DNA of 64,000 nt. Source: Bryoerythrophyllum caledonicum. Its lineage: Eukaryota > Streptophyta > Bryopsida > Pottiales > Pottiaceae. The DNA lies in contig OZ020522.1 of assembly GCA_963971425.1 (NCBI GenBank), positions 5,244,168 through 5,308,167 on the forward strand. The letters run 5' to 3'. Both the position numbers and the translations under genes were made by a program. Shown here one piece after another: positions 1-64,000 of this stretch. Position 1 is the stretch's first letter; each line of letters starts with the position of its first letter. The notes under the pieces were generated by a model. The model did not search any database and was not told the DNA's origin. It was given only the letters and a program-made list of their open reading frames with translations.

Positions 1-630
1 TTTTCCTATTGCGTAGCCTGCCTCCACCTCCGTCATTTAGTCCTCCGGTATCTCTGACCGGAGATTTCAGCGACAAGCCTGGCGAAATGCTTGGACAATC
101 GGTGATGTAGAGGGAAGCTCCATTGGCATTTGAGTTTTCCTGAAAGTCTGAGTTTTTAAGGGTGGCTACCTTGTGTCAGCCAAAAAGACCCGGTGCAACA
201 CCTTTTAAGGACCTTGTGTCTTTCTCTATTCACCAAAGCAGGGTGAGATTTAAATACGGCAATTCTTTTTGCAGGGTGAAAGTTCTCACCCTCCATATTT
301 TATGGGCAACGCGCAAGGAACAAGCTAATGTAACCAAATTAGTAATTTGGAGTCACCAATGCCACCTTGCATCTATGTTTGGACGGTGATTGTGCCTAGA
401 TGATTAACCCTGTAGCATGTTGGTGGACTGACAAAGGACCATAATTTATGGAATAAACCCCAAAGTTAACCAAACCACCATGTTTCTCAAAAACAAGTGG
501 GCTTTCAGGTGTACAACCCCTACCAGCGTTTTGGGGTGACAGTCAGGGTTTAAACCCTGAGTACTTTTAGGAAAACTCTATTGGCACGACAACGTTTAGA
601 AAATTGGTAATACAAACTAAAAGTTCAGAG
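1..630. other. AT-rich sequence, no supported gene
   Basis: I see no protein-like reading frame, RNA gene or obvious repeat here. The short open frame at 162-389 has no recognisable motif. The stretch lies just outside the CACTA-like terminus that begins at 631. Confidence 0.5.
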
Positions 631-1010
631 CACTACACTAAAATTCGCATTTAGTGTAGTGACACGAATAGTGTACTTACCATAGTACACTAATTGCAAA
701 CAAGTTGACAAATAGTGTACTAATTGCAAACAAGTTGACAAATAGTGTACTAATTGCAAACAAGTTGACAAATAGTGTACTAATTGCAAACAAGTTGACA
801 AATAGTGTACTAATTGCAAACAAGTTGACAAATAGTGTACTAATTGCAAACAAGTTGACAAATAGTGTACTAATTGCAAACAAGTTGACAAATAGTGTTA
901 GCCGTCCATGACATTCATGATACCCCAATCAACTTTCTTGTGCCAATAAAAATTACATAAACTAAAAAGATACCCCCAATCAACCGCCTACAAGCCGTCA
1001 TGTCTTAATT
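631..1010 (+). repeat. CACTA-like left terminal inverted repeat
   Basis: It begins CACTACACTAAAATTCGC and runs through a subterminal repeat array. Read as reverse complement, 24781 to 24630 follows the same order of motifs: CGCATTTAGTGTAGT, AATAGTGTA, a TGTTAGCCG block, CCCCAATCAAC, and GCCTAC followed by CCGTCATGTCT. The CACTA start and repeated subterminal motifs are typical of the En/Spm (CACTA) superfamily. The far end is diverged and no clean 3-bp target duplication was found, so assignment to one element is an inference. Confidence 0.55.
685..898 (+). repeat. 30-bp tandem repeat, 7 copies
   Basis: Seven near-identical 30-bp units, each containing TAATTGCAAACAAGTTGAC and then AAATAGTGT, start at about 691, 721, 751, 781, 811, 841 and 871. 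The long open frames through the array on both strands are by-products of a period divisible by three. Its position just inside a CACTA-like terminus fits subterminal transposase-binding repeats, though no binding evidence is visible. Confidence 0.9.
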
Positions 1011-1089
1011 GCATAAAATAAAATAAAAAGATACCCCTACTCTTGCTCTATAATATGGATGTCACAACCATGCATCATAGTTTATTTTT

Positions 1090-1480
1090 TTCAAAAGTTA
1101 ATTTCTAAATAGTTTAGTTTATCAAAAGTGTACTTTCGCAAAAGATTATTTGATCAAAATTTACTTTATCAAAGTTTACTTTATCAGAGTGCACTTTATG
1201 GAAATTTACTTTTTTTGAAGTTCACTTTTTCAAGAGCTTACTTTTTCAAGAGATTACTTTTTCAAGTTTTAATTCTTAAAAAAATTACTTTTTCAAATGT
1301 TTACTTTTTCAATACTTTACTTTTTCAAAAGTATATTTTTCCAAAAGTTTACTTTTTCAAAAACTTTGCTTTTTCAAAAGTTCACTTTTTCAAATCTTTA
1401 CTTTTTCAAATGTTTACTTCTGGAAAAGCTTATTTTTACAAAAGTTTACCTTTTCAAAAGGTAAATTGTCTTTTTTCCCC
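1090..1480 (+). repeat. Degenerate T-rich minisatellite (TTTACTTTTTCAAAAG-like)
   Basis: About twenty imperfect units of 15-18 bp with the core ACTTTTTCAAAA follow one another. Unit lengths drift and the flanks are AT-rich. An open frame of 119 codons at 1128-1487 is low complexity (Phe, Leu, Lys) and is explained by the repeat. Confidence 0.8.
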
Positions 1481-2294
1481 GAATTGATGTTTTTCCGTAG
1501 TTCTTGTTTTTTTCAAAAATGTTGTTTTTTCCTAAGTTGTTTTTCCTAATTGGTTTTTCCTAATTGTTGTTTTTTTCCCAATTGTTGATTTTTCCAATTT
1601 TGTCTTTGTAAGTTTTATTTTTTCTCTTCTTCACTTTTTTGTACACATAATTCTCTTCTACTATGATACACTAAATGTGCACAAGTAAAAAAAGAAATAT
1701 CGCAATCTTTACTGGAATTCACTAATAGTGTAGTAGTTGGCATTTAATATAGTATTCTATCACTACACTAATTGTGTAGTTCGCAATTAGTGAACGTGTT
1801 AAGCCTCCTTTACACCCCAATTAGTGTAAGTGTTATGCCCCCTTTACACCCAAAGCTTTGTGCCACTTCCATGCAAGGCAATACCTCCACCAAGTACAAA
1901 ATACCCTGAATGCGTTCATACCTGGAAAACCGAGAAGAAGATTTTTTGAAATGAGTAGGTAGAAAAAGGTGGTGGCAGGGAGCGAGAGGTTCGCACAAAG
2001 AGACCAGAGATAATAACAATGAATGAAAGGAAAGAGTCATGAGTTGTTATGAAGCCGTCTGTTCACACACAAGGTTGTCGTCGTTGATTGAGAGCAGCAA
2101 AATTTCAAGGTTGGGTAGCTGATCCGTTGAGGAGCGTCTCTTCTAGCCTCGCACTCCCGTCACTTGTTGTTGCACACGTCTCTTGTTGCCGCCGTCTCCT
2201 CTCACCTTGCATTGTGTCTCTTTTTCTTCTCCCCCCGCCCTACACACATCTCTTGTCGCTTCTGGTTGTTGTTGATCACTAAAGGAGTTTCCAA

Positions 2295-2716
2295 TCATTG
2301 AAGGTGTTTTGTGAAGTCTACATCGCTTGGGCACTCCAACACGCCTACCTAGTTGTTGTGGTACAACATCGCGATGTGGCTATCGTTGTAGTGGTTGTCC
2401 AAGCGCACGTCGCTAGCGTGCGAGATGTTGAGGACGGTGGCAAGTTGCGCCAGGTTGAGGTTGAACGACACGTTCTGCACATTCACGTTCTGAGCGTCAC
2501 TTTTGGGTCGCGTATCTTGAAGATCGTGTGGCTCAACGCCACCGCCACCACCGCAAACGCCACCAATAGCAACACACACACGCCGTAGTTCACCCTGCAC
2601 TTGCGCCGCTTGTAGGAGGGCACCCGACATCCGTAACGAGAAGTAAGTATTGTTCTCTCTTGCTCACCATGTTTTGGTTTCATTTCAAATGTAGATCTCT
2701 GAGTTTTTGAATGCAT
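2295..2716 (-). pseudogene. LEA_2 / NHL-type membrane protein pseudogene fragment
   Basis: The minus-strand translation has a short basic, Cys-containing N-terminus (motif YKRRKC), then one hydrophobic segment of about 20 residues (CVLLLVAFAVVAVAL), then FKIRDPKVTLR. After a one-base frameshift near 2490-2510 it continues in another frame with VNVQNVSFNLN and ends near AMLYHNN. This order (basic tail, single membrane segment, R-P-x-V start of a beta domain, asparagine-rich strands) is that of LEA_2/NHL proteins of plants. A TAG at 2349-2351 interrupts the frame before VGVLECPS, where the family normally continues. Two independent lesions make this a pseudogene. It lies inside an inverted-repeat unit, so it may be a transduplicated fragment. 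Family assignment rests on pattern only. Confidence 0.55.
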
Positions 2717-3332
2717 TTTAACTAGATATGAGGTTTTCTTTGAAAGAAAAGGTAGGGTTTCATGGCAAGTGTAGATTTGTGATGTATTTCACTCCTATTG
2801 GAAGTATTTTTACTTTGTATGAAAGCTAGGGTTTCATTTCAAGCGTTTGATTGCATTTTATTTGGATCAAAGATCTTTTATTTTGACCTTCTAATAGAAT
2901 GCGGGGTTAAGGAATTATAGGCTAGTTCGTAAAGTGGATCCTTTCTCTTCCTCAAAGAAATCAAATATTGTTCCTCCTGCCTCAAACAACTAGCACCATA
3001 AGGTAGCAGCAAGTCAGTCTACTCTTGATGGCTTGTGAGAATGCATCACTTGCATAGAAGTAAACTCCATATTCGGTCATTTGGAAGATGCATTAACTGG
3101 ACATATCCGGTTCTATGCTTCTGTGCTTCCGGACAAACCTCGTTTGCATCAATGCCATACATGCCCAGAAGTTATTGCTGGTAGATTTGCTTGGTACGTA
3201 GTTCAATGGTATGCTCTTGACCTGTATGGTACGCAGTTTCACCAGTGACATCACAACGTTCTGTGCTTGTTTTTGTGCCTCTGTGTTTCTAACTAACGAG
3301 CATTACATTATTCTGCAGGCATAATCTTGAGT

Positions 3333-3480
3333 GTGGAGATTCTTCAAAAAGTACTTTTGAGGTGCTGTGGAGATTCTTTAGCAACACACACTTCTGTGCT
3401 GTTGGAGTGTGGAGATTCTTCAGCAACAAGTATTTGTGAGCTACTAGAATGTGTGGATTCTTGTGCAACAAGCACTTTAT
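3333..3480 (+). repeat. Degenerate tandem repeat around TGTGGAGATTCTT
   Basis: Four imperfect units share TGTGGAGATTCTT followed by AGCAACA and a CACTT-like end, at spacings of about 35-50 bp. No coding potential is evident. Confidence 0.55.
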
Positions 3481-4040
3481 AACTAAGCAACAAATTTTGA
3501 GCTAAATACTACTTATACAAGTGGAATCTGCTCTAGACACTCTTGTATATAAAGTGTCTTTATATTGGTGTAGGATTTTGTAGGAGTTTGGTGGGTAGCA
3601 CTTCTACCCATACAAAAAATTCCATGTACAAGTGGTACTTAATTGCAAAGTCACCTTGCACGTCCAAACCTCCGTTGTCTCCATTATTTTGTTTCTATTT
3701 CAAGCAGATTTTGCACTCCCTATCACACCCATTACCGCCGTCTTACCTCCACTTTAACTGCGTTGATAAGATCATCTACGTTAGTTGTCATGTAGGTTGC
3801 CAACAAGAATAATCACATAACTTCGAGTTTTGGTGTAAAGATGCATGTCCAAGCCACCGCCCTAATTTTGTGCTTACCTACTCTACACCACAAAGTGTAA
3901 AGGGGGCATTAGCCTTTGATTTGTGTATTAGATAGCTTTGCTTTCTTCTACTTCTGAAGTGACTAACATCAATCTTGCTTCATGTCGAGCTCATAGCCTC
4001 ATATCACAGTGCTCACTCATATCAATTTGAAGTTCCTCTG

Positions 4041-4172
4041 GAAAATGAATTCCAACTCTTACGGAAGTCTTAAGCCTCCCATTATGCACATACAAATGCA
4101 AGCTTAGAAAATGAATTTCAACTCTTACAGAAGTCTTAAGCCTTCCATAATGTACACACAAATGCAAGCTTT
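4041..4172 (+). repeat. 66-bp tandem duplication
   Basis: The segment starting GAAAATGAATTCCAACTC at 4041 is repeated from 4107 with about eight substitutions. A shorter 17-bp duplication (AATTGGTATATTATTAC) follows at 4197-4230. Confidence 0.8.
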
Positions 4173-4449
4173 CCAACAAGCAGGTGACAACACTATTGGT
4201 ATATTATTACAATTGGTATATTATTACAATTGGACTTCACATCACTCAAATGATGCCTATGCAACCAGGGTTGTTCATAGGACCTCCTCATCCAAAGGAC
4301 AGTCTGGTTCGCATGTCCATCTGTTAAAGATCAGAGGAGGTCCGTTCTGGGTTAACTTAGGGTTGACCGTCTGAAGGATTAAAATGAAGTTACCTTGTCC
4401 ACCTAAGATGCCACGCGTCTGACATGTCACCGAATATTTCGAGGAATAA

Positions 4450-4748
4450 AGTTGACATGGAGAGGCGCAAGCGGCTGGGGGCGCGAGCGTTTGGGAAGGG
4501 GCACAAGCGTTTAGGAAGGGGGCACGTGCACATCTGGGAGGGGGGGGCGTCTACAAGGGAGGCACGCGCTTCTAGGGGGCAGGTGCATTGGGGATGGGGT
4601 CGCGCGTGTCTGGGAGGGGCGCTTCTGGGGGGTGCCTGTGTTTGGGACTGGGGGCATGCACTTTTGGGAAGGGGGCACATGTTTGAGGGAGGGCGTGTCT
4701 AGGAGGGGGGGCACGTGTGTCTAAGAGGAGTGGGTGCACGCGTCCAAA
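4450..4748 (+). repeat. G-rich degenerate repeat array
   Basis: Roughly ten imperfect units of about 25-32 bp share the pattern GGGAAGGGGGCAC or GGGAGGGG followed by a CGTGTCT-like or CGCTTCT-like end. The plus strand carries many runs of three to nine Gs. The array is flanked by AT-rich DNA. Open frames on both strands are Pro/Arg or Gly-rich and look like by-products. The G runs could form quadruplexes. Confidence 0.75.
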
Positions 4749-4749
4749 A

Positions 4750-5825
4750 AAGTCTGGTAGTGTAGTTGCATAACTACCCAACTCTGTAAAAAAGACATTT
4801 CATTTGCAATAATTCTAGTGAAGCCCTCAATCCATAGCATTAACAAGGTTGTGAACTTAAGTGTTTGAGCATGTAAGAGAGCATGTAGTGCAATTATCAT
4901 GGTGTGTGAAGTATGAGAAACTTTCAAATGCAGATATATATCTCCAGAGGAAAAGAAATACACACATTTTCAACAATCCCATGTAGTGTCTACTTTCCAC
5001 CAATTTTATGCTTGGCTAGGTGTCAGCAATAGGATCTGCAAACTCACACATCAACTACTTCATTCATATCACGTGATATTTGCGAGCAAGTCTAATACTT
5101 GATTTAGCACAATATCACTGGAACCCTGTTGTCCCAACGAGGCATGGGGAGTCTGGAGTTAAGTCCCCGTCCTCCTCAAAAATATCTCCCAAGTGTCTCC
5201 CACTAAAGTCCCCAATTAAGTCCTCGTCCTCCTCCTTGGAAATATCTACTTAAGTCCCCAACTAAGTCCCCATCCAATATCTGCTACATGTCATCACGAG
5301 ACCTACTTCCACTTCTTTATTTATAAAGAGACAAGCATGTATATTCTTGAGTTTATTTTTCAATACAATTTTTTCATATTTGTTTTTAATGGTTGACAAA
5401 ACAAGTCTATTATTAGTTTAAAGTCACTATGTAAACCTTAAAAAAATGGCTAACAAATGGCTTGTGGACATGAGGTGGAACAAAAAGACATTTAAACCTT
5501 TAAGGCAGATGAGCTTTTTTGGCCTCTGAGGATCTACGATTGTTCTAGATCCTGCAGAGTAGCATCCACGCAATGATTAATTTTAGAACAAAAATCTAAG
5601 AACTTATTTCATGGATATCGCTGTAGCTTGTCAATGCTTGTACCGCTTGCGGTGGTGATGGTCTCAAAAGATGCCCATCTTCCTACACCTCTAAGTCGTG
5701 GTCAATTTTTTCCTTTGAGATGGCCTGTAGCGCAACAGGCTCTCTGACATCTATAAAGGTTTTTGTCTAGAATCGACCCATATATTATGGGCAATCGACC
5801 TTAAAGGGTTAAGTCAAGCTGGAGA
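4750..5825. other. Non-coding stretch with repeated TAAGTCCCC motifs
   Basis: No gene is supported. Between about 5150 and 5280 the motifs AAGTCCCC and CTCGTCCTCCTC recur in an irregular C-rich tract. The remainder is AT-rich without recognisable features. Confidence 0.45.
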
Positions 5826-5961
5826 CTCCCTCTACAACAACCCCATTTATCTTACCAAAATTTATCATTACTTTCCTATTCCACCCTAATATCTGCCACT
5901 AGAATAGATAGCTCTCTTTCGAACATCTGGGTTGTTCCAACAGATGCTGTTGTAGAGGGAG
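5826..5961. mobile_element. MITE-like element with 14-bp TIRs
   Basis: CTCCCTCTACAACA at 5826-5839 is exactly inverted at 5948-5961, enclosing 136 bp. Size and perfect TIRs fit a miniature inverted-repeat element. No clear target duplication was seen, so the superfamily is unassigned. Confidence 0.4.
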
Positions 5962-6089
5962 GTGCCTGTACCTTCTTCTAAATATCAAAAATTGAGCTTG
6001 AAGCTTGTGCCCATTCAACTCGGTGCATCATGAGTTGAATTCCTACCAAAGTTTGTGGATTGCAATGTCAAGAGTTACTGGCAAAGCCA

Positions 6090-6660
6090 TGGTCATTCCG
6101 CTGCAGCAGTGGTGGGGTTAAAAACCGAGCCACAAGAGTCACGCTCCTTTCTGAATGCCAAGTCCAGCTCCGACTCCTCATCACCCTCAAAAGCGTCCTC
6201 CTCCACGACTGTGGCAGCAGGTGGAGATGCACCCGCACACGTCACCAGGTAGTCCTGGCCCTGCCTCGGGACTGGCTTAGTCGCTTCCAGCGCGGCCAGA
6301 GCTTCTTGGCAGTCTCGTATCAGAGCCCTGGACATCGCCAACGCACCTGCAATCGTCGCATCCTCGGAGCCATAGCGGTTGCCCACCTGATTCAAGTTAC
6401 AAGTAGGGTAAAAACTCTATCATCCCTCACAATCACTGCATCATGCAATCACTAGAACCAGAGCTCACCTGGCTATGTTCGCTCCCCCAACTCATCCTTG
6501 CATTCATCAAGATGCAAATACCGCCCCTCCTTCACCACCTTGGACGTCTCATAATATGACAGATAATAAGCTCCTTCCAAATTTAAAACGACAAGAAGTG
6601 TCTGAACCCGACGAATGAACTGTAACGTCAAGAGACTCATGGACACTGGAATCTAGAATG
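6090..6660 (-). pseudogene. Coding-like remnant, possibly two exons, function unknown
   Basis: On the minus strand, 6395-6093 encodes a composition typical of a real protein (AGALAMSRALIRDCQEAL, then an acidic stretch), at higher GC than its surroundings. It is preceded by CTTGAATCAG, a plausible splice acceptor just ahead of the segment. Upstream, 6655-6475 also reads as protein-like (FIRRVQTLLVVLN, YYETSKVVKEG) and ends near CCAG/GTGAGC, a plausible donor. The upstream frame meets a TAG before that donor and the phases do not join cleanly. I recognise no family. It could be a degraded host gene or a captured fragment. Confidence 0.3.
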
Positions 6661-6869
6661 CAGAGCGCATGACTGTAACTTAATTACTTGTAACATGCAT
6701 TGGTAAGCCTAGCCAAATTAGCTTGACAATAATTGATTGCCCTCCTAAGCATGTAGAGAGCAGCTACTGAACATATAGATAAGGCTGCCAAAGAGTTTGA
6801 ATGCGAACCGAGTCTAGGCTTACGTGGAAGATTGTCCAGCAAATGGACATTATATATCTCCAATATCGT

Positions 6870-8350
6870 ATGCATTAGTTGGGTTCAGACACTCCTTGTG
6901 GAATTAATTATTTTTACCAATTCACAATAGTTCGGACACAACGGGCATCACCTAGGTGTAACATGAGTATTGCCTAGATATTACATGGGTATGATCTTGG
7001 CATTACATGGGTGTCACCTTAGACAAATTTCTTATATTTTCCAAAACTTTTGGACAGTCTCCATTTTGAATTAATTGTGTACAAACCCAACCAACGTGTA
7101 GGGTACCCTGGGTTTTTGAGGATTGTCTAGCAAGAGCCACTATGGTTAACATGTTTTAGAAGAAGACGACAATAGTTAATCCTTAAACGTCAGTCGAGAA
7201 CCATATATATATAGGAGCGTATTTTACTCTATAGAAGATAAAAATGTATGAAAGTTTAGCAAGACTTACAACTTTGAAGTAAACATTCTTCAACTAACAT
7301 GAGATTCATTTGGAGCTTCATTTGAGCTGCAAAAAAACAACAGAGTTATTCAAAAAGCGCGAGTGGCTTTCTGCTCAAAGTTGACTGACCCAATTCCAAA
7401 ACTGGATTAAGGTACACCTTGCATGATCGACAAATTAACCCCTAAGGTACTGTGATAGTTTTACACCAAAAACACTTCAAAATGAATGGATTCTAGTGCA
7501 ATGAATACAGAGGGTAAAAAAAACTTTGATTTTTGGTTCTGACCGTAGGATCTCAATAAAGGCTTATTAAGTAATACATGTACAAAATTTCATAATCTTT
7601 GACCGCACGGATTGAAAGATTATAATAGTGTTTGAAGTCAAGCAAATGGTTCATTTTCTTCCCTGCGTTTAGTGGATCAGCAGACTTTGACTTTAGTTGG
7701 TGTCAAAAAATTTCACTACACAAGGTCTAAATCTATTACCATCTTGTTAAGCATGATGTTAGCTCCTTACACACCAATTTTTAGAGGTAGAGACGGGGTG
7801 TAGCATATTCAAAACAAGTGTGCAAGGAGTGGAGGCTCAAAATTTGTTAATTCACACTTTAATTTTGTTTGAACTTAATATGTTTTTGATTGATAATCTG
7901 AATGGTTAATAAGAAGGTTTACATTACATATTGTTGTGGAAAAAATAAAAAGTGAAAAATATAAAGATACCTAGGTTTTATGTGGAAAAGAAGAAGTTTT
8001 TTTGGTACCTTGCCCGACAATGAGTGACAATGTGTGAAAATGTTTGACTTGGGTTGGTGTGCTATTTTTTATTAAAGACAAAACCTTTTTTTTGACAATA
8101 TGAAGGGAAATAATATTACTTGCAAGTAATGAAAATCTCACTTTCAATAGAGTGTCCTATCAAAAGTTTTTGGAGGTGCCCGAGGTGCCCGCCCTCCCCA
8201 TTTAAAATTCAAAACCCTATAACTTTTTCATCAAATGTCTTATTTAGGAAAAATTTGTTTTCCCGCTAAGATCTTGGTAATGTCTTTCTATAGTAAAAAT
8301 TTCAAAGAAGAATGTTGGAAATTGACACCATAGGAACTTGACCAAACTTT
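6870..8350. other. AT-rich intergenic DNA
   Basis: No supported gene. Near 6935-7015, short units like TATTACATGGGTAT recur. A diverged inverted copy of this segment is present at about 53020-53095, so it is a dispersed repeat. Confidence 0.4.
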
Positions 8351-8365
8351 CAAAAAGCCCTTTTT

Positions 8366-8817
8366 GGACACTTGGTCCTTTAGGGGTTAAAGCAATGTGC
8401 ATAATATAACAAGAACCCAAATAACAATACATTTATTTTTCACTATAACCAAAAGAATTACAATCACAACCTAAATGATTTCATATTTTTCCAATGAAAT
8501 TGATTTAGTTATGAATTTTCAAAGTGTGCTACCATGTATGGCCAATTTCTGTCACTAGGTACCCCCCATTAGCACTGATCAAAAGTTAGGGTCTTGACCT
8601 ATAATAAGCCTTAATTTGGAGCCAACAAAGAGTGAATGGGTGGCTATGGAGTGGAATTGGGACCAAATATAAAATGGCGGTGATAGGAAGGTGGCGGTGA
8701 TGGGCACGACTACCTTAGTCCCAATCAATCTAGGCTAACTCAAAATATGCATAAGTTGACCCTAAACTACCCGGGCAATAGGGATCTCTTTAACCCCTAA
8801 AGGACCAAGGCATTTTT
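8366..8817. repeat. 22-bp inverted repeat enclosing about 400 bp
   Basis: CTTGGTCCTTTAGGGG followed by TTAAAG at about 8368-8391 is inverted at about 8792-8815. Outside the exact core, looser similarity continues on both sides. It could be the arms of a non-autonomous element or part of a fold-back structure. Confidence 0.5.
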
Positions 8818-8829
8818 GTCAAAAAAAAA

Positions 8830-10775
8830 CAGTCCAAATCTGCCACTGTCAAAAAGTGGCAAGAAAATCAGAATTTGAAGTAAAGTTTTGGACTTCTAAC
8901 AATAAGATCTTAAACTAGACTTCTATATGTATATGCCATACTTTATTGGTTGCAATCCACCGCATGGATATGAAGACTATAGCATTTGAAGTGGGAGAAA
9001 AAGTTGCCCGGCAAGTTCAACCCACTTTTGACTTAGCGTTTCTTGGAATATTTACACTAATTTTCTCAAGTTTTTTACCATTATGATCCACATGGTGTTA
9101 GCTATATGTTTGCAAAATTTGAGGTCAAAACAAGGAGTGAAACATCTTGAAATTAGTAGTAATGTGCATGAGGGTACAAAAATGTCACTATGACTATAAA
9201 AATGGAGTAGAAATTTGTGTTGCATAAAACTTTACATATTTGAGAATTCCAGCTGTTCAAACTTTCCATTCTTTTTTCACTAGTTTAAGAAAAAAATGTT
9301 TTAGAAATAATAAATCTCAAATTTTGCACTATATATTGATTATCCAAGCAATTTTTAGTAGGTTAGTCTTTGAAAATGGGGATTTTCATCAAATGTTGGG
9401 CCACGTCATCTCACCCACTTCTTCTAAAAGTCAGGGTCCTCAAACTTTTGATCACACCAAAAAAAAAAAAAAAACGTTGCGAGACTCTGGTGGTTGCTTT
9501 GCAGGACCTCCCGCTTCTAGCTGGCAGGCCTAGTCTACATGGAGTCTTTTATATTTAAAAAAAAAGATTTCTACACCTTTCCTGAAGGGTATCTTCAAAG
9601 GTCTTTCTTCCATCCATCCTTCCTCCATCCTTTATGCCCCTACTTACTGCCCCTCTTTGACCCTTGTATTTCATTGGTTGACAAGGTTGCCAAGGCTATC
9701 CATCGTCCCCACTTTTGACTTTAGGAGGTACTAACTCCCAAACAAAAAAAATTTATCCTTGCAAAGCTCTTTTGAAAGACTATCTAGTATAAAATTTTCA
9801 ATTAAATTTTTTTTTTTTTTTACATATTAGATACCTGCCCAAAATAAAAAATGATTTCCAAGGGGATTTGGTTCTTTAGGATTAAACCATGTAGACGAAT
9901 GGTAAGGGAAGGGGGTTGTGGACAAAATCTTACCCCTATTTTTATGTTGGAGCGGGCCCTATTTAGACCAAGGTAGGATCTCGAAGGGAAAATTGATGCA
10001 AGAGGCCCCAAATTTGCCAAAAAAATCCCAAAAATGCTTCCGGACCTTTGAAATAAAAAAATAGCTAGAAAAAAGAGTTCTACCCTCGCCCACCTTCATG
10101 TGACATCCATCTACATGAAAATATAGAGGTCCAGATGATAGTGTGAAATACCCAAAGACATGAGGTTGGGGTTCAATCCCTGGCTGAAAAAATCTTCTCT
10201 CAAGGGTCATTTACACTTGGAGCGGCCGAACCCACTTCTACACCCATTTTTTTGCCCCCGCTCTCTCCACCCTTGTATCAAGAACCGTTTTTCATTTACA
10301 CTTGAGGTAGCCGCACTAGGGGCGGAAGGGTGAGTTTTTCAACAAGGAATATTGGATTAAATTAAAAGAATGATATGAAAATTAAGATTTGGTTTGTGGT
10401 CAACCTCTAAATGAAAGTAGAAATATTGGAAACAACATAAGTGTGTTGTAATATGTGAATTTGGGGTCTTAAATAAAAACCTTTATAGCCAACGTATTTT
10501 ATAAAAATATGTTATCAACACACATGTTTTTTAGAATTGAGAAAAAACTGTGTTTTTAATTGGAATGAAAATTGTGAAATGAAGACTACCATGGCATTGT
10601 TGATGAATTTTTCTTCAAAAATATTTTTAAAACGGAATTTTGTTGAAAATCATTCTTTCAGTTTTAAGTAATATGAAATGAAACACTAGTTTCTTATTTC
10701 AAAAATAAAATATTGAGGATATTTTATTAAAAATATAAAATGGGGCCAACATCTTTATAGCCTTTTGATTAAATC
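8830..10775. other. AT-rich DNA with weak features
   Basis: No gene is supported. A run of about 16 A residues lies near 9460. A tRNA B-box-like sequence (GGTTCAATCCC) occurs at 10170-10180 with a weak A-box-like sequence about 45 bp upstream, which could be a decayed SINE head. CATTTACACTTG appears twice near 10208 and 10292. Confidence 0.4.
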
Positions 10776-11030
10776 TCATAATACAATCTTAGGAAATGGT
10801 ATCATCTTCGTTTTCAAAATACAACTATACAAATGTGCACGCATTTGTGTCAACTCATAAATTGCATTCTCAAAATCATTAAAGTATGCTATATCCACTA
10901 CTAAGGCAATGACATACAATCCACAAGATGACAAATCAGCTTGTTGTTGTACATGAATGTACTTATATTCTATATTTTCAGGAATACCAAATCTTTTCAA
11001 AAAATTTAAATCAATATCATGTCTACCCAA
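10776..11030 (-). pseudogene. C-terminal fragment of a Ulp1-like (C48) cysteine peptidase
   Basis: The 84-residue minus-strand frame contains VQQQADLSSCGLYVIA followed by MRAHLYSC. The Q-x(6)-C-G arrangement is the oxyanion Gln and catalytic Cys of C48 peptidases. The trailing Tyr/Gln-Met-Arg-x-His-Leu-x-x-Cys pattern is common in small transposon-linked Ulp1 proteins. The part that would carry the catalytic His and Asp is missing, because the frame is cut at about 11030 where gypsy reverse transcriptase sequence begins on the opposite strand. It is therefore a fragment, probably from another element. Confidence 0.55.
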
Positions 11031-13474
11031 AGTGTCAGGATTTTAGACAGTTGAATAAAGCAACCAAGAAAGATTTCTTTCCTTTACCATTTTTTGATGC
11101 AGTCCTAGATGGTGTAGCTGGTCATGAGTGTTATTCCTTCCTGGATGGATTCTCGGGTTATAACCAAGTTCAAATAGCCCCAGAAGATAAACCATTGACC
11201 ACTTTCACCACAAACTGGGGAATTTTTGCATATAATGTCATGCCATTTGGATTGTGTAATGCTCCGGCAACATTCCAAAGAGTTATGATTCAAGCCTTCA
11301 CAAAATATCTTAGAAAATTCATGGAGATATTTTTGGATGATTTTTGTGTGTTTGATTCTAAGGCAGACCATGCAAAAGATTTAAAGAAATGTTTTGATCG
11401 ATGTAGAGAGTATGGTATATCCATAAATGCTGCTAAGTCTAAGTTTGCCACTGTATGTGGTAAATTATTAGGTCATGTTGTTTCAAGTGAAGGAATATCA
11501 GTTGACCCAGACAAAGTTGACATTATCCTAAAAATGGACATACCTGAACATCTGACAGGACTAAAAGGATTTCTAGGTGCAACGGGCTATTATAGACGAT
11601 TTATATATAAGTTTGCTTTTATAGCAGCACCTTTGAATGTTTTAACAAAACAAACATTACTACCAGGGGTATGGACAAATGATTGTACTAAGGCCTTTAA
11701 CAAGTTAAAACGTCGTCTTAGTAAAGCACCTGTTCTAATTCCTCCAAATTGGTCAAAGCCTTTTGAAGTGTACGTTGATGCTTCTAATGTAGCAATTGGA
11801 AGTGTCTTAAGCCAAAAAAATTCTAAAGGTCATGATAGACCAATTTACTTTGACAGTCGGCAGTTGAGTGCCCCAGAAAGGAATTATTCTGTAACTGAAC
11901 GAGAAGGTCTTGGCATGATCTTCTCTGCTCAGAAATATAGACATTATTTATTGGGATATAAATTTACCTTTCATATTGATCATGATGCTTTAAAGTACAT
12001 GATCAATAAACCTCAACTCAGTGGCCGTATTGCAAGGTGGATTTTGTTATTGCAAGAATTTGACTTTACCATCAATGTCAGACCAGGGAGAATACATCAA
12101 AATGCAGATTTTCTGTCACGATTGAGTGAGACCATTAATCCAGAGTCTATAGATGATAATTTTCCAGATGCACACATCTTTAGTATTAAAGAGGGTGTGG
12201 AGGTACTTGATATAATTCCCAAAGAATATGCTGATATCATCTACTATTTGACAAAAGGCACCTTTCCTATTGAATACACTAGCAAGAATAAAACTAAATT
12301 AGTTCATCAATCTTTACCATACACTATGATAAGTGGTGTTCTCTATAAGAGAGGCAAAGATGATGTACTTTGACGATGTATAAATCCTAGTGAGGTGTCT
12401 ATGATTTTAGTAGGGTGTCATAATGATGCTTGTGGAGGGCATTTTGCGGGTTGGGCTACAGCTCAAAAAGCATTAAGAGCTAGATATTGGTGGCCCACAC
12501 TTTTTGCCGATGCCACTAGTTATGTTAAAAAATGTGATCCTTGTCAACGAGTCGGTAAACCGACAGCCACTAAAGCTATGCCATTAACACCAATTTTAGC
12601 ACAGATTCTTTTTGAGAAGTGGGGGATTGACTTTGTAGGCCCCATTAAACCACCTAGTCGTGAGGGTCAAAAGCGTTATATATTAGTTGCAACAGAGTAT
12701 GTGACTAAGTGGGTAGAAGCCCTTGCCACTAAGAATGATGATGCGGATACTGTTGCGAGATTCATTTATGAACATATCATTACTAGATTTGGGTGTCCAA
12801 AAGAACTTGTTAGTGATAGGGGGACTCACTTTATCAATGATACTATTGAGAAAATGTTGCAAAAATATTTCATTAAGCATCGTAAGTCAACACCCTATCA
12901 TCCTAGAGCTAATGGACAAACTGAAAAGTCTAATGGCATTCTTTGTAAGATCATAACTAAAACCTTACAAAGAAATGCATCTAATTGGGATTATGAGTTA
13001 AATAATGCATTATGGGCATGTAGATGCACCATAAAAACTACAACTAAAGCAACACCATTTCAGTTAGTATATGGTTTGGAGGCCATGTTACCAATTGAAG
13101 TGGAGGTACCTTCATTACGGGTAGCAATATCCGAGAGACTTGGAAACGTTGCATCTTTGAGAGAACGTTATGATACTTTAGAGCGTCTTGATGAGATAAG
13201 AGCTTAAGCTTTCCAAAATATGGAAGCTATTGAGAAACAACAAAAAACCTACTATGATAGTAAGTTACAACCAAAAGTTTTAAATGATAATGATTTAGTG
13301 TTACTATTTGATAGTCGATTTCAGAAATTCCCAGGGAAATTTAAGATGAGGTGGTTTGGTCCATATCGCATACTTAAATCTTACCCTAATGGTTCAGTAG
13401 AACTGCAAGATTTTCAGGGGAATGTACATGCAACCCGCTATAATGGTTATCGTTTAAAACAATACATAACTTGA
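11031..13474 (+). pseudogene. Truncated Ty3/gypsy pol (RT-RNase H-integrase)
   Basis: One plus-strand frame runs from the start of reverse transcriptase (DFRQLNKATKKD) through FLDGFSGYNQ, MPFGLCNAPATFQ and the catalytic FLDD, then an RNase H domain (YVDAS, then HIDHDALKY), integrase zinc-binding (HFAGW, CDPCQRVGKP), the integrase core (GIDFVGP, then DRGTHF, then TPYHPRANGQTEKSNG) and a C-terminal GPY-type tail (RWFGPYRI). The frame is kept throughout but broken by TGA at 12371-12373 and TAA at 13205-13207. Gag, protease and the RT N-terminus are absent. The left edge abuts a Ulp1-like fragment. A purine tract AAAGAAGGGGG lies just downstream at 13491-13501, possibly the polypurine tract, but I found no LTRs. 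Sequence style (FLDG-SGYNQ, no chromodomain) resembles Tat/Athila-type plant elements. Confidence 0.85.
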
Positions 13475-16400
13475 GGGCAAGTTATGAATTAAAGAAGGGG
13501 GCAATAATCCTAAACAAAATAATTGTTAAATTAAGCCCTTGGTTACAACTCCACTAAAATTCTCTTAAAATAATTAAATTTTGGTCAAAAAAGAAAAAAT
13601 TCATAGTACTAATTAGTATGACATTATAACTAGTGATAGAACTTGGTTCTTTTATTTTAGTTTCAAAATGTCACTTTTGGTAACTTAAAAATTTGATTAT
13701 CAAAAGAGGATAGGGGGGGGGAAACAAAAATTGGGAAATTAAGAGATGAAGAGAAGGATAAACCACTATTAAAAATTTTAAGTTTTTTTTAAAAAAAACT
13801 ATTTTTTAGTGGTCCGGAATGACCCTAAACTACCCGAGGGAAAGTGAGGAAATGTCTAAGTTTTTGGAAAAATTATGAGTCAAATTCATTAACACTCATA
13901 ATTTAAAAACCTCTCACTTGACCGGATTTACCACAAAGTGCTATAATAATCACTATGGTGTGCTAAAAAATAAATTATTTTTAGAAAAAATAAAAATGGA
14001 AATAAAAAATAATTCTCTAAGATTAATGTGGGACCAGAAAGGGAAAGCCACACTAATTTGATAATTAGTAGGGCACTAGAGAACCTTTTGGCACTCACCA
14101 AATTCATATTTCTCAAAATTTAAAAAAAAAAACTTTAAAACACATAAAAGATTTTAATTAATGAGAAAAGGAAAATGAAAGGATTAAAACTTGGAAGAAG
14201 AAGAATTAAAAAGTAATTGGGAAAAGAAATTTTAATTAAGTGGAAATAGACAACAAAAATAATGAAAGATAAATAAAATTTTGAAAACAATAGAAAATTA
14301 CAAAAATTACAAAATAAAAACAAACACTAGGATGATTGACTGGTGTAAAGGGGCTTGCTCTGTAGTACAAGTTCTCATGAGAAGGGAACGTGGAACTAGG
14401 GGGTCAGATCAGAAGTGATGAGAATGTACATTGTTGATGATACGAGCATGAGGATGTGAGATCACTTACGAGTACTCAACAGTCCCATGCATGTAAAATC
14501 CTAGCATTCTATGGAAGCTTAATCACAGGAATAGACTCGAGGGACATGATGAAAGAAAGATTAAAAATTGAGTACTTCAAAGTGATGAGTGTAAAGAGCA
14601 ACCTCTTAAATCAACACAATTGAAATCCAACCGTTGATACTACACCACAAGATGGGAAGTTAATTTACTAGTGGAAATCCTGCAAGAAGCCGAACAACCA
14701 TGTGACAATCTCACCACACACTAACTGTGAAGGCGAACAATCATGAGTTGAGGGACTCACTGGGAGCAAGTTGTGTTCATGACCTTGCAAACAACTTGTG
14801 AGAAGTGGAGACTCGGTTTGTGAGGAGCGGTTGGGCTGCAAAAACCGAAAGATGGTGACGCTCAACAAGGTGAGTTTTGAGTTATATATGGTAAGCGGAA
14901 GGAGCAGTTGTTTATAACACAAAGTATTGATAAAGCAAGATTAGTGAGAAAAGGAAAGCGCTAAACAAAGACAGCTATTCCAGACTTGGTGAGTTTGTTT
15001 GTTGTTGCATCAATATGCGTTCTCACAAATCTCAAAGATAGAAACGATGCCGTGAACCTGGTTGCGATGCTTGGTGAGTAAGTTGGAAATAGGCTTATGA
15101 AACTTGCATGAGGTCCAAAATTGTAAAGATGGCAAAAATCCTGACCTAGGAAGTAGACGACACTGGAATGAAGTCGTTCGGTATGCATGGAGAAAATGGG
15201 CTGGGTATTGTTGTGACCACTAAAGATGTGTGTGGTTGTGCATACAGAGATCATCACCCATGTGCTCATTTGCATGAACGAATGGACGTCTCGCATCAGT
15301 CGTGTTTGTCAAACATTGTTTGCATTGGACCTGTGAGGTGAGATTCTGGTGTGTATATTTTTGAGATGCGGCTCACTGGTCTTAGAAGAAACAAACGAAG
15401 TGAAATTTTTTAGATGACGTTGTCAGTTTTTACTATGAACGTGGAACCATAGAGAGGCTGTCAAGAAAAATAGAGAGCATAATCTGGAAGCTTGTGTATG
15501 GATTGAGACTTTGTTGACTTCAAACCCTAATCTTGAAAGTGAACGAGACTGGATTATGAGCAGTCAGTATGCATGGAAAAGATGAGTGGAATATTTTTTG
15601 TAATCACTAAACATCTGTGCGTATTGTGCATACAGAGATTAGTGCCATGTGCTCATCTGCATGATCGAGTGGACGTCTGGCATTGGTTGTAGTAGGCAAG
15701 CATCGTTTGCGTCATCCCTGTGAGGTGAGATTATAAAGCCATGCAGGTTGTATCATTTCCAGTGCATTTGTTGTCTTGAGTGTTCAATGTAGGAAACTTG
15801 TGAAGAAAATTATAATCGTGAAAAAAAAACTGAATAGCCATAGGCAATATATTAAGCGGAGATGCATGTAGACAGGTTGATACAATATTCAAGAACTTGC
15901 ATGCTATGTTGGGAACATCATTAATCATGTATGTGCTTCCAAGAGACTGGAGTAGTACACAATTTGTTGCATTTGCTAAGTAATGCAGAATTATCTATCA
16001 GCATCTACAGTAGCGAGCCCGACAAACGTTGAGCATCTGTAGGCATCAGGCATCTTCGTGAGCATTGTCTGTGTCATCTCTGAAAGGTGAGTGGAGTATG
16101 AGAATTGTCGAGAGCAACAAGGAGATGACAACTTTACTGAATTCTAGTTTTACCTGAAAAATAAAAAATTCATTTTGCTAAATTGTAGTTGTGTGAGTAT
16201 GTTGTAGTAATTATATCATCTCCTTATCGTCGACTGTCTCTTAGAAGTTTCAGAGTGTACAGATTCCGACAGCACTATGCAAGGATGTTGGTATCCACAC
16301 ATACATATCTCTTTTGTGTAAACAAAATTTATGCCTGATGATTGTCATGCTATCTATACAGGAGACCTTGCCGAGAGAAAGCCTGAGTAAGACTAAACTC

Positions 16401-16556
16401 AAAAGCAAGAGGGTTGAGTGTTAGAAAATGAGCGCCATAAACAAACGAGAACTCATAAACATACGTCATACAATAGAAAATCAGGGTTTGTCCATAGCTG
16501 TAGACTTGAATCTTTACATAGAGTTATGAAAAAAAATTAAACTGTAAAAACAAACC
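13475..16556. other. AT-rich DNA with a diverged direct repeat
   Basis: No gene is supported. Between 14340 and 16560 GC rises slightly. About 170 bp at 15180-15345 (GTATGCATGGA, then GTGCATACAGAGAT, then TGTGAGGTGAGAT) recurs at 15560-15735, with a weaker partial third copy near 16010-16095. This may be the 5' region of the decayed gene that follows. Confidence 0.45.
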
Positions 16557-19500
16557 TTGCCGAGAGTTGTGAGAGAGAAGACAGAAGAAGTTTGTGAGAA
16601 GCAAGAAGAAGTTTTTAGAAAAATGATTCTCAGTAATGGTATTTTGTCAAATGATCAAATTGATGAGATGTGTGCACCATTTTTGATGACAAGACGAAGA
16701 GCAGAAATGGTGAACAAACCAGCATCTGAGCGGTCGGTAGCACCTTCATCGCTCATGGTCATACCAGAAGAGGTGGTAGATCCCAATCAGGAGAAGTTGG
16801 AAGAAGCTGGATTGTGGGAGTTCATTTGCAAGAAGTGGCCCATGGCGGATCATGAGCGAACGCTGGCGTATTGGAGAGCTTCGAAGAAAGGATCTCAAGA
16901 TGAGTTCAAGATGGAGAACAAGATGGTGCACTTCAATCTGGAGGCAATCGCTCCTCACTTTCCAGGACTACCTGATTCAGGCTCCACTTTGATCAGCATA
17001 CCACACCTAGGTAAAGCTGATCTTATGCAAGTTTTCGAAAATCCGAAGGGAGCAGCAGTGGCAGCAGGGTACATCATCAACCGCGCCAAGGATCATTGGA
17101 TTGATTGGCTAAGGTATGTGAACTAGCGACTGCTGATGGCTCCGAAGGGAAAAAATATCATCACCACTCTAGGTTTGGCAGCTGCATATCGGAGCTGGCA
17201 TGGCGAACGACTCAAATGGCTGAAGATTGTGTTCAATCAGATCAAGTTGGAGGTATCAAGGAAGAACACGAGGAACAGGTTGTTCTTTCACTGTGCGACA
17301 TATCTATCAGAGTTTTGCCCAGCTCTTACGGAGGGAGGTCCATCGGAGACACCGGAGATGCCAACGCGAAGGAGGACGCGAGTCTATGTGGAGGATCAAG
17401 AGGAATGTGAGCTGGAGGAGACTCCGACACTGCCCGAAACGTCACGACGTCCGACATCTGAGCCCCATCCATGGGCATTGATGACTGTAAATTCGGAGAG
17501 GACCCCTGAGTATGTGGTGCTACCGATTAAAGAGGATCAGCAGCCTTCTGAAGAGCCAATGCTTCACGAAGCATCACCTTAGACCAAGACGCCGTCAGGT
17601 TCCGCCAGGGCCTCTAGCGCTGTCCCGACAGGAAAGGAGAAGCCGAGTCTTGGTGACCTGATGGCACGATTGGGGAGTTTAAAGGAGTCCGGGAAGAAGG
17701 CAATGGAGTCCAACACGGCCTCCACGGTGAAGACTTCGGAGCAGGCAACCGAGATGGAGAGCCTGCAGAGGGAGATCGAAGCTTTGAAGAGTCAAGTGGT
17801 GGTGCACGAGCAGGCGCTATCTCTCAAGGACGCGGCGGAGAGTAGAATGACAAGAGAACGTGTTGAGATGTTGGAGAAGGTGGCAGAGGCAGCCGCCAAC
17901 GCCACTCAGTGGAAGAAAAGATGGGAGGAGTTTGCGGGTCAAGCAGCCCACTATGAGCAAACTCAGCTGGAGGTGTGCCGCCTTACGAGGGAGGTCCATG
18001 AAGCTAACTAGAAGGTGAAGAACATCACCGAAATGCACAAGTACTAGAGAGAAAACGGTGAGAAGCTCACCCGAGAAAAAGATGCGTTAGTGCGCACGCA
18101 TGCAAAAGATTTGCATGAGCTGTGATTAGACGGTCAGAGAGCTCAGCTGGTGGTACATGCGGATCCTGTGACTATAACCACGCTTGAGCGCAGTGTTCGG
18201 ACTTTGACAGCAGCAAACACTCAGCTGATCCAGTAGTTCACCACTGAGCAAGCTTCGAGGTTGAAGCTACAGAGTGCTCTATGGGAATAGGAATTGGAGG
18301 CACCTTATCCCTTTTCCCTGTTCAAGGCCTATGAACTGCAGAAGAGTACGTTTTTACGTCTTACAGACTTAGCACCTGGAGCTAAGCCGAGTAACGACGA
18401 GTTTGAGCGTCTATGGAGAGGCGCAGAGCCATTTGCTAACATGCAAAATCTCATGTGCGAGATGTTAGCAAGAGCTGACCTTGATCTGGAGAATCCAAAT
18501 CAGTGTAACCTGTGGATTGGTGACTTAGGCACCAGGGTGCTCCTTTACTACATGACCTTAGAGGCTTAAATCAGTAACAAGAGAAAGGCGGAGCAGCCTG
18601 TGGAACCCTACCGACTTGTGAGGATTCCAGATTTTAGGCCCCTCGTCACTCCTGAGAATTTTGAAGCTATTCTAGGATGGCAGAGGACATTGGAGAATCT
18701 TCTCCACGAACTGGATAGCGAGCAGCTGCTATCAAATACTTTGATGCATGCCCGAGTGCGGGAAGAGATTGGCCAGCGAGGAGAGATGACCATGGGTCAC
18801 TATGTCTATGGCCAACAGCGAGCCAAGCAGCGCTTGCTGCGAGCACTGGAAGGAGCAAGAACTGACGTCATGGACACGGACGACTGCAAGACTCAGGTGA
18901 TGTTGAGTGCTCCTCCCTTGGATTACCAGTCACCCGGTTGGGTAGGTGCAGCAGGGCCAGTGGGAGGTTCGATCATGAAGCAGAGATACCTCGGTAACTA
19001 CGACATCATGTTTGATGCCGATGAGGAGAAACCTTTCCCTACCTGGCCTGCGCTCGAGTGGATACTGGAGGACGTGGGACTTTCAGTGAAGGCTTGGAAG
19101 CCATGGGATCAGATGTATCTACGAGCTTCGATTAGTTGGACTCACGCAGTTCCTGTAGCAGTGGCTACGAATCCTCATCTGTGTCCTCTTCATGGACCAA
19201 GGAGATACAAGTGGGCGCCGTGGACGCGCTTGGATTCGGTTCCATACAATTGGCCCTTGGTGCCAGGAACTTTCTCCATGCGGCACGAGTGCGCAATTTC
19301 CTATCGTGCCTATTTTGAGGCACACAAGTATCACACAGACCCTATTTGTTTCCGAGCAGCTGTGTTCTGCAATTTTCTTGCCTATGTATGTACGCAATAC
19401 AAGGTGACGGTGAATGTGAACAAGTATGATGAAGCGAAGCCAGAGTTCCATATTTGGATCAAGCTTCAGCAGAAGCCCGCGCATTGGTTGCGCATACTTG

Positions 19501-19751
19501 AGACCATGGCTCTTACGCAGTTTTTCATTGGACCGAGCTCCATGTTCTCATTGGAGTTTTCTCCAAAGCGACAGCATCAGATCACCACTTGGTTGGCATA
19601 CCAGAAGTCACATGCAACCTATCTCATGACTGATGATGACGTGCGACGTAATTTGGACGGGATAGAGATGCACAGCTACCTCCAGGATTTGGAGTTAGCT
19701 GATGAATACAAGCACAAGAAACCGAAGATTGACACGCGCCGCAGACTTTGA
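16557..19751 (+). pseudogene. Decayed long gene with coiled coil, function unknown
   Basis: About 1,065 codons stay in one frame and are interrupted by eight stops: 17124 TAG, 17580 TAG, 18009 TAG, 18045 TAG, 18123 TGA, 18234 TAG, 18288 TAG and 18567 TAA. I saw no frameshift. The N-terminal part (to about residue 190) is mixed charge. A basic/acidic linker with Pro and Thr follows. Residues about 380-560 form a strong heptad-rich coiled coil (motifs EMESLQREIEALKSQ and VCRLTREVHEAN). The C-terminal 380 residues look globular (WPALEWILEDVG, then FHIWIKLQQKPAHWL). I recognise no family. The first ATG lies upstream, and 16557 begins mid-frame after an A-rich tract. It sits 3 kb downstream of the gypsy integrase on the same strand, so an extra retrotransposon ORF is possible, as is cargo of the flanking inverted-repeat unit. 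Confidence 0.6.
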
Positions 19752-19919
19752 GAAACTGTGCAGGTTTGAGAGAAGTGCCGAAGTCTGTCCTGGAGTTGAG
19801 GATTATGGAAGAAGTATGAAGGCTGGACGAGGAGCAGGAGATCATTCGAAGTGTGATGTCAACTTAGAAATGCTGGAGGCTATTAACTGTTCACTTGATA
19901 TGGTAGTTTGGCCGCGTTA

Positions 19920-20980
19920 GAGTTTCGATTTTTATCATATTCGAACTCAGACAATGCAATTTTTTGTTTTATGATGATGCAGCGGCAGACGCTAACTTGA
20001 ACTGAAAATTTTAAGAGTTACTCTATGTTATGAATATGAGTTCAGTTGAGTGAATTTTGAAGCTGAAGCACCGATACATGCAGACTGCAGTAAAGAATGA
20101 ACAGATTCTAAGACACACCGGGTGTGCAAGTTACACGCGTTAACTTATGTCTATAGAAAAAGTTCTTGAATCCTGCTCATGAGGTTATGGATACTAAGCT
20201 GAAGATGACATAAGGTGATCTATGATCTACAAGTGGATATTGTAACTCAAGAATATCGTGAGCAGAAAACTGACGTCAATACAGACAGACGCTATCTGTG
20301 CAGACATCACATATAAATTCACGCAGTGAAAGACATGTGACGGAGTGAAGAGCATGAAAACTTAATAAGAATCTTGAGATACGCATGATATTGCGTGCTC
20401 ATACTTAATGCTCATAGATGAGTGCTCATATTTATTGCTCCCAGATCAACGAAAGTTTTTGAACTCATGAGTTTTGGTTAGGTGGCGATGTTTCCAATGT
20501 TGCAAATTTGATGAACGTGAAGTTAACAAGGACTTCTAGTTGATACTATCGAGGTGCATGAAGAGAAATGTATGAAGTGAACATGTATGTGGATCTAAAA
20601 GACGAATGAAAAAAATAATAATAAAAAAATAAAAAATTGTGCTCCAACTGCACCTACCCTGTGACCAAACTACACCAAGCGGGATGGGGCGGATCTCTCA
20701 AGGTTATTGTATACCCGGCACTAGCGCCCGAAGGCTGCCACGGCAGTATCAACTGCGGCTTGAGAAGACCAGGCCATCCAGGCTTGTAACTGAAGGTGTG
20801 TAGTTCACTCAGCCATTATATATTGCGTATCCGCAGCTTCGCCAAACGATATGGGATATATCGTTGGCTGACTTCGAGGATGACCACGCGACTACCTATG
20901 TCCGTGTGAAGACACAGATCAACGTGTGGAGCATTTGAGTATTAAGGACTATGAGAAATAGACGTGCAGACAGTTATGAG
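19920..20980. other. Intervening DNA without supported gene
   Basis: It separates the two related pseudogene copies. A GC-richer patch at 20640-20900 may be further decayed sequence of the same family, but I could not align it. Confidence 0.35.
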
Positions 20981-20984
20981 CTCA

Positions 20985-21190
20985 CGTGTATGCACACTAC
21001 AAGTTGGTAGTGAACATGAGCAAGTACAAAAATGCTAAACCAGAGTTTCTCATGTGGATGAAGCTGTAGCCAAAGTCCTCTAGATGGTTGCGCATGATTG
21101 AAGCAATGGTGCTTACACAAGTTCATCATGGGCGCTAGCAGCGTATTTACACTTGAGCTTTTGCCTGAGAGGCACAATCAAAGGTGGAGC
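20985..21190 (+). pseudogene. Degenerate second copy of the C-terminal part of the 16.6-19.8 kb gene
   Basis: Codons here match the upstream gene's segment at about 19395-19590. KYKNAKPEFLMWMKL aligns with KYDEAKPEFHIWIKL, and WLRMIEAMVLTQ with WLRILETMALTQ, then an SSVFTLELLPER-like end. A stop and a one-base shift interrupt it. Only about 65 codons are clearly related, but this shows that the unknown gene belongs to a repeated family. Confidence 0.65.
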
Positions 21191-22027
21191 CAAGATGTCA
21201 ATCTTAAAAAGGAGATTGATGAGTCTGAGAAAAGAAAAAAGAAAAAAGAAAAAGGCGATGAACAAATTGTAGAGCAGTAACAGAGAGAAACATGGAGCTG
21301 TGTGCACAAGTTGTGGTGGCACCAAGTTGTGATGATACCAGAATCGGAGAATGAATAAGATTGCAAGGCAGAATGGGACGAAAACCAGAGGAGTTTATCC
21401 ACTTCAGCTGCATTGTGTCCATATGGTTAGTTCTGAGATAAGGCAGAGGACCTGAGTATAAAAACCGTAGAAGGCTATGATATACTGGAAATAACGTTGA
21501 AAACTATTAAAGATTATCTAGAAGTGACGATGTTGAGTTCCGTTAATATTCTCCATTGATGAGGAAATATACATCACGACGATGAGCAAGAAATATCATG
21601 GAAAATTTGGTTTTTAATAGGAGTACTTAGGATGGAGAACCAATAGCAGGTGAACATGGACAAACAGCTACCTGCATAGACAGGAAGTTGATGTGGAAGT
21701 AATGAAATAACACAAGGATGAATAAACTCTAGTGGTGAATGAACTCTGACACAATAGGCGGATAAGAAGATGAATAGAATGACTTCTTCCAAAAAGTCAT
21801 CTTTTTCGAGGCTTCTCGTCAATCAACAGTCACGTCATTTACTTAAAGGGAAACTGATTCAAGATATAACAGAAATATGATAAGTCAAAGATCCTAGCAA
21901 GATTCTAATCATGGGAAATATGTCCCATTCATCAGTCAACGGATCTTGACTAAAGACGAGAAATATTGAAAAAATAAAATAATAATAATAAATAAATAAA
22001 AATTTACTTGAAAGGAAAATAGTGAAA

Positions 22028-22153
22028 GGAAAAAATAAGAGAGAACATGATTAATTTAATGAGAGATTGTCATGAAAAGGAAAAAATAAGAGAGAACATG
22101 ATAAATTTAATGAGAGATTGTCATGAAAAGGAAAAAATAAGAGAGAACATGAT
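22028..22153 (+). repeat. 51-bp tandem repeat, about 2.5 copies
   Basis: Units starting GGAAAAAATAAGAGAG occur at 22028, 22079 and 22130 and continue through ATTTAATGAGAGATTG. It lies in a strongly purine-rich plus strand. Confidence 0.85.
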
Positions 22154-24629
22154 AATATTGAGAAATGGAAAAATAAGAAAGAAAAGAGGTTAATATGTGA
22201 GTAATGTAGATAATACAATTAGTAGTGAAGTAATACACACATTGCATAAATTGTATGATAGGATAGCTCACATAAGCTAGACAAAATAGATAAATGTGAA
22301 AAGGAAATTAGTGACATAAAATTAGTAATTAGTGGTGAGGACAAACACTACTAACATACTAATCTAGTGATGTAAGGACTAATGAGTGCTAAATTTCCAA
22401 ACTTAAATAAAAAATGAAAATAAAAAGAAAAATAAAATATGAAGAACATGTTTAAGTGAAACATGGTGAATGGAAGTTTCAAGACTTTGGAAAAGTCTAA
22501 AAATTCAAAAGAAAAATGGAAAAAAAAAAATGAAAAAAATGACAAGAAGTTGATTAATAGAAACTTAAAGAGAAATTTTTAAATTTTTAAAAAAAATTAA
22601 ATAAATTAAATAAAAAATTGAAGTATGGAAAGCGAATAAAGACAATCAACAATTGTTAAAGAATAAAGACAAATAAGAAGAAATGCTATTTGGAGCTTAA
22701 GGAGACTAAAAGAGAAAGAAAATGATAAAAAAAAGACGAAGTGCAGAAGTCAAGGATTCAAAAACAAAGGTTTTTGAAGTCGACGAGGACGTCTCCAATT
22801 TAAAGAAGAGGGCTATGTAGAGCCAAAATGATAAAGTTGTTAAATTTCAAAAAATTAGAGCTCAAAAGCTATAAAAACAACTTCAAAAAAATAAAGTAAA
22901 AGTAAAAGTAGAAGTAAAATAAAAAATAAATAGAAATTACTAAAGTAAATAGAAAATAGAATTTGAAGGGTACGAAGAAAGGACATAACTCCTATTGATA
23001 TGAAAAGGTTTTGAAATTAAACCAAAAGAGGTGATAGGAAAAGTCATTAGGAAAAGTGGTACCTTTTCATAATTAAGATAGTATAAGTGAATAGAAAGTG
23101 ATGATGATCACACCACATTTGAAGAAAATTATGTGAGTCCTAGCTTGGATTGAAGCTAGTAAAAATTCTTACATGTGATTTGTAAGAAATTTGTGTGAAA
23201 TATATTTAATTATTGAATTATGTGTAAGTCTACGTGTTGCTAGCTACATAATTGTAATTGTTGTATGAAATTGTTCATGTGTAATAAGACACATTAAGAA
23301 AGGAATTAAATTCAAAATTGTGAATTGTGGAAGTTAAATGTGAAGGAGAATTGTAATGAGATTACCAAATTCACTAGAAAAGAATTTATAATAAATAAAT
23401 TAAATTTGTGAATTTTGGAAGTGAAATTGGTTAGAGTAGAAATTGAATATCTACAGTACCAATTTGTGAACAAATTGTAAAAAAATAAAAAATAAAAAAA
23501 ATAAATATATAAACAAAAAAATATGCAAGACAATTGAATCATTGATGCATAGAAATGAAGTAAAATTAATTGCAATTGAGAATAAAATTAATTTTAGATT
23601 GCTTATAATTAATTTTGATAGAATGCATTATGTATGTGATGTACTAACGTTTGTTTGAAGTTTGTGATTCAGAATCATTGGAATTGGAATTCATGAGAGT
23701 TGAAGTTTCAATATTGAATGCAATATTAATTTGAAACTTAATAATTTTGATTATTAATGTTTGGTCAATACATGGTTGAGTTGATCACCTAATGTGGAAA
23801 TTACATTGACTTGTGAGTCTAGTAATTAAATTGTAAATTTTAGATCAAGAGTCTACTTGTGTTTAAAGTTAATCTTCAAGATTAGCTAAGAAGTAGAATT
23901 GATTGAAACTTATATTACAAGAATGTCCTTAGAAATTGTAATAGGATATGAAGGATAATAGTGCAGTAAAAAAGTTATAATTAACAAAGGAATAAAAGTT
24001 TGATATAAAGAAATATTCAAAGTATAGGAAGTCTAGATAAAGGAGATAATGGTGCATCTAGTTAATTGAGTTAAGAATTAGACTTAATACTTTGAATCTT
24101 TAAGAATAGTGTTCATTATTCCTTGTGAGTTGTTTGTGCTTTAACTTGTGGTTTAAAGGTGTGATGACGAGAAGTATAAAGTGAAGACATAAGGAAGCTT
24201 GGAGCTCGTTTCTAGAGGTTAGATTGTGATTTATTAACTTGAACTAATTAAGGAATTGGCAATGAGCATGAAAATGGATAGAATCCATTTACCCATGAGG
24301 GTATAGGTTAGAAGTCGATGGGCACTTCACAGAATAATGACAATGAGCAAGGCTCACGTCATAATTGCACATGCTTGTGGGTATAAGAATAATAAGTAAA
24401 AATCCTTAAGAGTGTAGGTTATAGATACACTTTTACCTTCAAAACCTTAAAGCAAACAACAATTGATACATATATTAGTGGAATTAGAGTCAACTACCTA
24501 AGTCTAGACGCCAGACCATCCCCTAGAACAAACCTAAAGGTGGGTGTAGCCTGGGTGTTTTGTAAATCGACCCAAGTTTTAAAACCTTACAGGAGAGTTA
24601 GAAGTGTGAAGAAGTCAATGGAGAGAATA
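22154..24629. other. AT-rich, purine-skewed DNA without supported gene
   Basis: From about 21900 to 23600 the plus strand is dominated by A and G over long stretches. Small open frames on the minus strand are low complexity (Phe, Leu, Ser) and follow from this skew. No RNA gene or element boundary was recognised. Confidence 0.45.
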
Positions 24630-24781
24630 TAGACATGACGGTTGGTAGGCAGTTGATTGGGGCACGGGCACCATCAATGATATTGGCGGCTAACACAAAT
24701 CGTGAACTTGTTCACAAATAGTGTTGTAGGGTAATTACACTATTTGCATTACTACACTAAATGCGATGTTCATTGTAGTTA
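24630..24781 (-). repeat. CACTA-like right terminal inverted repeat (diverged)
   Basis: Its reverse complement matches the left terminus (631-1010), in particular GCATTTAGTGTAGT, AATAGTGTA, GTGTTAGCCG, CCCCAATCAAC and CCGTCATGTCT. The terminal bases have drifted from CACTACACT, so the exact end is uncertain. With the left copy it brackets about 24.15 kb. Confidence 0.5.
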
Positions 24782-25797
24782 ATAGAAGTGTGTGGTCACA
24801 CTATACTAATTATGATGTTTGGTATAAAGATTTGAAAGTGCTACAGTTTACCTATTTACTTTTTACTGAGAGCTCAACTGTTTAGAACTCGTCAATCAAG
24901 CATAGCATTCAAGGCTTCCTGTTGAAGTGGGGGTTTTCGCTCTTTCAAACGGAAACACCCACGACGTGATGTTCGACAGTCGTTCTGATGCTATGAGCGA
25001 TTTCGGAGCAGGCTGTGTGGATAGAGCAAGCCTCGTTTGTGTGGACAGAACAAGCCTTGTTTATGTATATAATATGCAGAACTGTAGTGGGACTCATTCA
25101 AAACACGAATGTTGACTCTACTCTAGCCGCTCCATTAATGCTGGGCAGCTGGCAAATTGTTTGATTTCTCCAAAATTATGCGATCTTGGTGATCATTTTG
25201 CCTTGAAAATCATGCTCACCACCGTGATTTCTTGGCAAATTGTATTAAAAGTTGCAAGTTCGGTGAGACACCAAGCCAACATAGCACGACCTTGCGTCGC
25301 TTTGTCTGTATGGATTCTAGAGGTCGGCCTACTCTTTAACTACCAAAGGAGCGCTCTGTAAGCTCTCGTTTTCGTCCTACTCCCCTCGACCTCGCATCAG
25401 CCGCTTTCCTTGCAGTCTGTTTGGCCTTCTGTATTTCCGTGTAGGTGGTGTTGTTGGCGGTGGATGTGTTTCACACTACATGCGCATCTTTATTGCACAA
25501 GTCAGTTCAATCAACCTTCTCACTTGCCACCGTCTCCTAGCGAAGTCTGCCACCGTTTGGCCAATCGCACTGGTAGGCGAGTGGATCTGTGATCCGGCTG
25601 AATCGCACACCATAGCACATAAGTGCAGCCCGACATGCACGCTGCACCCGCCGCTTGCCTATTCTTAGTACACCTCGATGCTCTCTAGCTCTAGATTCGA
25701 TACGCCTTGACACTACTCGGTGGCTGATCTTGTGCTCCTTTATCCAAAACACCTCGCCCGGAACCAATCTGGTTCCCCCACTGCTGTAGCTAACGTT
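24782..25797. other. Flanking DNA with a dispersed repeat
   Basis: A 27-bp near-duplication (TGTGGATAGAGCAAGCCTCG) lies at about 25016-25070. The part 25350-25480 resembles 43155-43280 (shared TTTGGCCTTCTGTATTTCCG-like core and CGACCTCGCATC), so it may be the leader of a HET-related gene copy. No coding region can be supported. Confidence 0.4.
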
Positions 25798-25802
25798 GGC
25801 GG
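25798..25802. repeat. Target-site duplication of Copia-1 (left)
   Basis: GGCGG directly abuts the TG end of the left LTR and is repeated at 41789-41793 after the CA end of the right LTR. Confidence 0.9.
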
Positions 25803-25979
25803 TGTGGGAAAAATATGTGTGTATTATTCATTAAATAAATTACAGTTCACATCCTTAAGGCTTATCCAAAAGGTGTTCGCAATAGTCACAACTCTCTGTG
25901 TAAAGTCATAGCTATTGAATTAGTATTTATATTCGTATTAACTAGTGTACTACATATGTACTAAATTATGTATCCTACA
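25803..25979 (-). repeat. Copia-1 3' LTR
   Basis: 177 bp, beginning TGTGGGAAAA and ending CCTACA on the plus strand. By eye it differs from the other LTR at three positions. Adjacent inside the element is the purine-rich sequence CCTAGTGGGAG (minus strand), a plausible polypurine tract. Confidence 0.93.
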
Positions 25980-26632
25980 CTCCCACTAGGATACTAGTTT
26001 ACTTTTCATCCATATCAATGAAGATTAATTTATATTCATCCAAAACGGTCTTCTTCCTCTTCGCGTAAGGTTTCCTCTATGGCTAGGGTTTGAGGTTGAG
26101 GCAACTCCTTTGTAGCTCCGCCGTGGCGCCGCCCCATTTTTGTGTTTCCCGCTTTCGGTCTGCTTCAAACTCCTAGTCTCAAGCTCGATGGTGTTTTTCT
26201 TTTGTTCTGTTTGGAGTCTTTGCTTGTGTCTATGCTTGTGTCTTTGACGATTGTTTCTCCCTTGTACTTGGACAACATGGAGATGGAGTTGTTCTTCGAT
26301 ATGGCGACAAAGTACTTGAATGTGATGGAGAAGCTCCTCAGTATGGCGGTTAAGCGCTTGTGTGTGACAATGAAGATCTTGAAGATCATGTCTTCTATTA
26401 AAGCTTGGAGTCGTGGAGGGCAAAACGTGGTGGTTGGTGCCTGCTCCAAAGATGTTGGAATCTCCTTGTCGTGCTGAGCCAGAGGACGTCTTGTTGGAGG
26501 TGATATTTTCTGTTAATTTTGGGCTTTGCTGAGGTAAGCAACCCTGGTTTGTCAGCATTTGCTTGCACTGTTTTGACAAAATTGAACGATTACAATAATT
26601 GCACTTGTACCTGCTTTGGGCTAGCCTTTCTC

Positions 26633-26824
26633 TGATTGGTGTGGTTGACTTATAAGGAGCACAAAAACTTTGGTAAGATGGAGCCAAGTACTTTGGAAAA
26701 TAAACCTGTAAATCGTCCTTGATTTGTTTGATTGGTGTGGTTGACTTATAAGGAGCACAAAAACTTTGGTAAGATGGAGCCAAGTACTTTGGAAAATAAA
26801 CCTGTAAATCGTCCTTGATTTGTT
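26633..26824 (-). repeat. 96-bp tandem duplication in the Copia-1 extension
   Basis: Two essentially identical 96-bp units begin at 26633 and 26729. They encode a 32-residue repeat containing DLQVYFPKYLAPSYQSFCAP. The unit length preserves the frame, and the lack of divergence shows it is recent. Confidence 0.9.
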
Positions 26825-28145
26825 GGGCCTCTGTCTGGTTGTTGGAAGAGATGCGCCCATGAAGCATGGGCCTCATGGCCTTTGACATAGCCTGTGAATA
26901 CTTGATTTGACCTTGATTTTTATTGTGTTGGTCTGCTTGAGCAAAGCCTTTTTCAACTTGTAAATACTGATTAGGATTTAAATTGTTAAGGTATTTATAT
27001 TTGAAATTCCGTTTACTTTGACAAGTCTTGGATAATTTATAGCTTGAGGGCTGATTGTATCTCCCACTCCAAGACTTAGCAAAGTCTGGTTGGAACAAGT
27101 AATACAATAAAGATTTAGTAGCTTGAATATATGTATCGGCAGTGATACTCCCACATGAGGTGGATGGTGGGAGTGGCCGCATATAAGTTATTAAAGCTTG
27201 TACTTTTGAGTCTTGTGCAGGATTTGAGACTGGCGGGATTAAATTCATGCCTAATTTTGACATACAAGAATAATGTTTATCTTTAGGTAAGGCTTTTGTA
27301 AAAATATCAGCTGTCATGTCTACTGTTGAGACATATTTGAGCTGAATGTCTTGCGAAAGTACTTTTTCTCTTGTAAAATGATATTGTGTGTCCACATGTT
27401 TGCTTCTTGAATGATATTTTGGATTTTCACTTAAAGCAATGGCACTTTGACTATCTGAATAGATTATGGTTGAATTTTGTTGAATAAAACCAAATTCATG
27501 TAATAATTTTCTCAACCAAATCGCTTCAGCTGTAGCCTTGGCCAATGCCATATATTCTGACTCTGTTGAAGAAAGTGCCACTGATTGTTGCTTCTTACTG
27601 CCCCAGGAAATAACGCCACCAGCAAGGATGAAACAATAACCTGAGGTAGATCGGCGGGTTTCTTTGTCACCTGCCCAATCTGCATCAGAAAAGCCATGAA
27701 GGACATCTCCTTCAACACATTTTTGATACTTAATCCCAAAAGATAAGGTACCTTTTATGTATCGTAAAGTCCTTTTTAAGGTTTGGATGTGTGATTTATT
27801 GGGATTAGATAAATGTTGAGCTAAGCTGCTGATTGCATAAGCACAATTAGGGCGTGAATTAACTATGGCATGTATTAGGCTGCCAACTATTTGTGAGTAT
27901 GGATATGGGTCTTGATGGGATGTTGTACTTTCTTCTTTACTTAATCTAATCCCAGATTGCATTGGTGTGCTTAATGAGTTACAATTAAGCATATTGAATT
28001 CTTTAAGTTTATTTGTCACATATTTTTGTTGGTGTATTATGATCCATCCTTCCTGCCTATTTCTTATAATTGCATTTCCAAGGGTATAATGTATTTCACC
28101 CTCATCTGACATGTCAAATTCCTTTTGCAGGGTATTTTTGACTTG

Positions 28146-28154
28146 TTGGATTAG
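28146..28154. repeat. MULE target-site duplication (left)
   Basis: TTGGATTAG abuts the left end of the MULE and is repeated at 38150-38158. A 9-bp duplication is diagnostic of Mutator-like elements. Confidence 0.95.
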
Positions 28155-28799
28155 CCCGGTCACTACAGTCAATCCGGGTTCGCGGTGTCAGGGCCCGGTT
28201 TTAGCCCTGACACCGCGAAGACCGGCCCTTCTCCCCAAGCGCCTTATCGCCTCCTTCCCACGATAACTGCCACTCTCGCCCAACTCTTTTTCGCGCTGCC
28301 CGTCTCTCTTTTCGGCACTTCTCGCCGAAAGCCCCTTCGCCCCCGCCTTCTCCGGATCACTGAAGTCACCTTCTCGCCCCCGCCTTCTTCGGATCACCGA
28401 AGTCCCCTTATCGGCCCGACACGTGTACTCCAGAATGACCTGCCCTTCTCGGCGGCTTCAAACTGCCATCCACACCGTTTTGTACGGCGCCGTCTTTGGC
28501 ACGATCATTGGGCCGTGTAGAATCCTTTCGGAAGGGGAGTGATTGTCTGCGCCTGAATTGAGTTCCTCGATCACAATCTTCCCTTACAGGACATGTCGAA
28601 TGGAGATTCTAGCGAGACGGCGCCATCAACCGTTGTCGATAATGGGGCAGTAGGGAGGAATTGGAGGCGTCAAGGGAGAAAGAAAGAAGCTGGCGTGCAA
28701 GAGAAGGGGCTGGAGGACCTTGATGCCGCGTTTAGGGTTTGGCCCGTATGCAGACTACCTGAAGACACACGGTCACAAGGTTCTTCGGATGCGCGATTC
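28155..28799 (+). repeat. MULE left terminal inverted repeat (about 645 bp)
   Basis: It matches the reverse complement of 37536-38149 almost throughout, with one extra block of about 30 bp near 28390-28420 and an internal stretch of divergence. Its inner part (28593-28799) duplicates the first codons of the transposase gene found in the right TIR, with frame differences, so it carries a non-functional copy of the gene start. Confidence 0.9.
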
Positions 28800-29096
28800 G
28801 AAGAGTAACGGAATCCAAGCTTATCGCTGATAGTCCCTCAGATTGTAGGTCCAGGCTAATCGGTTTAGGCGGTGTAGGCAATAATCATCATCGCCATCAC
28901 CTTCACCATCAACGTGAAACCCTAATCCAGGCATGGCAAAGTTTTGTGTGGCGGCACCATTTCCAGCACTTTCGAACTGTGTTTTTTGCCCTCTAGCGAC
29001 ATATCCAGGATCTTCAAGCTCTGCGTCAGCGATCGCTGCTTCAAAACTCCACGATTTTCAAGGCTCTGCGTCAACGATCGCCGACTGAACTTTTCG

Positions 29097-29357
29097 GTAA
29101 GTTCCCTACCTTTCTTGCTTTTTATTTAATTCCATTTCGGTAAGTTCTCTGTCATTCTTACTTTCCATTTCTTTTCGGTGATGCATACGGGCGGTCCTTC
29201 TTCCATTTCGTTTCAAATGTGGGGCGTTGGAAAGTAAGCTGTGTGAAGGTATAGGAAATTTTGCAAAGCGTCCAGGTTTAGGGTTTAAGAGTTTTAGGGT
29301 TCCGGATAATCGTTTCTTGCGATAAGGTTTCATGTTCGGCAATGTCTTCTCTCGCAG
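29097..29357 (+). other. Predicted 5' UTR intron of the MULE Ulp1 gene
   Basis: TTTTCG/GTAAGT at 29096/29097 is a strong donor, and TTCTCTCGCAG ending at 29357 is a strong acceptor 11 bp ahead of the chosen ATG at 29368. This implies a non-coding first exon starting within or near the left TIR. Confidence 0.5.
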
Positions 29358-29367
29358 GGCCGTAAAA

Positions 29368-32300
29368 ATGCCGAAGCGGCCGGTGTGTTTCTGCAAGCCA
29401 CTGTTTGATGAGATCCCGGTGGAGAACAGGAAAGGGATTCCGCCCACCTACAACAAGGAAACGGGGAGGATCGAGCAGCTATTCGTCATTGAGAACGACC
29501 ACATTTGGCGCAATAGCTGGGAGGTGATGGAGGCAAGGGACCTTATCCTGGAGCTGCATGGACCGGACTCGCCCATCGTACCGCCTGGACAAACCGGCCC
29601 CAAGCAAATACTATGCATTTATTGCAACACGACGCACCAGAAGCACAGGTTCAACCTCCACCGGAACCATGCATTGTGCGAAGGGAAGGGGAAGGAGGGC
29701 GTGAAGATGCCCTCGTATCCCAATTTGGGCGTCAGGGATGTGGCAAACTTTGTGGTACGACTTTGGGATTGCCAGTCGACGGAAGATGCAATTCAGGTAT
29801 TCGGCACCATAGAGCCGATAGCCACGAAGAGGAGGCCTCGAAAGGGTGCCGATAATGAGGAGGAACCAAACAGTCGACGTCGAATTAAGCGCGGGAAGAA
29901 GCTGTCGCAGGTGGGCCCTCCGTAGAAGCGTACCGCGGCGGCTTCTCGGAAAAGACCTCCGCCCCCGAAAGCTATGTCCAGAGATGATACTTCTTCCTTG
30001 GCAGAGTCGGGAGGAGATCACAGCACAGATCATGAGGCCGATAACGCACGGACTCTGACTGTGCATGGCGAGAAGGGCGGTCTTCCGTCCGGGGATGATG
30101 CCTCTAGGAATTCCGGTGTCGAGAACCCGATGTCGAAAGTCCGGAAGTCTGCACTCGCGCCGGCGCCCAAGAGGGATTCCTCCATCGTCCTCCGGAAGGC
30201 GGAGCTTGAGAAGCAGAATGTACCGTAGAAGGTGGCACAAGCTGAAGAGGCCACGAAGAAGGCGAGATTTGAAGAGTCCACAAAGAAGACAAAGGCATTC
30301 CGGCCCCCATCAACGGTGAAAAGGCTTACGGGAATGTCTGTGGAAGAGACCGCTATGGCGAGAAGGCATCGATCCCCACCGGTGCAACAGCGGTTCAGAG
30401 AGACAAGTAATGCCGAGAGACCCTCCGACTCTGACAAAGGAACGCCGATAACCTCGCACGAATCCCCCCAATCCTCGGCCCAGAAGGAACAACGACCGCC
30501 GTTGACATTGGCCAGTATAATTCGGTTAGGCTCTGATGATGGTGCGAATCCCGATAAGCGCCTCATTCTCCCGGCGAAAGGTAGCAGGGAGCAAGCTTTG
30601 GAGTCGGAGAGGGCCGAGATGATACGGCAGGTGCAGGAGGACGCTGCGCGCCTTTTCCCGTTGAAATTGGTGCCCACCCCCGAAAGTAAGGTACCGATAA
30701 CGCCACTGTATCTACTCCTCAAGCATGGTCTGCTCGACAGTATCACGATGGGCAGTTTACATTCCGAAGATGAGTTGTTGAAGTACGTCTTGTCCTTGGT
30801 GGAGTCTGGAGGCAGCCAGGGGAGGTTCCACCAGGCTCTCGGTGCCTGCATTTCTGAAGGGGTCGGCTTCGACGATAACCCTGTTTTGCTTCAACAGTTG
30901 TCAACCCTTTGCAATCTGGCAAAGAATCCCGATTACAGTACAACGAAAGAGGTCTGGACAGAGGCATCGAGAGGAACGTGGGCATACATGACGCATATGT
31001 TGGAGTGTGTCCAGTTAGAAGTGGCTTTGCAGGCCAAAAACGACAAACAAAAGCGGTGCAGGGAGAAGTTAGTCAGGATGGAGATGAGTAGATTTGATGC
31101 CGAAAGGGCGGTGGAGACAGAGGCTATTCGATGGGACTTCAACAATCTCTTCGGGTATTGCGCGATGAACGAGATTCTTTGACCATTGCTGCCCCCACTG
31201 CCATGGACGCACAACATTGACGAGGCTCGAGATGTCGTGCACCGTCTAATTTCTATCAGAATCGACATTGCCCCGTCTCCGGCTCCAGCTATGCTATTGA
31301 AGTGTTACTTTGTTTGCAACGGGTTCTCGCGGGTGTAAGTTTTTCCTTCTCGCCACAAACTTGTCCCTTATCGTGTCTTCTCGTCCCTTATCGTCTCTCA
31401 TCGTCCCTTATCGTCTCTTATCGTCCCTTATCGTCCCTTATCGTCTCTTATCGTCCCTTATCGGTTTACTTGACTCCGTTGTTTTTCAGGGGCCGGAATA
31501 TGTGCAACCCTAGCATAATCCCCGGGCCTGCCAGCATTGAATTGTACGTGGACGCTCCAGTGGAAAATTGGGATGGGCCGTCTCAAATGTACGAAGTCCT
31601 GAGTCCCTTCCTCTTCGGAAGGGACGCATCCGATATGCACCTTCCATTCTCGGCGGCGTTCTCGCGGCTCCGCGATAATAAGAATGGCGGGCGAGATTCT
31701 GTGTTGCGCTTCATCGAAATGGTCCATGCTTGCACTATCGTGGACACGGCAAGGAGTTATCCAGAGGATTTTGTTCGACAGTGGTGTGCTGCCGATAAGG
31801 GTACCTACGAACACTGGGATACCCTGGACGAGAACTGCTTGGCAAGGGAGGATCTGGACTTCATGTATGCCGGCTACGTTCCACGTAAGATTTATCCGAT
31901 AACCCCGTCATTCATCGTACTGTTTTCTTCCTCATTCTTGGTATCTCCGTTATTTCCCTGTGACTAAACGATAAGGCTTTTGCAGGCACTGTAGATCCTA
32001 TCGGGGCACGCGAAAGGGATCTTGTAGAGGCAGATTGCAAGAACGTTGTGTTGCGTCTGGTAAAAAGAGAGTGGGATCGGCGAGAAGGGCATCCAGTGAC
32101 TTCACATGACGAAATTCGGCGGGAGACGTCTACCCGAACAAGGGACCTCGAGGATGCAGCCACCGTCCTTCTCATGGACGAAGGAACCTCGAATGAATTC
32201 CGCGTCCAGAATCGGTTCCTGGGGAGTAACGACGACGAAGGATTCCCCGACAAGTGTATGGACGAAGTTACGGAGGAAGCACAAGAGGGGCCTAGCGACG

Positions 32301-34383
32301 AAATACGTCAGGGAGGTGTTCCCAATAGCGTCCAAGAAGAGCCCGCTTCTACAACGGTGAAGTCACCGGGCCGTCCCGCCGATAACCCATCTCCCATGGA
32401 GTTTTCGTGGACACAAGCAATGAATGACCCTACCCTCGGCATTCCGGAGTCTTCACAGTCGCTGATGGGGCTATCTCAATTCGACACCCCTCTTCAGCAT
32501 GTTGTGTTTGCGGGTACGGGGGAGACGGAACCCGGCATTAAATCCCACCGTCTATCGTTCCCTCTGTCGAGTCAAGGTATTGAAAACCTGGACTCTATTG
32601 ATAGATCCCCGGTGGTTCCCGAGGCGCCTCGCGTGACACCCTTGGAAAGTCATCCAATCCCTGAGAAGGCTCCCTCTCCGGACTCCGATTACGCTTCTCC
32701 GCCAGGGCCCGATAACCCTGCTCCTTCGCCAGAGCCCGAGAACCCTGCTAGCCCGCCAGAGCCCGAGAACCCTGCTAGCCCGCCAGAGCCCCAGAACCAT
32801 GCCAGTCCGCTAGAACCCGTTGAGCTTGCTTCAGCGCCAGATCCTGATAGCCCTGTTCTAATATCTGAGCCCGATAAGCCTGCTCCTTTGCCAGAGCTCG
32901 ATATGCCTGCTCCTCCGCAAGGACCCGTTCAGGCTCCTCCTCCGCCAGAGCTCGATAACCCTTCTCCAAAGGAGATGGACCCCGAGGAGATCAGACTGGC
33001 ATTGCGCTTTATCAAGGAAGCACAGAATTCGTAGTTGACCAGTATTTGGGTTTATCCTGGACTCGAAGAGCGTGTTCAGAACGGTTTTAGGGGAGAACAG
33101 AAGGCGGCGTATACGTGCATGTTGGAGAAGAATCGCGGAGTATGTACTTCAAACGGTGTTTCCTGGGACAAAGAGCCCTCGCTCTGCTACGAAGCCGAGG
33201 AGCATGACGCATCCACGATAGAGAAAAACCTCGGAATTATTGTGGAGGTCCTAAAACGAAGGTGAGTGTCGTCGTTTATGTTATCGTGTTCTCCGACACC
33301 TGTTGTTTATCGGCACCTGTTGTTTATCGGCACCTGTTGTCTAACATCCCCTTTCTTCTGAATTGCAGGCCTCTTTTAATTCACCCAGAGGACCTCACTG
33401 GAGGTATGAGGTTTTTCGGTCCAGACCTTCGGCAAGCCGTGGATGTCTCGCTTGCACTACAGGACTGGCATTGCGTGCTAAAGGACAAGCGGGAAATGGA
33501 AGGCACATTTCTAGATTTCCTCCTTAGGCATGTCGTCTACAGGGCGAAGGAGCATGTTCAAATCCAGTATCATCACACGCACAACTGGTTATCGGCGACC
33601 TTGCAGTGCTATCTAGTAGATGAACGGAAGAGTTGGGATGACATCGTGAGCTTTCTCAGCCGCTCGTTCCGTAGCACCACCAAGACGCCGAATACCCTTA
33701 TCGTCCCTTACCACGATAAGGGTCACTGGAGCGTATTCGTCGTGGAGCAAGGGCGAACGTATCACCTCGACCCAGCAAAAGGCATGCACAAGGGTCGGGA
33801 AGTGAACAACTTCATCTTCCTTGTGCACATGGGATGGGCAACCGTGAAGGGCGTGAGGATCGGATCTCGGAGTTGGATTGAATGGCAGAGTCGATCGCCG
33901 ATAAGGTTGCCTCTGCCTAGTCAGAAAGAAAGCTGGGAGTGTGGTTTCATGGCAGGCTTGGGCTTCTGGCAGTACCTTATCGCACGTGGTGGGCGCAAAG
34001 AGGCGGAGGAGAAGACCGTGACGGAGACCAAATATCTGGACTGGGACGGGAAGAAGGCGTACCGATGGTTCATGCAAGGGCTGTATACGGAGATTGTCGC
34101 ACCGCTTCCGTTCCACGATGCCCTTAATCTATGTGGACAAGATACGGTGGAGTTCGGAAGCGGAAGTCCGGACGTAGTTTTCGTGGAAGCCGGTACAGAG
34201 ACGACAAAGAAGAAGGAAGTCCCAGTTGTCGGTATTTCGGAGACAGTGGGGAATCGTGATCTTCAGGGCTTCAACGTGCTCACAAACCCACCAGTGACTC
34301 GAGGAAGGCGGAAGAAGTCAACCGCGCCGAAAAGCCCAAAAAAACCGAGAAAACCGAAGGGCACCACCAAGACGAAAAAGTAG
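29368..34383 (+). pseudogene. MULE-borne Ulp1-type (C48) cysteine protease gene, KULP-like
   Basis: Predicted coding exons 29368-31334, 31490-31884, 31986-33261 and 33369-34383 all join in frame at GT-AG sites and total 1,550 codons. The N-terminus has a BED-like zinc-finger pattern (CIYCNTTHQKH, then LHRNHALC). The middle is charged, followed by a Pro-Glu repeat around 32690-32960 (SPPEPENPA units). The last exon is a C48 domain with catalytic His in DKGHWSVF, Asp in YHLDPAKG, and Gln/Cys in SQKESWECGFMAG, followed by a Lys-rich tail (TTKTKK). Such proteases cleave SUMO-like modifiers, and their role in MULEs is unknown. Stops at 29923 (TAG), 30226 (TAG), 31180 (TGA) and 33032 (TAG) break this copy. 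The catalytic domain itself is open. Confidence 0.85.
31365..31463 (+). repeat. 10-bp (TCGTCCCTTA)n intronic repeat
   Basis: Ten near-perfect 10-bp units lie within intron 2 of the Ulp1 gene (31335-31489; the 5' UTR intron is counted as intron 1). Eight unit junctions create TTATCG, the motif that recurs all over this MULE. The phase is offset from the splice sites, so it does not look like a splicing element. Confidence 0.9.
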
Positions 34384-34389
34384 GCGATA

Positions 34390-34760
34390 AGGGGGGGTGT
34401 TGTATACAGGCGATAGACTCTAGAAATTTGTATAGATTAATAGGATGCCAATGTTGTACATTTCATTCATTGTAAATGACAAATTTTTCGATAGCGTACA
34501 TAAACGAAATTCGAGACCCCCTTGCAAAGGCCTGTAAGCGGAACTTGGAATCCAGTCTTTGCCAATTATATTGAATGTTGAGTTTTAACTTCATAACTAA
34601 AGAAATATAACTTCACTGAAAATTTCAGTCACTGCATGGAACTTAATCTGTAAGCATATTATCCGCAGTATTCCACCGATAAGATTACTAATGGTTATCG
34701 GTGCAGGTTTGCAGCTAAAATCCTCTGCCCTTTATACTCATCCACATCGGAGCCGATAAC
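34390..34760. other. Short gap between the converging MULE genes
   Basis: AT-rich and without coding signal. It probably contains the 3' UTRs and polyadenylation regions of both genes. Three CGATAA-type motifs lie at its right end. Confidence 0.5.
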
Positions 34761-37700
34761 CTAAGTCGTTTCTTGAGTTAGTCTTTCGCTAGCTGGAACG
34801 GACCTCACCCGAAAACCTCTGGAATCCAGGAAGTCATGCAACCTTCGTAGCCTCATTCCAGGACCGTCTTCATTTGTGGGGAGCGGTGCAGCTATATCCT
34901 GGAGTGGATGAAGCATTCCGGCTTCGATTTCAGCCTCCAACCTTGAGAGGGTGGCATCAGTGTTGCGCAAAGTTGCATCCAAGTGTCTTGCTAGCAACGT
35001 TTGGCGATAAGCCTTCTCGAGTAGCTTCAGGACAAGCTGATGCATACGATCAAAGTCGCATACCCATGTCTCGCCTAATTCTCGAAGGTTGGAAGCCACT
35101 GAGGTTACATCTCCGGCTTCGGTATCGAAGGGAACATCATTATCGGGGAAGCCTTCGGTATTCGGGTGTCGACCATTGTCTTGGCGGAGAAGATTCGTCA
35201 TTCCTCCTTGGATTGTGCCGCGAAGGGAGCCCAGATATCTAGCAATTTTTCCGTCCGCCAGGTCAGGTCTTGTCATTTTCAGGACCTTAACCTGGTGCTT
35301 ACAGATGTTACCTTTCTGGGAATGAACACATTGGCAGACGGCCCATTCAGTGCATGGATGGTATACCGCATACATAATGTGTCTCCTATTCGAGGATTTA
35401 ATGTATACAGGACCTCCCGACCACTCGGGCAAGGTGACCACATTATCGGGAATTGTATTTGCTTTGTTGATTGCATTGACCATGATCTGCTGCTGCCTCT
35501 TGTTCTTTATAAAACCGTTTAGCTTACACCAGTGACTGTAATCATACTTCTCGATGACATTTCCAGTGAGCTCATAAATAAGCCAGTCCATCCTTCGGCC
35601 GATAAGCTTCCTTTTGGATTGCCGGAGCACTGCTTTCATGTTAGAATGGTATGATTCGATCGCTGAAGTGGTGTCCTGGCCAGCATGGGGGATTTTCCGG
35701 TCTCCCACAACCCACATTTTGATTTTCGGGAGCCATTCCTTGTCGAAGTACTTCCAATATGCATCAACATCTGGCAAGAGAGCCTTAGCTTCGCCGTAAA
35801 CGTGTTGCACCCACTCTACCAAATTCCACACCTTATCGCCGGGAGCTCTTGCCGAAGGGTCTTGGAAGTCACTAGGTGTCTCTGATATGTACATAAGTGA
35901 GCCCACAATTCGCAAGGCTCCGGCCCTCGTCTCCATGTCTTTCAACTTAGCGCATGCATTCTTCTGCCACGCTCAACGAACATGCCAGAGACATAGAAAT
36001 AGATGCGAGTGCGGCCAAACCTCCCTGCAATAACCCGACAAGCCGATAAGTACAACTCGCTGAAGCCCGTCACCCGATAACGTAAGAATGCTAAATTGCT
36101 TACCGAAGAGAGTTGATCTCATTATCAGCGTCGTCAAGTACGAAGGCAGTGGGTCTCCAATCCGGCCTTATCTGCACCAACTTCTGCTTCAGAGCGCGCA
36201 TCCAAGGCATGAGATCTGCTTGTTTGGATTTCGCAGTGATCACGAAAGCCATTAGAACACCGTTTCTCCACTCGTCGAATACCATCATCGTGAAGAGCGG
36301 ATACTGGACACGCAAGCAAGGAATTAAGCGGTATGGGAGTGAGTGCTCCTAATTTTTATACGGACCCAACATGGAGCACGGTAAAGGTATGTGTACCTTT
36401 TTGTTGTTCGTTGCGAATGTCCCGTCTATAGCAATAATGTTAGCGTGACTGTATTTCAGCATCATGTGCGTCTGAAATGGGGTTTGAATCCCAATTACGA
36501 AGGGTACGTTATCGGCATTCAGCACTCCGTCGACCTTGTTGCCCGGGTATTGGTAGTAAAAAACCGTACCTCGGTTTTCTCGGACCCACATTCTCACACT
36601 CTCAGCGTCGTTGTCGTGTTTCTTGTATAGTTCTTGCGCACGGACTCCGCATATGTTGCGGATGTCCTCCATGCTAAGGAAACAATCCCGAGAAGGCGTA
36701 AGAGTGCCCTCATCCCGTGCCTTCAGTACCAGCTTCTGGTGCTTCTATATTATAGCTGCCATCGGAACTTGCTCTTCAAATTGCCTCAGAACCCAAAGCC
36801 TTACTTCCTCCGATATGTAGTTCCGAAAGCGGAGCTTTCCCCTCTGCACATTGTCCTTATCGTGGACGATGAGGCCCTGTGTGTCGACATGTTCGGAGCA
36901 AAAGTACCCTATCTCGGCGATATATGGTAGAAAATAGTACCTCTTTACGTAGAATCGACATTGGCAGCCCACTTTCATAGAGCCCCCCTCCTTCGCATCA
37001 GTGGCACGAGGGCTTTTCTGGCCAGCACCGTACGTAAGTTGTTTCCCTTTGTGATTGTATCTCGATGGCGTTGGTGTCATTTCGGGCGTGATAGCTTGGA
37101 TCCTGTCCCTGTTGTCTTCGGGACCGTATTGACAACGCCATCTGCTTATCGGCGTTGACCATCAGAGATACGTGCGGTACTGAAGAGATGTAACGGCACA
37201 ACCGATAAGCAGATCTACCGTGCATATCGTGATATCAGAGGTCGCAATTCACTTACCGCTAGTACTCGATGTGGCAGTTCCACCGATAGTGCGTCTTCTC
37301 GCCGACGTTTGTGGGGTTGTTCTTGTTGCGGACGAAGGTAGTCTCTACATCCTTTCGGCCAGACTGCTCACCCTCCACGAAATCCGAGACCCTATTCCAG
37401 GGAATGTAGGCGATAAGCTTGGACTGCTTCCTCTTCGATGATTGCGGATCTTCTACGAACCTCGTATCATTCTCGGCCTCCATGTTCCACCTAAGACATT
37501 TCCACGTCAAAATTCCTGGAGGAGGGTTCTGTAATGAATCGCGCATCCGAAGAACCTTGTGACCGTGTTTCTTCAGGTAGTCTGCATGCGGGCCTTCCCG
37601 GAACGCGGCATCAAGGTCCTCCACCCCCTTCTCAGGCACGCCAGTCGGTTTCTTTCTCCCTTGACGCCTCCATTTCCTCCCTGCTGCCCCGTTATCGGCA

Positions 37701-37777
37701 ACGGTTGGTACCGCCGTCTCGCCAAAATTCCCATTCGGCCTGTCTTGGATGGGGAGATTGAGATCGAGGAACTCCAT
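34761..37777 (-). pseudogene. MURA-type transposase of the Ulp1-bearing MULE
   Basis: Exons 37777-37257, 37141-36104 and 36024-34761 join in frame at GT-AG sites (introns of 115 and 79 bp) and give 940 codons. The N-terminal region contains RWRCQYGPED and a Cys-rich GSMKVGCQCRFYV stretch. The DDE transposase core shows IIAIDGTFATN (first Asp), VFDEWRNGV, FVLDDADNEI (second Asp), the family sequence LCLWHVR, and QDTTSAIESYHSNMK (region of the catalytic Glu). A SWIM zinc finger follows (WAVCQCVHSQKGNICKHQ). This is the MULE/MURA architecture. Premature stops at 37259 (TAG), 36745 (TAG), 36349 (TAG) and 35973 (TGA) make this copy inactive. The start codon and about the first 80 codons lie inside the right TIR. 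Confidence 0.88.
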
Positions 37778-38149
37778 TCATGCGGAGACCAGCACTCCCC
37801 TTCCGGCAAGGTGCTATATGGCACAATAGATCGTGCGAAAGACGGCGCAGTACGAAACGATGTGGATGACACTTCGTGCCGGCATCCGCCGAGAAGGGCG
37901 GGTCATTCTGGAGTACACGTGGCGGGGCGAGAAGGTGACTTTGGTGATCCGGAGAAGGCGGGGGCGAAGGGGCTTTCGGTGAGAAGTGCCGAAAAGAGAG
38001 ACGGGCAGCGCGAAAAAGAGTTGGGCGAGAGTGGCAGTTATCGTGGGAAGGAGGCGAAAAGGCGCTTGGGGAGAAGAGCCGGTCTTTGCCGTGTCACGGC
38101 TAAAACCGGGCCCTGACACCGCGAACCCGGATTGACTGTAGTGACCGGG
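37536..38149 (-). repeat. MULE right terminal inverted repeat (about 614 bp)
   Basis: The reverse complement matches 28155-28799. It contains the presumed promoter and the first codons of the transposase gene. The outermost 40 bases are identical in the two TIRs by eye. Confidence 0.92.
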
Positions 38150-38158
38150 TTGGATTAG
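38150..38158. repeat. MULE target-site duplication (right)
   Basis: TTGGATTAG, identical to 28146-28154. After it, the Copia-1 RT frame continues with VSNQVILI upstream of the catalytic YVDD. Confidence 0.95.
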
Positions 38159-40582
38159 AATAACCTGATTGCTAACGATGATGCAGTCATCAACATATAC
38201 GGTAATTATCGTGAAACCATTATCAACTTCCTTTTTAAGGTAAATATTAGCATCCGATTCTAAGCGTTGATAATGTTTAAGAAGTAAATATTGATCTAAT
38301 ATTTGATACCAGACCCTTGATGACTGCTTAAGGCCATATAAAGATTTGTTCAATTTACATACCAAATTGGTGTTTATAGGAAGGGATAAACCTTCAGGTA
38401 TACTCATGTATATATCTTCTTTAATGAGTCCATGTAAAAATGCTGTCTTCACATCTAATTGGTGAATTTCTAAGTTATATTGGGCTGCTAGAGCAAGAAG
38501 TACTTTGATAGAGTTAAGTTTGACTACAGGAGAGAATGTCTCAGTGTAGTCAATACCTTGAATTTGAGTAAATCCTCTTGCTACCAGCCTAGCCTTGTAT
38601 TTATCAATAGAGCCATCAGCTTTGGTTTTAATTTTAAAAATCCACTTTGAGCTGATTGGTTTTCTATTTGAAGGAAGTGGAACTAAATTCCATGTCTTGT
38701 TCTTTTCTAATGAAGTTAGTTCAGCAGTGACTGCAGCTTGCCATTCTTTGGCATCAATTCGTTCTAAAGCTTCTTGAATGGACTGAGGAGCTTCTATTGA
38801 GGTAAGAACAATATTAGCTTGATGATCTCTTTTACATTGTCTTTTATATTCCTTTCTTCCTTGTATGGATTCAAGCAACCTTTTTGTTGGTTTAATGTTC
38901 CTTTTAGGTCTAGAAAAACTAGGGGGAGGGCTTGGCAAAGTTGGCTCTCTCAAGATAGAAGTCACTTCAACTTCCTCAAGAGGTAAGTTACTACTATTAT
39001 CATTGTTCTTACTATGTAAGGATAGTTGAGAGAATGCCTCAAGTACATCATCGTGAGAAGGGGATTGTGTCTCCAAGTTTGGAAAAGTATTTGACATTGG
39101 TTGTAATTCAGATGTATTTAAATCAATGGTTTGTTGTGATTGATCAAAACACTCACCTTGATGATGAAGAGTATTGGCTGGATTAAATTTTGTAGTTGTT
39201 GAAGGTCTTTTAAGTAAATCTAAGTCTATGAGATCCTTGTCATCAACCTCATATGGCAAGGGCTTGTCTTGTACATCAGATGGGACTTCATCAAATATAA
39301 CATCTTGTGAAATAATGATTCTTTTGTTTGTAAGATTCATAAGTCGATATGCCTTAGATTCTGTACTATAGCCTAAAAAGATGGCTTCTTGTGAATGTGA
39401 ATCTAATTTCTTTCTCAATTCTTTAGGGATAAAAACATGGGCTTTGCATCCAAAGATTCTTAGGTATGACAAGCTAGGTTGATGTCCATACCACATCTCA
39501 AATGGTGTTTTATTTTCAGTGATAGCCTTGGTAGGGCTTCTATTTTGAAGGTAATTTGCAGTTTGGAGTGCTTCACCCCAAAAAATCTTAGGTAACTTAG
39601 AATAGGATAACATTGCAAGAATTGTACTTACTAATGTTCTATTCTTTCTTTCAGAGATGCCATTTTGCTGTGGTGTATAAGCTGTAGTATGTTCTTGTTT
39701 TATTCCTTCTTTCTTACAAAATTCTTTGAATTCATTTGACATGTATTCACCTCCACGGTCTGATCTTAAAATTTTAATGTGATGATTGGTTTGTTTTTCT
39801 ACTAAGCTTTTATACTCAATAAATTTATCAAGTGCTTCTGATTTGTGTCTTAGTAAGTATACATGACAATATCTTGATAAGTCATCAATAAAAGTAATGA
39901 AATAAGTGCATCCAGAATGAGTGCTAGCTTGCATAGGACCACATATATCAGAATGTACAAGATTTAATAATTCAGTACTTCTTTTTGTACTTTGTTTGGG
40001 GAATTTTTCTTTATGTTGCTTGCCTTCTATACAAGGCTGGCATAATGTTATTTCTTTCTCATTAAAAGAATCCATCCCTTTTGCCATAGTTTGTATTTCT
40101 TTTAATCTATGCTCATTTATGTGGCCTAATCTTAGATGCCACAAATTGGCTTTGTTTAAATTTGTAGTAGCTGGGATAGCAATTTGTTGATCATTACATG
40201 TAATAGTGCTACCTAATTCATATAAGTTAGGGTTTAACTTACATGTTGCAATTGATTCACCATTTTTGTTTCTGAGTGTTGAAATTCCAGCTTTAATTCT
40301 TACTTCACCTCCAGCTTTGTCTAATTGTTTTGCAGAGAACAAGTTCTTTGCAAGACTTGGTATGTGTAATACATCAGGTACGATTCTCTCTTCTCCATTT
40401 AGAAGCTTCACATTTACATCACCACATCCTTCAATTGTATATGATGTTGTATCATCTCCTAAATAGACAACTTCATTATTTTTATACTCGGTATAATTTA
40501 TAAATCCTTCTAGTTCATGACATATATGTTGAGTAGCTCCTGAATCTATATACCATGTAGAATCTGGTTTATTATTAACCAA
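38159..40582 (-). pseudogene. Copia-1 pol, 5' part (protease, integrase, RT up to YVDD)
   Basis: The minus-strand frame starts with the retropepsin site WYIDSGATQH, then the integrase zinc-binding region (HLRLGHINEHR, LCQPCIEGKQH) and core (HSDICGP, FIDDLSRY, TPQQNGISERKNRT). A Ser/Thr-rich linker follows, then RT (ARLVARGFTQIQGIDYTETF, QLDVKTAFLHG, SLYGLKQSSR, VYVDDC). No stop occurs before the MULE insertion just after YVDD. The reading frame continues artificially into MULE sequence to 37814. Confidence 0.92.
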
Positions 40583-40587
40583 TATGG

Positions 40588-41277
40588 CTACAACATATAA
40601 TTTGAAAACTTCTTCCCTACATAGAGTGCTGATGTACTATCTGATGTCAAACTCATGTTTTTTATGAGTGTCTCTTCTTGGATCAAGTCTGCTATTAACG
40701 ATTGTAATGTAATTCTAGGTTGTCTTCTCAAAGAACTTATGAAGGACTTGTAGCTTGGAGGCAAACTTGGCATTAAGGTAAGAACTGCCTCATCATCTGG
40801 AACTGCTGATCCCGCTGCCAGCAATTGTTCAAGATGTGCTCTGAATGTGTGAATGTGTTTAATAACACTATCATTTTCTCTCATCTTCAAGGTATATAAT
40901 CTATCCTTGAGATACATTTTTGTCACTGCATCTTGTGATTCAAATAACCTCTCTAATTCTTGCCATGCTAAATGAGCAGCTTTGCAAGACTGAATATGTG
41001 AAACTATATTGTTTTCTAGGCAATTATTAATGATTGTCAAGGACAAAGCATCTTTATCTTCCCATGCGCTTATACTCCCTACTCCTGTGGTAGGTAAAGT
41101 TGGGGTTCCAGCAGCAACTTCATCTGCTGATGGTGCCATTGGTAAGGATTCACTACCACTTACAATGGGCCATAGTTTTTCAGCCTTGAAAATCAATGTT
41201 AGTCTATGTTTCCATATGTTATAATAAGAACCATCAAATTTGGTGACACGACTAATGTCAATCTTATGTGTTGTCAT
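40588..41277 (-). CDS. Copia-1 Gag (UBN2-type), truncated before the zinc knuckle
   Basis: A 229-residue frame starts MTTHKIDISRVTKFDG and carries the typical plant copia Gag helices (YYNIWKHRLTLIF, LERLFESQDAVTKMYLKD, LLAAGSAVPDDEAVLTLMP). The related Gag of Copia-2 continues for about 90 more residues with a CCHC zinc knuckle before protease. Here that segment is missing, and the frame ends at TAG after KKFSNYML while pol continues in another frame. The deletion removes nucleic-acid binding and uncouples Gag from Pol. Confidence 0.85.
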   Translation of the reverse strand: MTTHKIDISRVTKFDGSYYNIWKHRLTLIFKAEKLWPIVSGSESLPMAPSADEVAAGTPTLPTTGVGSISAWEDKDALSLTIINNCLENNIVSHIQSCKAAHLAWQELERLFESQDAVTKMYLKDRLYTLKMRENDSVIKHIHTFRAHLEQLLAAGSAVPDDEAVLTLMPSLPPSYKSFISSLRRQPRITLQSLIADLIQEETLIKNMSLTSDSTSALYVGKKFSNYML

Positions 41278-41278
41278 T

Positions 41279-41587
41279 TCAATAACCTTCTCTTAAAATG
41301 GCTTGTATTTCCCATTCATCAATATAATCTTCACTCAAATGTTCAAAGTTACCTTCAACAAAGTTAGCTGATGCTTGGAGGTATGTTGGAGGGGCATTGC
41401 TAATTCCGTATGTGTTTTCTTCAATTGGGAGGTGCTCTTGATCTTCTTCAATTGGAGAATCTGGAATTGGAACTTGCAAGAAAGCATTTGTGAGATTTAC
41501 ATGTATGAATGGTATTGTAGCTTGGATTTCAACTATGTCATGTTCTTCCTCATTTGAACAATCTAACTCTGGTTGAGGATAGCACAT
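41279..41587 (-). CDS. Copia-1 leader ORF (102 codons)
   Basis: It lies between the primer-binding site and gag. It starts ATGTGCTATCC and its TGA ends one base before the gag ATG (TGAAATG). The product is acidic (EEEHDIVEIQ, DEWEIQAILREGY) and resembles no domain known to me. Being open over nearly the whole leader suggests either a real upstream ORF with reinitiation at gag, or a leader without selection. Copia-2 has a shorter ORF in the same place. Confidence 0.4.
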   Translation of the reverse strand: MCYPQPELDCSNEEEHDIVEIQATIPFIHVNLTNAFLQVPIPDSPIEEDQEHLPIEENTYGISNAPPTYLQASANFVEGNFEHLSEDYIDEWEIQAILREGY

Positions 41588-41598
41588 TGTTGTGCATT

Positions 41599-41611
41599 TG
41601 CTCTGATACCA
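41599..41611 (-). promoter_or_regulatory. Copia-1 primer-binding site (initiator Met tRNA)
   Basis: The minus strand reads TGGTATCAGAGC immediately inside the 5' LTR, the standard plant copia primer site. Confidence 0.92.
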
Positions 41612-41788
41612 TGTGGGAAAAATATGTGTGTATTATTCATTAAATGAATTACAGTTCACATCCTTAAGGCTTATCCAAAAGGTGTTCGCAATAGTCACAA
41701 CTCTCTCTGTAAAGTCATAGCTATTGAATTAGTATTTATATTCGTATTAACTAGTGTACTACATACGTACTAAATTATGTATCCTACA
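41612..41788 (-). repeat. Copia-1 5' LTR
   Basis: 177 bp, differing from 25803-25979 at three sites by eye. The duplication GGCGG follows at 41789-41793. Confidence 0.93.
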
Positions 41789-41815
41789 GGCGGGGAACAC
41801 TTAAGGGAGATCGAC

Positions 41816-42651
41816 TAAGGGGTTGTTTACACCTGAAGGTTTGGGTTGGAGCCCATAGACACAAGTGGTACCCCGCTTGAAGGATGAAACCATTGTAAGT
41901 GGGGTACCTTCCACCAAACAAGGGAGTTCTAAGTGGGTTGTGGCCCAAAAATTGGTGTAAACCCGAATAGAAGGGTTGTGGCCCATTGTGTAATTGGGCT
42001 GAATTTTTAAGTAGTTGTATGAAAATGGGCTTTTTTGAGAACTACCCCATAGTGAAAGAATTTGTATTATTTAAATTACAAAAATATAAATGTAACTTCA
42101 GCAGTAAATTTCAGCAGTAAATTTCAGCAGTAAATTTCAGCAGTAAATTTCAGTAGTAAATTTCAGCAGTAAATTTCAGCAGGAAATTGCAGCTGGAAAT
42201 TTCAGCAGTAAATGTTAACAGTAAATTTCAGCAATAAATGTTAACAGTAAATTTCAGCAGTAAATGTTAACAGTAAATTTCAGCAGTAAATGCCGACAGA
42301 AAATGTTAACTTCAGCAGTAAATTTCAGCAGTGAATGTCAACAGGAAATGTCAGTAGTAAAATATTGTAAATGATTGGCTGAAATTCGTTTTGAAAAATA
42401 CTCTCCCGGACTTCGGGAAATACAACCTCCTAAGGTTGTAGGAAATAAGTCTCCTTAAGTTCCGTAAAACACTATTCAAATGTGCCATGTAGGATTCCAA
42501 CTAGGTTTCTCATCCACGGAAAACACTTTGGGCCACAGCCCATATTTTGATTGATGTAAACCCATTTCCGGGGTACCAATTCTTTACTCCAATCACAACT
42601 CGGGATTTCTTTGGGCTCCAGCCCAAACCATCTAGATGTAAACAGCCCCTA
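41816..42651. mobile_element. hAT-like non-autonomous element, about 835 bp
   Basis: The left end AGGGGTTGTTTACACCT and the reverse complement of the right end AGGGGCTGTTTACATCT are alike, and similarity continues through GGTTTGGG-TGGAGCCCA. TIRs with GGGGYTGTTTACA suggest the hAT superfamily. Both flanks carry AGATCGACT, in similar but not clean context, so the target duplication is uncertain. The interior has no coding potential and is largely a 14-bp repeat. Confidence 0.55.
42095..42365 (+). repeat. 14-bp tandem repeat (TTTCAGCAGTAAAT)n
   Basis: About 19 imperfect units, with variants such as GTTAACAGTAAATT, fill the middle of the hAT-like element. Confidence 0.85.
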
Positions 42652-43883
42652 AGGAAAGATCGACTGAGGGGAGTTGTGAGTGAGCTGTGACAATCGACCT
42701 GTATAGGTTAAGCACTGCACTTCTCCGAGAGCAGAGGGCAGAGGACTGGAGCACAAGTCAGCTGAGACTGCGGGAGTAGAAGAGACCGCCGCAAAACTGT
42801 CGAGCGAGCAAGAGCCCGTTGCCGCTTCCGCGACTAGGTACTCCAACCCTTCTCCGACTTTCTGTCTCTTCGGTATGTCCGAGGATACAAATTTGCTCTC
42901 TGAAAGTTTGATATAGAAATCGAACAGATTGAGGTGAGGTTGTCCACCACTTGCGAGTCGATGCTAGAAGTTTCTCTAACAGCTTTCTATTGTTATGCGA
43001 TCTTGCAATATCAGGGCCGATCCCACGAACAATTTTGACCAGTTCTCGACTCATGTGCTGCAGCAGCAACCCGAGCTAGTGAATGCCCGAGCCTTCAGGA
43101 GATTCAGGTGCATTCTTTTGTGTAAAGCTTTGGGTTTTGCTCTTGAACATTTTGAAGAGCGCGTTGTGAGCTCACGCACCCGCCTACTCGCCTCTACCTC
43201 GCATCTGGTGCTGTTGTTGTGGTTTTGGCCTTCTATATTTCCGTCGAAGTGGTCCTGGTTGGAGGATGTGCTACATGTAAGTCTCCTAAACTGTGCCCCA
43301 CATTTCAGGTTGGTGATCAATGATGCTTCAATCTTTCGTTGTGCTGTGATAGTAAAGTTTAGCGGAATTCTGAGGGAATCTTTCCTGAAAATTCCGGTGC
43401 TACTTGTGAATATTGTTGTCCATGTCCTTTGCTATGGAGCTGAACGCATGCTGCTGGTTTTGGATTCAAATGAGCTTTATTAGAGTTTGGTCCTTCGTCT
43501 GTTCTATCTTCCATCTGACATATTTTCTTTGATAGCTGATTATTAGCATAGAGTTGGGATTACGAGTCCTCAATTGTACCTGTGCACACCAAATACAAGT
43601 TGATATCTTGAAGGTTGGGACTGTGCATGGAGGATTCGGAGGTTATTTCCAGAGCTTCAAGTGATATTCATTTGTTGACCTGCTAAGGTTCACAAGAAGT
43701 TGGCATATCGAGCCCCAAGGACGGGCTGGTTGAAGTCTAGCTGCAAAAAACTTCGGGATGCGTTGCATCTTACCTTGAAGCTTTTGGTAAGTCTCACCAT
43801 TTTAAAGTCATCGTTGAGCAGGAGAAAGTTGAAACGCTTGCACAGTCTTGTATGAACGTGTATTGGCGGTTGTAGGGGATATG
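42652..43883 (+). other. Presumed 5' region of the HET-domain gene
   Basis: Once Copia-2 and its duplication are removed, this stretch joins directly to the HET gene's start at 50037. It has gene-like GC, and 43015-43107 reads as a possible exon (ATATCAG acceptor, FDQFSTHVLQQQPELVNA, then ATTCAG/GTGCAT donor). Whether this belongs to the HET gene or to another gene cannot be told. Part of it (43155-43280) recurs at 25350-25480. Confidence 0.35.
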
Positions 43884-43985
43884 GGTGGAAAATTCAACAC
43901 TATCTGATTGTGAAGAATTTGTGTATATATTATTATTGTGTGTTCTTCATTACAAGCTATTAAGTATAAGAAGAAAGGTGACTTA
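43884..43985 (-). repeat. Copia-2 3' LTR, truncated to about 102 bp
   Basis: It matches the first 102 bp of the 190-bp 5' LTR, with the terminal T changed to G. The match stops at GGTGACTTA. The remaining LTR, the polypurine tract and adjoining sequence are replaced by unrelated DNA. Confidence 0.85.
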
Positions 43986-44083
43986 TGGAGGAATCCTTTA
44001 TAGTGCCCTTTGGAGGAATCCTTTATAGTGCCCTTTGGAGGAATCCTTTATAGTGCCCTTTGGAGGAATCCTTTATAGTGCCC
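43986..44083 (+). repeat. 25-bp tandem repeat, 4 copies, at the LTR breakpoint
   Basis: TGGAGGAATCCTTTATAGTG plus CCCTT repeats at 43986, 44011, 44036 and 44061 (the last partial), starting exactly where LTR similarity ends. About 330 bp of AT-rich unrelated sequence follow before the pol extension ends. Confidence 0.9.
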
Positions 44084-44417
44084 ATTATTCAAATTTGGCT
44101 TATTGAGTTTTAAAATTGTATTATGTATCAAAAATAGAAAAATAAAACCATAATTTCCAACATATTGAAACTACACAATATACTACCTTGGGTACATAAA
44201 ATAAATGATAGTTATCTAAATACAATAACACGTATATGAAATAAATAATAGGTATTTCAAGTGAATAGTAGGTATATATAGTACATAATGCATATATAAT
44301 GGGTAAATTTTATTTTTTCATTTACATATGTTTATTTAACTTGGGATTGCCCCGGTCAGTTGATGACAAAGGGGAATGTACTTGATTCGGTTTAGATTCA
44401 ATTTGAGCTTATAGGTT

Positions 44418-47273
44418 TTAAAATACAAAACATGCAAACGTAAATTTAACACACCACCCTCCACTCTCCCCGTCGGGACGACGGGTACCAACCCTAGTTT
44501 TATATGTTATTTGATTTAGCTCAAAGTTGATAGTCTCGATTAGTTCATTGATTTTTGAATAATTTATTTTAGGCACATAATGATGATCATGTGATATTGT
44601 CGATGATGATATTGGAATTTCTTTAAACTTTGAAGCTTGACGCCATTTATGTCGTTGTCGTGAACAAACATGATACTTATTTGAGTATGATTTGTTCTTA
44701 TGTTCAAAATTTCTCTTTATAGCTTGTTGCTTATCTTGTTTGGTTTTATGATATGCTTCAGTGTTATAATAGTTTGCCTTACCATTTGATTTTTGACATT
44801 GATTTTTATACTCCAATAATTTCATATTAGATTGAATTTGTCTAGTTCTTGGACTTAATTGATTTATTGCTTTCAATTTTTGTAAATTTTGATGAGTTTT
44901 GGATATTGGACAATCCATTTGTCTTGTATTTCTCCCACTCCAAGACTTACCAAAATTATTGCAATATACACATAAATTGTCTTGTCTCCCACATAATTGA
45001 GTGTTACATATATGGGAAAGTAGAGGGATGAAAGGTCTTACATACGTCATAAGAGCTTGAACCTTTGTTGATGTAAGGTGTTGTTGAGGAATATCAATCA
45101 TTCCCAATTGTTCCGTACAATAGATATGTTTGTCTTTAGGTAAGGATTTTGTTAAAATGTCGGCTGTCATATTTTGAGTAGGTACATGGGATACTGAAAT
45201 TTCATTAGCAATTAATTTCTCACGTGTAAAATGATACTGAGTGTCCACATGTTTACTACGTGAATGAAATTTTGGATTAGCACTAAGTGCAATGGCACTT
45301 TGACTATCACAGTATATAGGGGTTGGTGATAATTGGGGAAATCCCAACTCAAAGAGTAATTTTCGAAGCCAAGTAGCTTCGGCAGTTGCTTTTGCTAAGG
45401 CCATATACTCCGATTCTGTTGATGATAAAGCTACACTTGTTTGCTTTTTATTGCCCCATGATATTACACCACCCGTTAGAATAAAACAGTAACCAAAGGT
45501 GGATCTTCTAGTATCCTTGTCCCCTGCCCAATCTGCATCCGAGAAGCCGTGTAATGAATTTTCATTTTCTTGTTTTTGGTATTTGATACCATATGATAAA
45601 GTTCCTTTCAGGTAACGCATAGTGCGTTTTAATGTTTGATAATGAGATTTCTTTGGTTCGGATAAATATTGAGCTAGACTATTGATTGTATATGCACAGT
45701 CAGGACGAGTATTGACTGTGGTATGGATTAGGCTACCGATCATTTGAGAATAAGGGAAAGGACTTAATGTTCCAATATCCGTTTGGTCATCTTCTGTATC
45801 TTTACTTAGTCTTACACCAGGTGACATAGGTGTAGGTAAGGGGTTACAATTTAGCATGTTGTATTGTATGAGCTTTGATTTTATATATTGTTGTTGATGC
45901 ATAATTAACCATCCTTTTTCTCGATTTCTTATAATTGCGTTTCCAAGTGTATAATGCAATTCTCCATCATCCGTCATTTCAAATTGACTTTGAAGGTTTG
46001 ATTTGAGATCTTTGATGAGAGATATTTTATTACTTGTCAATATACAATCATCTACATAAACGGTTAAAATTATAAAACCCGATGATTTATCTCGTTTGAT
46101 GTAGATACTAGCATCTGCCTCTAGTCTTGTGAAGTCTTGAGTAATAAGATATTGATCCAATCTCAAATACCATGCTCGGGAAGACTGCTTAAGTCCATAC
46201 AAAGATTTAAGTAGTTTACAAACAATATTAGAGGCTGGAGGTGGATAGAATCCTTCGGGAATCTGCATATAGATTTCTTCTTGGAGGTGCCCGTTTAAAA
46301 AGGCTGTTTTTACATCTAGTTGATGGAGTTCTAAATTGTATTGAGTGGCGATAGCTAACAAAACCCGAATTGAAGAAAGTTTTACAACTGGAGAAAACGT
46401 TTCTGTATAATCAAATCCCGGAATTTGTGTAAAGCCTCGAGCTACTAGGCGGGCTTTGTACTTATCTATTGTACCATCAGATTTGATTTTAATTTTGAAT
46501 AGCCATTTACAACTAATCGGTTTTCGATTTGGCGGAAGAGGAGTTAATATCCAAGTTTTATTTTTATTTAAAGAGTTGAATTCTGAATTTATGGCGTTTT
46601 GCCATAATTGACCATCCGGTCTATTGAGAGCTTCCTCTAAAGTTTCTGGGTTGTTCAATGCAACTTGAATTATGTTAGCTTGGTTAGATTGCTTGGATTT
46701 CTTGCAAGGTCTTGTAAATGGCTTGGATGGTTGATGTTGAATAGATTCAATTAATTTCTTTGATGGGTTTATTATTCTTTTTGGTCTTGATGAAGTAGTA
46801 GGTGGAGTAGGTTCTTTATTTATTGAAGTGACCTCCTCTTGATGCTCAGAGAGGTCTTCATTTTTGTGTTCTAGACTAAGTTGGCTAAATGTGTCTAGAA
46901 GATCTTGATGAAGATCTTCATGTGAGGGTGAATCTATAATTGGTATCCTTGAAGGTTCACTTGATTGTGATTCTGATTGAGGTTGAAATGAATGACTTTG
47001 ACTTTGAGGTGTACCTGGATTATTTTGTAAAGTGATTGGTTGTACAATAGGTGTTGGATGTGCCGGTAATTGTGAACTTGATGGATTTGAATAGGTGGGT
47101 AAACTTTGAAGTAATTCAAGATTAGGTGGATCTTCTTCAAAAGTTTTTATTGCAACCTCCGGCATGTTAATCTTTTCATCAAATATGACATCTCGAGAAA
47201 TTATGATTTGTCTAGTTTTGACATTCATTAATCTATATGCCTTGGATTGCCTTGGATTGTTCACTATATCCAA
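44418..47273 (-). pseudogene. Copia-2 pol, 3' part (RT, RNase H, extension)
   Basis: The 951-codon frame has a Ser/Pro/Gln-rich linker, then RT (ARLVARGFTQIPGFDYTETF, QLDVKTAFLNGH, LYGLKQSSRAW, VYVDDCIL), RNase H (DADWAGDKDTRRSTFGY, STESEYMALAKA, SKHVDTQYHFTRE) and SLPKDKH. About 220 further residues follow, sharing KVQALMTYVRP and GKSWSGR with Copia-1. The last part runs into the foreign DNA at the broken 3' end (VGTRRPDGESGG onward). The start given is only the opening of the frame; the true protein begins at gag (49396). Confidence 0.88.
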
Positions 47274-47305
47274 GAAATATAGCCTCTATTGAGTGTGAGT
47301 CAAGT
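47220..47305 (-). other. Double frameshift in Copia-2 pol
   Basis: Compared with Copia-1, the frame is lost in an A run just after FINKDNRQK (about 47300), and again at a 10-bp duplication CCTTGGATTG (47240-47259). Between them the KLDSHS and EAIFLGY residues are readable in a third frame. Confidence 0.8.
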
Positions 47306-49396
47306 TTTTTGTCTATTGTCCTTATTTATAAATACATAAGCCTTTGATCCAAATATTCTTAAATGAGCCAAATTGGGTGGTCGTTTGAACCACACTTCAT
47401 ATGGTGTTTGATTTGTACGAATAGATTTTGTAGGACTCCTATTTTGCAAATAATTTGCAGTCAAAAGCGCTTCGCCCCAAAATATTTTAGGCAATTTTGC
47501 AAAAGAAAGCATTGTTATCACTGCATTTATGAGAGTTCTATTCTTTCTTTCCGAAACCCCATTCTGTTGGGGTGTGTTTGATGTGGTAAGTTCTCTTTTT
47601 ATACCTTCTTGTGTACAATAGTCATTGAATTGATTTGATAAATATTCCCCTCCTCTATCGGATCTTAAAGTTTTTATTTTATAATTTGTTTGATTTTCAA
47701 CCAAACTTTTATAATTCATAAATTTTTCAAAAGCTTCTGATTTATGTTTAATCAAATAAACATGGCAATATCTTGAAAAATCGTCTATGAAAGTGATAAA
47801 GTACTTATATCCTGTATGAGTACTAACTTGTAAAGGTCCACAAATGTCCGAGTGAACTAGTTCCAATAATTGGCTAGCTCTATGTGCTCCAATTTTAGGG
47901 AATTTTTCCACATGTTGTTTACCGGTTGTACATGATGGACAAAAGCTAAGATTATTTTCATTAAATTTATCAAGGCCTTTGGACATCATTTGAATTTTCC
48001 CTAAACGTTCTCTATTAATGTGACATAGTCTAAAATGCCATAGGTCGGCTTTGTTTGAAGGTATGGTTGCAGGAACTGCAACTTCTTTTTGATTTGATAA
48101 CACAGTGGAGCCCAATTCATACAAATCATGATTTAGTTTGCAATCAGCTATAATTTCACCAAATCGATTAAATAATCTTAAATGGCCAGATTTTATTCGT
48201 ACCTCACCTCCAACTTGGTCTAGTTGTTTAGCAGAGAAAAGATTTTTCGCAAGCCGAGGAATGTAAAGTACATCAGGTACTTGTTTTGTTAACCCATTTG
48301 TGAGTCGTATGGTTACATCACCATGGCCTTTAATTTCGTATGAGGTCAAGTCGTCTATTAAATATACATACTGTTGATTGTCATACTTTTTATAATTAGC
48401 AAATGCACCAAATTCATGGCACATGTGTTGGGTGGCTCCACTGTCCACATACCAACTTGATGTCGACTCTTCCTTAGTCATTAAAGCAGTAACTACGTAA
48501 AGTCTATCAGACTTGGTTATAATATTTGACTTGTTCTGAAAATTGTTTTTCTTTTCAGCTGCCATTCTGGCCCTGCAATCTTTAATTGTATGACCAGGCT
48601 TTTTACAATAGAAACAGCTTCTTTTATCAAACGAATCACTTTTTCGTTCGAAAGTTTTATTATTTTCACTTTTAGAAAACTTGTTAAATTTATTCACAAA
48701 TGGCTTCTTGCCATAATTATGATTGTAGGCTTTTCTTTTGGTATATAATACTGATTGATTTTCAGAACTGGAACTCATGTCTTTCATGAGTGTTTCTTCT
48801 TGAATCAAATCTGCAATTAATAATTGCAATGTGAGGCCGGGCTGCCTCCTCAAAGAACTGATAAAAGTTCGATAACTTGACGGTAAACTGCGCATCAATG
48901 TTAAAATTGCTTCATCGTCTGGAACTGGACTTCCTGCAGCGGCCAATTGTTCCAGATGTGCCCTGAATAAATGAATGTGTTTAACAACACTATCCGAGTC
49001 CTTCATTTTCAAAGTGTGTAGTTTTTCTTTAAGGTACATCTTCGTAATCACGTCTTGTGATTCAAAAATTCGAATTAGCTCCAACCATGCGTCTTTGGAT
49101 ACTTTACATCCCTGTATATGCGAGACTACGTTATTATCAACACAGTTGTTTATGATCGTCAGAGACAAATTGTCTCTTTCCTCCCAATGGGCCATGCTTC
49201 CTGCACGTGTGGCAGGTAAAGCCTGGGCACCTGCAGCGATTTCGGCTGTTGTGGGTAAATGGGGCTTGGGTTCATCCCCATTAACTATTGACCATAGCTT
49301 TTCTGTTTTGAAGATTAACGTCATTCGGTGTTTCCATATATTGAAGAATGTTCCATCAAATTTCGGAACATGGCTAGTATCAACTTTTTGAGACAT
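47300..49396 (-). pseudogene. Copia-2 gag-pol, 5' part (Gag, zinc knuckle, protease, integrase)
   Basis: The 698-codon frame starts MSQKVDTSHVPKFDG. Gag helices resemble Copia-1. The zinc knuckle CFYCKKPGHTIKDC lies at about residue 270, protease WYVDSGATQHMC at about 313, and integrase zinc-binding (LWHFRLCHIN, SFCPSCTTGKQH) and core (HSDICGPLQ, FIDDFSRY, TPQQNGVSERKNRT) follow. The frame is otherwise uninterrupted and ends at the frameshift near 47300. The first His of the integrase zinc site is in HFRLCHIN, where Gly is usual before the second His. Confidence 0.9.
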
Positions 49397-49405
49397 TGCC
49401 TAGTG

Positions 49406-49606
49406 TCAAAGTTGAGAATAAATAAATCTTCTTCGGGTTGAAGGCTTTGAAGCTTCTTCTAAAAATTTAGAAGTAGCTGTCAATTCACAAAGGAGTGAAT
49501 TGAGAATTTTAATCTCAATACCTACATATGCATCCTCAATTTTAAATTGGAATGCATATGTTTTCAAGCTTTTCTTCACAAGATTGTGAGAAAAGTGCAT
49601 TCTCAA
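49406..49606 (-). CDS. Copia-2 leader ORF (66 codons)
   Basis: It starts MRMHFSHNLVKKS and stops nine bases before the gag ATG. No similarity to the Copia-1 leader product was seen. It is recorded because both elements have an ORF ending directly ahead of gag. Confidence 0.25.
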   Translation of the reverse strand: MRMHFSHNLVKKSLKTYAFQFKIEDAYVGIEIKILNSLLCELTATSKFLEEASKPSTRRRFIYSQL

Positions 49607-49679
49607 AGTTTCAATAATTCTTAATTATCATTTCAAGAATAAATGAGAATTTGAGAATTTCTATGACAAACTAATGCAT

Positions 49680-49692
49680 CGCTCTGATACCA
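49680..49692 (-). promoter_or_regulatory. Copia-2 primer-binding site (initiator Met tRNA)
   Basis: The minus strand reads TGGTATCAGAGCG directly inside the 5' LTR. Confidence 0.92.
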
Positions 49693-49882
49693 TGTGGAAA
49701 ATTCAACACTATCTGATTGTGAAGAATTTGTGTATATATTATTATTGTGTGTTCTTCATTACAAGCTATTAAGTATAAGAAGAAAGGTGACTTAAACTTG
49801 AAGAGACACATCTCTTATGAAGAGACATGTTAAAGTAATCTAACTAGTGTACTATTATCTATTATACTAAATACATCTAACA
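49693..49882 (-). repeat. Copia-2 5' LTR (190 bp)
   Basis: TGTGGAAAATTC at one end and CATCTAACA at the other (plus strand), followed by the duplication ATATG at 49883-49887. Confidence 0.92.
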
Positions 49883-50036
49883 ATATGTTCAAGGAATCAA
49901 GGAATATGGATTGGACTATCATACGTATTCATCACAATACTTTGCCAGCACATTGTTATTGCTGCGCCTTTGACAAAACAAATTCAAGGTTTCCTGGAAT
50001 TGGATCACAGGTGAAGTAAAACTAGTAGTGTCTACT

Positions 50037-52445
50037 ATGGATCATGAGAGGTGTGTCCCATCGTCGGGCATGGCTGGAAGTTCCTCTAGAGCAACCGGTG
50101 TAGATCCAAATATGATAAAACTTTGCGAGTTCTGTAAATTATTTGATTTCCATGTCCTTGGCTTAAAAATGGAAAAGCATAAGGAGCAATAAAAACTTAG
50201 GAAAGAAAGGGCTGAAAGAAAATCACGTGGAATTGAAGAAATCATGGTCGTTGCAAAGGTCCAAAGATGTGTTATCTGTGGAGTGCTTGCTAAGTTCATA
50301 AAGAAAACAAGGTTATTTTGTGGGAGAGCTCATTTCTTCATAGATTTGTTTCCAAGGACGATGTGGGCATTCAGCAATGAGGTTGATGCCCAAGGAGAGA
50401 GAGGGTTTTTAGAGCGATTCATGGTAGAGCTCGACCCTCCATACAATAACCAAGGAATGAAACCTCTCATTCAATTCCAGAAATGCAGCAATCCTCCTTT
50501 GGATCATCGCTATTGGGAATATGATGGGATGAAAGAGGTCATTACTTTTGGAGTGGATCTCTCAACAGAGGATCGAGAAAAGCGTCAAAGGTCATTACTT
50601 TTGGAGTGGATCTCTCAACAGAGGATCGAGAAAAGCGTCAAAGGTCATTGGATCGAAGTCGTTATTTGGAAGGACGTTTGAGGCCAATGCAAGTGGATTA
50701 TAAATTTTTTTTGAATTGGACTTCCCAATGCCGTGGTAAGCATGGTCAGTTCTGCAATTTATGCGATGGCCTCAATTCTCCACCTAACCACGTCAAACCT
50801 CCACCAAAGAGGCTTCGGCTTATTGATGTCACGACTAGGCGTCTTGTTTGGAAAGATCTTGTCGAGAAGCCCCCATGTGTATTCGTCCCGTATGTGGCTC
50901 TGAGCTATGTCTGGGGAGAGGACAAACTTGGCAAGCATAGAAAAATGCCGAAGCTTGGATATAGAGGGGGTGAATACGTGTCGGAAGATACAGAATTGTC
51001 ACGGGAAAGAGTACTTGCAACCATTGACGATGCCATGACAGTAGTACGTGAACTTGGACAACAATAGATCTTTGGGTTGATTGTCTTTGCATCGAGCAAG
51101 ATGATGAAGACAAACAAGTCTACTTCATGAATGCTATGGACTCCATCTATGGATGTGCATTGTTTACAATTGTTGCAGCTTTTGGACATAATGCACAGTC
51201 AGGGCTTCCCGGTGTTAGGGAGCCTCGAAGGAAGCAAAAAGTTTTGAATTTGAGAAATGGCATATCATTACAGCAGACGCTCGATTCGAAGGAAACCAAA
51301 GAGGAATATAAAAATTATAGATATCTTGGAGGATCCACTTGGATCACAAGAGGTTGGACTCTTCAAGAGAAGACTTTCTCGCGAAGATCCTTGATATTCA
51401 CTGAGGACCAAGTTTATTGGAAATGTCAGTTAGGCACATGGTGTGAAGATAGCTTTTGGGTGAAATCCCAGAAGCTTCTTCGTTTTTGTTTTCGGGATCT
51501 CATGCTTCGCTTATCCTTGCATATTGTTGAGAAAGGTGAGCTATTTGGAAAGAAATATCGGTTGTTGGTGGAGGAGTATACGCGGCGTGAGGTGACAAAG
51601 AATAGTGATGGTCTTCGAGCACTTTAAGGTTGCTTGAATGCTTTAGAATTGGGACCTCAAAAGTGCAAATTTCTTTGTGGCCTGCCACTATATAACCTAG
51701 CCGTTGCATTGACATGGAATGTTGATTGTCTTTCTCCTAAACCAACGAACAAAAGAGGCTCTTCATCCAGAGAAAATGAAGAGGATACTAAAGAGGGTGA
51801 GGAAAGGGACATAATTTGGGCATTTCCAAGTTGGACGTGGGTTGGATAGGTAGGAAAGGTATCAGACACGGTATACCCGGGATACAATTTGGATTTGTAT
51901 TACCTGGAATATGATGCTGCAAATGAACTTGTCGAAGCGAACCGTCGTAGTATTTACTCTCGAGGGCGCTAGAGATTCAAATAAGAAAAGAAGGTGATCA
52001 GAAGGACGTTCATGTCGATGACATTGCAGTTCAAAAAGCTCTCTCTAAGGAGACTGTTACTTTAAAAATATTTTTCTTTTGGAGCAGCACTAAAAAGTTT
52101 GATGTCCAAGTTGTGGAACGGAAACAAAATTATACTAGTCTACGGGCTCTACATGGTTGCTTCAATGTGTCAAGGGATTTTGATTTTCTTATTGGAGAGA
52201 GTGCTACACATGATGAGTGTGAGCTTGTTGTGATTGGGATCGCACCGAATGATGGTTATGGATATATCAATAATGATGAGCGCACTATAATAGTTGGTTG
52301 ACAGTCCGAGGCCAAGTACGTTAAAGTAATTGTTTTAGTATGCTATGAAAAGGATGGCGTTCTCTATAGAATGGGACTAGTGGGCATCAGTGCTAAGCTG
52401 TGGATAAAACAGAAACCAGAGTGGAAATTGATTTGTCTTGGTTGA
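50037..52445 (+). pseudogene. HET-domain protein pseudogene
   Basis: The frame starts MDHERCVPSSGMAG. The N-terminal region has CxxC pairs (LCEFCKLF, RCVICGVLA). The HET core begins YVALSYVWGED, continues LWVDCLCIEQDDEDKQ and MDSIYGCALFTIVAA, and has TRGWTLQEKTFSRR, all hallmark motifs of PF06985. A C-terminal region with YRMGLVGI and a final Trp/Leu-Gly stretch follows. Lesions: TAA at 50190, a 53-bp tandem duplication at 50538-50643 that shifts the frame, a frameshift near 51064, TAA at 51625, TAG at 51847 and 51970, and TGA at 52299. In fungi HET domains mediate non-self cell death; the role in plants is unknown. Copia-2 lies just upstream of the ATG. Confidence 0.85.
50538..50643 (+). repeat. 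53-bp tandem duplication inside the HET gene
   Basis: GTCATTACTTTTGGAGTGG begins identical units at 50538 and 50591. Because 53 is not a multiple of three, the duplication destroys the frame. The copies are identical, so it is recent. Confidence 0.93.
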
Positions 52446-54421
52446 CATGTCACCTGTGCCGACGTATAAAGTTTCTAGGATTATATGAGTCGTAGGCTTG
52501 AAAGCGCTCCTTTGCTAATGTATTTCTCATGATGTGTCATGCAAAATACATTATTAGTAACATGATTCCATTTGAATTTTACTTTGTATTCCAATCAATG
52601 TTTATATCATGTAGTACATTGAATTTGTTCTTGAGAAATAGTTGAATCGTTACATAGCCAACTTTGCTGTAAAAAAACCACCTTGGAGAGTGTGCAAGAG
52701 CTCTGGATAAATAAAGAGTCAAGTCACACTAGTTAGAATGTTTGGCATGTGAATACTATGAAATTTATGTAACTATAGACTTCCAATTGGCCACTCATGT
52801 TCATTAAGTGCAATTTAGATGTTGGCATCAAATTGTAAAAAACACTTGATTTCCAAACCCTCCGTAATTTATGCTTTACTTTAAACAGAAGGAGTGGTTT
52901 CCATGTCATTTTGTACATGGTAAATGCATTGTGATTATCCCCTTAAAATATTAACTACCTTATGCATCGGTCAGTTTCATACATAATTCACAATGTCCAT
53001 AATTATTGCAAAATTCAACAAATTTGTTCGGATAATATTCATGTAATGTCTAGATGGTGGCCATGTAATACCTAGATGATACCCATTGTGTCCAAACCAC
53101 AATGATTTGGACATAAATATATCGGCAGAGAGTGTCCAAGAACTTACCGGTTTGGCTACTAGGTAAAGAATGCATCCAAGTAATATTAACCCAATGTGCT
53201 AAGACTTCTAGTTTAATGTATTTGACCTGTGTTTAATTACAAAACTCAGTAGAGATGGTTATTTGTTGAATGCAGCTCTATAGGGTATTGACAATTTTCA
53301 CATAATTACCATCTAAGCTGTCTTCTTGAAACAATGAATTCATGTGTAACTTTCTTAATACAATTGACATGTAGGAAATCTATCATGACGAGATAATGGT
53401 CTACACAATACTGCATGTTTAATATACAAAGATGACATCAAAAGATTTTGTCTACCAACCCTTTTTATATTGTTTTAGTGGGATAGCCATAGTGGCTATA
53501 TAGGGCAAGGGAGTTGTAACACTTTTGGCTTTAAACTAAAAACATACAAAACCAAAATTTTCTTCATAAATATACATTTTGGAGAATTCATCTCCATAAG
53601 CATAGATTTGTACATCTTTTTTGGCGACAGGATGGGTTTCCCGATCTCTATCAGTGCTAATATGGCAGTATGGTAACAACCATCAATGAAGTTTTCGTGA
53701 CATAAAATTTTAACTTTTCCTTTTGGAAATAATCCTTCTCTGGAAAAATAAACATTTGCCAATTTGGTCTCGAGTTGCCGAAAAAGAAAAGGGTTGCCAT
53801 CTGCTGTAGTGTTTCAAATGCATTCTTATTTTTGGAAGGTTTTGCACAAAAGTGTTAATAGTGCCCTATTAATACATATAGCCATTCTCTATCACTTTCT
53901 AGATTTGCATCTTCACATTATGATTTATGTAGGAATGTTCACTACACTACTCTAGTAATGATAATTATTGTACACCCACTAATTGATCTTTTATAATGCT
54001 ACGAGTTTTTACTCTTGATGAATATTTATTGATCCCCCTCTTTGAATAGTTACATTGATCCCCCTCTTTGAATTGTCGTGCACAAACACATCGTGCAAAG
54101 ATAACATCGTGTCAACAGGTGAGAGCGCACAATTAGAGGCACACTTGGAGCAATAGAGACTAAACTTTCACCGTTGCCTCCGTAGACAACGAAAACGATA
54201 GTTCACAAAAGAAACTATCAACCACTCAGCAACCTAGGCTAGGAAAAAAGAAATAAATACCTAGACCTCAACATTTAGTAATTGGTCTACAAGGACCCCT
54301 TTACTAACAAATAAGTGATAAACACTCACAAATCACAATAAGTTGAGTCTATGCCACTCTTCAAGAGTGAAAATATGATCTTGATAAGGCTAATGATGTG
54401 CAACACGCACACACCCTCATC
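52446..54421. other. AT-rich intergenic DNA
   Basis: No gene is supported. 53020-53095 is a diverged inverted copy of sequence near 6930-7010. ATTGATCCCCCTCTTTGAAT occurs twice at about 54029-54074. The gypsy-2 3' LTR should lie here, but none could be identified. Confidence 0.4.
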
Positions 54422-55545
54422 TCATAAGTTTTTCACCTCACAAACTCGGAAGATCACCTGTCTCGCTGTCACATCCAAGGTGGTGGGCTCTGCTTGCTGC
54501 AAATACACATAGTCTCCAGGAGTAAACCGTCGCACTTGCGGTCGGAAGCCTCCTCCCCGTATCGTAGCATAGCGCAACGTATCCCGATGTGAGAGGTTCT
54601 CCAATGCCATAGGCATCACCCGCTTGAACAAATCCGCACGTTGCTCACACACTTGAGCCCACGTGTCTAGATTGTCTATGTTAGCCAACACGGTGTCAGC
54701 ATATGCTCAAATGGCCTTCAATAACACGGATTGCCTTTCAAACAACAAGAAGTATGGAGAAAATGACGCTAAAGATGCTTGCTTGCTAAACCGGTAGCCC
54801 ATGGCTATCCACGGTAATTGCAAGTCCCAATCTTGATGATGTCCCTTCTTCAAACTATATTTCCGAAGCCCCCTCTTGACGGTTTGCACCATGCGCTCCA
54901 CCAATCCATCCACTTTGGGATGATCCCTTGAAGGAGTGCGGTGATCAATTATCGCTTCCTCACACAATGTTTGAAACTCACCCAAGAATTCCCTTCCCTA
55001 ATTTGTGAGAACTTCCGCTGGAGCTCCAAAGCGACTCAAAACACGATTAAGAAAAGAGAAGCGGCCTCCTCACTAAATTTGTCAGGCAATGTCACCAACT
55101 CTATCCATTTCAAGAAGTGTTCAATCATGACCAACACATACTTATTGTGTCAAGGTGTCACTAGCAATGAACCAGCAAAATCTAAGCTCCACCTATATCT
55201 CAAGCCCATAATTGGCAACAATTGCAATTGTGGCATCGGAGCGTTAAAAGACGCTTGCACACGATCACAAATCATACACCGAGCTACCAAAGCTTGAACT
55301 TGAGTTTGCATTCTTTGCCACCAATAGTGAAGTTGAAGCAAGTTATAGGTCCTCCGCACTCTAAAATGCCTAAGGTCTTCATGTGTGTCCTTGATGAGCT
55401 GCACTCTCTCCAATGGAGTCGGCACAACCTTCCGCGTGCCATCCGGCCACACCCTCAAAAGGTGAGTCCTCCCACACGAACCGTTTGGCTTGTTGTAAAA
55501 CCCAATCTCTCTCCTTAACGGACCACGTAGGCACCATTTCTCCAT
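54422..55545 (-). pseudogene. Gypsy-2 integrase
   Basis: The N-terminal zinc-binding part (HEDLRHFRVRRTYNLL, ARCMICDRVQ) precedes the core: SLDFAGSL, a middle segment with VLVMIEHFLKWIE, then an Asn-Pro-rich third motif (DHPKVDGLVERMVQT, where the usual His-Pro-Gln-Ala-Asp-Gly-Gln is altered but the Glu is kept). The C-terminal part has FTPGDYVYLQQ. Stops near 55148, 54995 and 54705 and one frame change interrupt it. Confidence 0.75.
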
Positions 55546-55639
55546 TCTTCAAAAACTGCATCACGTTCGTGTCTTCAAAGATGTCTTTGGCGCCCCCAGA
55601 TTCTTTAGCCCCATTGTCATTTATTGTGGCCACAGTAGT

Positions 55640-57213
55640 TGCTCATGTGTCATTTCCACGCATCGCCAACACACTCAAAAAGGCCGAACAATGCCAACTT
55701 GGCAACGTATCGGCTTCATCCTCGCCGTACCACCTAGCGCCCGTAGCATCCGCTTGGTTTGGAATAGGATTGCGGCTAAGGCCGTCGGCATCCATGTTCA
55801 CCAATTCTGCTCTGTGCACCACCTTGAAGTTGTATTCTATTAACATCAAGGCCCACCGCGCTAGCTTACTTGTTAGTTTGTCAACTCCATCAACCACTTT
55901 AAAGGTTGATGATCCATGACTAACAAGAACTCGTTACCATAAAGGTAACATACAAAATGAGCAATTGCCTATATTGCGGCCAAGCATTCCCCTTCATACG
56001 AGCTATACTGATCCTCCGCGTTGTTGTTGGACTGACTGGCGTACGCGATCACGAGCTCCTTCCCGTTGTCATCCATTTGCATCAACACCGCACCGATTCC
56101 TAACGCACTCCAGTCCATATGCAGCTAGTATGTCGTCCCTACTATTGGCCTTCGAAGTATAGGTGCCGATGCCAAGCAGTCCTTCAACTCTTGAAAGGCC
56201 GCCTCTTGCTCATCTCCCCATATCCAAGGTTGATCATTCCTTGTCAACACGATTAATAGTTTGGCAATAGCAGTGAAAGTCTTCACAAACTTTCTATAGA
56301 AATTACACAACCCTAACAATGCACGTAGCCTACTAACATTCCTTGGTCTAGGAATAGATATCACTATTTCAATTTTGCTAGCTACCACACCCAATCCACT
56401 TGGATATATCATGTGGCCTAAGTACTTGATTCGGTCAAAATAGAATTTGCACTTACCAGGATGCAACTTCAAACTGTGGAGCCTCAATCTAGCAAACACT
56501 TCCATAAAATATAGCCTATGCTGCCTACGATTCGTGCTAAAGACAACAATGTTGTCAATGTAACATTTCACGAAATCCAAGCCCGAGAATACTCGGTCCA
56601 TAATCCTCTGGAATTCGGCAGGCGCATTCTTCAATCCAAATGGTAAGAACTTCCATTAGAACAACCGGTCCTTCCCATCTTTGTCAATGCCCCAGAACAC
56701 GGTCTTCTACTTGTCTTCCTCTCTTAGTCCAAACTGGTTATATCCAGAGCGCAAGTCCAACGTACTAAACACCTTGGCGTGACCAATAGCCTCAAAGTTC
56801 TCCTCCGTCGTTGGCATGGCATAACGATTCGACTTGGTGAATTTATTAATCCTCCTATTGTCCCGGCACATCGTCTTCTCCGTCCAATTACCGTAGATAT
56901 CTTTCTTGGATGGCATAATCGTCGCGGATGCATACTCACAATCTAATGAAGCCAACTCCACTAGCCTTGCAACCACCAACTCCTCCGTACAAGTGCGTAT
57001 CATCCTCCGTTCAAAATCGCTATACTTCTTCGGCTTCTGGTATATTGGTGTTTTATCCGTCAAGTTGATACGTACTTCTTGCCCCTTCAACACTCCAAGA
57101 TCTTCAAGACTATAGACAAAACAATCTAAGTATTCCTTGAGGAACTCATGTTCCTCTCTCTTAATTGCTCCATCCGCCATGCCTACTATTGGTTTCCAAG
57201 TATCCTTGGTCAC
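55640..57213 (-). pseudogene. Gypsy-2 reverse transcriptase and RNase H
   Basis: RT starts near TKDTWKPIVG and shows EFLKEYLDCFVYS, KPKKYSDFERRMI, MCRDNRRINKFT, STLDLRSGYNQFGL, KNAPAEFQRIMDRVF and CYIDNIVVFS. The catalytic YxDD is YIDN here, a substitution expected to abolish activity. RNase H (the tail KLARWALMLIEYNFKVVHR and NMDADGLSR) follows. Stops occur near 56700 and 56660 and around 56120-55900. Confidence 0.8.
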
Positions 57214-57258
57214 CGCCTCCTTCGGTTCCTTTGGAGCAGGATTCTCCTTTCTTGGTTG

Positions 57259-57600
57259 CTATTGAATGCCAGATGGAGAAAGCTCTTCTTCCCCCATCCC
57301 CATCATGCTTCCAAGTCCTTCCAATTGGCTTAGTCTGTTAATATCCTCAATTTGGTAAGCTGTGTGTTCTTCCATGAACATCTTCTCCACAACTTCCTCC
57401 AAATCCTTCGTTTGGTGGGCCAATTCCCTACTTCGGCTCCAATCCTTCACTCCATGGAAAGGATCCTCTGTCTTGGGTGTTGCGAAAAAGTTCGCGGTGC
57501 TCCACATGTTCCATGGGTGAGGTGCCAAGGCCTTCTCGCCCCCAACCACTTAGCCTGTCACCTTGACAGAGACAAATGGTTCTCCGGCCGCCCGCAACTC
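57259..57600 (-). other. Gypsy-2 linker between methyltransferase and RT
   Basis: In the same frame as the methyltransferase C-terminus and RT, it reads FHGVKDWSRSRELAHQTKD and EDINRLSQLEGLGSMMG. No domain is recognised, and it is interrupted by TAG at about 57550 and 57259. It is probably an inter-domain spacer of the polyprotein. Confidence 0.5.
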
Positions 57601-57689
57601 AGAAGACCCCATGTAACCGGTTAAACTAGAAGCCAACCGCTTCTGTTCTGCCACTAGCAACGAAACGATCAATATCAAGCAATTGAAGT

Positions 57690-58640
57690 TCATTGCTTGC
57701 CCAAGTAAAAATCGCGGTTGTTGCTCCGAGATCCCAGGCACATTGGTAGTGCTCGTGAAATATCCCATGGCTCTCTCCCATTCATCCGCATCGGGCTCCA
57801 CCATATATTGAGACACGAAATCTTGAACAAGACCCGGGCCATTATCCTTAAAGGCATACGACCGAGCAAAACTAACCAACGTAGGCAATGCCCTACGTGG
57901 TTCTCCCTTGCCGTTAACCACCGCCAAAGGTGCTTGGTTGTCATAGTAAACGCGACGCAGTGCCCTATGAAGATCCTAGATATCACTCACATAGACATCC
58001 GGCCATTTCATACGATCCACAACGGACTGTAACAACTCTTGAGGAGAAAAATTTATCCACCACAATCGTGGCCCGTGGGCGATGTGCTCGCAATCCCACC
58101 ACAGCCGCATCCAACAACACGGGCAAACCAAGGGTCTGCTGTATGCGGTGCATGCCCTCCAATGTCCTTGACCTCGAGCTACTCACCACTGGTATATTCT
58201 CCATAATGTAACCTGGTAGGCGCTTTTGAGAGGTTTGAAGCAAATGCATTACACGGATCATATCATGAAACCGCAAAGAACGAGTATCTTTCAACCCGTT
58301 CTCATGTCCAGCCATTGACAATCCTTGACATGGCCATCCTGCGATTACAAGTTCTACATGGCCAACACGGTGAATGTCCTCTGCTGAAAGCAAAGCAATA
58401 CCACCAACAAGGGTGGAAAAGGAAGTCTTGATGGCACTAGTGGCCAACAAGTCAGGGAATTGGGTCCTCAATCGCCGTGAATGCCGCTTAGCTACATGTC
58501 TTGCTGCCTCATCAACATCTACGTAGATGTAGCATTTGACCTTGATCCCTGCTTGCAACACTACCGCCAAGCCACTTCCAATCCCGCCGAATAACTCCAA
58601 CAACACAATACCATCCTTTAGTGCTTTCCAGTGAATGGTG
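57690..58640 (-). pseudogene. Cytosine-5 DNA methyltransferase domain inside gypsy-2
   Basis: Motif I is LLELFGGIGSGLAVVL, motif II YVDVDEAARHV, motif IV VIAGWPCQGLSMAGH with the catalytic Cys, motif VI YIMENIPV, and motif VIII VVGLRAHRPRATIV. After a one-base insertion in a T run (about 58055-58060) the domain goes on in another frame with a target-recognition-like part, a motif IX-like RRALPTLVSF, and a motif X-like FLLGQAMNFN. Motif order is not permuted, and the 'G-P-V-L-L-D-A' stretch ahead of motif VIII resembles DNMT3/bacterial-type enzymes rather than plant MET1/CMT. The open frame runs upstream without start into the protease region (LPLDTSTIHWKALKDG), so the enzyme is part of the polyprotein. 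A TAG near 57973 also breaks this copy. All catalytic residues visible are intact. Confidence 0.85.
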
Positions 58641-58799
58641 GAAGTATCAAGAGGTAGTCCTAAGTCTTGGTCCCCTCTAGAGTCATCTTCTGTTTGTGGA
58701 AGTATAGAATGCTGCCAAGCATCTTCGATGACTTATTCAGCATCCTTCTGAAGCTGAGGCGTGGTTCTCCACACTATTTCAATGCTAGGTTGATACATC

Positions 58800-59573
58800 T
58801 CCGTGTCTCCACCACTTGTGTCACCACATGGGTATCTATCTCATGAAGTGTAGGAGTATCATTCGAGAAATTATTAAAACCCTCATGAAACCATCATGGT
58901 CTCACATCCATGCCTCCCGAAAAGGCAAACACATCTGCAAGATTGCAAGTCAAAACTCGAATAAAATGAGCTGGCAGCTGGGCCTTCTACCCATCTCCTG
59001 CTTGTCATCCTGGTCTATAACTTGTATTTTCCTCCCAGAAATCCAAGGTGAACCCCATGGATATAGCATCGCCGAGCCCACCAAGACATCATATGACTTG
59101 GCCTATGTTACTAAGGCTTTCACCTTCATAAAGCTCGCATTCTGGACATCAGATTCATTGAGTTGTAACATCAACTCCGCCTTCGTGATGCCTGTAGCAT
59201 GCTCCGTACCCCCCATGGAAGTGTTAATTGTCCATAGACACTTCTCCAAAGTGTCCCTAGTCAAACCCAACCCCTCAAGGGCAGATGCTCCCAGCATCAA
59301 TGGTTGAGCTCATGAATCCAAAAGCACTCGTCGAGGTATAAAAATCCTCTCCTTGGGTCCAACAAGTTGAAAAATCCCACAGCAGTTGTCAACCACCACC
59401 ACACTAGGTGTAATGGATGACCTCTCGATTGCAGGTCTGGCGGCCATGGTCTTGACACGCATCGCTGCTAAAAGCAGCCCCTCCTCGTTGTCCTCTTAAC
59501 TCTTATCCACATCTCCTTCAATCACTTCCGTCTTTAACGCATTGACGCCCGTGGAGTTACCCAACTCACACAT
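58800..59573 (-). pseudogene. Gypsy-2 retropepsin region
   Basis: A retropepsin-like active site is seen as RRVLLDS, a TGA, then AQPLMLG; the Gly of the usual Asp-Ser-Gly is replaced by the stop at about 59309-59311. It is followed by ALEGLGLTRDTLE and YDVLVGSAMLYP, the latter like the second structural motif of the fold. Further stops occur near 59101 and 58960. Upstream sequence back to 59573 is an Asp/Glu-rich connector to Gag. Confidence 0.65.
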
Positions 59574-61360
59574 CTAAGCCACCATCTTGAAGACCATTGC
59601 CGGACTGAAGCTCTCTTCTGACATTAATTTAGCAAAAAATAATGAAGCCTCACAAACCATGTTTGTCGCTTCTCTCACCACCATATTTAATGGCTCTAGA
59701 ATCCTAAGCGTAGGGCGAGTTGTTGGCACCCCCCGACGCGTTGGATGCACCATGAAAGATGTTGGCACCATCTCCTCCAACGTGAAAGACTCTGGCAACC
59801 GAGTTTGCCAGTTGTCCTTTCGATTTTGAGGACCCAAAGTTGGACTTGCTCCACGTAGAACCTCCGTGGTCACTGGTGTTTGACTCCGCATAAATGCATA
59901 TGCCTCCCGTGAGCCATCCATGATAGCAAGTCCCATGACACTCAGCATATATTCCCCGAATTCGTCATCATCAGGCCTAAACCCACCCCGAGCATGAAAA
60001 TTAGGAGTGACTTGGGGCTTCTCACTCACTAAAGCAGCATTTGTGTTCATGGCCGCCATCTTGGCCTCCAACTGTGCGAATTTGGCCTTCCAACCTTTCT
60101 TCTCTCCTCCGGAAGACTTGAACTCCTTCTCCTTGTTGTTTGTCTTGGCTCCCTTGCCTCCGATAGGCTTCTACTCGGGGTGAAGCTTCCAACACTTAGC
60201 CTTGGAATGTCCCTTGGCACCACAACTACAGCAATAGCCACCAGCTTGGAGGGTGACGACTTGCTTTCCTTGCAATCCTTCCTCAAATGTCCCGGTTTGC
60301 CACAATTAGAGCATAATGCCTTAGTGTCTGTGGCATAGGAGGGAACTGTAGCCTTGGCCACCTTGACCTTCTCAGAAACCTTTTCTTCACGTTTGAGAAA
60401 TCCCATGGCCGCTTTCTCCTCCAATAAATTGATCTCAATTCTCTCGGAAGTCTCGAACACAAATCTCAAAGTCGGTGGCTCGCCCAATCGCAATGCCTCA
60501 TTGTGAACTAAGGTCTTCAACTCCTTCCCTAGGATGTTGTACCAGTGCTGCTCCGCTTGGTGCTCCATGACTCTGTGAGTAGCAGAAATCAGTCTCTGCA
60601 ATATCGCATGAGCTTCCCGCAAGGATTCATCTCATCTTTGCGCAAAAGACCTCAATGCCTTCATCTTATCCGCCCGTTGACTATGATAGTCTCAACAAAT
60701 CTGTGTGAAGAATGTGGCCGTAGAATTAAATGAAGGTGGAATAGCCACCGTTTTCATCGGTAGGCTCAAATCCTCGGCACTACTCGTGCCCTCTTCCTTC
60801 TTCCCCTTTCCCTCAAGTGATAACACACTTGGCCCTCTGCCGAATACGTCCGCGTAATTTGGTGCATAGAAATTCCTCCATGCCAATATCTCCGTGAGGT
60901 GAGCCGCCTCGAATTCTCCATAATCCGCTAACGGAGCTCCCTCTAGACACCCAAATAATGCCCTCCACACCATGTAAGGGTTGAATTTGGGGTTGCAAGA
61001 CTTCTGAAGTTCACACCGCATGGTGAGCTCCCTCTTAAAGTCATCCACTTTAATAGTGCCCGTAGCACCTGAAAACCGTCGCATCCCACGTTCTCCTCCT
61101 CCATATGGTGAAGCCATCTCCTCCCAATCAAAATATGATTGCAAAGGCTTTCTTGGTAGGAAACTTGCACTATGTGCCGAAGATTCTACCACAAACTCAC
61201 TTTCTTCTACAAATGGTGTTAGAATTGTTTCTTCTATCTCTTGAGGTTGACTCTCAACCTCTCTTGTAGACCGATTTCGCTCGCCAACACCTACCGCAAA
61301 AGAAGTGTTCCTCCTAGTGAACCCCGGCCCCTTCCACCCCTCTAGGTTGTCAACTAGCAC
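59574..61360 (-). pseudogene. Gypsy-2 Gag with two zinc knuckles
   Basis: It starts MLVDNLEGWKGPGF. The capsid-like part has FKRELTMRCELQKSCN and LTEILAWRNFY. Two TGA codons (about 60690 and 60630) precede REAHAILQRLISATHRVMEH. Knuckle one is CSNCGKPGHLRKDC. After a frameshift, knuckle two is CCSCGAKGHSKAKC, then a TAG near 60173. The frame then stays open through KMAAMNTNAALVSEKPQ to VPTSFMVHPTRRG and ends at 59574. The long post-knuckle segment may lead to protease. Confidence 0.75.
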
Positions 61361-62765
61361 GGTGTCGGGTAGAGAAGTCTTTACCTTGGGAAAATACTGG
61401 ATTTCTTGCTGCAGTTAGTTTTGGCTTAAGACATGAAAGACAAGGATAACATAAGAAGTATTAATCCTTGAATACATCATGTATACATACTTGTACCTAT
61501 ACCCTTTTTGTACGTATATGTAGAGTATTCCTATCAGTATACGTAGAGTATTTATATACGTACATGTAGAGTACTTTAATACTTGTATTTGTCATGTATA
61601 AATATAGTAGAACATACTATACAAATACATGATTTATACGTACAAGTATAATACTTTTATACATACATGTACAAAGTATAAATACGATCTACCATATACA
61701 AAACCGTATAAGTTTTGTACATACCTTCAAAATCCCGAATCTCCCTCTAAAATAATAGCCAAACTTCAAATAACCACCAAATTAGCATAAACACTTCAAA
61801 TCAGGAGTGCATTAGCTTTTTGGAAAGCTATCAAAGTGCTTAACAGAGGAAAAGAAAGATTAAAGCTCTACAAGGTACTGTTAAGAGTCCATAGCTCGTC
61901 AAAGGTCGTACTCCCAAATTCAGCATCAGCTGCACCTCCCTTTGCTTCACAGAGCACTCTGACTTCATACAAGCTTTGCCAAAGCCGAGTGATAGCTTCC
62001 TAGAAAGCTGATAACACCACCTAAGCTCTTTACAAAATTCGTCTTCAGAATCTATACCAAACGTTTTCTATGCTTAGTTGAAGTTGGTGCCTACTTCCAC
62101 TCTTGAATTTAGTCGGTAGCTCAACACCCTCTCACTTTCAAAGCCATAACTTTGTCTCAAACAATCTAAATAAAAAGTTACAATGCTCCATAAAAAACTA
62201 ACACAATAACACTTGACTTGCTCAAATTTCATAAACAAAAACACTATAAACAAGTTTCTACAAGCTTTTGAAGTTTCGGTCTTCTAAATTTCTTTACAGC
62301 AGACACTATCCCACTCAAACACTCATAGAAATTACACACAAAGCTCAAATAGAGCGTGCTATATCATTATGAAACCAAAACAACAAGATGTACAAGCTTC
62401 CAAAATCTCATAGTAAAATTCGTAGTACACACTGAGCTCTTGCTCTCCAAAAACTGCACACCGAAAAACTCCACTCTCCTGGAGGAGAGAGGGGAACCCG
62501 ACCCCTTTGCCTCCCCCCAAAGTCAACACCAGCGCCTCATGGGCCTCAACTAGTCATTGGCTAACTCCCTTAAGCTTACTTCAGCCTTATCTATCCCTTA
62601 TCTTAGCCATAAGGCATCAAAAGTCTACCAAATGGTAAACTATTTCTACCTTTCATCTACCAAATTTCTAACATGCAAGGTGAAGTTTGGAAACATTAAA
62701 AACTAAACAAATAAAATCAAATATATGTCTAAAAGAGCTTGAAAAGAATTTCAAGAGGAACTTCA
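61361..62765. other. Leader or flank of gypsy-2, no gene
   Basis: No coding region is supported. At 61480-61720 motifs like TACGTATA and ATACTTGTA recur, giving a TA-rich patch. The 5' LTR should lie in this stretch or beyond, but its ends could not be recognised. Confidence 0.35.
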
Positions 62766-63227
62766 CTACAACTGCAAGAACTTGAGGATGCATTGAAGGA
62801 TAAGAGCAACAAAGTCAGCACGAGTAGCCTTGGTCAATGGATTAACTGGACCTTCAAGCCAACGTTGATGACCGCCACTCCCTTTGACAGGCCTAAGACA
62901 ACAAGAGTATTGATTGTCATTTAGGCCTTCAAAAATCCCTCCAAACGTCACATCTCGAGTACCAGGTTCAACACACCCAACCTGCAATAGAATCACCAGG
63001 GCACGAGCATCTTGTTGAAGATTGTCGTGCCACCGCTGCTCCACACGAGGTTGCTTTGGCGGCCGAGAAGGCCCAGCTTCTTCTTGTGGACGCTCATGCA
63101 GTGGTGCAGGACTAAGCGGCAGAAGAGTACAAACCGGCAGTTGAGATAAAGAAAAATCCAGCTTAAGCTCTCGTTGAAGCTTTTCATCCTGAGACTCAGA
63201 AAAAACTCTCCAATTCGACATGTCCAA
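62766..63227 (-). CDS. Unassigned ORF, 153 codons
   Basis: It starts MDMSNWRVFSESQDEK, has a Pro-rich middle (PLSPAPLHERPQEEAGPSRP) and then VGCVEPGTRDVTFGGIF, ending ALILQCILKFLQL. Composition is protein-like and the frame has no stop, but I recognise no family. Same strand and upstream of gypsy-2 gag, so it may belong to that element's leader or to a neighbour. Confidence 0.3.
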   Translation of the reverse strand: MDMSNWRVFSESQDEKLQRELKLDFSLSQLPVCTLLPLSPAPLHERPQEEAGPSRPPKQPRVEQRWHDNLQQDARALVILLQVGCVEPGTRDVTFGGIFEGLNDNQYSCCLRPVKGSGGHQRWLEGPVNPLTKATRADFVALILQCILKFLQL

Positions 63228-63435
63228 AAAAAATTCAAAACAACTACATAAAACTGATGAAGCTCTAAATGAACCTTCTTCTTATAACACAAATACTTTG
63301 TAGAAGGCGTCACCTTGAAGCTTTCCCAAAGATGTGATCTCTTTTTCTCCAATCAAATCCACTCAAATAAAATATAAAATAAAAATATAAAACAATGGAT
63401 AGGGATATAAATCCCTTCAGCATGCTCTGATATTC

Positions 63436-63730
63436 GCCAAGCCGCAGAAGTCCAACTGGTAAAGTGCTTCAAGCGCCATAGCACTGGTCCGGGTTCGAAA
63501 CCCTTTGGACCCGTATGAGCATGCGAATGGCCACGTGGCTTGGCACTGCTAGTGAAAACTAGGCAGGAAACTACCAGTTGGCGCCACCTACCCCCCCTGA
63601 GCATGTGAGAAGATGCAGAGACTCCAAGTTTCGTGGTTAAAACCATGGTCCTTTCTCTTCCCCCTTCATTCCTCTGATCTCCCCCCCTCCCTTTTGTCTA
63701 TACTTTTATTTTTCTTAGTTTTATTTCTAT
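63436..63730 (+). mobile_element. tRNA-derived SINE
   Basis: An A-box-like sequence (GTCCAACTGGTAAAGTGC, about 63449-63466) and a B box (GGTTCGAAACC, 63492-63502) are spaced as in tRNA genes. A roughly 150-bp unrelated body and a T-rich 3' tail (from about 63640) follow. The head does not fold as an intact tRNA. This is the structure of plant tRNA-derived SINEs; target duplications were not resolved. Confidence 0.55.
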
Positions 63731-64000
63731 TTTCTCTGAACACTACTCTCAATCCATTTCACACTGTATTTACATATTAAACCATTTCCTTACACGACAA
63801 CGGTCAATCAAAGAAGTGCCTCGCCTCCTGAGTGCCCTTTTTCTCTGGAGTGTAGATAGTCGGTGGTACTTTCCAATCGAGTAGCTCCAAGGTGAGTGTG
63901 TCCCACACATTGTTGGCACGCTCTCGCCACATACCTACTTTCCACTGCCACGTAGTGTGAAACAAAAAACCCTTACTTTCAAACTCAGTGAAGATGAGGG
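63731..64000. other. Edge sequence, nothing recognised
   Basis: Mixed-composition DNA without a supported gene, cut by the window edge. Confidence 0.4.

What the first reader, a model, noticed from the sequence alone, without database searches (positions are those of the whole stretch)
57690..58640. A cytosine-5 DNA methyltransferase is encoded inside a Ty3/gypsy polyprotein
Seen: motifs I (ELFGGIGSG), II, IV (GWPCQGLS), VI (MENIP), VIII (RAHRPRA), and after a one-base shift motifs resembling IX and X, lying between retropepsin and RT in one strand and order. The frame is open upstream into the protease region and no start codon is needed. Known: methyltransferases captured by Ty3/gypsy elements have been reported in dinoflagellates and in the charophyte Klebsormidium. 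A copy in what looks like a land-plant genome would extend that. Inference: the element could methylate its own DNA or influence host silencing.
Basis: partly seen in the sequence, partly recalled or inferred. Interest (0 to 1): 0.92.

Follow-up and report, generated by a model that had tools for sequence, protein, structure and literature searches.

The report
Retrotransposon family carrying a DNA methyltransferase
The window holds a decayed copy of a jumping gene that carries its own DNA-methylating enzyme, part of an abundant and recently active family in a land-plant genome with relatives in mosses and liverworts, so mobile elements in land plants can carry the host's main silencing enzyme.

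Summary
Confirmed, and larger than reported. A DNMT3-type C5-methyltransferase (MTase) lies between protease and reverse transcriptase in a dead Ty3/gypsy copy (61349-54074, minus strand). The domain is not private: the host genome (437 Mb, land plant) has at least 150 MTase places, and 117 of 117 best-scoring RT copies carry it. In 19 copies with open frames the MTase is under purifying selection (omega 0.15-0.21 within subfamilies; about 0.04 between them, dS near saturation).

Intact copies show the plan. ORF1 (Gag-CCHC-PR-MTase) ends at UAG in the readthrough-type context UAG-CAR-YYA (41 of 43 copies; 4 of 4 examined members of a second family). RT-RNaseH-integrase-PHD follows in the same frame. 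Ends are DIRS-like split repeats with 4-bp target duplications, A1 and A2 identical in both copies tested. Named relatives: Marchantia, Calypogeia, Sphagnum.

Most likely the MTase is made at Gag level, packaged, and methylates new cDNA (inferred). Closest known: KnitGypsy-Dnmt3 of the alga Klebsormidium, with the same repeat layout and enzyme class; sequences could not be compared. Verdict: a land-plant variant of a known kind.

The parts
63804..64000 (-). piece of the element's 5' leader, cut off from Gag by about 2.45 kb of other sequence (61350-63803)
   Evidence: blastn L043 74-270, 86.3% identity
60160..61126 (-). Gag, from the first conserved Met to the end of the zinc knuckles (CCHC near 60316-60269 and 60233-60190); one frame change. 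Borders estimated from the alignment
   Evidence: tblastn with intact copy L043 ORF1; zf-CCHC E=5e-6
58951..59417 (-). retropepsin-like protease, broken by frame changes and a stop in the active-site motif. Borders estimated
   Evidence: tblastn with L043 ORF1. Pfam protease models match relatives mostly under their cut-offs and over them in P0202, P0205 and P0217; no match at E 0.01 in L043 itself
57640..58612 (-). DNMT3-type C5-cytosine methyltransferase domain: motif I near 58597, IV (GWPCQG) 58339-58322, VI near 58204, VIII near 58090, X near 57783; frame change near 58077. Motif numbering recalled
   Evidence: PF00145 E=3.3e-10; tblastn 86% to L043 ORF1 residues 845-1095 and 77% to 1091-1360; DNMT3A best in PDB
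57262..57639 (-). variable C-terminal tail of ORF1
   Evidence: omega 0.39 between subfamilies
57259..57261 (-). UAG stop in the context CAA-UAG-CAA-CCA, a UAG-CAR-YYA readthrough-type context; RT follows in the same frame
56407..56883 (-). reverse transcriptase core
   Evidence: RVT_1 E=2.7e-17; tblastn L043 ORF2
55832..56220 (-). RNase H
   Evidence: RT_RNaseH_2 E=4e-4; tblastn L043 ORF2
54917..55410 (-). integrase (H2C2 zinc-binding domain, then rve core in two frames)
   Evidence: Integrase_H2C2 E=3e-14; tblastn L043 ORF2
54074..54369 (-). terminal repeat remnant: end of A2 (54369-54306) plus one B repeat (54305-54074). The PHD finger, the other B and most of A2 were not found in this copy
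   Evidence: blastn with L064 762-1058, 71%, and with L043, 93%

Best explanation
The window holds a dead copy of an integrase-type Ty3/gypsy retrotransposon family that codes for a DNMT3-like cytosine methyltransferase. In intact copies (shown) ORF1 = Gag-CCHC-PR-MTase ends at a UAG in the UAG-CAR-YYA context, and ORF2 = RT-RNaseH-IN-PHD follows in the same frame. Inferred mechanism: most ribosomes stop at the UAG, so the MTase is made at Gag level and goes into the particle in excess over RT and integrase. A few ribosomes read through and make the Pol part. The protease frees the domains. In the particle or pre-integration complex the MTase methylates the double-stranded cDNA de novo, so the new copy enters the chromosome already carrying 5mC. 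The PHD finger at the end of the integrase reads a histone H3 state at the target. Pre-marking would make the copy look like silent host DNA and limit damage at the new site.
For: Domain identity and class. Catalytic motifs in 19 own-genome copies: PC at motif IV in 19 of 19 (GWPCQG in 16), VENV 19 of 19, RAHRPR 19 of 19. Purifying selection on the MTase: omega within A 0.145 (bootstrap 0.079-0.249), within B 0.207 (0.129-0.316), A-vs-B 0.039 (0.021-0.064); linker and tail beside it are looser. MTase in 117 of 117 best-scoring RT copies. UAG-CAR-YYA at 41 of 43 distinct copies, with RT in the same frame, and in 4 of 4 examined members of a second family whose MTase is about 55% identical. Recent activity: A1 and A2 identical in two copies (371/371 and 366/366 bases). 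PHD in intact Pol ORFs, E=1.5e-9 and 2.3e-9. MTase and Pol identities fall together across lineages, with one near-tie reversed. Some retrotransposon DNMT3 domains methylate CG de novo in yeast (PMC5890265 section 10, read).
Against: No activity, expression, packaging or methylome data here. KnitGypsy-Dnmt3 itself gave no methylation in yeast, called inconclusive by its authors (PMC5890265 section 10). Readthrough is inferred from context alone; one copy of 43 has a sense codon and one is unreadable there. The copies used for omega were chosen for long open frames. A-vs-B dS of the MTase (1.77) is near saturation, so 0.039 only says that dN is far below dS. Within subfamily A the intervals for PR, linker and tail reach 1. 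Five more distant relatives (P0213, P0217, P0219, P0220, P0221) have Glu instead of Pro before the motif IV Cys.
Confidence: 0.55

Rival explanations
1. The MTase acts on host chromatin in trans: protein from many copies reaches the nucleus and adds methylation at other loci, changing the host methylome or diverting silencing, rather than marking the element's own cDNA.
For: DNMT3 class; high copy number; two retro-DNMT3 domains from Symbiodinium methylate the yeast genome when given a nuclear signal (PMC5890265 section 10).
Against: Fusion to Gag and protease in one frame points to the particle. K. nitens carries such elements with methylation patterns like land plants (PMC5890265 sections 9 and 11).
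Confidence: 0.2
2. The domain is kept for binding, not catalysis: it holds RNA or cDNA or SAM in the particle, or methylates RNA.
For: Five distant relatives have a changed motif IV (WECQ, FECQ, PECK). De Mendoza et al. suggest RNA methylation for the LINE type (PMC5890265 section 11).
Against: Motifs IV (PC), VI and VIII are kept in 19 of 19 own-genome copies; best match is DNMT3, not the tRNA enzyme DNMT2 (78.6 against 22.6 bits).
Confidence: 0.15
3. A passenger: a host DNMT3 fragment caught by chance and now decaying.
For: The window copy is full of stops and shifts.
Against: Purifying selection; 117 of 117 best-scoring RT copies keep it; conserved between families with about 55% identical MTases and in named bryophytes.
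Confidence: 0.03
4. The UAG is a plain terminator and Pol is made some other way (reinitiation or splicing).
For: Readthrough was not measured; one copy (L052) has a sense codon there.
Against: Same frame and the same UAG-CAR-YYA context in two divergent families; by my own count a random stop would fit about once in 1,500 with equal base use.
Confidence: 0.12

Closest known systems
KnitGypsy-Dnmt3 of the charophyte Klebsormidium nitens (de Mendoza et al. 2018, PMC5890265; sections 6, 9, 10, 11, 15 and passages read)
   Same: Ty3/gypsy domain set, DNMT3-type domain in the polyprotein, no introns, repeats laid out as in DIRS elements, several copies, purifying selection (Ka/Ks < 0.2 there; here).
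   Different: Here: land plant; at least 150 places; MTase upstream of a UAG-CAR-YYA stop together with Gag and PR; PHD at the end of Pol. A term search of that paper's main text found no readthrough, PHD, protease or Gag, and 'stop codon' only for mutated copies; its figures and supplements were not seen. Sequence similarity was not testable.
SymbioDIRS-Dnmt3 and SymbioLINE-Dnmt of Symbiodinium (PMC5890265)
   Same: Retrotransposon that encodes a C5-MTase; DNMT3 type in the DIRS form.
   Different: Those are DIRS (tyrosine recombinase) or LINE elements; this one has an rve integrase.
Plant Ty3/gypsy elements without accessory enzymes (window 10913-13207 looks like one)
   Same: RT-RH-IN order.
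   Different: RT region about 35% identical to this family; no MTase was reported there by any search, but its ends and whole Pol were not studied.
Host DNMT3 / DRM genes
   Same: Same enzyme class; motifs in standard order, not rearranged as in DRM.
   Different: Inside a Gag-PR frame, without introns, many copies. The host's own DNMT3 gene was not located.

Membership tests
Ty3/gypsy retrotransposon (Metaviridae) | Gag with CCHC, PR, then RT-RNaseH-IN (rve, H2C2) in this order | tested here: met
   the PR call rests on motif and relatives, see parts
Ty3/gypsy retrotransposon (Metaviridae) | two identical complete LTRs | tested here: not met
   split repeats A1...B1-A2-B2 instead, in 2 of 2 copies examined; ends TGTC...GACA with 4-bp target duplication. 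Called Ty3/gypsy by its proteins, not by its repeats.
DIRS retrotransposon | tyrosine recombinase instead of integrase | tested here: not met
   rve integrase found and no recombinase domain in ORF1 or ORF2 of L043 and L053
C5-cytosine methyltransferase, DNMT3 class | PF00145 with motifs I, IV (PC), VI (ENV), VIII, X in standard order | tested here: met
C5-cytosine methyltransferase, DNMT3 class | closer to DNMT3 than to DRM, DNMT1, DNMT2 or bacterial enzymes | tested here: met
   PDB profile search: DNMT3A/B/C 61-79 bits, 4onj 44 (a DRM by recall), HaeIII 35, DRM2 34, HhaI 32, DNMT2 23; no DNMT1 among the 51 listed. No rooted tree with host DNMT3 could be made.
KnitGypsy-Dnmt3 type elements | Gypsy proteins + DNMT3 + DIRS-like repeat order | tested here: met
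   against PMC5890265 section 9
KnitGypsy-Dnmt3 type elements | sequence kinship with the K. nitens element | not testable with these tools
   no hit shown or 48 is named Klebsormidium; most hits are unnamed
active methyltransferase | methylates DNA | not testable with these tools
   needs an assay

The most novel reading that the evidence does not exclude
One ancient clade of integrase-type retrotransposons took up a DNMT3 'writer' and a PHD 'reader' early in green-plant history and still carries both across bryophytes and perhaps algae. The MTase later changed place: before the integrase, after RNase H, in one branch (P0219-P0221), and between protease and RT, on the Gag side of a leaky UAG, in the other. 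These elements arrive in the chromosome with a methylation pattern that they write themselves.
Probability: 0.4. Interest if true: 0.85.

Novelty: new variant of a known kind. Interest (0 to 1): 0.7.

Why it matters
The detailed reports of cytosine-MTase retrotransposons that my searches found are from dinoflagellates and one charophyte alga (PMC5890265). Another paper mentions DAM- or DCM-encoding Ty3/gypsy and DIRS elements in stramenopiles, red and green algae and charophytes, and says such transposons are absent from land plants such as tracheophytes (PMC6338049, passages seen). This family is abundant in a land-plant genome, recently active by its identical repeats, and present in Marchantia polymorpha, a plant with good genetics. 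That makes it testable why a parasite would carry the enzyme class that hosts use to silence it. It may also inflate counts of DNMT3 genes in bryophyte genomes.

Tried and rejected
Private insertion: rejected (117 of 117 best-scoring RT copies carry the MTase). Chance match: rejected. Bacterial or viral origin: best match is DNMT3; Streptomyces and IMG/VR hits are weak (4 of 5 loci; 7 of 7). Two relatives carry bacterial names (P0149, Candidatus Obscuribacterales; L001, Synechococcales). I take both as eukaryotic DNA in bins, because L001 is a whole Gag-Pol element and the window's own genome holds 89-92% identical copies. Ordinary LTRs: none found round the window copy; explained by split repeats. 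LTR-age dating of the window copy: not possible, its ends are lost or outside. Viral contigs gave no element. RNA after the UAG was folded: z -2.1, -0.8 and -3.4 in three members, not consistent enough to use. Structure prediction never ran. Search of the own genome with the L001 MTase did not complete, so the copy number of the second family is unknown.

Full report
WHAT IS THERE. The ORF at 58732-57983 on the minus strand matches PF00145 (E=3.3e-10, 40.4 bits, cut-off 22). Around it, on the same strand, are a CCHC knuckle, RT, RNase H and the integrase zinc domain. Against an intact copy from the same genome (L043), the window copy is colinear from 61349 to 54421 at 89.1% nucleotide identity over 6954 aligned bases. 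Its coding part holds about 21 in-frame stops (overlaps of the aligned pieces included) and changes frame seven times. The methyltransferase spans about 58612-57640.

FAMILY. A search of 5.8 billion proteins gave 162 hits, 120 listed. A profile search gave 438 hits, 120 listed, with 7999 candidates scored. A search for long relatives gave 31 hits among 8000 candidates scored. Among the listed hits the plant names are Calypogeia fissa (P0083, P0129), Sphagnum troendelagicum (P0143, P0152) and Marchantia polymorpha (P0161, P0210, P0211, P0212, P0214, P0215). One has a bacterial name (P0149, Candidatus Obscuribacterales). The rest are unnamed or generic metagenome, ENA or lgn proteins. Several hold protease and MTase matches in one frame; most protease matches are under Pfam's cut-off, but P0202, P0205 and P0217 pass it. 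A Marchantia gene model (P0212) runs from MTase into RT that is 51% identical over 88 residues to the window's.

THE GENOME. The window lies in a 437 Mb assembly of 894 contigs. It has 15 dirigent matches, 14 over cut-off, and none in 14 prokaryote controls, which fits a land plant. A bryophyte is likely from the named relatives; this is inference, and the species was not identified. The MTase ORF gave 150 scored matches of 1662 candidates, the window's own included; 97 of 150 have no stop inside the match, and 19 of 150 lie in open frames of 1330-1371 codons without a stop.

DO COPIES LACK THE DOMAIN? RT of L043 gave 117 scored matches of 4787 candidates. Of these, 103 of 117 have a listed MTase match within 3 kb upstream on the same strand. 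One (C860) has it about 5 kb upstream. I fetched 700 bases at the expected place for the other 13, and 13 of 13 hold MTase sequence. So 117 of 117 of the best-scoring copies carry it. The 4670 unscored candidates, and more distant RT lineages, were not examined.

ANATOMY OF INTACT COPIES. Twenty copies of 8 kb, chosen for long open frames, fall in two subfamilies. All have Gag-CCHC-PR-MTase in one frame of 1332-1371 codons, except L052, where a sense codon replaces the stop and the frame is 1710 codons. ORF2 is 1041 codons in 8 of 20; in L043 and L053 Pfam finds RVT_1, RNase H, H2C2, rve and a C-terminal PHD finger. The stop between them is UAG in 41 of 43 distinct copies including the window's. 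In 40 of these the context is UAG CAA CCA and in one UAG CAA CTA; the other two are L052 (CAG) and L023 (decayed or misaligned). All 41 fit UAG-CAR-YYA, known from tobacco mosaic virus and the soybean element SIRE1 (both recalled). RT follows in the same frame.

A SECOND FAMILY WITH THE SAME PLAN. A 9285-base contig filed in a biocrust cyanobacterial bin (L001), most likely eukaryotic DNA in that bin, has the same plan; its two ends overlap by 127 bases. Its MTase is 55% and its Pol 65% identical to L043. Its stop reads UAG CAA TCA with RT in frame. Three places in the window's own genome are 89-92% identical to its ORF1 part and read UAG CAA TCA with RT in frame, 3 of 3 fetched. One copy of the first family (L053) sits beside decayed second-family sequence on both sides.

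ENDS. No LTR pair was found around the window copy. In copy L053, 371 bases upstream (A1) are identical to 371 bases downstream (A2), and 233 bases occur, identical, on both sides of A2 (B1, B2). Copy L043 of the other subfamily shows the same: A 366 of 366 bases, B 230 of 231. The outer ends are TGTC and GACA, flanked on both sides by CCTC in L053 and by AGGA in L043, so B2 belongs to the element. The B1-A2 junction reads ACGACAGCTGTCA in both subfamilies and in L001. Only these two copies were examined. This is the DIRS-like repeat order that de Mendoza et al. report for KnitGypsy-Dnmt3.

SELECTION. Nineteen ORF1 (9 A, 10 B; L052 left out) and eight ORF2 were compared by Nei-Gojobori. A against B: MTase omega 0.039 (bootstrap 0.021-0.064), Gag 0.047, PR 0.100, PR-MTase linker 0.21, tail 0.39, RT 0.022, RNase H 0.014, IN 0.069, C-terminal part with PHD 0.082. 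dS for the MTase is 1.77, near saturation; raw pN/pS is 0.096. Within subfamilies the MTase gives 0.145 and 0.207, both intervals below 0.32; PR gives 0.40 (interval to 1.06) and 0.14, linker 0.79 and 0.67, tail 0.67 and 0.40. The MTase is constrained like Gag, and more than the linker and tail beside it.

CLASS AND TREE. A profile of 15 relatives finds DNMT3A/3B/3C at 61-79 bits, then 4onj (a DRM by recall) 44, HaeIII 35, DRM2 34, HhaI 32, DNMT2 23. A tree of 30 element MTases splits into deep, well-supported clades: the window's group (six rows, 100/99), Marchantia-Calypogeia and kin (100/99), P0138/P0168/P0171 (100/99), L001-like (100/99), P0203-P0205 (100/99) and P0219-P0221 (100/99). P0213 and P0220 are long branches whose place is unsure. 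The tree has no host DNMT3 row, so it cannot tell one capture from several. In P0219 and P0220 the domain sits between RNase H and integrase, in P0221 before the integrase, each with PHD at the end. There PF00145 is under cut-off (P0219) or not found (P0220, P0221), and the match comes (E=8e-47 to 4e-38). P0213 has MTase-RT-RH-IN in one frame. Pol and MTase identities to L043 fall together: L001 65/55, P0213 54/42, P0219 40.9/35.2, P0220 40.4/35.7, the last two a near-tie in reversed order.

MECHANISM. Shown: domains, order, in-frame UAG in its context, repeats, target duplications, constraint, identity of repeats. Inferred: readthrough; Gag-level MTase in the particle; de novo methylation of cDNA before integration; PHD-guided targeting. 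De Mendoza et al. found de novo CG methylation by the Symbiodinium DIRS enzymes in yeast and none, inconclusively, by the Klebsormidium one (PMC5890265 section 10).

PRIOR WORK. In ten full-text searches I saw no listing or passage that reports this family in land plants; I opened six of the listed papers (one by sections, five by passages only). Six phrases naming DNMT retrotransposons occur only in PMC5890265, and five Marchantia locus names gave nothing. [quoted passage not shown] PMC6338049 (passages) says transposon methylases are absent from land plants such as tracheophytes. The passages I saw of PMC6453930, PMC9033089 and PMC10952607 say nothing of such elements. The library lacks most subscription journals and preprints.

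Noticed in passing
window 50528-51627 (+): A HET (heterokaryon incompatibility) domain gene split over two overlapping frames (PF06985, E=6e-19 for the second part), a fungal-type domain in a plant genome; a 53-base exact tandem duplication lies in it at 50536-50641.
   Followed up: partly
P0219, P0220, P0221: Relatives from ENA/JGI with the MTase-like domain after RNase H and before the integrase (P0221 starts at the MTase) and a PHD finger near the end; motif IV has Glu before the Cys.
   Followed up: partly
G000:C14:16016358-16017317 (-): A single full-length PF00145 match (218 bits, profile 3-322) in a 370-codon open frame without introns, unlike the element copies; could be of bacterial or viral type.
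   Followed up: no
window 61350-63803: About 2.45 kb of other sequence splits the element's leader; near 63450-63520 the letters look like a tRNA-derived SINE (A- and B-box-like words, read by eye; Rfam reports nothing in the window at its thresholds).
   Followed up: partly
window 28155-28799 and 37536-38149: Inverted pair of about 640 bases, 83% identical, next to copia sequences on either side of 28-38 kb.
   Followed up: no
L064, L066, L001 (B1-A2 junction): ACGACAGCTGTCA is identical at the repeat junction in two subfamilies and in the distant L001, with the palindrome GACAGCTGTC, which looks like a joined pair of element ends.
   Followed up: partly
L043 4359-4458, L053 4365-4464: A possible long-range stem (CUGCUCC or CUGCUUC with GGAGCAG) after the UAG in both subfamilies; energy no better than shuffles in L053.
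   Followed up: partly
window 10913-13207 (+), 37814-41292 (-), 44418-49399 (-): A second Ty3/gypsy element and two copia-like elements with long open frames (Pfam run only on 10913-12370).
   Followed up: no
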